Of a DNA stretch of 38,561 bases, positions 1 through 38,561 are shown piece after piece (within the stretch, counting starts at the first letter, position 1; every line of letters begins with the position of its first letter). The translations under genes were made by a program, and so were the position numbers. Source of the stretch: Desulfuromonas sp. (GTDB lineage Bacteria > Desulfobacterota > Desulfuromonadia > Desulfuromonadales > Geopsychrobacteraceae); contig PKUC01000072.1 in the NCBI GenBank assembly GCA_002868865.1, positions 1-38,561 on the forward strand. The letters are read 5' to 3'. The notes below the pieces were generated by a model. That model was not told the DNA's origin. It made no database searches and saw only the letters and a list, made by a program, of their open reading frames with translations.

Positions 1-1485
1 CTGGAAGCCAACGATCGGGCCTCCGCTGAGGTGATCTTCGATCTGGAACTGATCGAAGTCAGTCATAATGATGCCAGTACCTTTGGCCCGAAACTGGGAA
101 GTCAAATCGTTTCGGTCGGTCTGCAGCCCTCTGACAGCGAGGAAACGGGGACCATTGTTAATAATATTGTTGTAGACAGTGTAAAAAACCTGAGTACCTT
201 ATATTCGTTGCCCGCCTCAGTGAGTTTCGATCTCATTAAGAATGATAGCAATAACGAAGTTTTGGCCAATCCAAAAATCAGAGTCAGAAACAAGGAGAAG
301 GCCAAGGTTCATATCGGTAGTCGCGAGCCGGTGGTTACGGTTACTATCAATGGAGATCAGACATCAGAGAACGTTCAGTACGTCGATGTCGGTGTCAAGA
401 TGAATATTGAGCCGACGATCCAGCTCGACGATACGGTGATCACCAAGTTGGGGCTCGAAGTCAGCAATGCAAACAAGACGGATGAAACCGACAACGGCAC
501 GACGGTGTTAACAATCTCGACCACCAATGCCGATACCGTCCTTACGCTCAAGGACGGAGAGCAGACAGTTCTCGGCGGACTGATCAGAACCTCTGATACC
601 CAGACCAATACGGCGATTCCCATTCTCGGAGATCTGCCACTGCTGGGAAAATTGTTCACCAATATCGACAAGTCAAAGGTCAAGCGGGAAATTCTGTTGT
701 CGATCACTCCTCACATCGTGAAGTCGGTTAATTTACCGCAACGCGATGTCACCAGCCTCTGGTCCGGCGGTGAAGATGACTTCAAGAACGGTCGCAACTT
801 CGGATCGTTTGCCGAGGATTACCGCAACGGTCAGAGCGAACGGCCGGCCAACCCGGTTCCAGCCCTGACTCCGCGGCGGACCATCCGGGTTGACCTGGGG
901 GGTGATCAGGGCACTGCAGCAGATGACCCGGCGATTCCGGCCGCGGTTGAGACAGAGAAAGTGAAGGAGAAGACGGAGACTCCCGCTCCTGCGCCACCGG
1001 CAGCACAGCCCGTGGTCGTTGAGGATGTCCCCGAAGTCAGCCTGTCGGAGCCTTCTGTCGTCGAGGCCGATCAGGCCGCGCAGGTGTTTCTGCTGGGAAG
1101 CCGGTTAGCGAAGGTGGGAGTCCCCCATCAGGTTGTGGTTATTGCAGAAGCTGTCAGAGATCTGCACAGCGCACCGATGTATATAAACTACGACCAGAAT
1201 CTACTCGACTTTGTCAGCATTGAAGAGGCGGGTCTGCTAAAACGTGGTAGTGAGACCAATTTTACTCACTCGGCGTTGCCTGAAAAAGGACAGATCATTG
1301 TTGGGCTCAAACGCGCCGCCGGCGTGGAGGGGGTTGATGGCGGGGGTGGATTGTTTACTCTGACATTTACTCCCAAAGCTACAGGCCTCGCGGAAATCAT
1401 GCCCGATAAAATCAACCTGCAGACGCCGCAGGGTCTGCGGATCCCGGTGGCCAAAACCGGCCTGACCCTGGAGGTCACTGAATAA
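1..1485 (+). CDS. gspD: Type II secretion secretin GspD, 3' part, with C-terminal cohesin domain (5' truncated by window edge)
   Basis: The frame is open from base 1, so the gene begins outside the window and the GTG at 31 is probably internal. The first ~240 visible residues are the C-terminal secretin domain that forms the outer-membrane channel, with the family signatures VLANPKIRVRNKEKA, LTLKDGEQTVLGGLIR, IPILGDLPLLGKLF and REILLSITPHIV. A Pro/Ala/Glu-rich linker of ~100 residues follows. The last ~135 residues look like a cohesin-type beta-sandwich (hydrophobic strands, a YDQNLLDFVS segment, a GGGGLFTLTFTPKATG segment). Secretin-cohesin fusions are, to my knowledge, found in Geobacter-type T2SS loci. 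Two prepilin genes follow after 5 bp, supporting a T2SS operon. The secretin call is firm; the cohesin call is by pattern only. Confidence 0.88.
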   Translation: MEANDRASAEVIFDLELIEVSHNDASTFGPKLGSQIVSVGLQPSDSEETGTIVNNIVVDSVKNLSTLYSLPASVSFDLIKNDSNNEVLANPKIRVRNKEKAKVHIGSREPVVTVTINGDQTSENVQYVDVGVKMNIEPTIQLDDTVITKLGLEVSNANKTDETDNGTTVLTISTTNADTVLTLKDGEQTVLGGLIRTSDTQTNTAIPILGDLPLLGKLFTNIDKSKVKREILLSITPHIVKSVNLPQRDVTSLWSGGEDDFKNGRNFGSFAEDYRNGQSERPANPVPALTPRRTIRVDLGGDQGTAADDPAIPAAVETEKVKEKTETPAPAPPAAQPVVVEDVPEVSLSEPSVVEADQAAQVFLLGSRLAKVGVPHQVVVIAEAVRDLHSAPMYINYDQNLLDFVSIEEAGLLKRGSETNFTHSALPEKGQIIVGLKRAAGVEGVDGGGGLFTLTFTPKATGLAEIMPDKINLQTPQGLRIPVAKTGLTLEVTE

Positions 1486-1490
1486 TCCGC

Positions 1491-1979
1491 ATGAAACAGG
1501 TGTCGACCCGACAGAAACAATCCGGACTGACGCTCATGGAGCTGGTGATCGCCCTGGCGATTCTGGCGGTGTTGTCGTCGGTGGTCCTGCCGCTGGCAGA
1601 GGTCACCGTTCAGCGCACCAAAGAGATCGAGCTGAAACGCTCTCTGCGGATCATGCGCGGCGCCATCGATGCTTACAAGACCGATTTCGACCTGGCGGTC
1701 AAGCAGAAGAAAATTCGCACCTCCATCGATGATAATGGATATCCGGAGACCCTCGAAGTTCTGGTCGAAGGGAGCGATTGGGGGGGGCTGTACCGTTTCA
1801 AAAAAAAATACCTGCGGCGTATCCCTGTCGATCCGTTCGATGAATACGAGCAGGGCTGGGGGATGCGCTCCTACGCCGATGATTATGACACCACGTATTG
1901 GGGTGGTGATGATGTCTACGATGTTTTCAGCCAGAGCGACCGGACGGCACTTGATGGCACACTTTATAATACCTGGTGA
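1491..1979 (+). CDS. GspG-like type II secretion pseudopilin (prepilin)
   Basis: A 162-residue protein with a class III prepilin leader: a basic N-terminus, then SGLTLMELVIALAILAVLSS, the prepilin-peptidase site (cut after the Gly, conserved Glu at +5) and the hydrophobic N-terminal helix. The C-terminal half has the pattern of major pseudopilins: GYPETLEVLV, a YLRRIPVDPFDEY segment, a WG..SYADDYD stretch and a DVFSQSD end. It would be processed by a PilD-type peptidase and assembled into the periplasmic pseudopilus. It starts 5 bp after the secretin stop and is followed 7 bp later by a second prepilin, so the three are probably co-transcribed. Which pseudopilin (GspG or an Oxp-type relative) cannot be settled by eye. 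Confidence 0.85.
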   Translation: MKQVSTRQKQSGLTLMELVIALAILAVLSSVVLPLAEVTVQRTKEIELKRSLRIMRGAIDAYKTDFDLAVKQKKIRTSIDDNGYPETLEVLVEGSDWGGLYRFKKKYLRRIPVDPFDEYEQGWGMRSYADDYDTTYWGGDDVYDVFSQSDRTALDGTLYNTW

Positions 1980-1986
1980 AAAACAG

Positions 1987-2400
1987 ATGATTAGAACTTT
2001 GACAAAACGTCTCACCGACCGCCGTGGCTTCACCCTGATGGAACTGCTGACGGTCATGCTGATCGCCGGCATCCTCGCTTCGATCGCGGTGCCGAGTTAC
2101 AAACGCTCTCAGATCCGGGCCCGTGAAGCGGTGCTTTCCGAGGATCTGTATCAGATGCGCCGCGCCATCGACGCCTATTTCGCCGACTATGCACGTTATC
2201 CCGATTCTCTCGAAGCCCTCGTCGATATGCGCTATCTGCGCGCTATTCCCCGGGACCCCTTCACTCTTCAGACCCGAACCTGGACCTGTAAACCACCGGA
2301 GTACAACCAACTCGGCAACCTCATCGATGGGCGCTGCTTTGACGTCTTCAGCGGCAGCAAAAAGATCGGTCTGAATGGATTGCCCTATTTCGAGTGGTGA
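1987..2400 (+). CDS. Second GspG-like pseudopilin (prepilin)
   Basis: A 137-residue protein starting at ATG 1987. A longer open frame runs upstream from 1669, but that part overlaps the previous gene out of frame and puts ~106 irrelevant residues before the prepilin leader, so I reject it. From 1987 the leader is short and basic, then RRGFTLMELLTVMLIAGILA, a textbook prepilin cleavage site with Glu at +5. Downstream come RRAIDAYFADYARYPDSLEA and YLRAIPRDPFT, typical of GspG-like pseudopilins. Two Cys (in TWTCKPPEY and DGRCFDVF) could form a periplasmic disulfide. It probably acts with the preceding prepilin and the secretin. ftsE follows 6 bp later. Confidence 0.85.
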   Translation: MIRTLTKRLTDRRGFTLMELLTVMLIAGILASIAVPSYKRSQIRAREAVLSEDLYQMRRAIDAYFADYARYPDSLEALVDMRYLRAIPRDPFTLQTRTWTCKPPEYNQLGNLIDGRCFDVFSGSKKIGLNGLPYFEW

Positions 2401-2406
2401 TCATTG

Positions 2407-3081
2407 ATGATCCAGCTGTTCAACGTCACGAAATCCTATCGTAAAGACAGCGTCGCTCTCAAGGACCTGAGCCTGGAGATCGGTAAGGGGGAATTCGTCT
2501 ATGTCGCCGGCGCGTCCGGGGCCGGGAAAACCACGCTGCTGCGGATGCTGTACGCGGCGGAAAAGCCGAGCCGTGGTCAGATTCTCATCGATGGTCAGAA
2601 TATTACTCGGATCGGTCGCCAGAAAATCCCGTATTTGAGACGTAAAATCGGTGTTGTTTTTCAGGATTACAAACTGCTGAACAGCCGTTCTGTTTATGAA
2701 AATGTCGCTTTTGCCCTGGAAGCCCAGGGAAAAAAGAGATACGAGGTCAGCAAAAAGGTTTATCAGGCGCTCAAGGAGGTGGGCCTCGAGCACCGTCTGA
2801 ACCGCACCCCTCTTGAACTGTCGGGTGGTGAACAGCAACGGATCGCGATTGCCCGGGCGCTGGTTGTCGATCCACTGATTCTACTCGCTGATGAACCGAG
2901 CGGAAATCTGGACCAGGCCGTGGCGACGGAGATTATGGGACTGTTTCGAAGGGCCAACGCGCGCGGTACGACCGTTGTGCTGGCAACCCATGACCCCGGT
3001 CTGTACAAGCGCTTTCCGCGGCGACTGATCTCACTCGACGGGGGGCAGGTGGTCAGTGATTATCGACCGGATACGGTTTGA
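2407..3081 (+). CDS. ftsE: FtsE, cell-division ABC transporter ATPase
   Basis: A 224-residue single-domain ABC ATPase. Walker A GASGAGKT lies at residues 35-42, the Q-loop is VVFQDYKLL, the signature is LSGGEQQ, Walker B is LILLADEPSGNLD and the H-loop is ATHD. The YENVAFALE segment and DEPSGNLD are typical of FtsE/LolD-type enzymes, and the adjacent ftsX decides for FtsE. FtsE powers the FtsX membrane partner, which switches on periplasmic peptidoglycan hydrolysis through EnvC-type activators; such an activator is encoded two genes downstream. I choose ATG 2407 over the TTG at 2404, which would add only one residue. Spacing to ftsX is 42 bp. Confidence 0.93.
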   Translation: MIQLFNVTKSYRKDSVALKDLSLEIGKGEFVYVAGASGAGKTTLLRMLYAAEKPSRGQILIDGQNITRIGRQKIPYLRRKIGVVFQDYKLLNSRSVYENVAFALEAQGKKRYEVSKKVYQALKEVGLEHRLNRTPLELSGGEQQRIAIARALVVDPLILLADEPSGNLDQAVATEIMGLFRRANARGTTVVLATHDPGLYKRFPRRLISLDGGQVVSDYRPDTV

Positions 3082-3123
3082 GGGTGCCCGTTTTACGGCC
3101 GCTTCGCTCCGGAGGTTTTTACC

Positions 3124-4020
3124 GTGTTGGATAAAATGAGATATTTCATCATGCGGGCCCTGCGCAACATGCGTCAGTGGCCGTTTCTGTGTGCGGCTTC
3201 GGTGTTGACCATGGCGGTTGCGCTGACGATGGTCGCGACCTTTTTTCTGGTGGTGGTCAACGTCGAGCAGCTTACCCAGCGTTGGAGCAAAGATCTGCAG
3301 GTTGTGGTCTACCTCGACAGGGCGCCCGCCCCCTCCGCTCTGACTCAGATGGTCTCTTCGATCCGCGAAATGGCCGAAGTCGCGCAGGTGATCCACGTCA
3401 CACCGGCCGAAGCGATGGCACAGTTTCGCCAGCGTCTCGGAGAAAACGCCGCGCTCTTGCAGGGCGTTGATAACGATATTCTCCCCGGCTCGCTGGAGAT
3501 CGCGCTTCATGCCCAGTACCAACAACGAGACGGTATGGATCAACTCCTCGCACGCTTAAAGACCGTGGCTGCCGGTCACGATATCCATTACGGTCAGGAC
3601 TGGCTGGAACGTTTTGAATCGTTCGTTTCGGTGTTACGTTTAACTGGCCTGGCGCTCGGCGGTTTTCTGCTGTTTGCTGCGCTGTTTATCGTCTCGAACA
3701 CGATCCGCCTTACGTTCTATGCGCGCCGCGATGAACTTGAAATTATGGCTCTGGTCGGTGCCACCGAGCGATTTATCAAGACCCCCTTTCTCCTCGAAGG
3801 TGCCCTGCAGGGATTGTTCGGCGGTCTGCTGGCGTTGCTGGCGTTGACGCTGATCTTCAAGGGGATCCTTGTGGAAATCGTCCATTCCCTGTGGGTCACT
3901 CCGGCAGCCTTTTCACTGCTGTTTCTCAATGGGCATCAACAGCTCATTCTCGTCTTTGGCGGCGTGCTCCTCGGCGTGTTCGGTAGCCTGACCTCTTTAA
4001 AAAAGTTGATCCAGATCTGA
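3124..4020 (+). CDS. ftsX: FtsX, cell-division ABC transporter membrane subunit
   Basis: A 298-residue inner-membrane protein with FtsX topology: a short cytoplasmic N-terminus, a first membrane segment at ~20-42, a ~130-residue periplasmic domain (starting around LQVVVYLDRAPAP), then three further membrane segments in the C-terminal half. The motif FIVSNTIRLTFYARRDELEI after the second membrane segment, followed by MALVGAT, is highly characteristic of FtsX. The start is GTG 3124, preceded by a strong GGAGG at 3111-3115. The stop overlaps the next ATG by one base (TGATG), indicating translational coupling with the EnvC-like gene. The periplasmic domain is where FtsX contacts its activator partner in other bacteria. 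Confidence 0.93.
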   Translation: MLDKMRYFIMRALRNMRQWPFLCAASVLTMAVALTMVATFFLVVVNVEQLTQRWSKDLQVVVYLDRAPAPSALTQMVSSIREMAEVAQVIHVTPAEAMAQFRQRLGENAALLQGVDNDILPGSLEIALHAQYQQRDGMDQLLARLKTVAAGHDIHYGQDWLERFESFVSVLRLTGLALGGFLLFAALFIVSNTIRLTFYARRDELEIMALVGATERFIKTPFLLEGALQGLFGGLLALLALTLIFKGILVEIVHSLWVTPAAFSLLFLNGHQQLILVFGGVLLGVFGSLTSLKKLIQI

Positions 4021-5165
4021 TGAGAGTTTTTCTGTGTGCCCTGATCTGTCTTCTCCTGTTTTCTGTGTCGGGACACTGTGCCCAACTCGCTGAGAGCCAG
4101 AAAGAGCTCAGGCAGATCAAGCAGCGCCTAGAAGAGACCGAGCAGCAACTCAATAAACAGGAATTGGCCGAAAAGGAACTGTTGCAGGATCTCTCCCAAG
4201 TATCCACGTCTCTCAAGCGGATCGACAGACGTTTGCGGATGCTGAAAAATGAGCAGAAACGCCTGAATGCGGAGCTGGCAGCAGCCCGGTCAGCCGTTCG
4301 GGATGTCGAGCAGCAACTGAACAGTACGCGGCGGACCTTTGAACACCGTCTTGTTGCACTCTACAAAGAAGGGGAGACCGGTCCTCTGCAGCTGTTTTTT
4401 TCGTCGAAAACGCCGATGGAGATGATTCAGAATCGCAAATACCTGGCGCTGATCACGGCACAGGACCAGCAGTTGCTTAAGGACTTTGCCGGGAAATATG
4501 AACAATCTCAGGCCCGCCAGCGGAAACTTGAAGATCTGCGTGAGCAGAAGAAGGCGCTGATCATTAAAGAGAAAGACAGCCGTAGTACCGCAGATCAAGG
4601 CCGAAAACTGTACAGCACGATTCTTCAGCGGGTGCGCAAGGACAAGCAGCAGTACGCCGCTGAGTTGAAGCGACTTGAAGAGCGGGCCAGTCGACTCGAG
4701 GGTCTGCTGAAGACGCTCAAGAAAAAGACCTACAAAAAGAAGGCGGAGGCCGCCTTTGCCTCTCTTAAGGGGAAACTCCCCTGGCCACTGTCGGGGACGG
4801 TCGTTGTCGATTTCGGGACCCAGAATAGCAGGGGAGAAGGACCGGTTCTTGACAGCCACGGTATCGAAATTCGTTATGACCGCACCGCCAAAGTGCGTGC
4901 CGTAGCAGATGGCCGTATCGTCTTTTCCGATTTTTTCAAAGGCTATGGACAGTTGATGATTATTGCTCATGATGCCGGTTATCATAGCCTGTATGCCCAG
5001 CTTGCTGAGCTTGAGGGGGCTGTCGGTGAACAGGTCAGCAGCGGAGAGGTGATTGCCGAGGTCCGAAATACCGATTCGAGCGCCCGCCGGGTACTGTATT
5101 TTGAGCTGCGCAAGAACGGCCGCCCGGTCGATCCGATCGACTGGTTGAAGCCAGACAAGAACTAA
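4020..5165 (+). CDS. envC: EnvC-like murein hydrolase activator (degenerate LytM/M23 domain)
   Basis: A 381-residue secreted protein. A signal peptide (about residues 1-21) precedes a long, charged coiled coil (~22-245) and a C-terminal LytM/M23-fold domain (~250-381). The zinc-binding residues of active M23 peptidases appear lost: HxGxD reads as S279-H-G-I-E283, the usual YAHL is Y325-A-Q-L, and the HxH motif is V358-L-Y360. This is what EnvC-type activators look like: they do not cut peptidoglycan but relieve autoinhibition of amidases. Its one-base overlap with ftsX fits the known FtsEX-EnvC pathway, in which the coiled coil docks on the FtsX periplasmic loop. A ctpA gene follows 33 bp later. 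The partner amidase is not in the window. Confidence 0.88.
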   Translation: MRVFLCALICLLLFSVSGHCAQLAESQKELRQIKQRLEETEQQLNKQELAEKELLQDLSQVSTSLKRIDRRLRMLKNEQKRLNAELAAARSAVRDVEQQLNSTRRTFEHRLVALYKEGETGPLQLFFSSKTPMEMIQNRKYLALITAQDQQLLKDFAGKYEQSQARQRKLEDLREQKKALIIKEKDSRSTADQGRKLYSTILQRVRKDKQQYAAELKRLEERASRLEGLLKTLKKKTYKKKAEAAFASLKGKLPWPLSGTVVVDFGTQNSRGEGPVLDSHGIEIRYDRTAKVRAVADGRIVFSDFFKGYGQLMIIAHDAGYHSLYAQLAELEGAVGEQVSSGEVIAEVRNTDSSARRVLYFELRKNGRPVDPIDWLKPDKN

Positions 5166-5198
5166 GGAACTGCATCCCGAGAGGAGGCGTTACAGAAG

Positions 5199-6488
5199 AT
5201 GAAGAGACAGAAACCGACAAGACGCTCGTTGTTGATCGCCGTTCAGGTCGCGATCCTGGCGCCGGTGCTGTGGTTGACGGTCGCGTCCGCTGGAGATGAA
5301 ACCTATCAGCGGCTTGAGCTGTTTACCGATGTCCTCGCCATCGTTGAAAAGAGCTATGTCGAGCCGGTCGATCTCACTGAGCTGATCTATGGTGGCATCC
5401 GCGGCATGCTGGCCACTCTCGACCCGCACAGCAGCTTTCTTTCACCAGAAATGTATCAGGATATGAAGGCCGATACCCACGGCGAGTTCGGCGGGGTCGG
5501 GATCGAGATTGCGGTGCGTGATGGCCAGTTGCTGGTGGTCGCACCGATCGAAGGAACCCCGGCCGATGAGGCCGGGATCGAGGCCGGTGACCTGATTCGC
5601 GCGATCGACGGGGTCCTGATCAAGGATGCTGAGCTGATGCCGGCAGTGCGTCAGTTGCGCGGCGCCAAAGGGGACGCAGTGACCCTGACCATCTGGCGCG
5701 ACGGCTTCGACCAGCCCCGCGATTATACCTTAGTGCGCGATATTATCCATATCAACAGCATCAAGGGGCGCCTGCTCGAGCCCGGCTACGGCTATGTCAA
5801 GATCACCCAGTTTCAGGAGAAGACCGGTGCCGATTTGGAAAAAGAACTTGATCGGCTCCACACGTTTGATTCTCCCCTTAAGGGGCTGATTCTCGATCTG
5901 CGAAACAATCCGGGAGGTCTGCTGGACCAGGCGGTCGCCGTTGCGGATCAATTTCTGTCAGAGGGGCTGATCGTCTACACCGAAGGACGGGAAGAGGGTA
6001 GCCAGATGCGTTTTTCTGCGACGTCGTCCGGGACGGAACCGGACTACCCGCTGGTGGTCCTCATCAACGGAGGCAGCGCCAGTGCGTCGGAAATCGTTGC
6101 AGGTGCCCTGCGGGATCATGGCCGCGCGTTGATCCTTGGCGAAAAGAGTTTCGGTAAGGGTTCGGTTCAGACCATTATCCCCTTGAGCGATGATTCCGGG
6201 CTGCGGTTGACTACTGCCCGTTATTTTACCCCCAGCGGAGTATCGATTCAGGCCAGAGGGATCGAGCCCGATATCGTTGTGTCCGGTCTGCGTCTCGAGT
6301 CGAAAGGTGACACCGCTCATTTCCGCGAAGGCGATCTTAAAAACCATATCGATCAACCCAATGCCGCATCGCAGAGCACAGAGACGACCGGCCCTCATCT
6401 CAGTGACACAGATCAGACCGATTTTCAGCTGATGAGGGCATTCGATCTGCTGAAGGGACTGGAGCTGCTGCGCGGAATGACCTCTTGA
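5199..6488 (+). CDS. ctpA: CtpA-type carboxy-terminal processing protease (S41)
   Basis: A 429-residue periplasmic serine protease. An N-terminal signal or anchor sequence ends near residue 31. The PDZ domain (~95-175) contains FGGVGIEI and a GTPADEAGI..GD segment. The S41 core carries LDLRNNPGGLL, the nucleophile segment NGGSASASE (S295 by comparison with D1-processing proteases) and the general-base lysine in KSFGKGSVQ (K320). The segment RYFTPSG.SIQA is also typical. Such proteases degrade or trim envelope proteins at the C-terminus and in several bacteria control peptidoglycan hydrolases, which suits its place after ftsEX-envC. An AGGAGG Shine-Dalgarno at 5182-5187 supports ATG 5199. The C-terminal ~60 residues after PDIVVSGL are polar and poorly conserved-looking. 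Confidence 0.93.
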   Translation: MKRQKPTRRSLLIAVQVAILAPVLWLTVASAGDETYQRLELFTDVLAIVEKSYVEPVDLTELIYGGIRGMLATLDPHSSFLSPEMYQDMKADTHGEFGGVGIEIAVRDGQLLVVAPIEGTPADEAGIEAGDLIRAIDGVLIKDAELMPAVRQLRGAKGDAVTLTIWRDGFDQPRDYTLVRDIIHINSIKGRLLEPGYGYVKITQFQEKTGADLEKELDRLHTFDSPLKGLILDLRNNPGGLLDQAVAVADQFLSEGLIVYTEGREEGSQMRFSATSSGTEPDYPLVVLINGGSASASEIVAGALRDHGRALILGEKSFGKGSVQTIIPLSDDSGLRLTTARYFTPSGVSIQARGIEPDIVVSGLRLESKGDTAHFREGDLKNHIDQPNAASQSTETTGPHLSDTDQTDFQLMRAFDLLKGLELLRGMTS

Positions 6489-6533
6489 GTACCCTTTTGC
6501 CACCGTTGATCGATCCGGATACAGAAAGCTGAT

Positions 6534-7721
6534 ATGGCCGCTGCCAAACGAAAAAAGAAAAACACCCGTAAAAAAAACAGACGTCGTAAGGCATCCAGAG
6601 GCCCATCACAGGCCCTGCGGCTGCTGTTTGCGGCACTGTTTCTGGCCCTGTTTGTCGGATTGTGCCTGTATGGACTGGTGTCCCTGCAGCGGAGCTATTC
6701 GCCATCGTCCGCACGGGTCGAAGTCGTGACGCCGATGGAGGAGGAGCGGGTCGAGTTAAACCACGAAACCCCCTACGATGACGTCTATGCTCTGCTCGAA
6801 GATGAGTTGCTGACCGGCAGTCTCTCGCAGGGGTGGAAACGTCTTGATGGGGATCAGGGGATCGAGCGTCTGCAGATGTTCGGGACCTATCCCGATCCGC
6901 ACCGCTTGATGGAGCTGCAGACCCGCATCGCGGTGAGCAACAGTCCGGCGCAACTTGAGTTGGCGCCCCGAACTGGTTTTGTCCGACTGCTGTGGAAAGG
7001 ACAGGTGCGAGTCGAACTGGTCTATCCGGTAGATCACAGCCGGCTGCAGCAGCGCCCTAAAATAGCGATCATCATGGACGATATGGGCCGCTCGCTCCGC
7101 GACTTCGAGACTTTGATCCATCTTAAGGTTCCGGTCACTCCGGCGATCCTGCCGTATACCGATTATGCGACTCGGGCGACGTCCCTGCTGCGCTCGGCAG
7201 GGCGGGAATATATGATTCATATCCCGATGGAGCCAAAGAGTTATCCGGCGACCAATCCGGGACGAAATGCGTTGCTGGTCGGGTTGAGTGAAAAGGAGAT
7301 CCGCCGACGCATGCAGCATTATCTGCAGCAGGTCCCCGGTGCGGTGGGGGGGAACAACCACATGGGGTCACGCTTTACCCTCAAGACGGGTCCGATGCGG
7401 GTCGTCCTCGACGAGCTGCGGCGTAGCGACCTGTTTTTTGTCGACAGCCGCACAATCGGCGGTTCGGTGGCCTATGCCGAAGCCCGAAAAATGGGACTGC
7501 GTACCGCAACCCGCCAGGTCTTTCTCGACAATGAAGAGGATGTAACCTATATCCGTCGGCAGCTGCGGAAGGCGGTGAAGGTCGCCATCGATCGCGGTGA
7601 GGCGATCGCGATCTGTCATCCGTACCGGGAAACCTTTGAGGCACTGCGCAGCGAAGTCGACTGGCTGCGGCAACAGAAGGTCGATTTTGTGGAGGCCTCT
7701 CAGGTGGTGCGCACCGATTAA
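6534..7721 (+). CDS. Divergent polysaccharide deacetylase (YibQ/DUF610 family)
   Basis: A 395-residue protein. A very basic N-terminus (AAAKRKKKNTRKKNRRRK) precedes one membrane segment at ~28-50, so the rest is probably periplasmic. The catalytic-like domain starts around residue 175 with KIAIIMDDMGRS, continues with AILPYTDYATRATSLLR and the segments IHIPMEP and GGNNHMGSRFT, and ends with a late AICHPYRET. This arrangement matches the divergent polysaccharide deacetylase family often found after ctpA and envC in proteobacteria. Its substrate is unknown; a role in envelope glycan or peptidoglycan turnover is inferred from context only. Its TAA stop lies inside the stop of the convergent ParA-like gene (shared bases 7718-7721). 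Confidence 0.85.
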   Translation: MAAAKRKKKNTRKKNRRRKASRGPSQALRLLFAALFLALFVGLCLYGLVSLQRSYSPSSARVEVVTPMEEERVELNHETPYDDVYALLEDELLTGSLSQGWKRLDGDQGIERLQMFGTYPDPHRLMELQTRIAVSNSPAQLELAPRTGFVRLLWKGQVRVELVYPVDHSRLQQRPKIAIIMDDMGRSLRDFETLIHLKVPVTPAILPYTDYATRATSLLRSAGREYMIHIPMEPKSYPATNPGRNALLVGLSEKEIRRRMQHYLQQVPGAVGGNNHMGSRFTLKTGPMRVVLDELRRSDLFFVDSRTIGGSVAYAEARKMGLRTATRQVFLDNEEDVTYIRRQLRKAVKVAIDRGEAIAICHPYRETFEALRSEVDWLRQQKVDFVEASQVVRTD

Positions 7722-9139
7722 ACCGGCTCGGACTGGCAGGCGGTGTGGTCGAGGGATTGTTCCATCTGAATGCGGCCGAGGATCTTCTGCCAGTGGATAT
7801 AGGCGGTGCCTGTGAGGATATTGAGCGGTTGCTCGCCGCAGCGCCGCAGCAGGATTGTCCGGTCGCGCGACTGGATCGACTCGCCAAAGAAGATGTCAAA
7901 AAATTCCTGAACCGGATGATGTCTGCGCCGCAGTCCGAGGGTCTGGCCTCCCTTGACCGTCAGGTCCGTACTGCTTAGTTCGGTTCCGGTTTCATCGAGG
8001 CGGCTGAAAGTGAAAAGGCTCTCCGGCGTCGCCGGGTTTTTCTGCTGCCGGAGAACAAAATAGGAGCGATTGGCCGATTCCTGAAACAGTTCGCGCATCG
8101 ACCGCTGGGCGGCCTCGGCCTTGTGCTGACCGTAAAAATTCTGAAAGATCAGATCCCCCAGACAGTCATCTTCGATAAATCCGCTCTGGCTGCCGTCGGT
8201 CGCCTCCGCGTAGTAGGCCTGCGGCCATGGTGTCGTTTCCGGCATCTGCTGTCCACACAACAGGCAGTGATCGGGGACACGCTGCCGGCGCCGGTTCAGG
8301 TCGCGCTGCTGAGTGAGCGCGACTTCGGCCCGCTGGTGAGCGACCCCGCCTAGACGATGGGGACCGTTTTCCAGATAGTGCAGGTAGGCCTGTCGAGCCA
8401 GATGCATGAACTGCAGATGAACATCGGTGCCCCGGCCCTGTTCGATGATCGGGTAGACGCGTCCTTCGGGATTGGTGCCCAGCGATTCGACCTTGGGGCT
8501 TTTGGCGATGTAGCCTTCCATGCAGCGGTATCCGCGGTTGATGGCGTAGGCTTTCAGCAGCTGATACGGGTCGCGGAACGGTCCCTTGTAGCGGATCCGG
8601 GTGTCGACCAGGCAGGGTAGGAGGCGTAGGGTCGAACGGGACAGACCGTTTTCGGTAAAAAACTGACTGAGGTTTTTGCAGTTTTCCAGCGAGGGCGCAT
8701 CCTTGACCGGAACGATCACCCGGTCTGCGGCGTAGAGTGCATTCTGGGTGAGGATGTCGAGGACCGGCCGGGTATCGATAATCAGGATGCCCTGCAATCC
8801 GGAGCCGCTCAAAACGCCCGCCAGCTGCTCGCAGTCGGCCAGGGTGCTGGCAATCTGTTGCAGTGAGCGGCTTGAGGGGATGATCCGCACCCCGTGAGCA
8901 CCGTCGATCAGCAGCTCCGACATCGGCATGCCGGTGAACAGGCCGGAAACGTCGGTCCCGGCTTTTTTCAGTGCGGGAACGAACATGCGGTCGACGGTGA
9001 AGTGGTTGTCGAAGCTCAACAGCGTGACCGGCACGTCACCTGCGAGGTGTTTGAGATAGATCGCCAGGTTGGTGGCGAGGGTGGTTTTGCCGACGCCCCC
9101 TTTTTCACTGGCGATGGTGATGACATATGGACGGGCCAC
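7718..9139 (-). CDS. ParA/MinD-family ATPase with long C-terminal extension carrying a CxxC
   Basis: A 473-residue protein read on the minus strand from GTG 9139, with AAAGG just upstream. Residues 1-~250 form a ParA/MinD/Soj ATPase: the deviant Walker A EKGGVGKTT at ~12-20, a GILIIDTRPVLD Walker B-like segment and DRVIVPVKDAPSLEN. The last ~210 residues are not part of a standard ParA. They contain C292-L-L-C295-G (zinc-knuckle-like), then HHPVQEFFDIFFGE and a C-terminal GTAYIHWQKILGRIQ. No parB, cheW or flagellar gene is adjacent, so chromosome partition is not implied. The ATPase fold is certain; the role is unknown. It is divergent from xseA and convergent with the deacetylase gene. Confidence 0.8.
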   Translation of the reverse strand: MARPYVITIASEKGGVGKTTLATNLAIYLKHLAGDVPVTLLSFDNHFTVDRMFVPALKKAGTDVSGLFTGMPMSELLIDGAHGVRIIPSSRSLQQIASTLADCEQLAGVLSGSGLQGILIIDTRPVLDILTQNALYAADRVIVPVKDAPSLENCKNLSQFFTENGLSRSTLRLLPCLVDTRIRYKGPFRDPYQLLKAYAINRGYRCMEGYIAKSPKVESLGTNPEGRVYPIIEQGRGTDVHLQFMHLARQAYLHYLENGPHRLGGVAHQRAEVALTQQRDLNRRRQRVPDHCLLCGQQMPETTPWPQAYYAEATDGSQSGFIEDDCLGDLIFQNFYGQHKAEAAQRSMRELFQESANRSYFVLRQQKNPATPESLFTFSRLDETGTELSSTDLTVKGGQTLGLRRRHHPVQEFFDIFFGESIQSRDRTILLRRCGEQPLNILTGTAYIHWQKILGRIQMEQSLDHTACQSEPV

Positions 9140-9230
9140 AAAAAAACCTTTATTGGAAGAGTCGAGTTAGATGCTGCTCTGCCGTTTATAGGGGATTGGT
9201 GGAGGACTGTCAATCGGCAGGCGAAATGAG

Positions 9231-9236
9231 TATAAT
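9231..9236 (+). promoter_or_regulatory. Candidate sigma70 -10 box for xseA
   Basis: A perfect TATAAT lies 33 bp before the GTG start of xseA in the 130-bp divergent gap. At a 17-bp spacer the upstream hexamer is TGTCAA, a poor -35. A start near 9243 would give a leader of about 27 nt containing AGGAG at 9260-9264. The call rests on the -10 only. Confidence 0.45.
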
Positions 9237-9269
9237 GCATCTTTTCTTGAATTCACTGCAGGAGAACCG

Positions 9270-10475
9270 GTGACGTCCAGCGTTATTTCCGTAGCCCGCC
9301 TGGTTCAGGTCGTACAGGATCTGGTCGAGGATAATTTTACCCGCGTACTGGTCCGCGGCGAGATTTCCAACGTTTCCCGTCCGGCGTCGGGGCATCATTA
9401 TTTCTCCCTTAAAGATGATCGCGCCCAGCTGCGCTGTGTCCAGTTCCGCAGTGCGGCCCGCCTGTTGCGCTTCGACCTGGAGGATGGTCTCGAGGTGATC
9501 TGTCAGGGGACGCTCTCGGTTTACGGACAGCGTGGTGACCTGCAGTTGATTGTCGAACGGATCGATCCGGTAGGACAGGGCAGTCTGCAGCTGGCGTTCC
9601 AGCAATTACGCGCCCGCCTCGAGGCGGAAGGACTGTTTGCTTCTGAACGGAAGCGTTCTCTGCCGCTATTCCCGGCCACGGTCGGGGTGGTGACCTCTGC
9701 CACTGGCGCTGCCGTGCAGGACATTCTCAATGTATTGCGACGGCGCAGCTGCGGACTGCAGGTGTTGCTCAGGCCGGTTGCGGTACAGGGGAATGAGGCC
9801 CCACAGCAGATTGTTGACGCTATCGCTGACCTTAACCGCGAGGGCAGCTGTGATGTTCTGATTGTCGGGCGGGGGGGCGGTAGCGCCGAGGATCTGAGTG
9901 CCTTCAATGACGAACGGGTCGCCCGCGCCATCGTCGCTTCACAGCGGCCGGTCGTATCCGCGGTCGGACATGAGGTCGATGTCACCATCGCCGACCTGGT
10001 GGCCGATCTTCGGGCACCGACACCGAGTGCTGCGGCCGAACTGGTGGTTCGCAATCGCCAGGATGTTGCACAGCACCTCGATCACCTTGCGGCACGACTC
10101 GATCAGGTGATGTTGTCTATCGTTGACCGTCTGCGAATGATGCTCGATCAGCTTGAACGGCGGCTGCGTTCGCCCCGCGAGCTGCTTACCCGGCGCATGG
10201 AGGTGCTCAGCGGGACCGCCGTCCGGTTGGAACGCGCCATCCATATGCAGATGGAGCGCAGAAATTCACGGTTCGGTGTCCTTACCGCCCGGCTGGAAGC
10301 CCTGTCTCCGCTTAAGGTGCTGGCGCGCGGCTATGCCGTGGTCCACCGCCGGGATGATGGCCGCCTGCTCACCGATGCGTCGCAGGTTGTCTCCGGCGAC
10401 CGACTCGACATAGACTTGGCCCGCGGGACGGTCTCCGCGTGTGTTGTGGATAACGACGGCAGTCAGCCGTCCTGA
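9270..10475 (+). CDS. xseA: Exodeoxyribonuclease VII large subunit
   Basis: A 401-residue protein with the full XseA plan. The N-terminal OB-fold (~5-100) contains VLVRGEISNVSRPASGHHYF and LKDDRAQLRCVQFR. The catalytic core includes VGVVTSATGAAVQDIL.VL.RR, DVLIVGRGGGSAEDL..FNDE and the P-V-SAVGHEVD-T-ADLVAD-RAPTPSAAAEL block. A helical region follows, then LARGYAVVHR.DDG near the end. With XseB it degrades single-stranded DNA from both ends to short oligonucleotides. It starts at GTG 9270 with AGGAG at 9260-9264. It is slightly shorter than the E. coli protein (456) because the C-terminal helical part is shorter. It heads the xseA-xseB-ispA-dxs run. Confidence 0.96.
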   Translation: MTSSVISVARLVQVVQDLVEDNFTRVLVRGEISNVSRPASGHHYFSLKDDRAQLRCVQFRSAARLLRFDLEDGLEVICQGTLSVYGQRGDLQLIVERIDPVGQGSLQLAFQQLRARLEAEGLFASERKRSLPLFPATVGVVTSATGAAVQDILNVLRRRSCGLQVLLRPVAVQGNEAPQQIVDAIADLNREGSCDVLIVGRGGGSAEDLSAFNDERVARAIVASQRPVVSAVGHEVDVTIADLVADLRAPTPSAAAELVVRNRQDVAQHLDHLAARLDQVMLSIVDRLRMMLDQLERRLRSPRELLTRRMEVLSGTAVRLERAIHMQMERRNSRFGVLTARLEALSPLKVLARGYAVVHRRDDGRLLTDASQVVSGDRLDIDLARGTVSACVVDNDGSQPS

Positions 10476-10485
10476 TGGAGAGACT

Positions 10486-10710
10486 ATGGCTGGTAAAAAG
10501 AGCTATGAAACCACTTTAAAAAGACTGGAAAAGGCGGTCGAGACACTTGAAAATGGCGATCTCGATCTGGAAAAAGCGTTGAAAATCTACAAAGGAGCTG
10601 TGGCGGATGTCGACAGCTGTCGTAAGGCGCTGGAGACGGCCGAGTTGGAGATCCGCAGGTTGGAAAAGACCGACAGCGGTGATTTTGTGAAAGAGGCGAT
10701 CGATGACTGA
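10486..10710 (+). CDS. xseB: Exodeoxyribonuclease VII small subunit
   Basis: A 74-residue protein starting at ATG 10486 with GGAG at 10477-10480. The in-frame upstream ATG/GTG region from 10441 overlaps the end of xseA and adds a non-homologous tail, so I reject it. The sequence shows the XseB core: SYETTLKRLEKAVETLENGD, LDLEKALKIYKGAV and then a helical RKALETAELEIRRLE. Small XseB chains bind the helical part of XseA. Its end overlaps the start of ispA by 8 bases (ATGACTGA), which indicates coupled translation, a common arrangement of xseB with ispA. Confidence 0.95.
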   Translation: MAGKKSYETTLKRLEKAVETLENGDLDLEKALKIYKGAVADVDSCRKALETAELEIRRLEKTDSGDFVKEAIDD

Positions 10711-11617
10711 GGCGACAGAGTCCGATTTGAATCTGAAGGTCTATCTGCGTGAGCGGCTGCAGTTGGTCGAAACGGCGATGGATCGCTACCTTCCCGCGGC
10801 CGATGCGTCACCGGCGCACCTGCACGAAGCGATGCGCTATTCGGTGTTTGCCGGTGGCAAACGGATTCGGCCGATTCTGATGATGGCGGCCTGCGAAGCG
10901 GTCGGCGCTGATCCTGCGCGGGTTCTGCCGGCAGCCTGTGCCATCGAGTATATCCACAGCTATTCGTTGATTCACGACGATCTGCCGGCTATGGATGACG
11001 ACGACTTGCGGCGCGGCCGGCCGACCAACCATAAGGTGTACGGTGAAGCCGTCGCGATTCTGGCTGGGGATGCCCTGCTCACTGAGGCGTTTGTGCTGCT
11101 GGCTCACCCCGACTTTGCCCGCACTCTTTCCGCTGACGTTCGTTCCGAAGTGACCGGCATTATCGCCTCCGCTGCGGGGTCGAAGGGGATGGTCGGCGGC
11201 CAGGTGGTCGATATGGAATCGGAGGGAAAACCTGTCGATCTGGAAACCCTGGAGTATATCCACGCCTGCAAGACCGGGGCGTTGATCAGTGCCGCCATCG
11301 ACTGCGGTGCGGTGATCGGCGGTGCCTCTGCAGCCGAGCGTCAGTGGCTTAAACGGTATGGACAGGCTGCGGGGTTGGCCTTTCAGGTGGCCGATGATAT
11401 CCTCGATATCGTCGCCGATCAGGAGCTGCTCGGCAAGGACGTCGGCAGCGACCAGGAGCGCGGCAAGGCGACTTACCCGGCGCTGTTGGGGCTCGACGGT
11501 GCCCGTGCCAAAGCGCGGGACTTAAAACAGCAGGCATTGGCTGCGCTGGACGACTTCGGCCCTGCCGCACAGCCGCTGCGGGCCATTGCGGCCTATATCG
11601 TCGATCGCAGTTTTTAA
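10703..11617 (+). CDS. ispA: Polyprenyl (farnesyl/geranylgeranyl) diphosphate synthase IspA
   Basis: A 304-residue all-helical prenyltransferase that condenses isopentenyl diphosphate with allylic diphosphates. Visible motifs are FAGGKRIRPIL (substrate-binding GKR), the first aspartate-rich motif D92-D-L-P-A-M-D98, GDALLTEAF, GQVVDME, TGALISAA, FQVADDILD with the second aspartate motif D231-D-I-L-D235, and GKATYPALLG. The residues before the first Asp motif (IHSYSLIHDD) resemble bacterial farnesyl diphosphate synthases. Its product supplies undecaprenyl phosphate and quinone synthesis. It overlaps xseB by 8 bases and precedes dxs, the pathway entry enzyme, by 92 bp. Confidence 0.94.
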   Translation: MTEATESDLNLKVYLRERLQLVETAMDRYLPAADASPAHLHEAMRYSVFAGGKRIRPILMMAACEAVGADPARVLPAACAIEYIHSYSLIHDDLPAMDDDDLRRGRPTNHKVYGEAVAILAGDALLTEAFVLLAHPDFARTLSADVRSEVTGIIASAAGSKGMVGGQVVDMESEGKPVDLETLEYIHACKTGALISAAIDCGAVIGGASAAERQWLKRYGQAAGLAFQVADDILDIVADQELLGKDVGSDQERGKATYPALLGLDGARAKARDLKQQALAALDDFGPAAQPLRAIAAYIVDRSF

Positions 11618-11633
11618 TGGTCGATTCGATCCC

Positions 11634-11668
11634 GTCGCCAGCGGTTCTGTGTTATAAACGCTGACGAC
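11634..11668. repeat. Imperfect inverted repeat between ispA and dxs
   Basis: The arms GTCGCCAGCG (11634-11643) and CGCTGACGAC (11659-11668) pair over 9 of 10 positions around a 15-nt loop that contains TATAAA. No T-run follows, so it is not a classical terminator. It could be an operator or a processing hairpin for dxs expression. Confidence 0.3.
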
Positions 11669-11709
11669 CGTTTGACCGTGTATTTTTCGTACCGACAGGA
11701 TATATCACG

Positions 11710-13584
11710 ATGAGTTCGCTCCTTTCACAACTCACCTCGCCGGGAGACGTCAAGACCTTGTCCCGGCTACAATTAGCCCAGCTGGCCGCTGAATTGCGCG
11801 ATCAGATCGTCCAGACCGTTGCCAAAAACGGCGGACACCTCGGCTCTTCGCTGGGGGTGGTCGAGCTGAGCATCGCCCTGCACCGGGTGTTCAATTCGCC
11901 GCAGGACAAGATCGTCTGGGATGTGGGCCATCAGGCCTACGCCCACAAGCTGTTGACCGGCCGCCTCGCACAGTTCGATACCCTCCGTCAGTTTCAGGGC
12001 ATCAGCGGGTTTCCCAAGCGCAAGGAGAGTCCCCACGACGCCTTCGATGTCGGTCATTCCAGTACCTCGATTTCGGCCGGCTTGGGGTTGGCGGCAGCGA
12101 TCGATGCTGCCGGTGGCAACGAACGGGTGATCGCCGTAATCGGCGATGGTTCGCTGACGGCAGGGATGGCTTTCGAGGGGCTGAATCATGCCGGAGATCT
12201 GAAAAAACGGCTGATCGTCATCCTCAACGACAATGAGATGTCAATCTCGCCCAACGTCGGTGCGCTTTCAGCGTTTCTCAGTCGACAGATGTCGTCCGAT
12301 CTGTTTCTCCGTTTCAAGAAGGAGACCGAAAATATCCTCAGTCACGTGCCCGGCTTCGGTAAAGATCTGGTCAGCCTTGCTAAACGCGCCGAAGAGTCTC
12401 TCAAGGGATTTATCACCCCGGGAATGCTGTTTGAAGCGTTCGGCTTCGACTATTTCGGCCCCCTCGACGGTCACAATCTCACCGAACTGGAAGACACCTT
12501 AAAAAATCTGTCGCAGATCGATGGTCCGGTACTGCTGCACATTGCCACCCGTAAAGGGAAGGGGTTTGCTCCCGCGGAGCAGAATCCGCCTAAATTTCAT
12601 GGTGTCGGTCCCTTCGACGCGAAAACGGGTGAGGTGTTAGCTACCCAGACGGAGGCACCGTCCTATACCGCGGTGTTTGGCCAGACCCTCATCGATCTGG
12701 CCCGTAACGACGACCGGGTGGTGGCGATCACCGCAGCGATGACCGAAGGGACTGGATTGAAGGGGTTCGCCGAAGAATTTCCGCAGCGGTTTTATGATGT
12801 GGGGATCGCAGAACAGCATGCGGTCACCTTCGCTGCCGGAATGGCCTGTCAGGGTTTGAGGCCGGTGGTGGCGATCTATTCCACCTTTCTGCAGCGCGCT
12901 TACGACAGTGTGCTGCACGATGTCTGTCTGCAGGATCTGCCGGTGACCTTCGCCCTCGATCGTGGCGGTCTGGTTGGTGCTGATGGGCCGACCCATCACG
13001 GTGTGTTCGACCTGTCGTTCCTTCGCCATATACCGAACCTGACCTTTGCAGTGCCGCGCGATGAGCTTGAGCTGCAGCGGGTTATGTTGACCGCCAGTCG
13101 CGCAGAAGGGCCTTTTGCCTACCGTTATCCCCGTGGCAACGGACTCGGGTTGTCCCTCGACGGTCCGATCGAGCCGTTGGAAATCGGGCGGGGCGAGGTG
13201 CTGCGGGATGGGACCGATGTGGTGATTTTCGCCCTCGGGACGATGGTGCCGGAGGCGCTGACGGCCGCGGAGATCCTCGCGTCACGAGGGATCGATGCTG
13301 CGGTTGTCGATCCCCGTTTTGTCAAGCCGCTCGATACCGATCTGATCTGCGACAAGGCCCGCACTGCCCGGCTGGTGGTGACGGCCGAGGAGAATGCGCT
13401 GCAGGGGGGATTCGGTACTGCAGTCCTCGAGGAGCTTTCAGAGGCCGGTATCGCGCCACGCATGTTGCGGATCGGGATCCCCGATCAGTTTGTCGAGCAG
13501 GGCACCCAGGCCGAACTGCGGCAGCTTCTTAAGATCGATGCCGCGGGGATGGTTGAAAAGATCGAGGAGGCTTTTAACCGCTAG
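11710..13584 (+). CDS. dxs: 1-deoxy-D-xylulose-5-phosphate synthase
   Basis: A 624-residue thiamine-diphosphate enzyme that joins pyruvate and glyceraldehyde 3-phosphate, the first step of the MEP isoprenoid pathway. Visible marks are [46 protein letters not shown], the ThDP motif starting at G145[11 protein letters not shown] and extending to [13 protein letters not shown], then the pyrimidine domain with [19 protein letters not shown], the substrate-binding [18 protein letters not shown], and a C-terminal transketolase-like domain with [13 protein letters not shown]. Length is normal for Dxs. AGGA at 11697-11700 serves ATG 11710. It closes the xseA-xseB-ispA-dxs run and is followed by a terminator. 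Confidence 0.97.
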
Positions 13585-13618
13585 TTTTTGCGAAAAATAG
13601 TTTTTGTTATATTTGAAG

Positions 13619-13656
13619 AAGTGGTCCCGAACTGTATGGTTTGTGGCCACTTTTTT
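13619..13656 (+). terminator. Rho-independent terminator after dxs
   Basis: The arms AAGTGGTC (13619-13626) and GGCCACTT (13645-13652) pair with one G-T wobble. A small inner AAC/GTT pairing shortens the loop, and the hairpin runs into TTTTTT. It lies 35 bp after the dxs stop. Confidence 0.7.
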
Positions 13657-13680
13657 ATTGTTTCGTCACGTTTCAATATT

Positions 13681-13710
13681 AGGCACTTTAGGCCCGGTCT
13701 TTCAGTGCCT
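13681..13710. repeat. Inverted repeat between dxs and znuA
   Basis: AGGCACT (13681-13687) and AGTGCCT (13704-13710) are perfect complements with a 16-nt spacer. It sits between the convergent ends of dxs and znuA and may act as a weak transcript end for znuA. Neither side has a T-run. Confidence 0.3.
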
Positions 13711-13720
13711 CCTCGTTATT

Positions 13721-13747
13721 TGGTTGCCCACTTTCGCGAGGATGACG
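13721..13747. repeat. Possible REP-like dispersed element (degenerate)
   Basis: The stretch ending in ACTTTCGCGAGGATGACG resembles half of the widespread palindromic repeats of type GTCATTCCCGCGAAAGCGGGAAT seen in many proteobacterial intergenic regions. Only one copy is in this window, so the identification is from memory and weak. Confidence 0.25.
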
Positions 13748-13769
13748 ATCTCCGACTTCGATTTTAGTG

Positions 13770-14732
13770 TCAGGATGGGTCAAGACATCCCTCGAGGGCT
13801 GTCGCCAAGGCGCGCATCAGCTCAAAGTAGCTGTCCGCTCCGGCGGGCAAATCGGCGCCGAGGGGGTCGAGTTCACCGCCGCGGGCATCGGTCCCGTCCA
13901 GCAAAGCGTTGACCAGCTGCGGCCGGAACTGGGGTTCGGAGAACAGGCACAGGGCACCAGATGACTCAATGGTTGCGCGGATCTCCGCGACCCGTTTGGC
14001 GCCGGTACGCCGATCGGGATTGATGGAAATCGCCCCGACCGGGTTCAGCCGGTAGCGGGCTTCCAGGTAGGGATAGGCGTCGTGGAAAACCAGATAGGGG
14101 CGGGATTGCAGCGGCTTCAGCTGTGCTGCAAGCTCACGATCCAGGGCGGTCAGTCGCTGGATCAGGTGGTGCGCATTGGTCCGGTAGGTCGCCGCGTTGT
14201 TCGGATCGAGTTCGGACAGGCTCTCTGTCGTCAGGGTGACGATGTCGATCGCGTTGTGCGGATCGAGCCAGAGGTGAGGGTTGTTGCTGCGGCGGATTTC
14301 GGTATATTCCGTATCAGCATGATTGTGATGGTCTGGGTGTTCGCTGTGGTCGTGACCGTCTGTCCAGTTGCCGCCACGGCGCTGCGGCAGGCGGATCAGT
14401 TCGGGCTTGCGCAGCAGCTCGACCTTCTGTGCTGAAGGTGCCAGTGAGTGCAGCGGCTGCACCAGAAACGATTCCAGCTCGGGGCCGATCCAGACGACCA
14501 GCTCAGCATCTGCCAGGGCTCTGGCGTCCGAGGGGCGTAGACTGTAACTGTGAGGGGATTGCCCGCCCTTGATGAGCAGGGTCGGTTTGCCGATGTCCTT
14601 CATGACCCCTGAGATCAGGGCATGGATCGGCTTGATCGTGACCACCACGTCGGTGGCCGCCAGCGCGGTCGACATCGACAGTGTCAGCAGCAGGGTGCAG
14701 AGTGCAAGAATTCGAATAGGGCCAGACAGCAT
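13770..14732 (-). CDS. znuA: ZnuA, periplasmic zinc-binding protein of the zinc ABC transporter
   Basis: A 320-residue substrate-binding protein of cluster A-I. A signal peptide (about 1-26, ending STALAA) precedes VVVTIKPIHALISGVM. Metal-binding positions are visible as H61 in SPHSYSLRPSDA, His in NPHLWLDPHNA and His in VFHDAYPYLE. A His/Asp-rich loop (GHDHSEHPDHHNHAD, about residues 125-140) is the zinc-specific feature of ZnuA that separates it from manganese-binding relatives. The C-terminus contains FSEPQF and LDPLGADLPAGADSYFELM. A strong AGGAGG (complement of 14741-14746) lies upstream. The gene diverges from zur-znuCB across a Zur-box-like palindrome, so it is probably repressed when zinc is sufficient. 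Confidence 0.94.
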   Translation of the reverse strand: MLSGPIRILALCTLLLTLSMSTALAATDVVVTIKPIHALISGVMKDIGKPTLLIKGGQSPHSYSLRPSDARALADAELVVWIGPELESFLVQPLHSLAPSAQKVELLRKPELIRLPQRRGGNWTDGHDHSEHPDHHNHADTEYTEIRRSNNPHLWLDPHNAIDIVTLTTESLSELDPNNAATYRTNAHHLIQRLTALDRELAAQLKPLQSRPYLVFHDAYPYLEARYRLNPVGAISINPDRRTGAKRVAEIRATIESSGALCLFSEPQFRPQLVNALLDGTDARGGELDPLGADLPAGADSYFELMRALATALEGCLDPS

Positions 14733-14757
14733 TAAGGTCGCCTCCTGAAAAGTAGTA

Positions 14758-14772
14758 TGTTATAAAGTAACA
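14758..14772. promoter_or_regulatory. Zur operator (Zur box) between znuA and zur
   Basis: TGTTATAAAGTAACA is a near-perfect 6-3-6 palindrome and closely matches the enterobacterial Zur core TGTTATANTATAACA. It lies 26 bp before the znuA start and 84 bp before the likely zur start, placed to control both directions. It overlaps TATAAA, a possible -10. Identification rests on sequence similarity and gene context. Confidence 0.75.
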
Positions 14773-14855
14773 GAAAGTTGTGGCAGATGGATACGGAGAA
14801 ATCGTCCTGTTTGTCTGCTCCTATGGACAACCCTATTTTCCCGGGAGGAATGCTG

Positions 14856-15344
14856 GTGTCCCAACCCTTTTCCTGTTCCCACGATCAGCACGACCACTGC
14901 GTCGATGCCGCCCTGACTGCAGCTGAACGTCTCTGCCGCGAGCAGCGTCTTCGTTTGACCCCGCTGCGCCGGAAGATTCTCACCCTGATCTGGCAGAGTC
15001 ACCGGCCGGTCGGAGCCTACGATCTGCTCGAAATCCTGCAGAAAGAGGGCCGCGCCGCACCACCCACCGTGTATCGCACCCTCGACTTTCTGCTCGAAAG
15101 CGGCCTGGTTCATCGACTCGCAACCCGCAACGCCTACTTCGGCTGTACGCGCCCCGGTCAGGATCACGCCGGCCATGTGCTGATCTGCGAATCCTGCCAT
15201 GTGCTCGCTGAAATTGACAGCGCCGATGTGGTGCGTCAGATCGATGCCAGCGCCGACGCTTTCGGTTTCGAGGTACGTCGTCAGACCGTAGAGGTCAGCG
15301 GTCTCTGCCCACGCTGCCGGCAGGAGGCCGACCATGCCTGCTGA
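14856..15344 (+). CDS. zur: Zur, zinc uptake regulator (Fur family)
   Basis: A 162-residue Fur-family repressor. A longer frame from TTG 14778 is open, but GGGAGG at 14843-14848 sits 7 nt before GTG 14856 and only one base before ATG 14850, so GTG 14856 is the best start. Features are a His/Cys-rich N-terminus (CSHDQHDHC), the winged-helix region [29 protein letters not shown] and [20 protein letters not shown], and a zinc-structural site from C111-xx-C114 (CESC) and C151-xx-C154 (CPRC). YDLLE and the linked znu genes point to Zur rather than Fur. It would bind the palindrome upstream with zinc as corepressor. It overlaps znuC by 11 bases. Confidence 0.9.
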
Positions 15345-16110
15345 TGATCTGTTGATCGCTCTTGATAACGTCAGCGTTGATCTACGTGGTCGTAGCGTGC
15401 TTTCTCAGGTCGATCTGGATGTGCGGCGTGGCGAGATCCTCACCCTGATCGGGCCCAACGGCGCCGGCAAGACGACTCTGCTGCGGGTGGCGCTGGGGTT
15501 GTTGACTCCGAGTCGGGGCGAAGTTCGCCCCAGGGCGGGCCTGCGGGTCGGCTATGTGCCGCAGCGTCTTCACCCGGACCAGAGTTTTCCCATGTCTGTT
15601 CAGCGCTTGATGAAGCTGACAGCGCAGACAAACCGTGATTCGATCGAAGCGATCCTCGATGAGGTCGGTGCCGGTTCGCTACTGAAGGCTCCGCTGGCCT
15701 CCCTGTCGGGAGGTGAGCTGCAGCGTGTTTTGCTGGCCCGGGCGCTGCTGCGTGATCCCGAACTGCTGGTGCTCGATGAGCCGGTGCAGGGGGTCGACGT
15801 CCACGGTCAGGTGGAACTCTATCAGCTGATTACCGCGCTGCGTCACACACGGGGCTGTTCGGTACTGATGGTTTCACACGACCTCCATCTGGTGATGGCT
15901 TCTACGGACCGTGTGGTCTGTCTCAATCGGCACATCTGTTGCACAGGAACACCTGAAGCGGTCAGCCGCGATGATCGTTTTTTGCAGTTGTTCGGGCCCG
16001 CAGTATTGCCGCACCTGGCGCTCTACAGCCACGATCCCGATCACCGTCACAATCGGTGTAACGGGCAGAGCTGTTGCTGTTCTGACGCAAATTGCAAGGG
16101 GGGTGAGTGA
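15334..16110 (+). CDS. znuC: ZnuC, zinc ABC transporter ATPase with metal-binding-like C-terminal tail
   Basis: A 258-residue ABC ATPase: Walker [23 protein letters not shown] (Q-loop), signature LSGGELQR, Walker [13 protein letters not shown] and H-loop VSHDLH. VDVHGQ.ELY after Walker B and CLN.HICC.G.PE..S near the end are typical of ZnuC. The last ~30 residues form a His/Cys-rich tail (HDPDHRHN, then [14 protein letters not shown]) that could bind zinc and sense or buffer it at the cytoplasmic face. The ATG at 15334 lies within the end of zur and the stop overlaps the start of znuB, so zur-znuC-znuB is one translationally coupled operon. Confidence 0.93.
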
Positions 16111-16904
16111 TGGATGATTTTCTCCTGCGGGCGCTGCTGGGTGGACTTGGCGTCGCGCTGATTGCCGGACCCTTCGGGTCCTTCGTGGTTTGGCGCAGAT
16201 TGGCCTATTTTGGCGATACACTGGCGCATTCTGCCCTACTCGGGGTTGCCCTCGGTTTCTTTTTTGAGGTCGATCCGACCCTGGCGGTGATGGCGGTCTG
16301 CCTGCTGATGGCGGTACTGCTGTTTGTTCTGCAGCGCCAGCGACGCCTGCCCGCCGATACCCTGCTCGGGGTGCTGGCCCACAGCGCGTTGTCGCTGGGG
16401 CTGGTGGTGCTGGCGTTTATGGAACAGGTCCGGGTCGATCTGGTCGCGTACCTGTTCGGTGATATCCTTGCTATCGGTGTCAGCGATCTGCTGTGGGTGC
16501 TTGCCGTCGGTCTGGTTTCCCTCGGAACTCTGTTTGTCCTCTGGCGACCGCTGCTGTCGATTACCCTGCACCGCGACATGGCCCGGGTCGAAGGGGTTCC
16601 GGTCGACCTGGTCGAGCTGGTGTTCTCCTGCCTGATCGCCTTGGTTGTGGCGATGATGATGAAGGTCGTCGGCCTGTTGTTGGTCACCGCACTGTTGATT
16701 ATCCCGGCCGCCAGCGCCCGGCGTTTTGTTGCTTCGCCAGAAGCGATGGCCGTGTTTGCGGTTTTGATCGGCTGCGGGGCTGTCGTCGGTGGCTTGACCG
16801 CGTCCTGGCACCTTGACACGCCGGCGGGTCCGTCTATCGTCGTGGTCGCTGCGCTCGGTTTCGTCTGCTCTCAGCTGCTGCCGTCTTCACGCACCGGACT
16901 CTGA
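16110..16904 (+). CDS. znuB: ZnuB, zinc ABC transporter permease
   Basis: A 264-residue inner-membrane permease of the ABC-3 family with about seven to eight hydrophobic segments. Family signatures are a GPFGSFVVWRRLAYFGD start, LAHSALLGVALG, LAHSALSLGLV, VDLVAYLFGDIL, DMARVEGVPV and a late KVVGLLLVTALLIIPAA. I take ATG 16110, which overlaps the znuC stop by one base (TGATG), with a G-rich Shine-Dalgarno at 16098-16103; GTG 16107 is an equally possible start one codon upstream. It forms the membrane channel used by ZnuA and ZnuC. Confidence 0.94.
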   Translation: MDDFLLRALLGGLGVALIAGPFGSFVVWRRLAYFGDTLAHSALLGVALGFFFEVDPTLAVMAVCLLMAVLLFVLQRQRRLPADTLLGVLAHSALSLGLVVLAFMEQVRVDLVAYLFGDILAIGVSDLLWVLAVGLVSLGTLFVLWRPLLSITLHRDMARVEGVPVDLVELVFSCLIALVVAMMMKVVGLLLVTALLIIPAASARRFVASPEAMAVFAVLIGCGAVVGGLTASWHLDTPAGPSIVVVAALGFVCSQLLPSSRTGL

Positions 16905-16905
16905 G

Positions 16906-16921
16906 ATTGTTCTGGAACAAT
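16906..16921. repeat. Small inverted repeat just after znuB
   Basis: ATTGTT and AACAAT pair around CTGG immediately after the znuB stop. The following bases (AGATCGATAGATTT) are only weakly T-rich, so it is at best a poor terminator. Confidence 0.3.
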
Positions 16922-16983
16922 AGATCGATAGATTTATAAATGTGCTCTCACCGTTTTTTGAGCGGGGGGGTACTGACTTAAAA

Positions 16984-16998
16984 GCGGTCAGGGACCGC
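16984..16998. repeat. Perfect inverted repeat upstream of the BioD/DRTGG gene
   Basis: GCGGTC and GACCGC flank AGG. The element ends 25 bp before ATG 17024 and 10 bp before its Shine-Dalgarno (AAGGAG). It may be an operator or a 5'-UTR hairpin. Confidence 0.35.
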
Positions 16999-17023
16999 AC
17001 GATTCAAGAAGGAGTTTCATATC

Positions 17024-18118
17024 ATGGCGCGTAAGCTCTTTATTGCAGCCACCGGCCAGAACAGCGGTAAAACCACCACCAGCCTGTCGCTGATGCACAT
17101 GGCGCGCAAGAAATACGGCCGGGTCGGTTTTATTAAGCCGATCGGACCCAAGCCCGCAGAGCACAACGGGATCGTCGCCGATAAGGATGCGATCCTGATC
17201 GCCCGGGTGTTCGGCCTCGAGGATGACCTGCGGTTGATGTCCCCCTTTGTCCTGCAACCGGGAGATACCCGACGTGTGCTGGACGGTGAGCTGTCCCGTG
17301 ACCAGATTTCGCAGCGGATGTTCGATGCTATCGCTGAGTTGGATGCCAAAAACGACTTTCTTATTATCGAAGGTGCGGGGCACTCCGGGGTCGGTTCGCT
17401 GCTCGGTTGCTGTAACGCCAAGGTCGCTCGCGAGGCCGGTGCGTCGGTTTTGCTTGTGACCGGCGGCGGGCTGGGCAACGTCGTTGACGCCGCACATATG
17501 AATCTGGCGCTGTTCGAAAAGCAGCAGGTACCGGTCAAAGCGGCGCTGGTCAACAAGATCGAACCGACCAAGCGTGAGCGCACCTTGCGCTACCTGCAGA
17601 TGGCCTTTGCCGATCATCCCTTCGATGTCATCGGCGGTTTTAACTATCAGCCTATTCTTGCCAATCCGACCCTGCGGCGCATCTCCAAGGTACTCGACAT
17701 CGAGCTCAACTGTGCCGAAGACGAAGCCCAGCGGATTATCCACAATATCCAGATCGGTGCCGCCAGCGCCCAGCGTGTTGCCAGTCTGCTCAAGGAATCG
17801 ACCCTGGTAATCGTTAACAGCAGTCGTGACGAGCTGCTGGTCACCCTCTCCAACCTCTATCAGATCGAAGAATACCGCGACCGTTTGGCGGGGGTTATCA
17901 TCCCCGGAGTTGGTCCCATCAGCCGCATCACCCAGCAGATCATCGACAGCAGCGGTATTCCCATCATGCGCGCCGGACTTACCTCCACCGCGGTGTTCGA
18001 ACTGATCACCGATGATGTCTCGAAACTGGTTGCGGAAGACACGCATAAGATCGAGTTGGTCAAGCAGTTGGCGGAAAATCGTTTCGACTTTAATGCGATT
18101 GATGCATTGCTCGATTGA
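17024..18118 (+). CDS. BioD-like P-loop / DRTGG-domain protein (phosphotransacetylase N-terminal-like)
   Basis: A 364-residue soluble protein matching the N-terminal regulatory part of long phosphotransacetylases but without the acetyltransferase domain. The first ~200 residues resemble a dethiobiotin-synthetase-type P-loop fold: the nucleotide-binding GQNSGKTTTS at 11-20, then FLIIEGAGHSGVGS and VLLVTGGGLGNVVD. The next ~150 residues resemble a DRTGG domain, with an IQIGAAS start, LVIVNSSRDELL, LAGVIIPGVGPIS and IPIMRAGLTSTAVFELI. Stand-alone proteins of this type are widespread in Desulfuromonadales relatives and lack a defined function; a regulatory nucleotide-binding role is only inferred. 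AAGGAG precedes ATG 17024. Confidence 0.8.
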   Translation: MARKLFIAATGQNSGKTTTSLSLMHMARKKYGRVGFIKPIGPKPAEHNGIVADKDAILIARVFGLEDDLRLMSPFVLQPGDTRRVLDGELSRDQISQRMFDAIAELDAKNDFLIIEGAGHSGVGSLLGCCNAKVAREAGASVLLVTGGGLGNVVDAAHMNLALFEKQQVPVKAALVNKIEPTKRERTLRYLQMAFADHPFDVIGGFNYQPILANPTLRRISKVLDIELNCAEDEAQRIIHNIQIGAASAQRVASLLKESTLVIVNSSRDELLVTLSNLYQIEEYRDRLAGVIIPGVGPISRITQQIIDSSGIPIMRAGLTSTAVFELITDDVSKLVAEDTHKIELVKQLAENRFDFNAIDALLD

Positions 18119-18173
18119 TCTGTGCTATATTGACCCTGTTTGTATCGATCTGAACGTGCAGAGAAGGGTACCG

Positions 18174-18368
18174 ATGAAAATAAAAGTCAGATATCAGAAC
18201 GGCCGCCTGCAGATGGTTTCGCAGGAGGAGCGCACTGAAAAGTACGATGATCCCGAGTTTTTAGAGTTCTATCAGGCCAACTGGTCGGCCTTCGGCGTCG
18301 ACCCGATCCGCAGTATGATTCGCGGCGGCTACAAGGTGACAGCAGGTTCGAAGCAGTCCCGGAGCTGA
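18174..18368 (+). CDS. Small hypothetical protein
   Basis: A 64-residue protein from ATG 18174 with AGAAGG just upstream. The longer frame from 18012 overlaps the previous gene and is rejected. It starts KIKVRYQNGRLQMVSQEE, continues with a charged DDPEFLEFYQANWSAFG and ends with a basic, Ser-rich tail (GGYKVTAGSKQSRS). There is no signal peptide or membrane segment. I do not recognise a family. It follows the BioD/DRTGG gene by 55 bp and may be co-transcribed with it. Confidence 0.6.
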   Translation: MKIKVRYQNGRLQMVSQEERTEKYDDPEFLEFYQANWSAFGVDPIRSMIRGGYKVTAGSKQSRS

Positions 18369-18490
18369 AGCGGCTCTGTAGGGGGCGATAAACTGCCCGT
18401 TTAAAACAGGTGGTCTCGGTAGCATCAGTTGTCTCGTCTCTTCCATCAAGATACACAGCTGGACAGGCCATTGCGGGCGCAATGAATGGC
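18369..18490. other. Intergenic stretch before the polysaccharide operon promoter
   Basis: No coding potential is visible. A weak GGGC/GCCC hairpin at about 18374-18390 is followed by GTTTAAAAC and may end the upstream transcript. The remainder up to the promoter at 18491 shows nothing I can name. Confidence 0.35.
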
Positions 18491-18520
18491 TTGACTCAAG
18501 GGGTTTTTCGGCGCTATGAT
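18491..18520 (+). promoter_or_regulatory. Sigma70-type promoter of the polysaccharide operon
   Basis: TTGACT (18491-18496) and TATGAT (18515-18520) are separated by 18 bp, each one base from consensus. Transcription from about 18527 would give a leader of ~200 nt before wza, containing the hairpin at 18544-18562 and the terminator-like structure at 18613-18650. Confidence 0.6.
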
Positions 18521-18543
18521 CCCCCGCGATTTGCGATGTAATG

Positions 18544-18562
18544 TTCGATAGTTGATATCGAA
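18544..18562. repeat. Perfect inverted repeat in the wza leader
   Basis: TTCGATA and TATCGAA flank GTTGA, about 17 nt into the predicted transcript. It could be a protein operator or the first hairpin of an RNA leader. Confidence 0.45.
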
Positions 18563-18612
18563 TGTATTGACCTATGCGAAAACGTCTGAGGGGACGCGAT
18601 GTTACGTAATTT

Positions 18613-18650
18613 AACCGCTACGGTGTTGTTTTTGGACCGGGCGGTTTTTT
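18613..18650 (+). terminator. Terminator-like hairpin (possible attenuator) in the wza leader
   Basis: The outer arms AACCGC (18613-18618) and GCGGTT (18641-18646) enclose a second pairing CGGT/ACCG (18621-18624 with 18636-18639). The structure runs directly into a T-run ending at 18650. It lies downstream of the predicted promoter and 77 bp before wza, so it would have to be read through for the polysaccharide genes to be expressed. Confidence 0.55.
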
Positions 18651-18726
18651 GTGTGTAGGCTTTCTCTGGCCGTTCTTTGCCGTACCCGTCTTGTAGACCT
18701 GTTGCTCTGTCGAAGGTTGACCGATT

Positions 18727-19764
18727 ATGTTCAGACTCCTGTTATTGTCTTTCTGCGCCGCGTCGCTGCTGCTGACCGCCTGCGGCCGCTATAACGATCT
18801 TCCTCCGGGAACATCCCGTATTCTCGAGGCATCACCTGTCCTTGAGCAGCAACAGGTGGTTGTCGAGCAGGGAACCGCGACGGCTCCCGATCGCGATTAT
18901 CGGCTCGGTCCCGGAGATGTCCTCTTTATCAACGTCAACGGCCGCCCCGAACTGGGCAGTCCGGTGACGGCCAGATCGGCCGATCTCAGTGGCAGCCGCA
19001 TCGATGGCACGGGTGCTGTTCATCTGCCGCTGGTCGGCGCGGTGTCTCTGGCCGGATCGACCATTCGCGAAGCGCAACAGCGCCTGAAAATGGCATTCGC
19101 GCACTACCTCAACGATCCCTGGGTGGTGGTCGAAGTCACCGATTACCGCAGTCAACCCCTCTATCTGATCGGCCAGTTTCGCAGCGCCGGGACCTATTAT
19201 ATGGATCGCCCGCTGACTCTGCTGCAAGGGGTCGCCCTCGGTGGCGGCCTGCTCGACACCGCGAATCTGCGCAGCGCCCGTCTGGTGCGCGATGGCCAGA
19301 TCGTCCCGGTCGATATCGCCCGACTTCTCAGGGAGGGGGACGCCGAGCAGAACAGTTGGCTGGCATCCGGCGATACTCTCTATGTGCCCGATGATAAGAA
19401 TCTTAATGTCTTCGTCTTCGGTGCCGTCAAAAAGCCGGGACCGGTGTCGATGCCCAACGGCCGCCTGACTTTGTCGCAGGCCCTGTCATCAGCAGGCCTC
19501 AATGGTAGCCGCGACAACCAGAAAAAGCTGCGGATTATCCGCTCCCATTCTACCACTCGTGGCGAACTGCTGGTCCTCGATCTTGGTCGGGTGCTGCGCG
19601 GTGAAGTGTTGCCCTACCTGCTGCAGGAAGGGGACATTATCTACGTACCGCACAGCGCCATCGGCAGCTGGAACCAGGCACTGGGTGAGCTTCTGCCCTC
19701 GCTGCAGACCGTCAGCGCCCTGCTGCAGCCTTTTGTCCAGGTGCAATACCTCAAAGAAAATTAA
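18727..19764 (+). CDS. wza: Wza-type outer-membrane polysaccharide export lipoprotein
   Basis: A 345-residue lipoprotein with lipobox LLLTAC (Cys at ~19). The polysaccharide export domain starts at DYRLGPGDVLFINVNGRPEL. The first SLBB-type domain includes the strand PLYLIGQFRSAGTYYMDRPLTLLQGVALGGGL; a second follows at NVFVFGAVKKPGPV and LTLSQALSSAGLNGS, ending with LLQEGDIIYVPHS. It would form the octameric outer-membrane channel for the polymer. The C-terminal ~35 residues are hydrophobic/amphipathic, as expected for the membrane helix. It opens the locus and is followed 45 bp later by the tyrosine kinase/copolymerase gene. Confidence 0.92.
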   Translation: MFRLLLLSFCAASLLLTACGRYNDLPPGTSRILEASPVLEQQQVVVEQGTATAPDRDYRLGPGDVLFINVNGRPELGSPVTARSADLSGSRIDGTGAVHLPLVGAVSLAGSTIREAQQRLKMAFAHYLNDPWVVVEVTDYRSQPLYLIGQFRSAGTYYMDRPLTLLQGVALGGGLLDTANLRSARLVRDGQIVPVDIARLLREGDAEQNSWLASGDTLYVPDDKNLNVFVFGAVKKPGPVSMPNGRLTLSQALSSAGLNGSRDNQKKLRIIRSHSTTRGELLVLDLGRVLRGEVLPYLLQEGDIIYVPHSAIGSWNQALGELLPSLQTVSALLQPFVQVQYLKEN

Positions 19765-19809
19765 ACGAATCCGGCGGTGGAGCCGTCGTAAACCATAGGA
19801 AGGCCCGCG

Positions 19810-22179
19810 ATGAACGAGCACAATGAGACCCACAGCGGCATGGTGCCATCGGCGATGGAAGAGGTCCACCTGCAGGACTATCTCGCTGTTCTCCAACGCC
19901 GCCGGAAGACATTTTTGATCACGTTCCTCCTGGTGGCGATTGCAGTGACCGGCTACACCCTGATGCTGCAGCCTGTGTACGAGCTGTCCACCACCATGCA
20001 TGTTCGCGACGACAAACTGCGTGGCAACACCATGCTCGAAGGGCTGGGGCTGACTCAGCAGAACCCTGTCGAGACCGAAATCGAGATCCTCAAATCCCGC
20101 ACCAACGCCGAAGAAGTGGTACGTCGTCTCAAGTTGACCTGGCAGATCTCCGACGCCGACGAAGGCACCCGGGTCAATATTCTTGAATTCAGCTCCACGG
20201 CTGAGCAACCGGTTTATCACCTGCAACTGTTGGGGGACGGTCGCTATCAGGTTTTTAACGAAAAGGATGTTCTCCTCGGAGAAGGGATCCGCGGACGACG
20301 TCTGCAGCTTGATGAGCTGGTTCTGCTGATCGATGAGATTCAGGGCGATCCGGGACAGCAGATGACCCTGACTCTCTGTTCCGCTGCCGATGTGGTCGAA
20401 TCCTTACGCAGAAGCCTCAATGCCTCCGAGGTCGGCAAGGGCACCAATATTATCCGCCTGTCTTATCAGGACACCGACCCCCAGCGTGGCGTTGAGCTGG
20501 TCAATACTCTGGCCACTGTCTACCTGGAGAGGGTGATCACCCTCAAAACCGAAGAAGCGCGCAAGTCGGTCGACTTTATCGAGCAGCAGCTCGACGAGGT
20601 GCGCAGTTTCCTCGACACTGCAGAACAGAGCCTCGAAACCTACAAACGGGACAGCGGCATCCTGCAACTCGACGCCGAAGCGGGGGTGCTCATCGAGCAG
20701 TTGACCGCGGTGGAAAAAGAACGCAGTGCCCTGTCGCTGCAGATGCGCCAGCTTGAATTTGCTCACGAAACCCTCGGACAGGCACTGGAGAAGGGCGAAG
20801 ACTACGCCCCCGCGGTGCTGCTCGACGATTCGGTGGTGTCCGGACTGGCCAACCGCCTGGCAACCCTCGAGCTGGAACGCCGCGCCCTGTTGGTTGAGGT
20901 GACACCGTCCCACCCGGCGGTGGAACGCCTCGACAGCCAGATCCGTCAGGCCCAGAACCAGTTGCTCGCCCTGTACAAGACCAACTATCGCAGTTTAACC
21001 GTGCGTTACGATGCCCTCGATCAGGACCTGCAGCGCTTCGAGGCGCAGATCAAAGAACTTCCCAAGGCGGAGCAGGAACTGGCACGCCTCACCCGGCTGG
21101 CGACGGTCAATGCCGATATCTACACCTTCCTGCTGCAGAAGCATGAGGAGGCCCGTATCGCCCGCGCCGCCACCATCAGCAATATCAATATTATCGATCC
21201 GGCTGCGGTGCCGCAGCATCCGATCAAGCCCAACAAGCGCAAAAATCTGTTACTGGGAATTATTGTCGGCCTGATGCTCGGGGTCGGTCTGGCGTTCTTT
21301 CAGGAATATCTCGACGACACCATCAAGGACGCCGAAACCGCCAAGCGTGCTCTCGGTCTTCCGGCCCTGGCGGTGATCCCCCGCATTCGTCACGCTGAAA
21401 CTGAAGAGAAAACCTTGTCGATTGCGCATGCGCTGGTCACCCATCATCAGCCACGCTCGGCACCGGCCGAAGCGTTCCGCAGCCTGCGCACCGCGCTTCA
21501 TTTTACCGCCGCCAATCAGGCGGCCCAGGTCTTCCTGATCACCAGCGCCTTTCCCGGGGAAGGTAAAACCACCATCTCCGCAAACCTCGCCGAAGCCTTT
21601 GCCCAGGCGGGCCGCAAGGTGCTGCTGATCGGTTGCGACCTGCGCATTCCGACCCTTCACCAGATCTTCGGACGCGACAAATCCCCCGGTCTCACCGAAT
21701 ATCTCGTCGGCGATGCCGAACTCGGTCAGATTCTGCACGATACGCAGAGCACGGACTTCCATTTTATCAGCTCCGGCATTACCCCGCCCAATCCCGCCGA
21801 ACTGCTCGACAGCCACGCGATGCAATCCCTGATCGATCAGCTGCGCCAGCGTTACGATACCATCATCCTTGATGCGCCACCGCTGTTGGCGGTCACCGAT
21901 TCGTCGGTTTTGACCGCTTACGCCGATATGAGCATCGTCGTTGTCGAAGCCGGCGGGGTGAAAATCAAAGCGGCCGAACATGTCAGCGAACGTCTGGCGA
22001 TGACCGCCAAGCCGGTGGCCGGGTTCGTCCTCAATGACAAATTCGGCAAGGGAGCGCATTACTACGGATCTTATCGCGGCCGTTACGGATACGGATACGG
22101 ATACGGATACGGGTATGACGGAGAGGGGAGTACGCAACAGGGACGAGGTTCTCTGCTGTCCAGACTGTTCAAAGGCTAA
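19810..22179 (+). CDS. wzc: Wzc-type polysaccharide copolymerase / bacterial tyrosine autokinase
   Basis: A 789-residue inner-membrane protein. A Wzz domain begins with LQDYLAVLQRRRKTFLI and the first membrane segment (~37-54). A long periplasmic coiled-coil region includes the GNVR-type segment, and a Pro-rich second membrane segment lies at ~477-496. The cytoplasmic BY-kinase domain has Walker A G583-EGKTT, Walker A' LLIG608-CDLR (first Asp replaced by Gly, a known variant) and Walker B D688 in IILDAPPLL. The tail is Tyr-rich, with HYYGSYRGRY and then repeated Gly-Tyr, as needed for autophosphorylation. Phosphorylation cycling with the downstream phosphatase controls polymer length and export. 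AGGAAGG precedes ATG 19810. Confidence 0.93.
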   Translation: MNEHNETHSGMVPSAMEEVHLQDYLAVLQRRRKTFLITFLLVAIAVTGYTLMLQPVYELSTTMHVRDDKLRGNTMLEGLGLTQQNPVETEIEILKSRTNAEEVVRRLKLTWQISDADEGTRVNILEFSSTAEQPVYHLQLLGDGRYQVFNEKDVLLGEGIRGRRLQLDELVLLIDEIQGDPGQQMTLTLCSAADVVESLRRSLNASEVGKGTNIIRLSYQDTDPQRGVELVNTLATVYLERVITLKTEEARKSVDFIEQQLDEVRSFLDTAEQSLETYKRDSGILQLDAEAGVLIEQLTAVEKERSALSLQMRQLEFAHETLGQALEKGEDYAPAVLLDDSVVSGLANRLATLELERRALLVEVTPSHPAVERLDSQIRQAQNQLLALYKTNYRSLTVRYDALDQDLQRFEAQIKELPKAEQELARLTRLATVNADIYTFLLQKHEEARIARAATISNINIIDPAAVPQHPIKPNKRKNLLLGIIVGLMLGVGLAFFQEYLDDTIKDAETAKRALGLPALAVIPRIRHAETEEKTLSIAHALVTHHQPRSAPAEAFRSLRTALHFTAANQAAQVFLITSAFPGEGKTTISANLAEAFAQAGRKVLLIGCDLRIPTLHQIFGRDKSPGLTEYLVGDAELGQILHDTQSTDFHFISSGITPPNPAELLDSHAMQSLIDQLRQRYDTIILDAPPLLAVTDSSVLTAYADMSIVVVEAGGVKIKAAEHVSERLAMTAKPVAGFVLNDKFGKGAHYYGSYRGRYGYGYGYGYGYDGEGSTQQGRGSLLSRLFKG
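22087..22110 (+). repeat. Hexanucleotide tandem repeat (GGATAC)x4 in the wzc tyrosine tail
   Basis: Four perfect GGATAC copies, flanked by the degenerate copies CGTTAC and GGGTAT, encode the Gly-Tyr repeats of the kinase tail (residues 760-767 and flanks). As the unit is six bases, slippage would change the number of Gly-Tyr pairs without breaking the frame. Confidence 0.9.
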
Positions 22180-22193
22180 GCGGAGTTGTTCTG

Positions 22194-22916
22194 ATGGAGG
22201 GTCAAGCATTACCGGGACGTCACGATTATCATACCCACCTGCTGCCGGGGATCGACGATGGAGCGGAAAGCTGGGAGAACGCTCTGCAGATGGCGGCCGT
22301 CCTGGCCGATTGCGGTTTTACCCACGCCTGTTGCACCCCGCACCAGATTTACGGCCTCTATGCGCCGGATGTCGGCCAGGTCGAATTCGCCGTCGCTCGC
22401 CTGCAGCAGCAGGTTGACGATGCCGGGATACCGCTCACGGTGATGCCGGGGATGGAATACCTCCTCGATGACAACTTCGCACAGCATCTTGACTGCCTCC
22501 TCCCCCTCGGTGACAGTGATCAGGTGCTGGTGGAACTCCCCAATCACACCTCCCTCGAACCCCTCCTCGAACTGCTCTTTGCGATCGTCCGCCGTGGCTT
22601 TGTACCCCTGATTGCCCACCCCGAACGCTGCCAGCGCCTGTTCGTCGACAGTCGCTCGTTCCATTTTTGGTTTGGCAAGAAAAAAACGGAGTGCGCCCCG
22701 CTAGTCGAGCAGATGGTGCAGATGGGGTGCCGCTTTCAGGCCAATATCGGCAGCTTTTGCGGATTTTACGGACCGCAGGCCCGTCATCAGGCTCGGACTA
22801 TGCTCAACGGCGGGCTGTATTCCTGTTTTGGCAGCGACGCCCATAATCCCGATGATCTCAAGGGATATCTCAGGCTTGGCATGAGTGTGCTGGAACATCA
22901 GGGGGTTGAAGTTTAA
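22194..22916 (+). CDS. CpsB/YwqE-type PHP protein-tyrosine phosphatase
   Basis: A 240-residue metal-dependent phosphatase of the PHP family. The metal-binding motifs are clear: D11-Y-H13-T-H15-LLPGIDDG at the N-terminus, CTPHQIY, PLIAHPERC and FGSDAHN near the C-terminus. GMEYLLDD and the overall size match CpsB/Wzb-equivalents of Gram-positive type, which also occur in deltaproteobacteria. It would dephosphorylate the Tyr-rich tail of the Wzc-type kinase encoded just upstream (14 bp gap), resetting the polymerisation cycle. It is the last gene before the pseudogene region. Confidence 0.92.
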   Translation: MEGQALPGRHDYHTHLLPGIDDGAESWENALQMAAVLADCGFTHACCTPHQIYGLYAPDVGQVEFAVARLQQQVDDAGIPLTVMPGMEYLLDDNFAQHLDCLLPLGDSDQVLVELPNHTSLEPLLELLFAIVRRGFVPLIAHPERCQRLFVDSRSFHFWFGKKKTECAPLVEQMVQMGCRFQANIGSFCGFYGPQARHQARTMLNGGLYSCFGSDAHNPDDLKGYLRLGMSVLEHQGVEV

Positions 22917-22962
22917 CGTCTCATCGCTTACCGCGAATTAACTTCGGCGGGTCGCGGACCAA

Positions 22963-23127
22963 ACGATCAAGCTGGTCGGAACCGATGCGGATACGATTGT
23001 CGCCGCAGCAACCCGGTTGCTGCGGGATAATACCGCCTATCAATCCATGAGTCGCTCCCATAACCCCTATGGGGATGGTCGCGCTGCCGTGAGGATTGTG
23101 CAGACGTTGGCTGTGAATACGGATTGA
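22963..23127 (+). pseudogene. 3' fragment of a second wecB (UDP-GlcNAc 2-epimerase)
   Basis: Read in frame from 22963 to TGA 23125-23127 this gives TIKLVGTDADTIVAAATRLL, then RDNTAYQSMSRSHNPYGDGR and AAVRIVQTLAVNTD. It aligns without gaps to the C-terminus of intact WecB (TVKLVGTD..., [13 protein letters not shown]); I count 29 identities in 45 positions. The 5' ~85% of the gene is missing and a stop lies in frame at 22939-22941, so it cannot be expressed as a functional protein. The DNA differs at many codon positions from the intact gene, so this is an old or foreign copy rather than a recent duplicate. Confidence 0.88.
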
Positions 23128-23260
23128 CCCGTGCAGGTCCAATCCAAGATAGATAATCTCAATATTTTTTATGGTAATAAATACCAATAAGTGTTTTTTA
23201 CCGCTGGCGGTTTCGGGCTGAGTTGTATAAGGTCTCGGTGGTCTTGATGAGACACACCGT
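23128..23260. other. Non-coding spacer between the wecB and wecC fossils
   Basis: AT-rich in its first half (AATATTTTTTATGGTAATAA around 23161). A small ACCGC/GCGGT hairpin at about 23199-23210 follows a T-run. I see no gene; it is probably further decayed remnant sequence. Confidence 0.4.
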
Positions 23261-23407
23261 ACCGAGTTTCCGCTCTGTTCGTTGTCTCTGTTTTTGAGGA
23301 ATGCGGATAATTTGGTGGTGCTGGTGGATCATGATGAGTTTAAGGGTTTTGATGGCCAATTGCTGAAAGAGAAGATTGTGATTGATACCCGGGGGATTTG
23401 GCGGTAG
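23261..23407 (+). pseudogene. 3' fragment of a second wecC (UDP-ManNAc dehydrogenase)
   Basis: The frame ending at TAG 23405-23407 reads TEFPLCSLSLFLRNADNLVV, then LVDHDEFKGFDGQLLKEK and [10 protein letters not shown]. It aligns without gaps to the C-terminus of intact WecC (SEFPLYEL..., [19 protein letters not shown]); I count 30 identities in 46. Everything upstream of about residue 370 is missing and the frame closes at 23228-23230. A REP-like palindrome follows the stop, as it does after the intact wecC. Confidence 0.88.
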
Positions 23408-23416
23408 ACGGGCTGT

Positions 23417-23445
23417 GGGGACTGGCTTCGCAGGTGCTTGTCCCC
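23417..23445. repeat. REP-like palindrome, copy A (after the wecC fossil)
   Basis: GGGGAC at 23417-23422 and GTCCCC at 23440-23445 are complementary ends of a 29-nt element, with an inner GC/GC pair. Its 24-nt core (23421-23444) matches copy B after intact wecC at 22 of 24 positions. It resembles extragenic palindromes I associate with Geobacter relatives. Confidence 0.65.
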
Positions 23446-23480
23446 CTCAGTGGTTCCCTTATGTGTTTTAAGGTTGAGAA

Positions 23481-24722
23481 ATGGTAAACCATATAGAAAA
23501 TGAACCATTTGAAATCCGTAGTTTTGTTGCCGACAATGAGTCGCAACTGATGACGGCTTGGGAGGAGGCGTATCCTGCACTTTTTCACTTTAAGTTTCCA
23601 GATCGTTGGCGCTGGAACATGTTTAATAATCCCTTTGTTCCGGCAGATGAACGCCCCCTTTGCTGGGTTGCTGTCGCAAAAAATGGGGAGATAGCTGCTT
23701 GGTCCACCGCCATGGCCGTCCCGGTTATTGCAGCAGGCCAACATTTAATAGGTGCTCATTCCTGTGATACATACACTCTAGAACGATACCGCCGGTACGG
23801 ACTGGGGAAAAAACTGCAGCAACTGAACCAGGATGCTCATGGGATTTTTATTGCTATAGATCCATCACCTCCCAATCGACGAAATAAATACAAAGTTGGC
23901 GGGCAGCCAGGGAAGCCGCTTGACACATGGTTGCGTATTGGCACGACTCTTGACAAAAATGTGCTCTACGAATCCTTTCTCAAGGTTGTCGAAAAGTACC
24001 TTGGCCGCTTTGGCGAAGCTCTGTTTTTTAAATGTCGCGATTTAGGACCGGCGTGGTTGTTAAACGCAGCCTGTTCTCTCTCGTTACGTTTACGGCAGCG
24101 CCGGGACAAAAAGGATATGGCTAATGGCCCCGGCGATCTGAAATTTGAAGAGATTGCCCATTTCGGGGAAGAAACAGACCTTCTCTGGTGTCGTTTAGTT
24201 GACAATTACTCCTTCGCTGTCGAAAGAAACTCAGCCTATCTAAATTGGAAATATGTTCGTCAGCCAAACTTCGATTACCATAAGGTGCTCGCATTGCGAA
24301 ATGGCGAACCCGTCGGTTTGCTTGTCTATCGACTGTCGGTTAGCGCAGAGCAGCGGGTGGGGATCATTTCCGAATGTTTTTCGATTGGTGATAATCCCGC
24401 AATTCATGCTTCTCTCATAGCATTGGCGATGGCTGAATTTGATCGCAACGGCATTGATCTAATCAAGTGTGGTGCAAGCACAGAGAACCAGCGTGAGACA
24501 CTGAAGAGGCTCGGTTTTGGTTTGGTTGATATCGATGTTCCCGTCTTTCATATCTCACCGCAGGCGTCTGGTTTAAATGTGGATGAGATTATGGCCAGGG
24601 ATTGGCTGCTCAGTCTTGGCGATTCAGATCTTGATCAGATTCGTCCTGTACAGCAGCCAAGCTTTGTTGAGATTGTTCGTGTGCTTAAAGGCAAGATTCC
24701 TGGATCGGAGTATCTCCCCTGA
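23481..24722 (+). CDS. GNAT-family acyltransferase
   Basis: A 413-residue cytosolic protein. The N-terminal half shows a GNAT-like fold: WVAVAKNGEIAAWSTAMAVP (beta strand with acyl-CoA region), GAHSCDTYTLERYRRYGLGKKL (the R-x-x-G-x-G/A-type acetyl-CoA loop, here RRYGLGKKL). A second GNAT-like half follows with ERNSAYLNWKYVRQPNFDYH, VGLLVYRLS and a late ENQRETLKRLGF. Such tandem proteins occur in exopolysaccharide loci and probably N-acylate an amino sugar, but the substrate is unknown. The stop overlaps the next ATG by one base, tying it to the deacetylase. It is the first gene of the lower-GC cassette. Confidence 0.78.
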   Translation: MVNHIENEPFEIRSFVADNESQLMTAWEEAYPALFHFKFPDRWRWNMFNNPFVPADERPLCWVAVAKNGEIAAWSTAMAVPVIAAGQHLIGAHSCDTYTLERYRRYGLGKKLQQLNQDAHGIFIAIDPSPPNRRNKYKVGGQPGKPLDTWLRIGTTLDKNVLYESFLKVVEKYLGRFGEALFFKCRDLGPAWLLNAACSLSLRLRQRRDKKDMANGPGDLKFEEIAHFGEETDLLWCRLVDNYSFAVERNSAYLNWKYVRQPNFDYHKVLALRNGEPVGLLVYRLSVSAEQRVGIISECFSIGDNPAIHASLIALAMAEFDRNGIDLIKCGASTENQRETLKRLGFGLVDIDVPVFHISPQASGLNVDEIMARDWLLSLGDSDLDQIRPVQQPSFVEIVRVLKGKIPGSEYLP

Positions 24723-25534
24723 TGACTGATTTGACGTACAGGATTAAGCGCCGAATTCTCAGCACGTTAACAAAGAGAAATTTCCTTGGTCCCGGTCCTG
24801 AGGGAAAGGACATGATAAACCTCGTTCTTTATTTTGATTATGAACGAGAGTTTGGTAATCCTGCAGCAAAGGCAAGTGCAGAAACCGGTTTTCGTTTTAT
24901 CGTGGAGACGCTTGACCGGTTTAACATCAAGGCGACATGGAACTGCGTTGGGCTGATCGCGGAAAAATATCCCGATACGCTACAAATGTTGGTTGATAGG
25001 GGGCATGAGCTTTCAAGCCACACCTATCACCATGTCGATGTGACAAATATTACCCGCGATGTGATCGTCCAGGAACTGCGCCTGAGCAGAAAACGCTTTG
25101 CTGACGAATTTGGTGTAGAGGTAGTTGGTTTTCACCCGCCGCAAGATCGGTGGTCAATCCCCCTATTGCAGGCGATGAAGTTGACAGAATATCAGTACTT
25201 GATTGCTCGCGACAATAACCCGCAGCATTGGCATGCCCATCTGTTGAAATTACCCTTTGTGGATCAGAGATTATGTATTCCTTCTATCGCCGATGATTGG
25301 GATTATTTTGATAACCACATGGTTCCTGAGATAATGCTTCGTTATTGGGAAGAGCGGATTTCTATGCTGGGACCGGGGAGTGTGGCGGCTATTGGTTTTC
25401 ATCCCTGGGTTCTTGGGGCGTCTCCAGAGAGACTTTCTTTCTTCGAGTCGCTGGTGACTTCTCTGGTTGCCGATGACAGTATCTCTTTGACGTCTGGGAG
25501 AGAACTCTTGACTCACTACCAGGATCAACTTTAG
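24722..25534 (+). CDS. Polysaccharide deacetylase (NodB-fold)
   Basis: A 270-residue protein with the NodB motifs: motif 1 as YFD39-YE, motif 2 as SSH100-TYHH104, and later GFHPPQDRWS (motif 3-like) and AAIGFHPWVLG (the conserved late His). No signal peptide is visible, so it is predicted to act in the cytoplasm, on a nucleotide- or lipid-linked sugar, rather than on the finished polymer. Its translational overlap with the GNAT gene suggests a deacetylate-then-reacylate pair that would swap the acyl group of an amino sugar; this is inference from context. Confidence 0.85.
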   Translation: MTDLTYRIKRRILSTLTKRNFLGPGPEGKDMINLVLYFDYEREFGNPAAKASAETGFRFIVETLDRFNIKATWNCVGLIAEKYPDTLQMLVDRGHELSSHTYHHVDVTNITRDVIVQELRLSRKRFADEFGVEVVGFHPPQDRWSIPLLQAMKLTEYQYLIARDNNPQHWHAHLLKLPFVDQRLCIPSIADDWDYFDNHMVPEIMLRYWEERISMLGPGSVAAIGFHPWVLGASPERLSFFESLVTSLVADDSISLTSGRELLTHYQDQL

Positions 25535-25554
25535 TGCTCTTGTCTAAATGTTAA

Positions 25555-26958
25555 ATGAAACAAAAGGCCTGTGAGTTCTCCACAGAAAGTTGCAATAATA
25601 GCAAAAAAGTATTTATGAAATCCTCGATGAAGAAAGACATTGCTTATACCATGAGTGGGCAGGTAGGCCGTCTGGTCTTTGCCACACTTGCCAGTGCGCT
25701 ATTGGCTCGCGGGTTGGGGACTGATCAGCGTGGTCTGTATGCCATGGCCATTGCCGGTCCAAACCTGATGGCAATGTTTATCCCCTTGGGGCAACTGCAG
25801 ATTAACCAGACCTTTGCCGGGTTACACAAGGAGTATAGGCCGCAGTTGTTCGTTCAGTCTTTCCTGATTGCTTTGTTTGTTAGTGCGTTGTGCGCTGTCA
25901 GTTATATAGCTCTTTTCAGGTCGCAGGCTACCATCTTGGGAAACTATGACCAACTCAGTTTTGAACTTGTCTATGGCGGCGCGGTTCTTCTCCCCTTTTT
26001 GTCCTTTAATCTTCTGATGCGGGAGTTAACCCGAGGTGCCGAATTCATTCAGTCAAATGTAGTTATAACAACTTTCGGGTTTGCTCTTCAGGCTGTACTG
26101 ACAGGAATCTTTGTTTTCGGTTTCGGAGTTGGGGTACTTGAGGCCATGGGTATTATTCTAGTGGTCAACTTCGTTACCATTATCGGTTACTGTTGGGTCT
26201 TTAGATTTTACATTAGTGAAATAATTTGCCGAAAGGCGAAGATGTCACGAGAGTTTTTTAAAGAATGCAATAGGGTTGGAGTGCAATATTTACTTTGCTC
26301 AGTTGTCATCAATCTTGATTCTACTCTTCCCATCTTTGTGCTTGGTTACCTTGGAGCATCAAATGCCGACATCGGCATTTTTGCAGTTGGCTTTGCACTG
26401 GCTGTTCAAATGGAAATGGTCCCGATGTCGATATCGCAGGTCTACCTGCCGCGGCTAAGCAACGGCAGAGTCGGGTATGCTGCCGAGACCCCCCGAATAT
26501 TCAGATTGACTATGATCTCTTCCTGCTTTTCCATGCTGGGCATGTTGATTGTCGGATTTCCCCTCATTTGGCTTCTCTTTGGCAGCGAGTACACGTCGAG
26601 TTACTATCTGGTTTCGGTGATCGTACCGGGTATCGTCTTGGCCAGCGGAGGCAGGATTCTGACCTCCTACCTTCGTGTTGCCAAGAAACCGAGATACGAG
26701 ATTACATCGGGTTTGCTCAAGGTTGCCACTTTTTGCATCTTTTCCATCGTGCTGTATCCGGCGATGGGCATTTTGGGTGTTGCCATGGCAGTAACGCTTG
26801 CTCGTCTTCCGTGGATATTACAGTTGGTTTACGCCTATCGCAAAGAGTCCGGGGGCACTTTTAGGGAGCTTAGTGTCTGCAAGGAGGATTTTGTTCTGCT
26901 TTATAGAAAATGCATGGAAACACTTCCCAGACGAACCTTCATTGGAGGTACTAAGTGA
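25555..26958 (+). CDS. Wzx-like polysaccharide flippase
   Basis: A 467-residue multi-membrane protein with about 12 hydrophobic segments. The start KKDIAYTMSGQVGRLVFATLASALLARGLG with TDQRGLYAMAIAGPNL is typical of the MATE/oligosaccharide-flippase superfamily. It would move the undecaprenyl-linked repeat unit across the inner membrane. Start uncertain: ATG 25555 gives the longest frame, but ATG 25615 or 25627 fits the homologous N-terminus better, and none has a clear Shine-Dalgarno. Its end overlaps the next GTG by 4 bases. Confidence 0.82.
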   Translation: MKQKACEFSTESCNNSKKVFMKSSMKKDIAYTMSGQVGRLVFATLASALLARGLGTDQRGLYAMAIAGPNLMAMFIPLGQLQINQTFAGLHKEYRPQLFVQSFLIALFVSALCAVSYIALFRSQATILGNYDQLSFELVYGGAVLLPFLSFNLLMRELTRGAEFIQSNVVITTFGFALQAVLTGIFVFGFGVGVLEAMGIILVVNFVTIIGYCWVFRFYISEIICRKAKMSREFFKECNRVGVQYLLCSVVINLDSTLPIFVLGYLGASNADIGIFAVGFALAVQMEMVPMSISQVYLPRLSNGRVGYAAETPRIFRLTMISSCFSMLGMLIVGFPLIWLLFGSEYTSSYYLVSVIVPGIVLASGGRILTSYLRVAKKPRYEITSGLLKVATFCIFSIVLYPAMGILGVAMAVTLARLPWILQLVYAYRKESGGTFRELSVCKEDFVLLYRKCMETLPRRTFIGGTK

Positions 26959-27668
26959 GTCTTCTCGTTCGAACTATAAAGAAAATCGCTGGTTTTGTTG
27001 AGCGGAAATGGGCAAGAACTAACGAAAAGAGATATATAGATTACCTGCGTAGGAAGAAGGTGAAGATAGGTGACAACTGTATGATTCCTTTTCCCTCCAC
27101 TGTTGATATTGACCTGTGTCGCCCTTGCTTGGTGGAGATTGGTGACTATGTACGGATCAATAAAAATTTCTTTCTGAGGGTGCATGACGGCGGTTTCTTT
27201 GTATTGCGCCACAAGTTCAAAGAGTTGATTTCTGCTTCGGGGAAAGTAACCATCGGTAATAATGTTTATTTTGGCTTCGATTGTAAGGTTTTTAAGGGGG
27301 TAACAGTCGGAGACAACTGCATCATTGGTGCAAATTCAGTTATTTCCAAGAGCATTCCTGCCAACTCTGTTGCGGTTGGTTCACCCGCCCGGGTCGTTTG
27401 CACCGTGGATGAGTACTATCAAAAACGCAAAGCCGTGTACGTCCAAGAGGCATTCGCCTATTGCCATGCCATCGTGGAACGGTATGGCCGAAGACCGGTT
27501 CTCGCAGACTTCAAATCTGAATTTCCATTATTTCTAAAAGCCCATGAAGAACCGACCGATCTACCTGTAAGAGCCCAAATGGCAGAGGTTTATGACCACT
27601 ACAAGGAACACCATGTGCCACTTTTCGAAAGTTTTGATGATTTCCTTAAAGCTGCAGGTATCGATTAA
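26955..27668 (+). CDS. Hexapeptide-repeat (left-handed beta-helix) O-acetyltransferase
   Basis: A 237-residue protein from GTG 26955 with GGAGG at 26944-26948. Hexapeptide repeats are clear: KIGDNCMI, VEIGDYVRI, VTIGNNVYFGFDCKVF, VTVGDNCIIGANSVISKSIPANSVAVGSPARVV, the canonical end of CatB/WbbJ/NodL-type acetyltransferases. The C-terminal ~85 residues after the beta-helix are an unusual helical, charged extension (YYQKRKAVYVQEAFAYCH). It probably acetylates a sugar hydroxyl of the repeat unit. It is coupled to the flippase gene by a 4-base overlap. Confidence 0.87.
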   Translation: MSLLVRTIKKIAGFVERKWARTNEKRYIDYLRRKKVKIGDNCMIPFPSTVDIDLCRPCLVEIGDYVRINKNFFLRVHDGGFFVLRHKFKELISASGKVTIGNNVYFGFDCKVFKGVTVGDNCIIGANSVISKSIPANSVAVGSPARVVCTVDEYYQKRKAVYVQEAFAYCHAIVERYGRRPVLADFKSEFPLFLKAHEEPTDLPVRAQMAEVYDHYKEHHVPLFESFDDFLKAAGID

Positions 27669-27696
27669 CTAAGTTCTTAGTTAAAAAGGTTTTCAT

Positions 27697-28746
27697 ATGG
27701 AATCCGCCACACTTATAACGGTTGCAGTGATCTGCAAAAACGAAGTCAGTAACATGGCGCGCTGTTTGGAGTCGATTCTGGCTTCGACTTCGCACCTGGA
27801 GGTTGAAGTCCTTGTGGTTGATTCTTATTCGACTGATGGAACAGTTGAGTTAGCACAAAAGTATCCGGTTACAATCATACAACTTGGTTACGACTGGCCG
27901 CACTCTCCAGCTGCTGGGCGCTATACAGCTGTGTTGCATGCCAAAGGCCGCTATCTCCTGTTAATCGATGGAGACATGGAGTTGATTCCGGGTTTTATTG
28001 AAAAGGCCTTGGCCCAAATGGAAGTCAATCCCGAAGTGGTTGCAGTGCGAGGGCGGTTGCATAATTTTCACAAAATTAATGGCGACACTATCCATGTTAA
28101 CAGTAAATTTGCCAAAACCACCTCCGCCAAGGAGAGGTGTCAAGAGGATACCCCGGAGCTTATCACCTGTGCTTCCGGTTCTGCGCTCTTTCGTTTAATA
28201 GCTATCCGTGAGGCAGGCAATTTTCAGCCATTCCTCAAGGCCGAGGAAGAATACGAAATTGCCCAGCGCCTGCGAACCCGTGGTGGCAAACTTCTCTATA
28301 TTCCAGTCGATGCTGTTAATCATTATGGATATCTTCCCGATCCTCTGCGAGAGGTGGGAAGGCGGCTGCGCCGAGGGTTGGTTGGCGGAGTTGGGCAGAT
28401 GATAAGGCTCTCTTTTCAGGAGGGTTACGGTTGGGAAAATTTCCATCGCTTTCGCCTTCAGCTTGTCCTTGGCTGCTTTTCCCTGTTGTTCATACCGGCG
28501 GTGTTGTTTGCTTGGGTTTGGCCCCCTGTTCCCTTGATCTGGTTGAGTCTCAGCCTCATATTTCTGATAACCTACTGGGTTAAGAAACGAGACTTGCGGT
28601 CGGCTTTCGCCGCATGCCTACTTAACGTTCTTATCGGCATCGACATCATTAGGGGCGCCCTTATTTCAGTGCCACCAAGGGAAGCATATCCTACGACCGT
28701 CACAATGATTAATGGTACTTTTGTTAATCAGGAGGGTGTGAATTGA
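27697..28746 (+). CDS. Family 2 glycosyltransferase with C-terminal membrane segments
   Basis: A 349-residue GT-A enzyme. The N-terminus ITVAVICKNEVSNMARCLESI and EVLVVDSYSTDGTVELA are GT2 hallmarks; the metal-binding motif is LLIDG-D (D91-x-D93), and the EEEYEIAQRLR segment supplies a typical acceptor-side acidic patch. After ~residue 250 there are two to three hydrophobic stretches (LVLGCFSLLFIPAVLFAWVW and next), anchoring it to the inner membrane. It adds one sugar of the lipid-linked unit; donor unknown. AAAGG precedes ATG 27697. Its stop overlaps the polymerase start. Confidence 0.88.
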   Translation: MESATLITVAVICKNEVSNMARCLESILASTSHLEVEVLVVDSYSTDGTVELAQKYPVTIIQLGYDWPHSPAAGRYTAVLHAKGRYLLLIDGDMELIPGFIEKALAQMEVNPEVVAVRGRLHNFHKINGDTIHVNSKFAKTTSAKERCQEDTPELITCASGSALFRLIAIREAGNFQPFLKAEEEYEIAQRLRTRGGKLLYIPVDAVNHYGYLPDPLREVGRRLRRGLVGGVGQMIRLSFQEGYGWENFHRFRLQLVLGCFSLLFIPAVLFAWVWPPVPLIWLSLSLIFLITYWVKKRDLRSAFAACLLNVLIGIDIIRGALISVPPREAYPTTVTMINGTFVNQEGVN

Positions 28747-30113
28747 GTACGCCCCGTGCTGGCACCGTGGATATATCCCTTCTTCTGCTTATATTTCTAC
28801 TGCCGTCGAGTTTTCAGCTCACCCCGCCAGCGATCCCGATTGGCAATTTTTACATCACCCTGGTAGAGATCTGTCTGTTCATTCTTCTCGGGCACTGGCT
28901 ACTCGACCTTCTGGTCAGTGGGACAGGCTATGTTTCTCCTCTCGACAAAGTTTTTTCGCTCTTTCTTGCCTACCTATGCCTGAGTCTGATTTTTGGAAGT
29001 CAGCATTTTGGTGTGAACAAAGCCTTGGGAGATTTCCGCCAGTATCTGCCCCTTTTTCTTTATTTTTGGGTGATGCGTTTTTTTGGTTTCGCGAAAGACC
29101 TTTCTAGGGTGCGGCAAGGTATTTTAAATGTCACGATAGTTGTGGCAATTTATGTGGTTTTCATTTTTTTATTTTTTAGAGGTGCCATCGCCACAAGGGA
29201 GAGTTTGGCTGAGCGTGTTTTTTTCGATAACACCATGCTTCCTCTCATGATATACGGTGGTTATGTTCTAGGTATTGCCCTTATGAAAAATGAAAAGTCG
29301 CATAAAGGATTTGCATCAATCCTATTGGCTTCGAATTTTATAATGCTTATTGTTATGCAGGTACGTACTTATTGGATTGCATTCGCCATTGTTATTGCAA
29401 TGGCTACCTTTAATCAAAGAAGGGCATTTTTCAAGACAGCAATTATGGTCAAAAACGCCTATTGGGTTTCATTAATATTAGCTGTGACTTTTTTATTCTT
29501 AACCTTTGTCCCTGCTGAAACAATCGGTTTGCAAGAGGCCATGACCTCGGTCAAGGAACGAATCGAATCGCTCATCAGTTTTGAACAGACTTTCCTTGGT
29601 CAGGAGAATACTTGGGTTACCGAGACGGAGACGGTCGGCACCCGTCTGGCGACTGCCAAAGTTGTCTGGAACGAGTATGTCATGAACTCTCCGCTCTTTG
29701 GTACCGGGCTTGGTGGGGAAATTCCGATAATGAGCCGCCTAGGAGGCGTGGTTCTGATGAAGTATTCGATCGATAATGGTTACTTGACGATTCTGGCCAA
29801 ATTCGGGGTAATCGGGTTTGCCCTCTACGGATTGATTATCTGGCGCCTTTGTCAGATGCTGTACCGCATCATCGTTTCGCCATTCAGCCATGATGATGAG
29901 AAGCTTTTGGCGTATAGTTTTCTCGCAGGCGTAGCCGCTATGTTGGTGGCGTCTTTTTTCTCTTCGAATTTCATCCGGCAACAACCTGCCTTGGTCGCCT
30001 TCCTCTTTATGTTGGCCGAAACTTCAGTCTTGCAGCGAACGGTTGAAACAAGACGTCGGGAATCCCAGATTCAGGGGGTGCCCCTGCCTAGAATCACAAT
30101 CGGGAGGATGTGA
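28743..30113 (+). CDS. Wzy-like O-antigen/polysaccharide polymerase
   Basis: A 456-residue integral membrane protein with about 11 hydrophobic segments and a large loop (~240-330) before NSPLFGTGLGG...SIDNGYLTILAKFGVIGFALYG. That last pattern (SPLFGTG-LG, then D-N-x-Y-L-x-x-L-x-x-x-G) is the Wzy_C / O-antigen ligase family signature. The start is TTG 28743, overlapping the GT2 stop, with GGAGG at 28731-28735. It probably polymerises flipped repeat units in the periplasm. Low GC and T-rich codons are obvious here, unlike the flanking genes. Confidence 0.85.
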   Translation: MSTPRAGTVDISLLLLIFLLPSSFQLTPPAIPIGNFYITLVEICLFILLGHWLLDLLVSGTGYVSPLDKVFSLFLAYLCLSLIFGSQHFGVNKALGDFRQYLPLFLYFWVMRFFGFAKDLSRVRQGILNVTIVVAIYVVFIFLFFRGAIATRESLAERVFFDNTMLPLMIYGGYVLGIALMKNEKSHKGFASILLASNFIMLIVMQVRTYWIAFAIVIAMATFNQRRAFFKTAIMVKNAYWVSLILAVTFLFLTFVPAETIGLQEAMTSVKERIESLISFEQTFLGQENTWVTETETVGTRLATAKVVWNEYVMNSPLFGTGLGGEIPIMSRLGGVVLMKYSIDNGYLTILAKFGVIGFALYGLIIWRLCQMLYRIIVSPFSHDDEKLLAYSFLAGVAAMLVASFFSSNFIRQQPALVAFLFMLAETSVLQRTVETRRRESQIQGVPLPRITIGRM

Positions 30114-31372
30114 TGAAAATCCTGTTGGTTAATTATCACTATTTTATCCACGGTGGCCCGGATCGCTATTTTTTCAACGTGAAGGATTTGCTGGAAAAGG
30201 CTGGACATGCCGTTATTCCATTCTCATTCGACTATGATGAAACGTTTGAAACCCCATATCGACGGTATTTTCCAGAACCGATCAGTGGCAGAGGTACCTT
30301 TCTTCTTGAAAATCTTAAACTGACGAAACGCCAAAAGCTCACATATTTAAGAAAGATGTTTAAAAACGAAGAGGTTGAAAAGAAATTCTTTGATCTTTTA
30401 GATCGAGAGCGACCGGATATCGTTTATTCGATCTATCTTTCTTCGTCGATGCTTCCTAAAATTCTTCATATTGCCAAAAAAAGGTTCAAAATTCCGGTTG
30501 TCTATCGTCTTTCCGACTTCCACATGATTTGCCCCTCTTATCTTTTTTTTCGCAACGGCGAGGTCTGCCAGGAGTGCCTGAATACCCCATGGGCAGCAGT
30601 CAGGTATCGGTGTGTGCAGAGTTCTATGTTGGCGTCCCTGTTGCGGGTGATTCAGATCGCCATGATTCGCAAGCGGCGCTGGTATGATAGTGTGGATCGT
30701 TTTGTATGCCCGAGCCGTTTGATGCAGACCTGTCTGCTCAATGCAGGTTTTTTAAAAGAGAAAGTTGCCTGGGTGCCAACTTTTACAGGTGATTTGTTGA
30801 GTGGTAGCGGAGAGACAGGTAAGAGTATCCTTTATTTCGGCAAACTGACACGGGAAAAGGGCGTTGAGGTGCTCTTGAGGGCCTACAATGCCTTGGAGTC
30901 GCCGAGATACCCGCTCAAGCTCATCGGCCATTGCTCCGATGACTATCGGACTTACTTGTATACGTTGCTTGATGCTCGCCATCGCGACATGGTGTCGATT
31001 AGCGGGCCCTTGCACGGCGAAGCTATGTGGCAGGAATTGAGAAGCTGCGCCTTTGTTGTACAACCGGCTATTTGGCTTGAAAATATGCCGAACACGCTGA
31101 TTGAGGCACTCTCCGCTGGAAAGCCTGTCGTCGCTTCGGATGTCGGCAGCCTCACTGAACTGGTGAAGGATGAAGAGAACGGTTATCTGGTATCTCCCGG
31201 GGACGCAAAAAAGCTTAGTCAGGTTTTGAATAAAATGTCGTGTGATTCTGACCTGGTTGCCATGGGAGAACAATCAAGACGTCGTTATGAGAAGTATCAC
31301 ACTGCGGATGTACACTTTCAACAATTACAATCCATTTTCACGGATTTGGTAGCTGGCAGCTCAAATTCTTAA
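30113..31372 (+). CDS. Family 4 glycosyltransferase
   Basis: A 419-residue GT-B protein from ATG 30113, with GGGAGG at 30102-30107 (GTG 30110 is one codon upstream and less likely). The N-terminal domain begins MKILLVNYHYFIHGGPDRYF. It contains HMICPSYLFFRNGEVCQEC, a Cys-rich segment common in WcaL/WbaZ-like GT4 enzymes. The C-terminal donor domain has ILYFGKLTREKGVEVLLRAY, then ENMPNTLIEALSAGKPVVAS (the E-x7-E region) and GSLTELVKDEENGYLV. It adds a sugar to the lipid-linked unit. It overlaps the polymerase stop by one base. The next gene is 49 bp away. Confidence 0.88.
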   Translation: MKILLVNYHYFIHGGPDRYFFNVKDLLEKAGHAVIPFSFDYDETFETPYRRYFPEPISGRGTFLLENLKLTKRQKLTYLRKMFKNEEVEKKFFDLLDRERPDIVYSIYLSSSMLPKILHIAKKRFKIPVVYRLSDFHMICPSYLFFRNGEVCQECLNTPWAAVRYRCVQSSMLASLLRVIQIAMIRKRRWYDSVDRFVCPSRLMQTCLLNAGFLKEKVAWVPTFTGDLLSGSGETGKSILYFGKLTREKGVEVLLRAYNALESPRYPLKLIGHCSDDYRTYLYTLLDARHRDMVSISGPLHGEAMWQELRSCAFVVQPAIWLENMPNTLIEALSAGKPVVASDVGSLTELVKDEENGYLVSPGDAKKLSQVLNKMSCDSDLVAMGEQSRRRYEKYHTADVHFQQLQSIFTDLVAGSSNS

Positions 31373-31421
31373 ATCCATGAACACATTAAATATATAGCGT
31401 ATAACTTAAAGGCTTCTAAAT

Positions 31422-32471
31422 ATGGATGCATCGATAATCGTAACCTACCGCTGTCCAATGCGCTGCAAGATGTGCGACATATGGAACGGCCCCACCAAGC
31501 CTGATGATGAGTTCAAGCCGGAGTTGCTTGAAAAGCTCCCCAAGCTTGCAGCTGTCAACGTCACCGGCGGCGAACCTTTTATTCGTGACGACTTGGACGA
31601 AATCGTCCGCATCCTTTTCACCAAGACGGAAAGGGTGGTTATTTCCACCAGCGGTTGGTTCGAGGATCGTATCTTCAAGCTGGCGGAGAAGTTTCCCAAC
31701 CTTGGTTTCCGCGTCAGTATCGAAGGGCTTTCCCAGAAGAACGACGATCTACGTGGACAGGAAGGCGGTTTTGACCGCGGCCTGCGGGTTCTCTTGGGCC
31801 TGAGGCGCATGGGGGTTAAGGACATCGGGTTCGGGATTACGGTCAGCAACAACAACTCCCCTGACATGCTTCATCTTTATGAACTGGCCAAAGGTCTGAA
31901 TCTCCAGTTTGCGACGGCGGCCTTTCATAACTCCTTTTACTTCCAGAAAGACGACAACGTTATTACCAACATTGACGAAGTCTCCGCCAACTTTGAGGAA
32001 TTGGTTAACCGTTTGATGAAAGAGAACCACCCCAAATCATGGTTTCGGGCGTTGTTCAATGTGGGGTTGATCAACTATATTCGTGGCGGTAAACGGATGT
32101 TGCCCTGTGAAGCGGGGAGCGAGAACGTCTTTATCGATCCGCGTGGAGAGGTGCTCCCTTGTAACGGGATGGAAGAAAAATATTGGTTCCAGAGTATGGG
32201 CAATCTGCATGATGTCGACGATTTCATGACGATCTGGAACAGTCCTTTGGCTGAAGATGTTCGTGCCAAGGTGGCCAAGTGTCCAAAAAACTGTTGGATG
32301 ATCGGTTCGGCGTCGCCCGTCATGCGGAAATATTTAAAAAAGGTTGGTCCTTGGGTTGTCAAAAACAAACTTAAGTCCCTGACTGGTGGGAAGATCTGCG
32401 GTTACTGCTGTCCGCAATACAATGTCGGACAAGATCCGGAACAGGGGAATCTAGGCCGTTCTGTTGGGTAG
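31422..32471 (+). CDS. Radical SAM/SPASM-domain protein of the polysaccharide locus
   Basis: A 349-residue radical SAM enzyme. The canonical iron-sulfur motif is right at the N-terminus, C11-PMR-C15-KM-C18, followed by NVTGGEPFIRDDL (the GGE SAM-binding motif). The C-terminal region has a SPASM-like set of Cys: LPCEAGSENVFIDPRGEVLPCNGM, KCPKNCW and GKICGYCC. It could modify a sugar or a peptide/lipid partner by radical chemistry; I know no assigned reaction. It is flanked by GT4 genes and followed by a strong terminator. Base composition is less AT-rich than its left neighbours. Confidence 0.87.
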   Translation: MDASIIVTYRCPMRCKMCDIWNGPTKPDDEFKPELLEKLPKLAAVNVTGGEPFIRDDLDEIVRILFTKTERVVISTSGWFEDRIFKLAEKFPNLGFRVSIEGLSQKNDDLRGQEGGFDRGLRVLLGLRRMGVKDIGFGITVSNNNSPDMLHLYELAKGLNLQFATAAFHNSFYFQKDDNVITNIDEVSANFEELVNRLMKENHPKSWFRALFNVGLINYIRGGKRMLPCEAGSENVFIDPRGEVLPCNGMEEKYWFQSMGNLHDVDDFMTIWNSPLAEDVRAKVAKCPKNCWMIGSASPVMRKYLKKVGPWVVKNKLKSLTGGKICGYCCPQYNVGQDPEQGNLGRSVG

Positions 32472-32500
32472 TTGCCGTGTGGATATAATGAATTTGAGAG

Positions 32501-32527
32501 AAGCGGAGATGACTCCGCTTTCTTTTT
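32501..32527 (+). terminator. Strong rho-independent terminator inside the polysaccharide locus
   Basis: AAGCGGAG (32501-32508) and CTCCGCTT (32513-32520) form a perfect 8-bp stem with loop ATGA, followed by TCTTTTT. It lies between the radical SAM gene and the next GT4 gene, and its T-run abuts that gene's Shine-Dalgarno (GGGGAG, 32528-32533). Confidence 0.85.
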
Positions 32528-32542
32528 GGGGAGATTTTTTTG

Positions 32543-33658
32543 ATGAATTCTAGAAAGTTGAAAATTGCTTTTCTGGTGGTAAAAAATATTGCCCGTGGCG
32601 GCGGCATTGAAAAATACACCCTAGAATTGGGGAGTCGCTTGGTTCGGCGTGGACATGAGGTGACTGTCTATTCTATGGGGCATTACGGTGAGGTTGCTTT
32701 TGAATGTGAGGGAATGCGTATTGTTCCGCTGCCTTGTATTCAGCATTCCGCCCTTGAAAAATTGACGGTTTCAGCTGCTGCAGCTTTTAAACTCGTTTTT
32801 AGTGGCGAGAAGTATGATGTTGTGCATCTTCATAGCGTTGCCGCCGGTGCTTTTGCTCCTTTACTACGTTTACGAGGATACCGATGTGCTTTGCAGATGC
32901 ATGGTGTTGAATGGCACAGGACGCGTTGGAGTGCTTTTGGCAGAAATATGCTGAAAACTCTCGAGTGGTTGTCTTTGAAGGGAGCCCATGCTTTTACTGC
33001 CGTGTCAAACACCCAGTGTAATTTTTATCACGAGCGAAACGGTGTCGAGATGCGTTACATTTCGACCGGCGCCGACATCAAAGACCACCAACCGGTTCAG
33101 GAAATTTTCAAGCTCGGCTTAGAGGCTGAAAAGTACGTCCTGTTTGCGTCCCGGCTTGTTTATGAAAAGGGTGCTCATTATCTGATCCCGGCGTTTCGGG
33201 CGCTGGATACTGATTTCAAGCTAGTTATCGCCGGAGATGCTAAGGGGGAAGAACAATACAAAAAGCAACTCGTCGATCTGGCCGAAGGTGATCCGCGGAT
33301 TATTTTCCCCGGCTTTGTTGAAGGGCGCGCATTGGTCGAGCTGTTTAGCAATGCGGCTGTTTATGTTCAACCCTCTGAAATCGAGGGACTCTCTATCGCA
33401 TTGCTGGAAGCGATGAGTTACGGGAATTGCTGCCTTGTGAGTGATATCCCCGAAAATAGAGAAGCGATAGGGGAGGCGGGTTTTACATTTAAAAACAAGG
33501 ACACCAATGACTTAAACGCGCAGTTAAGTCGATTGTTGAGCGATCCTGCTCTTAGAAAATCGGTCGCGGTCCAAGCGTCTAAACGCGTGGAAACCGAATA
33601 TAATTGGGATAAAATTGCGGACGAATTTGAATGCTTGTATCGTGAGGTGGCAAAGTAG
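32543..33658 (+). CDS. Family 4 glycosyltransferase (second)
   Basis: A 371-residue GT-B enzyme from ATG 32543 (TTG 32540 rejected; GGGGAG at 32528-32533). The N-terminus KIAFLVVKNIARGGGIEKYTLEL has the glycine-rich loop of GT4 enzymes, and YDVVHLHSVAAGAFAPLLRL follows. The donor domain shows YVLFASRLVYEKGAHYLIPAFR, FKLVIAGDAKGEEQY, IIFPGFVEGRALVELF, and then VQPSEIEGLSIALLEAMSYG with the E-x7-E motif, plus SDIPENREAIGEAGF. It lies directly behind the internal terminator, so its expression may depend on read-through or a local promoter. Confidence 0.9.
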   Translation: MNSRKLKIAFLVVKNIARGGGIEKYTLELGSRLVRRGHEVTVYSMGHYGEVAFECEGMRIVPLPCIQHSALEKLTVSAAAAFKLVFSGEKYDVVHLHSVAAGAFAPLLRLRGYRCALQMHGVEWHRTRWSAFGRNMLKTLEWLSLKGAHAFTAVSNTQCNFYHERNGVEMRYISTGADIKDHQPVQEIFKLGLEAEKYVLFASRLVYEKGAHYLIPAFRALDTDFKLVIAGDAKGEEQYKKQLVDLAEGDPRIIFPGFVEGRALVELFSNAAVYVQPSEIEGLSIALLEAMSYGNCCLVSDIPENREAIGEAGFTFKNKDTNDLNAQLSRLLSDPALRKSVAVQASKRVETEYNWDKIADEFECLYREVAK

Positions 33659-33836
33659 CCGAGAAAAACTAGCAGGATAAACACTTTTGGCCAGTTCTGG
33701 ATCGTTCATGGTTTTAACCATGATGCGCAAAATACTTTACAAACCCAGGTTTTTCCGTAGAGAATAAGACGTCAGGTAGGGGGGGGATGTTCGATAATAG
33801 CGTTGCTATTCCCTCCAATCTATCTTGAGGTTTTCG
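33659..33836. other. Intergenic region with a perfect 8-bp palindrome
   Basis: No gene is visible. At 33706-33723 TCATGGTT and AACCATGA form a perfect inverted repeat around TT, which may be an operator or hairpin. A G-run (GGTAGGGGGGGG, about 33776-33787) follows. Confidence 0.4.
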
Positions 33837-34988
33837 TTGAAAATTGATTCGGAAATCAATTCTCTCATCGCTTGGGTGCAGCGACACAACTATGTAGGCT
33901 ATGACCCTTATGATGCCCTTAATAGCCCCATTATCCGCCGGCTGACATGCGGGCGGAAATATGGGCGGATCGCATGGATTCAATTTATGCGTCGCTGCCC
34001 GATCAACCTACGGCCCTTGTTTTTGGTGCCCAAAGGGTATAATCCAAAAGGGCTGGGGCTTTTTCTCGGCGGCTATGCCAGGTTGCATAAATGCGACCCC
34101 CACTCTGATTATTTAAGGCAGATACAAACTCTACTCAACCTGCTTGAACAAACCCGATGCGCCGGTTATTCAGGCAACTGCTGGGGGTACAATTTCGACT
34201 GGCAGTCTCGCGCTTTTTTTGTTCCTCAATATACCCCAACCATCGTCAACTCGTCCTTTATTGGTCATGCCCTGCTCGACACCTATGATTTGCTCGGTGA
34301 GCAGCGGGCACTTGATATGGCCGTGTCGATCAAGGATTTTTTGCTCAACGACCTTCATCGAACGATCGCAGGTGAGACCTTCGGCTTCAGCTACACACCC
34401 AACGACCGTACTGCTGTTCACAACGCCAACCTTATGGGGGCCTCTTTGCTGATCCGTTTGTACGGCCTGACGGGTGATTCGGTTTTACGCGATACCGCCC
34501 AGGCCAGTCTGGCCTACACCATGGATCGTCAACATGTCGATGGATCATGGTTTTATGCCGAAACGGCGATGCAGAGCTGGATCGATTCGTTTCATACCGG
34601 CTTTAACCTTGAGGCGATCCGCTGGTTTTTAAGACTGGGGGAAGGGCAGGAGTATCGCGCGGCTTACGAGAAGGGTGTGCGTTATTACGCCGAAAATTTT
34701 TTTCTGGAAGATGGTACCCCCAAATACTATCACGACAGAACCTATCCGATCGATATCCATGCACCCGCTGAGGCTGTTTTCTTCTTTGCGGGAGAGGGGA
34801 AAGAATACCGCGATCTGACGCTGCGGGTTCTGAATTGGATGTTGAACAACATGCGTGGTGAACAGGGGTTCTTTTATTTTAGAAGGGGGCCACGTATGAC
34901 CAACAAAGTTCCTTATATGCGCTGGAACCAGTCCTGGGCCTTTCGTGCCCTGAGTGAGTATTTTTTTCACGACCACAAGGGCGAGTAA
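33837..34988 (+). CDS. Alpha/alpha-toroid-like polysaccharide biosynthesis protein, function unknown (VpsJ-like)
   Basis: About 383 residues from TTG 33837, with GAGG at 33827-33830; TTG 33825 is an alternative with no Shine-Dalgarno. There is no signal peptide. Repeated helical hairpins rich in Trp/Tyr (NCWGYNFDWQSRAFFVPQYTPT, YTPNDRTAVHNANLMGASLL, HVDGSWFYAETAMQSWIDSFHTGFNLEAIRW, YPIDIHAPAEAVFFFA, PYMRWNQSWAFRALSEYF) suggest an (alpha/alpha)6 barrel as in unsaturated glycuronyl hydrolases or epimerase C-domains. I recall proteins of this type in exopolysaccharide loci, some named VpsJ, but do not know the activity. It precedes the wecG-type gene by 3 bp. Confidence 0.72.
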   Translation: MKIDSEINSLIAWVQRHNYVGYDPYDALNSPIIRRLTCGRKYGRIAWIQFMRRCPINLRPLFLVPKGYNPKGLGLFLGGYARLHKCDPHSDYLRQIQTLLNLLEQTRCAGYSGNCWGYNFDWQSRAFFVPQYTPTIVNSSFIGHALLDTYDLLGEQRALDMAVSIKDFLLNDLHRTIAGETFGFSYTPNDRTAVHNANLMGASLLIRLYGLTGDSVLRDTAQASLAYTMDRQHVDGSWFYAETAMQSWIDSFHTGFNLEAIRWFLRLGEGQEYRAAYEKGVRYYAENFFLEDGTPKYYHDRTYPIDIHAPAEAVFFFAGEGKEYRDLTLRVLNWMLNNMRGEQGFFYFRRGPRMTNKVPYMRWNQSWAFRALSEYFFHDHKGE

Positions 34989-34991
34989 CCC

Positions 34992-35768
34992 ATGTCCACT
35001 TCGCTTCATGAATTACCGGAACCAATGCCTTTGATGGGGGTTAAGTTGACTCCCTTTGCCGATTATGCTCACGCAATAAAAACTGTGTCCTTTCTGTTGG
35101 CGTCGGAGGATAAAGTCTTCAGTGTTGCTGTGAATCCGGAAAAGATCTATCGGGCCAGCCATGATCGGTCGCTTCGCGAGCTACTCAATCGAGCAGAGAT
35201 CTGTCTTTGTGATGGCGTCGGGGCGGCGCTTGCTGTCCGTGTCCTGCATCGTAAAAAGATCGACCGTATTACCGGTGTTGCCCTGTTTTTTGAGCTGATC
35301 AGGGCTGCGGCTGATAATCAATGGAGGGTTTATCTGCTGGGTGCCAGCCCGGATGTCAATGATGCCGCTGCGAAACAGCTCCAAAATGATCATCCCAATC
35401 TGAATATCGTCGGTCGGCAGGATGGCTATTTTCAGGAAGCTGCCGCTGTTGTTGATGCGATTAATGCTTCCGATGCGCAACTGGTTTTTGTCGCCATGGG
35501 ATCACCCAAACAGGAAATTTGGATTGCCGAGCACCGCGATCAGATCAATGCGCAGTTCTGCATGGGGGTTGGCGGGACGTTCGATGTGGTTTGTGGCAAG
35601 GTGTCATGGGCCCCGGAATTTTTTCGCAGGACGGGGACCGAGTGGCTCTATCGATTACTCATGGAACCGAAGCGCTGGAGGCGTCAGTTGACGTTGCCGA
35701 AATTTGTCTGGTTGGTGATGAAGTACAAAATGGGCCTGGAGAAGGACAGGGGGGCTCCTCTAGCTTGA
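34992..35768 (+). CDS. wecG: WecG/TagA/CpsF-family glycosyltransferase (GT26)
   Basis: A 258-residue enzyme with the complete family pattern: VFSVAVNPEKIYRASHD, then ICLCDGVGAALAVRVL (the catalytic Asp region), RITGVALFFELIRAAA, RVYLLGASPDVNDAAAKQL, LVFVAMGSPKQEIWIAEHRD and CMGVGGTFDVVCGKVSWAPEFFRRTGTEWLYRLLMEPKRWRRQ. These enzymes transfer ManNAc or ManNAcA from UDP to an undecaprenyl-linked GlcNAc acceptor. The adjacent wecC and wecB genes make that donor, so ManNAcA is the likely sugar. The C-terminus is amphipathic and membrane-associated in homologs. Higher GC resumes here. Confidence 0.9.
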   Translation: MSTSLHELPEPMPLMGVKLTPFADYAHAIKTVSFLLASEDKVFSVAVNPEKIYRASHDRSLRELLNRAEICLCDGVGAALAVRVLHRKKIDRITGVALFFELIRAAADNQWRVYLLGASPDVNDAAAKQLQNDHPNLNIVGRQDGYFQEAAAVVDAINASDAQLVFVAMGSPKQEIWIAEHRDQINAQFCMGVGGTFDVVCGKVSWAPEFFRRTGTEWLYRLLMEPKRWRRQLTLPKFVWLVMKYKMGLEKDRGAPLA

Positions 35769-35805
35769 AGGGCTGTCCCTGTTGCCCGTTGTGGAAGCTG
35801 AGGGG

Positions 35806-35833
35806 GGGGCTGTCCCATGCGAAGCCCGTCCCC
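35806..35833. repeat. REP-like palindrome, copy C (inverted, before wecC)
   Basis: Read on the minus strand it begins GGGGACGGGCTTCGCA, matching the start of copy A (GGGGACTGGCTTCGCA) at 15 of 16 positions. The second half is more diverged. It lies 23 bp before the wecC ATG, and an extra GGGCTGTCCC occurs at 35770-35779. Confidence 0.55.
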
Positions 35834-35856
35834 GCAACAACACAAGGAACTTTGCA

Positions 35857-37101
35857 ATGAAGCAACCACAAAAAATCGTCGTCGTCGGTCTGGGATATAT
35901 CGGTCTGCCAACGGCCTCTATGCTGGCGACTAAGGGCTATCAGGTACTCGGTGTCGATGTGAATCCTGTGACGGTGGAGACCATCAATCAGGGGCAAATC
36001 CACATTGTTGAGCCCGATCTCGATATTCTCGTCAGGTCGGCTGTGAACAGTGGGAAATTGAAAGCGTCCCTAACACCGGAGCCGGCGGATGCGTTCATCC
36101 TGGCCGTACCGACCCCCTTCACACAGAATGACGATGCCAGCAACCCCCCCGATATTTCACATGTTGAAGCGGCCACTGAAGCGATCTGTCCCGTGTTGAA
36201 CGCGGGCAATCTGGTGATCCTGGAATCGACCTCGCCGGTCGGAACGACGGAACGTATTAAAGAGATCATTGCCGAAAAACGCAGCGATCTGTTTGCAGCC
36301 TCACCTCTGACCCCTCACACCTCACCGGTCTACGTGGCCCATTGCCCTGAGCGGGTGTTGCCGGGACATGTTTTGCGGGAGCTGGTCGATAATGATCGCA
36401 TTGTCGGTGGCGTCGACCGAATTTCGGCGGAGAAGGTCCGGGGGTTGTATAAAACCTTCTGCAGCGGCGAAATTGTGCTGACGGACAGCCGCACCGCTGA
36501 GATGACTAAGCTGGTGGAGAATTCGTTCCGTGATGTCAATATCGCTTTTGCCAACGAACTGTCGCTGGTTTGCGATAAGTTGGATATCAATGTTTGGGAG
36601 CTGATCGACCTGGCCAACAGGCACCCGCGGGTCGATATTCTCAATCCGGGCCCGGGCGTCGGTGGTCACTGTATCGCCGTCGATCCCTGGTTTGTGGTGG
36701 CGTCCGCGCCGGAGCTGACCCCGTTGATCCGCACCGCCCGTGAAGTGAATGACTGTAAGCCGGAGTGGGTGGTCCGCAAGGTTGCCGTCATGGCTGAGCG
36801 CTTCAAAAACCCGGTGATCGGTTGCATGGGACTGGCGTTTAAGGCCGATATCGATGATTTGCGTGAATCCCCGGCCCTCGCTATCACCCGTAAATTGATC
36901 GATAGCAATATCGGTGAGGTGATGGCCTGTGAGCCGAACGTCAATGGTGAGTTCAGTGAATTCCCCCTGTATGAGCTCGCTGAGGTTCTGACGCGAGCGG
37001 ACATTCTGGTGGTTCTGGTCGATCACGCTGAGTTTAAAGAGATCGATTATGAGCTGTTGGAGGAAAAAGTGCTGATCGATACCCGAGGAATCTGGCGCTA
37101 G
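35857..37101 (+). CDS. wecC: UDP-N-acetyl-D-mannosamine dehydrogenase
   Basis: A 414-residue NAD-dependent nucleotide-sugar dehydrogenase that oxidises UDP-ManNAc to UDP-ManNAcA. The Rossmann motif is [24 protein letters not shown] is typical of WecC. Further motifs are [63 protein letters not shown] with the catalytic Cys, and [16 protein letters not shown]. The end is [10 protein letters not shown]. The frame is open further upstream, but that part only translates a REP-like repeat; ATG 35857 has AAGGA at 35844-35848. The variable loop before AHCPERV is encoded by CCTCAC-type repeats. A partial second copy lies at 23261. Confidence 0.95.
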
Positions 37102-37103
37102 AA

Positions 37104-37128
37104 ACTGGCTCCGCAGGTGCCTGTCCCT
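37104..37128. repeat. REP-like palindrome, copy B (after wecC)
   Basis: Begins ACTGGCTCCGCAGG two bases after the wecC stop and ends TGTCCC. It matches copy A at 22 of 24 core positions and has the same orientation relative to wecC. Confidence 0.6.
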
Positions 37129-37155
37129 TTTGGCTCTACTGCTGATTTTAGAACC

Positions 37156-37173
37156 GGCGGGTCGCGTCCCGCC
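37156..37173. repeat. Inverted repeat upstream of wecB
   Basis: GGCGGG and CCCGCC flank TCGCGT, ending 31 bp before the wecB start. The first 11 bases (GGCGGGTCGCG) recur at 22946-22956, just before the wecB fossil. Confidence 0.5.
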
Positions 37174-37204
37174 ACCTCTCGTACCTTCGCCAGTGGAGTT
37201 ATAT

Positions 37205-38374
37205 ATGAAAAAGATACTTTCTATATTCGGCACCCGCCCTGAGGCGATCAAAATGGCTCCGGTGGTCAAGGGACTGGAGCGACATCCGGACAGATTTCAC
37301 AGTGTGGTCTGTGTGACGGCGCAGCATCGTGAGATGCTCGATCAGGTGCTGGCCCTTTTCGATATTCAGCCGGATCACGATCTCAATATCATGAAGCCCG
37401 GTCAGGATCTGTTTGATGTCACCTGTAATGTGCTGCAGGGTCTCAAGTCGGTGTTGCAGGAGGAACAGCCCGATCTGGTGCTGGTTCATGGCGATACAAC
37501 AACGACGATGGCGGGAACGATTGCTGCGTACTACAGAAGGATTCCGGTCGGACACGTCGAAGCCGGTTTGCGCACATTTGACAAGTTTGCTCCTTTCCCT
37601 GAAGAGATCAACCGCAAGATTGCCGGGAGCGTGACCGATCTGCACTTTGCGCCCACTGAAAAGTCGAAACGCAATCTGCTGCGAGAAGGGGTGGCGGAGG
37701 AGGCTATATTTATCACCGGCAATACGGTGGTCGATTCGCTGTTTCTGGCACGAGAGAAACTCAAGACTGGCGGCCTTGATGAGCGGATTGTGACCGATCT
37801 GGTGCAACGCTACCCTTCCCTCGATAGGGTTTTAGCTCCTTCCGCCTCACGCCTCGCACCTCACCGTTTTATCCTTGTTACCGGTCATCGCCGGGAGAAT
37901 TTCGGTGATGGCTTTGAGCAGATCTGCACGGCTTTGAAGGACCTGGTGGAACGCTTTCCCGATATCAATATTATCTACCCGGTCCACCTGAATCCCAACG
38001 TGCAGGAGCCGGTCAAACGTATTCTGGGCGACTGTTCGGGGGTTCATCTGATTGAGCCGCTTGAATATCTGCCGTTTTTACTGCTGATGGATCGCTGTCA
38101 TCTCGTGATCACCGATTCCGGTGGAGTACAGGAAGAAGCGCCTTCACTCGGTAAGCCGGTATTGGTGATGCGCGACACCACTGAGCGACCCGAAGCCGTC
38201 GAGGCGGGCACGGTGAAGCTTGTCGGCACCGACCCGCAGCGAATTGTCACCGCAGCGGCGCAGCTTTTGAGTGACGAAAGCGCCTATCACTCCATGAGTA
38301 TGGCGCATAACCCCTATGGCGATGGCAAGGCGGTTGAGAGGATAGCTGCTGCGATTGAAGGATCTTTCGGCTAG
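37205..38374 (+). CDS. wecB: UDP-N-acetylglucosamine 2-epimerase (non-hydrolysing)
   Basis: A 389-residue GT-B-fold epimerase converting UDP-GlcNAc to UDP-ManNAc. Signatures are [19 protein letters not shown] at the start, [110 protein letters not shown] and a [14 protein letters not shown] end. ATG 37205 has GGAG just upstream; the open extension from 37130 translates an inverted repeat and is rejected. A ~10-residue insertion ([12 protein letters not shown]) before [11 protein letters not shown] is encoded by CCTCAC-like repeats. It feeds wecC and thereby the wecG-type transferase. Confidence 0.95.
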
Positions 38375-38561
38375 GGGGGGCGGGGACGTTCGTCCTTGAG
38401 TGACTGCACGTCTACCGTGCCACCGAAAGGCGGGCCCGCTTACCCTGTTCGCTAATGGACGTGAACAGCCGCGGGGTTTGATTTTTGTGCTGCTTGCGGC
38501 TTACAGCTCGGTCACCTCAGATTTTATGGATTGTTCGATTAATTTCATTGATTTCAAAGTC
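38375..38561. other. Non-coding end of the window with small inverted repeat
   Basis: No gene is recognisable. A G-rich start (GGGGGGGCGGGGACGTTCGT) resembles the ends of extragenic palindromes. CTGTTC (38445-38450) and GAACAG (38463-38468) are complementary and are followed by a T-rich stretch, a possible weak terminator for the wec genes. Confidence 0.35.

Follow-up and report, generated by a model that had tools for sequence, protein, structure and literature searches.

We found that the gap between the cpsB stop codon (22916) and the start of a GNAT-like gene (23481) in a Desulfuromonas polysaccharide locus, 564 bases without a complete gene, contains two frames that stop at the homologous stop codons of wecB and wecC, and these are almost certainly remnants of a wecB-wecC pair. 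On balance, we favor the reading that a complete wecB-wecC pair, redundant beside the intact wecC-wecB pair 14 kb away, was mostly deleted and that the 564-base gap is the deletion scar. The window, the whole stretch of DNA that we analyzed, is all of contig C84 (38,561 bases) of a genome of 2.66 Mb in 109 contigs, and its features are listed in Table 1.

Table 1. Features of the cpsB–wecB part of the window, in order of position.
Feature	Position	Strand	Description
cpsB (CpsB/CapC-type phosphatase), left neighbour	22194..22916	+	Pfam CpsB_CapC E 7.8e-32, profile 3-206 of 234
wecB' remnant	22951..23127	+	last 58 residues of UDP-GlcNAc 2-epimerase frame, to homologous stop
A+T-rich spacer	23128..23245	+	expected place of the missing part of wecC; 23128-23230 has 38% G+C
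wecC' remnant	23246..23407	+	last ~48-53 residues of UDP-ManNAc dehydrogenase frame, to homologous stop
REP-like palindromic repeat, copy 1	23417..23446	+	24-base core 23421-23444, starts 13 bases past wecC' stop
Low-G+C polysaccharide cassette	23481..34988	+	GNAT-like, deacetylase, Wzx, acyltransferase-like, glycosyltransferases, Wzy, radical SAM, unassigned protein
wecG-family glycosyltransferase	34992..35768	+	Pfam; TIGR00696 above cut-off
Intact wecC (UDP-ManNAc dehydrogenase)	35857..37101	+	NCBIfam NF008286 equivalog, 594.7 bits, cut-off 459
REP-like palindromic repeat, copy 2	37104..37127	+	starts 2 bases past wecC stop
Intact wecB (UDP-GlcNAc 2-epimerase)	37205..38374	+	NCBIfam TIGR00236 equivalog, 524.8 bits, cut-off 210
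Contig end	38463..38561	+	exact 99-base overlap with end of contig C42 (L177 14800-14898)

The wecB' frame extends from 22942 to 23127, with homology starting at about 22951 (VADQTIKLVGTD...). It is identical to the intact WecB of the window at 29 of 49 residues (E 4e-18, 62.8 bits) and matches positions 294-346 of the 347-position Pfam Epimerase_2 profile above the cut-off (E 9e-12). The wecC' frame extends from 23231 to 23407, with homology starting at about 23246 when compared to the WecC of relative G047 or at about 23261 when compared to the intact gene. It is identical to intact WecC at 31 of 48 residues (E 3e-19, 63.2 bits) and matches the end of the Pfam UDP-binding domain (E 1e-6) with 29.2 bits, slightly below the curated cut-off of 30. 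The alignments and Pfam matches confirm a preliminary description of this DNA, which had reported two frames ending at the WecB and WecC stops, and its identity counts of 29/45 and 30/46 are near those we measured. That description had named two outcomes that would speak against it, matches no better than chance and fragments that recur as dispersed repeats, and we found neither. A chance match is ruled out by 2000 dinucleotide shuffles of 22917-23480, where the top score was 24.6 bits as compared to the real 62.8 and 63.2, and a dispersed repeat is ruled out because a search of the 2.66-Mb draft genome with each fragment (E up to 1) gave two places only, its own and that of the intact counterpart.

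Both fragments are shortened and clearly homologous to full-length genes, as gene remnants are. wecB' lacks approximately 331 of the 389 WecB residues and wecC' 366 of the 414 WecC residues; the full proteins cannot be made, and both remnants are predicted to make no enzyme. A gapped alignment that would continue wecB' into 22917-22950 was too weak to claim. When we searched the ten other gaps of at least 60 bases with the 16 window proteins (wza to wecB) and the two fragments as queries, there were no further convincing remnants and one 25-bit match in 18119-18726. The data do not support a cpsB cut short at the junction: its tail past the SDAH motif is 23 residues, inside the range of 15-48 residues seen in 17 aligned relatives (6 shorter and 11 longer).

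G+C content changes along the locus. It is 59-60% in wza, wzc and cpsB (59% in cpsB), 44-51% in the cassette, 52% in wecG and 55% in intact wecC and wecB; within the gap it is 58% in wecB', 38% in the spacer and 48% in wecC', and the spacer has no recognizable homology among the loci compared. The cassette names come from Pfam for the GNAT, deacetylase, Wzx, Wzy and radical SAM genes, and the others are putative and read from the sequence. The last cassette gene (33825-34988) encodes a 387-residue protein with a weak Glyco_hydro_88 match that is below the cut-off. At the right end, the identical 99-base ends suggest that C84 and C42 adjoin. C42 continues with a gene for a WecA-like transferase (205.8 bits with TIGR02380, under the cut-off of 326) and then one for GalE, and the order at the 3' end of the locus is probably wecG-wecC-wecB-(wecA-like)-galE. 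If these enzymes act as they do in enterobacterial common antigen synthesis, this 3' module would be a full set for placing ManNAcA on the undecaprenyl carrier.

To place the remnants relative to functional genes, we compared them with the intact pair and with the homologues in G047 and G090. Over 49 residues, wecB' is identical to the intact protein at 29, to G047 at 30 and to G090 at 31, and wecC' is identical to the intact protein at 31 of 48, to G047 at 34 of 47 and to G090 at 31 of 47 residues. At the DNA level, wecB' is slightly nearest to intact wecB (66.7%; G047 61.9%, G090 63.9%) and wecC' is nearest to G090 (68.8%; intact 64.6%, G047 64.5%), and blastn agrees in both cases. A recent duplicate should be markedly more similar to the intact copy than to the homologues of other families, which the remnants are not; a recent copy of the intact wecC-wecB is ruled out because the remnants are about equally far from the intact pair and from G047 and G090. 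The preliminary statement that the fragments lack their 5' ends and have diverged beyond a recent duplication thus holds, with coding DNA identity to the intact genes of 65-67%.

When compared to the intact genes, wecB' differs at 16 first, 9 second and 24 third codon positions and wecC' at 16, 10 and 25 (p 0.03 and 0.035 for equal thirds), a third-position lean that is the same as in functional pairs. The intact genes differ from G047 at 10, 12 and 31 positions in wecB and at 9, 7 and 28 in wecC, so there is more first-position change in the remnants, and first-position change as high as theirs is also found in some other functional pairs. In wecB', 4 of the 23 columns that are conserved in at least 90% of 88 WecBs are changed, 3 of the 4 at the broken edge, and 8 of the 88 functional rows depart from 4 or more of the same columns. 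In wecC', all 7 columns of such conservation are kept and decay is invisible except for the truncation. The third-position lean, together with the similar distance to homologues of other families, indicates that the remnants and the intact pair diverged mostly while functional, and the pattern would fit a long functional history with later truncation.

The preliminary description had proposed trees of the fragments with full WecB and WecC, and these, which rest on 48-54 residues, gave a mixed answer. In a tree built from the two window rows and 16 of 53 others, wecC' groups with intact WecC and the G047 WecC (95/97) and is nearest to G047 (92/82, not significant); the grouping also received 99 in a quick tree with all rows. 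We placed wecB' in two trees, one with all rows and one with 21 of 87 other rows; it is not part of the clade of intact WecB plus G047 (100/99) and lies loosely near G090, G055, G052 and G010. The AU tests rejected none of the groupings tried, and the fragments are too short to decide among them: for wecB', p was 0.19 with the intact copy, 0.12 with the intact copy and G047, and 0.35 with G090, G055, G052 and G010; for wecC', p was 0.14 with the intact copy alone, 0.23 with G090 and G052, and 0.12 with G090, G052 and G055.

To determine which gene order is usual, we scanned public genomes with intact WecB and collected 88 loci, the best 80 of 574 relatives and eight stretches from relatives, and we called a pair adjacent when a wecC homologue of more than 250 bits was no more than 1 kb away on the same strand. 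Among the 88 loci there were 54 adjacent pairs, and 53 of these were wecB-wecC; the lone wecC-wecB pair was on a Bacteroidales contig. Within the order (G090 added), all six adjacent pairs, from five relatives, were wecB-wecC (G010 twice, G047, G052, G055 and G090). The remnants therefore keep the common order and the intact wecC-wecB pair is the odd one, and it was correct to describe the two orders as opposite. The enterobacterial common antigen wec operon has the order wzzE-wecB-wecC. A gene with Wzz and GNVR domains is immediately 5' of wecB in G090 and at one of the two G010 loci, and in G052 a Poly_export domain gene is found there. For 40 of 54 wecB-wecC pairs we scanned the upstream frame on the same strand (of the others, 3 were at contig ends and 11 had no frame within 700 bases by a simple frame caller), and the Wzz and GNVR domains were each found in 6 of the 40 neighbours. 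The arrangement of a chain-length or export gene followed by wecB-wecC is thus recurrent, though a minority.

We made several further observations in these relatives. In G047, a PDDEXK_3-family protein is encoded between wecB and wecC (L101 11832-12260), and both G010 loci have frames near the wec pairs that resemble it by eye (L104 17168-17593 and L105 7304-7705). WecC of the wecC' type is rare in the order, found in 5 of 135 other genomes (E up to 1e-9). In G001, the one congener compared, we found no relative of either fragment and no cpsB (limits E 1e-6 and 1e-15). A 34-residue frame in G024 was ruled out as a second fossil because it is cut by the contig end.

The preliminary description had also expected wecB-wecC directly after wza-wzc-cpsB in relatives, and this was not borne out in our sample. 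We found 25 cpsB loci (23 of 59 relatives have cpsB), of which at least 4 are on contigs that end within about 1.1 kb of cpsB, and wecB-wecC follows cpsB directly in none of the 25; WecB and WecC orthologues are absent beside cpsB. In 9 of the 25 loci there is a 28-32% wecC-like match downstream, which is probably another nucleotide-sugar dehydrogenase, and one locus has a wecB-like match of 32% at a distance of 5 kb downstream. In at least 2 of the 25 loci, cpsB is upstream of wza (L153 and L160).

A 24-base palindromic repeat, ACTGGCTYCGCAGGTGCYTGTCCC, which the preliminary description does not include, is present just after both wecC stops, and the two copies are identical at 22 of 24 bases. 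In the genome there are two exact copies and one weak copy (3 mismatches, contig C50), and the reversed-pattern control gave 0. In family f1, a form that is one base longer (up to 3 mismatches) has 20 matches in 7 of 43 relatives with 0 in the reversed-pattern control, and so within this family the repeat is REP-like: palindromic, in several genomes and places, and above background. Outside of f1, the longer form gave 7 matches in 6 of 54 genomes as compared to 6 control matches, which is background, and at up to 3 mismatches it gave none in the window's own genome. In G005 we observed an array of seven copies in both orientations (L172 5129-6154). Hairpin z values are –2.0 for copy 1 and –1.2 for copy 2, and a scan of 22850-23600 found no intrinsic terminator at the repeat in the left gap. 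The repeat resembles REP/BIME-type palindromic repeats: it is a short imperfect palindrome, dispersed in the family and with a small array in G005. It differs in that here there are just two exact copies and one weak copy in the genome, in a form that lacks one base of the family pattern. Between wecC and wecB (37155-37173) there is a second short palindrome (CGGCGGGTCGCGTCCCGCC). Its first 12 bases have a single other exact occurrence on the + strand of the window, at 22945-22956, which is the 5' margin of the wecB' homology.

The repeat is 92% alike between the two places while the wecC ends before it are 65% alike, and the probability of 22 or more of 24 matches at that rate is 0.003. The repeat need not, therefore, share the history of the wecC ends; a later insertion, copying or exchange event could account for the difference, as could constraint on the repeat. 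That two of only three copies are right after the two wecC ends seems hard to put down to chance. The copies are direct and flank a 13.7-kb block that starts with the GNAT-like gene and ends with wecC, and the repeat may mark junctions.

Taken together, these data lead us to prefer the deletion of a resident pair. In this scenario, wecB and wecC would once have been complete and functional, in the usual order and just 3' of the export and chain-length genes, and this pair would have supplied UDP-ManNAcA. The intact wecC-wecB pair, anciently diverged, is now at the 3' end of the locus beside wecG and, across the presumed contig join, the wecA-like gene. With a second intact pair in the locus, the first would have been redundant and would have shed most of its length by deletions, and its two 3' ends would have stayed; the cassette and the intact pair may have arrived together or stepwise. 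The identity and copy number of the remnants, their usual order, a position like that after the Wzz/GNVR and Poly_export genes, their divergence and their third-position bias all argue for this scenario, as do the step from wza-wzc-cpsB (59-60% G+C) and wecB' (58%) to the cassette (44-51%), the departures of wecB' from conserved columns, which are matched or exceeded by 8 of 88 functional rows, and the intact genes, which are equivalogs with WecG and a WecA-like gene beside them. Against it, we count the absence of wecB-wecC right after cpsB in all 25 loci, the 7 of 7 conserved columns and cassette-like 48% G+C of wecC', the DNA of wecB', which is slightly more like intact wecB (66.7%) than like the G047 or G090 genes, and weak trees with no AU rejection. 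The earlier proposal that wecB-wecC once stood directly after the phosphatase gene is partly supported. It is upheld as to a once functional pair in the usual order, with comparable sites in G090, G010 and G052; ancestry at this very locus is not, given the 0 of 25 cpsB loci.

Other histories were considered. The remnants could instead be foreign, junk at the edge of the incoming cassette that is the torn end of a donor wecB-wecC and never worked here. We regard this as possible but rather doubtful: the G+C of wecC' and the spacer is more cassette-like than cpsB-like and none of the 25 loci of relatives has the pair right after cpsB, but the 58% G+C of wecB' is near the 59% of cpsB, and the order and position match the arrangement past chain-length or export genes in G090, G010 and G052. 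Tandem duplication of a wecB-wecC-repeat unit followed by alternate gene loss is unlikely. It would explain the permuted order, as wecC-repeat-wecB is a circular permutation of wecB-wecC-repeat, and the repeat common to both wecC ends, and it is consistent with the clade of wecC', intact WecC and G047 (95/97) and with wecB' DNA being slightly nearest to intact wecB. However, coding DNA identity of 65-67%, as compared to 92% in the repeat, means that any duplication is old; wecC' is nearer to G047 in protein (34/47) and to G090 in DNA (69%) than to the intact copy; and the best tree does not pair wecB' with intact WecB as sisters, although this grouping is not rejected by the AU test (p 0.19).

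We likewise consider it improbable that the repeat is a crossover point at which the 13.7-kb GNAT–wecC block entered (or can leave) by recombination, leaving a stub of the resident wecB-wecC at the left; if true, the repeat would be a docking site for whole sugar cassettes. Least probable by far is a history in which the fragments are not remnants but work as short genes or as regulatory DNA. Their frames are open to the homologous stops and have a third-position bias, but the wecB' frame has no ATG, GTG or TTG upstream of its conserved block, the active-site parts of both enzymes are gone, and the only short frame among the relatives' matches, that of G024, is a contig-end cut.

The remnants document directly, at the sequence level, that a polysaccharide locus of the little-studied Desulfuromonadales was rebuilt while its capacity for UDP-ManNAcA was kept. 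The presence of two WecC lineages in one locus, of a type that is rare in the order, suggests repeated selection for that sugar, and the repeat common to both wecC ends provides a testable idea on how cassettes are joined. In the literature, we found no paper joining gene remnant, capsule and wecB, and among the matches listed there was nothing relevant on repeats with polysaccharide cassettes and nothing on the wecB'/wecC' locus under Desulfuromonas exopolysaccharide.

Remnants in rebuilt polysaccharide clusters are a known phenomenon, and the window adds one such case. Among Salmonella O-antigen clusters, rebuilt clusters carry a wzy remnant in group B1 and H-repeat and wzy remnants in D2/D3 (PMC3715488). 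As in the window, a gene whose role had passed to another persists in shortened form at its former place in the polysaccharide cluster (PMC3715488). In Salmonella, however, a sister serogroup is known that has the ancestral cluster in intact form (B2 for B1; PMC3715488), whereas in the window two adjacent genes were shortened together and we found no sister with an intact pair. The K17 capsule locus of Vibrio parahaemolyticus has two wecB and two wecC copies that are 72.3% and 74.1% identical (PMC7829505) and so resembles the window in having two diverged wecB/wecC sets in one polysaccharide locus. Both K17 copies are counted as multicopy genes and ascribed to duplication (PMC7829505); in contrast, one set in the window consists of 3' ends only. 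In the enterobacterial common antigen wec operon, WecB and WecC make UDP-ManNAcA and WecG transfers it (PMC7439462), and the enzyme set is the same as that of the 3' module of the window with its WecA-like neighbour. The window differs in having the order wecG-wecC-wecB-wecA-like, in unrelated bacteria and with Wza/Wzc/CpsB-type export.
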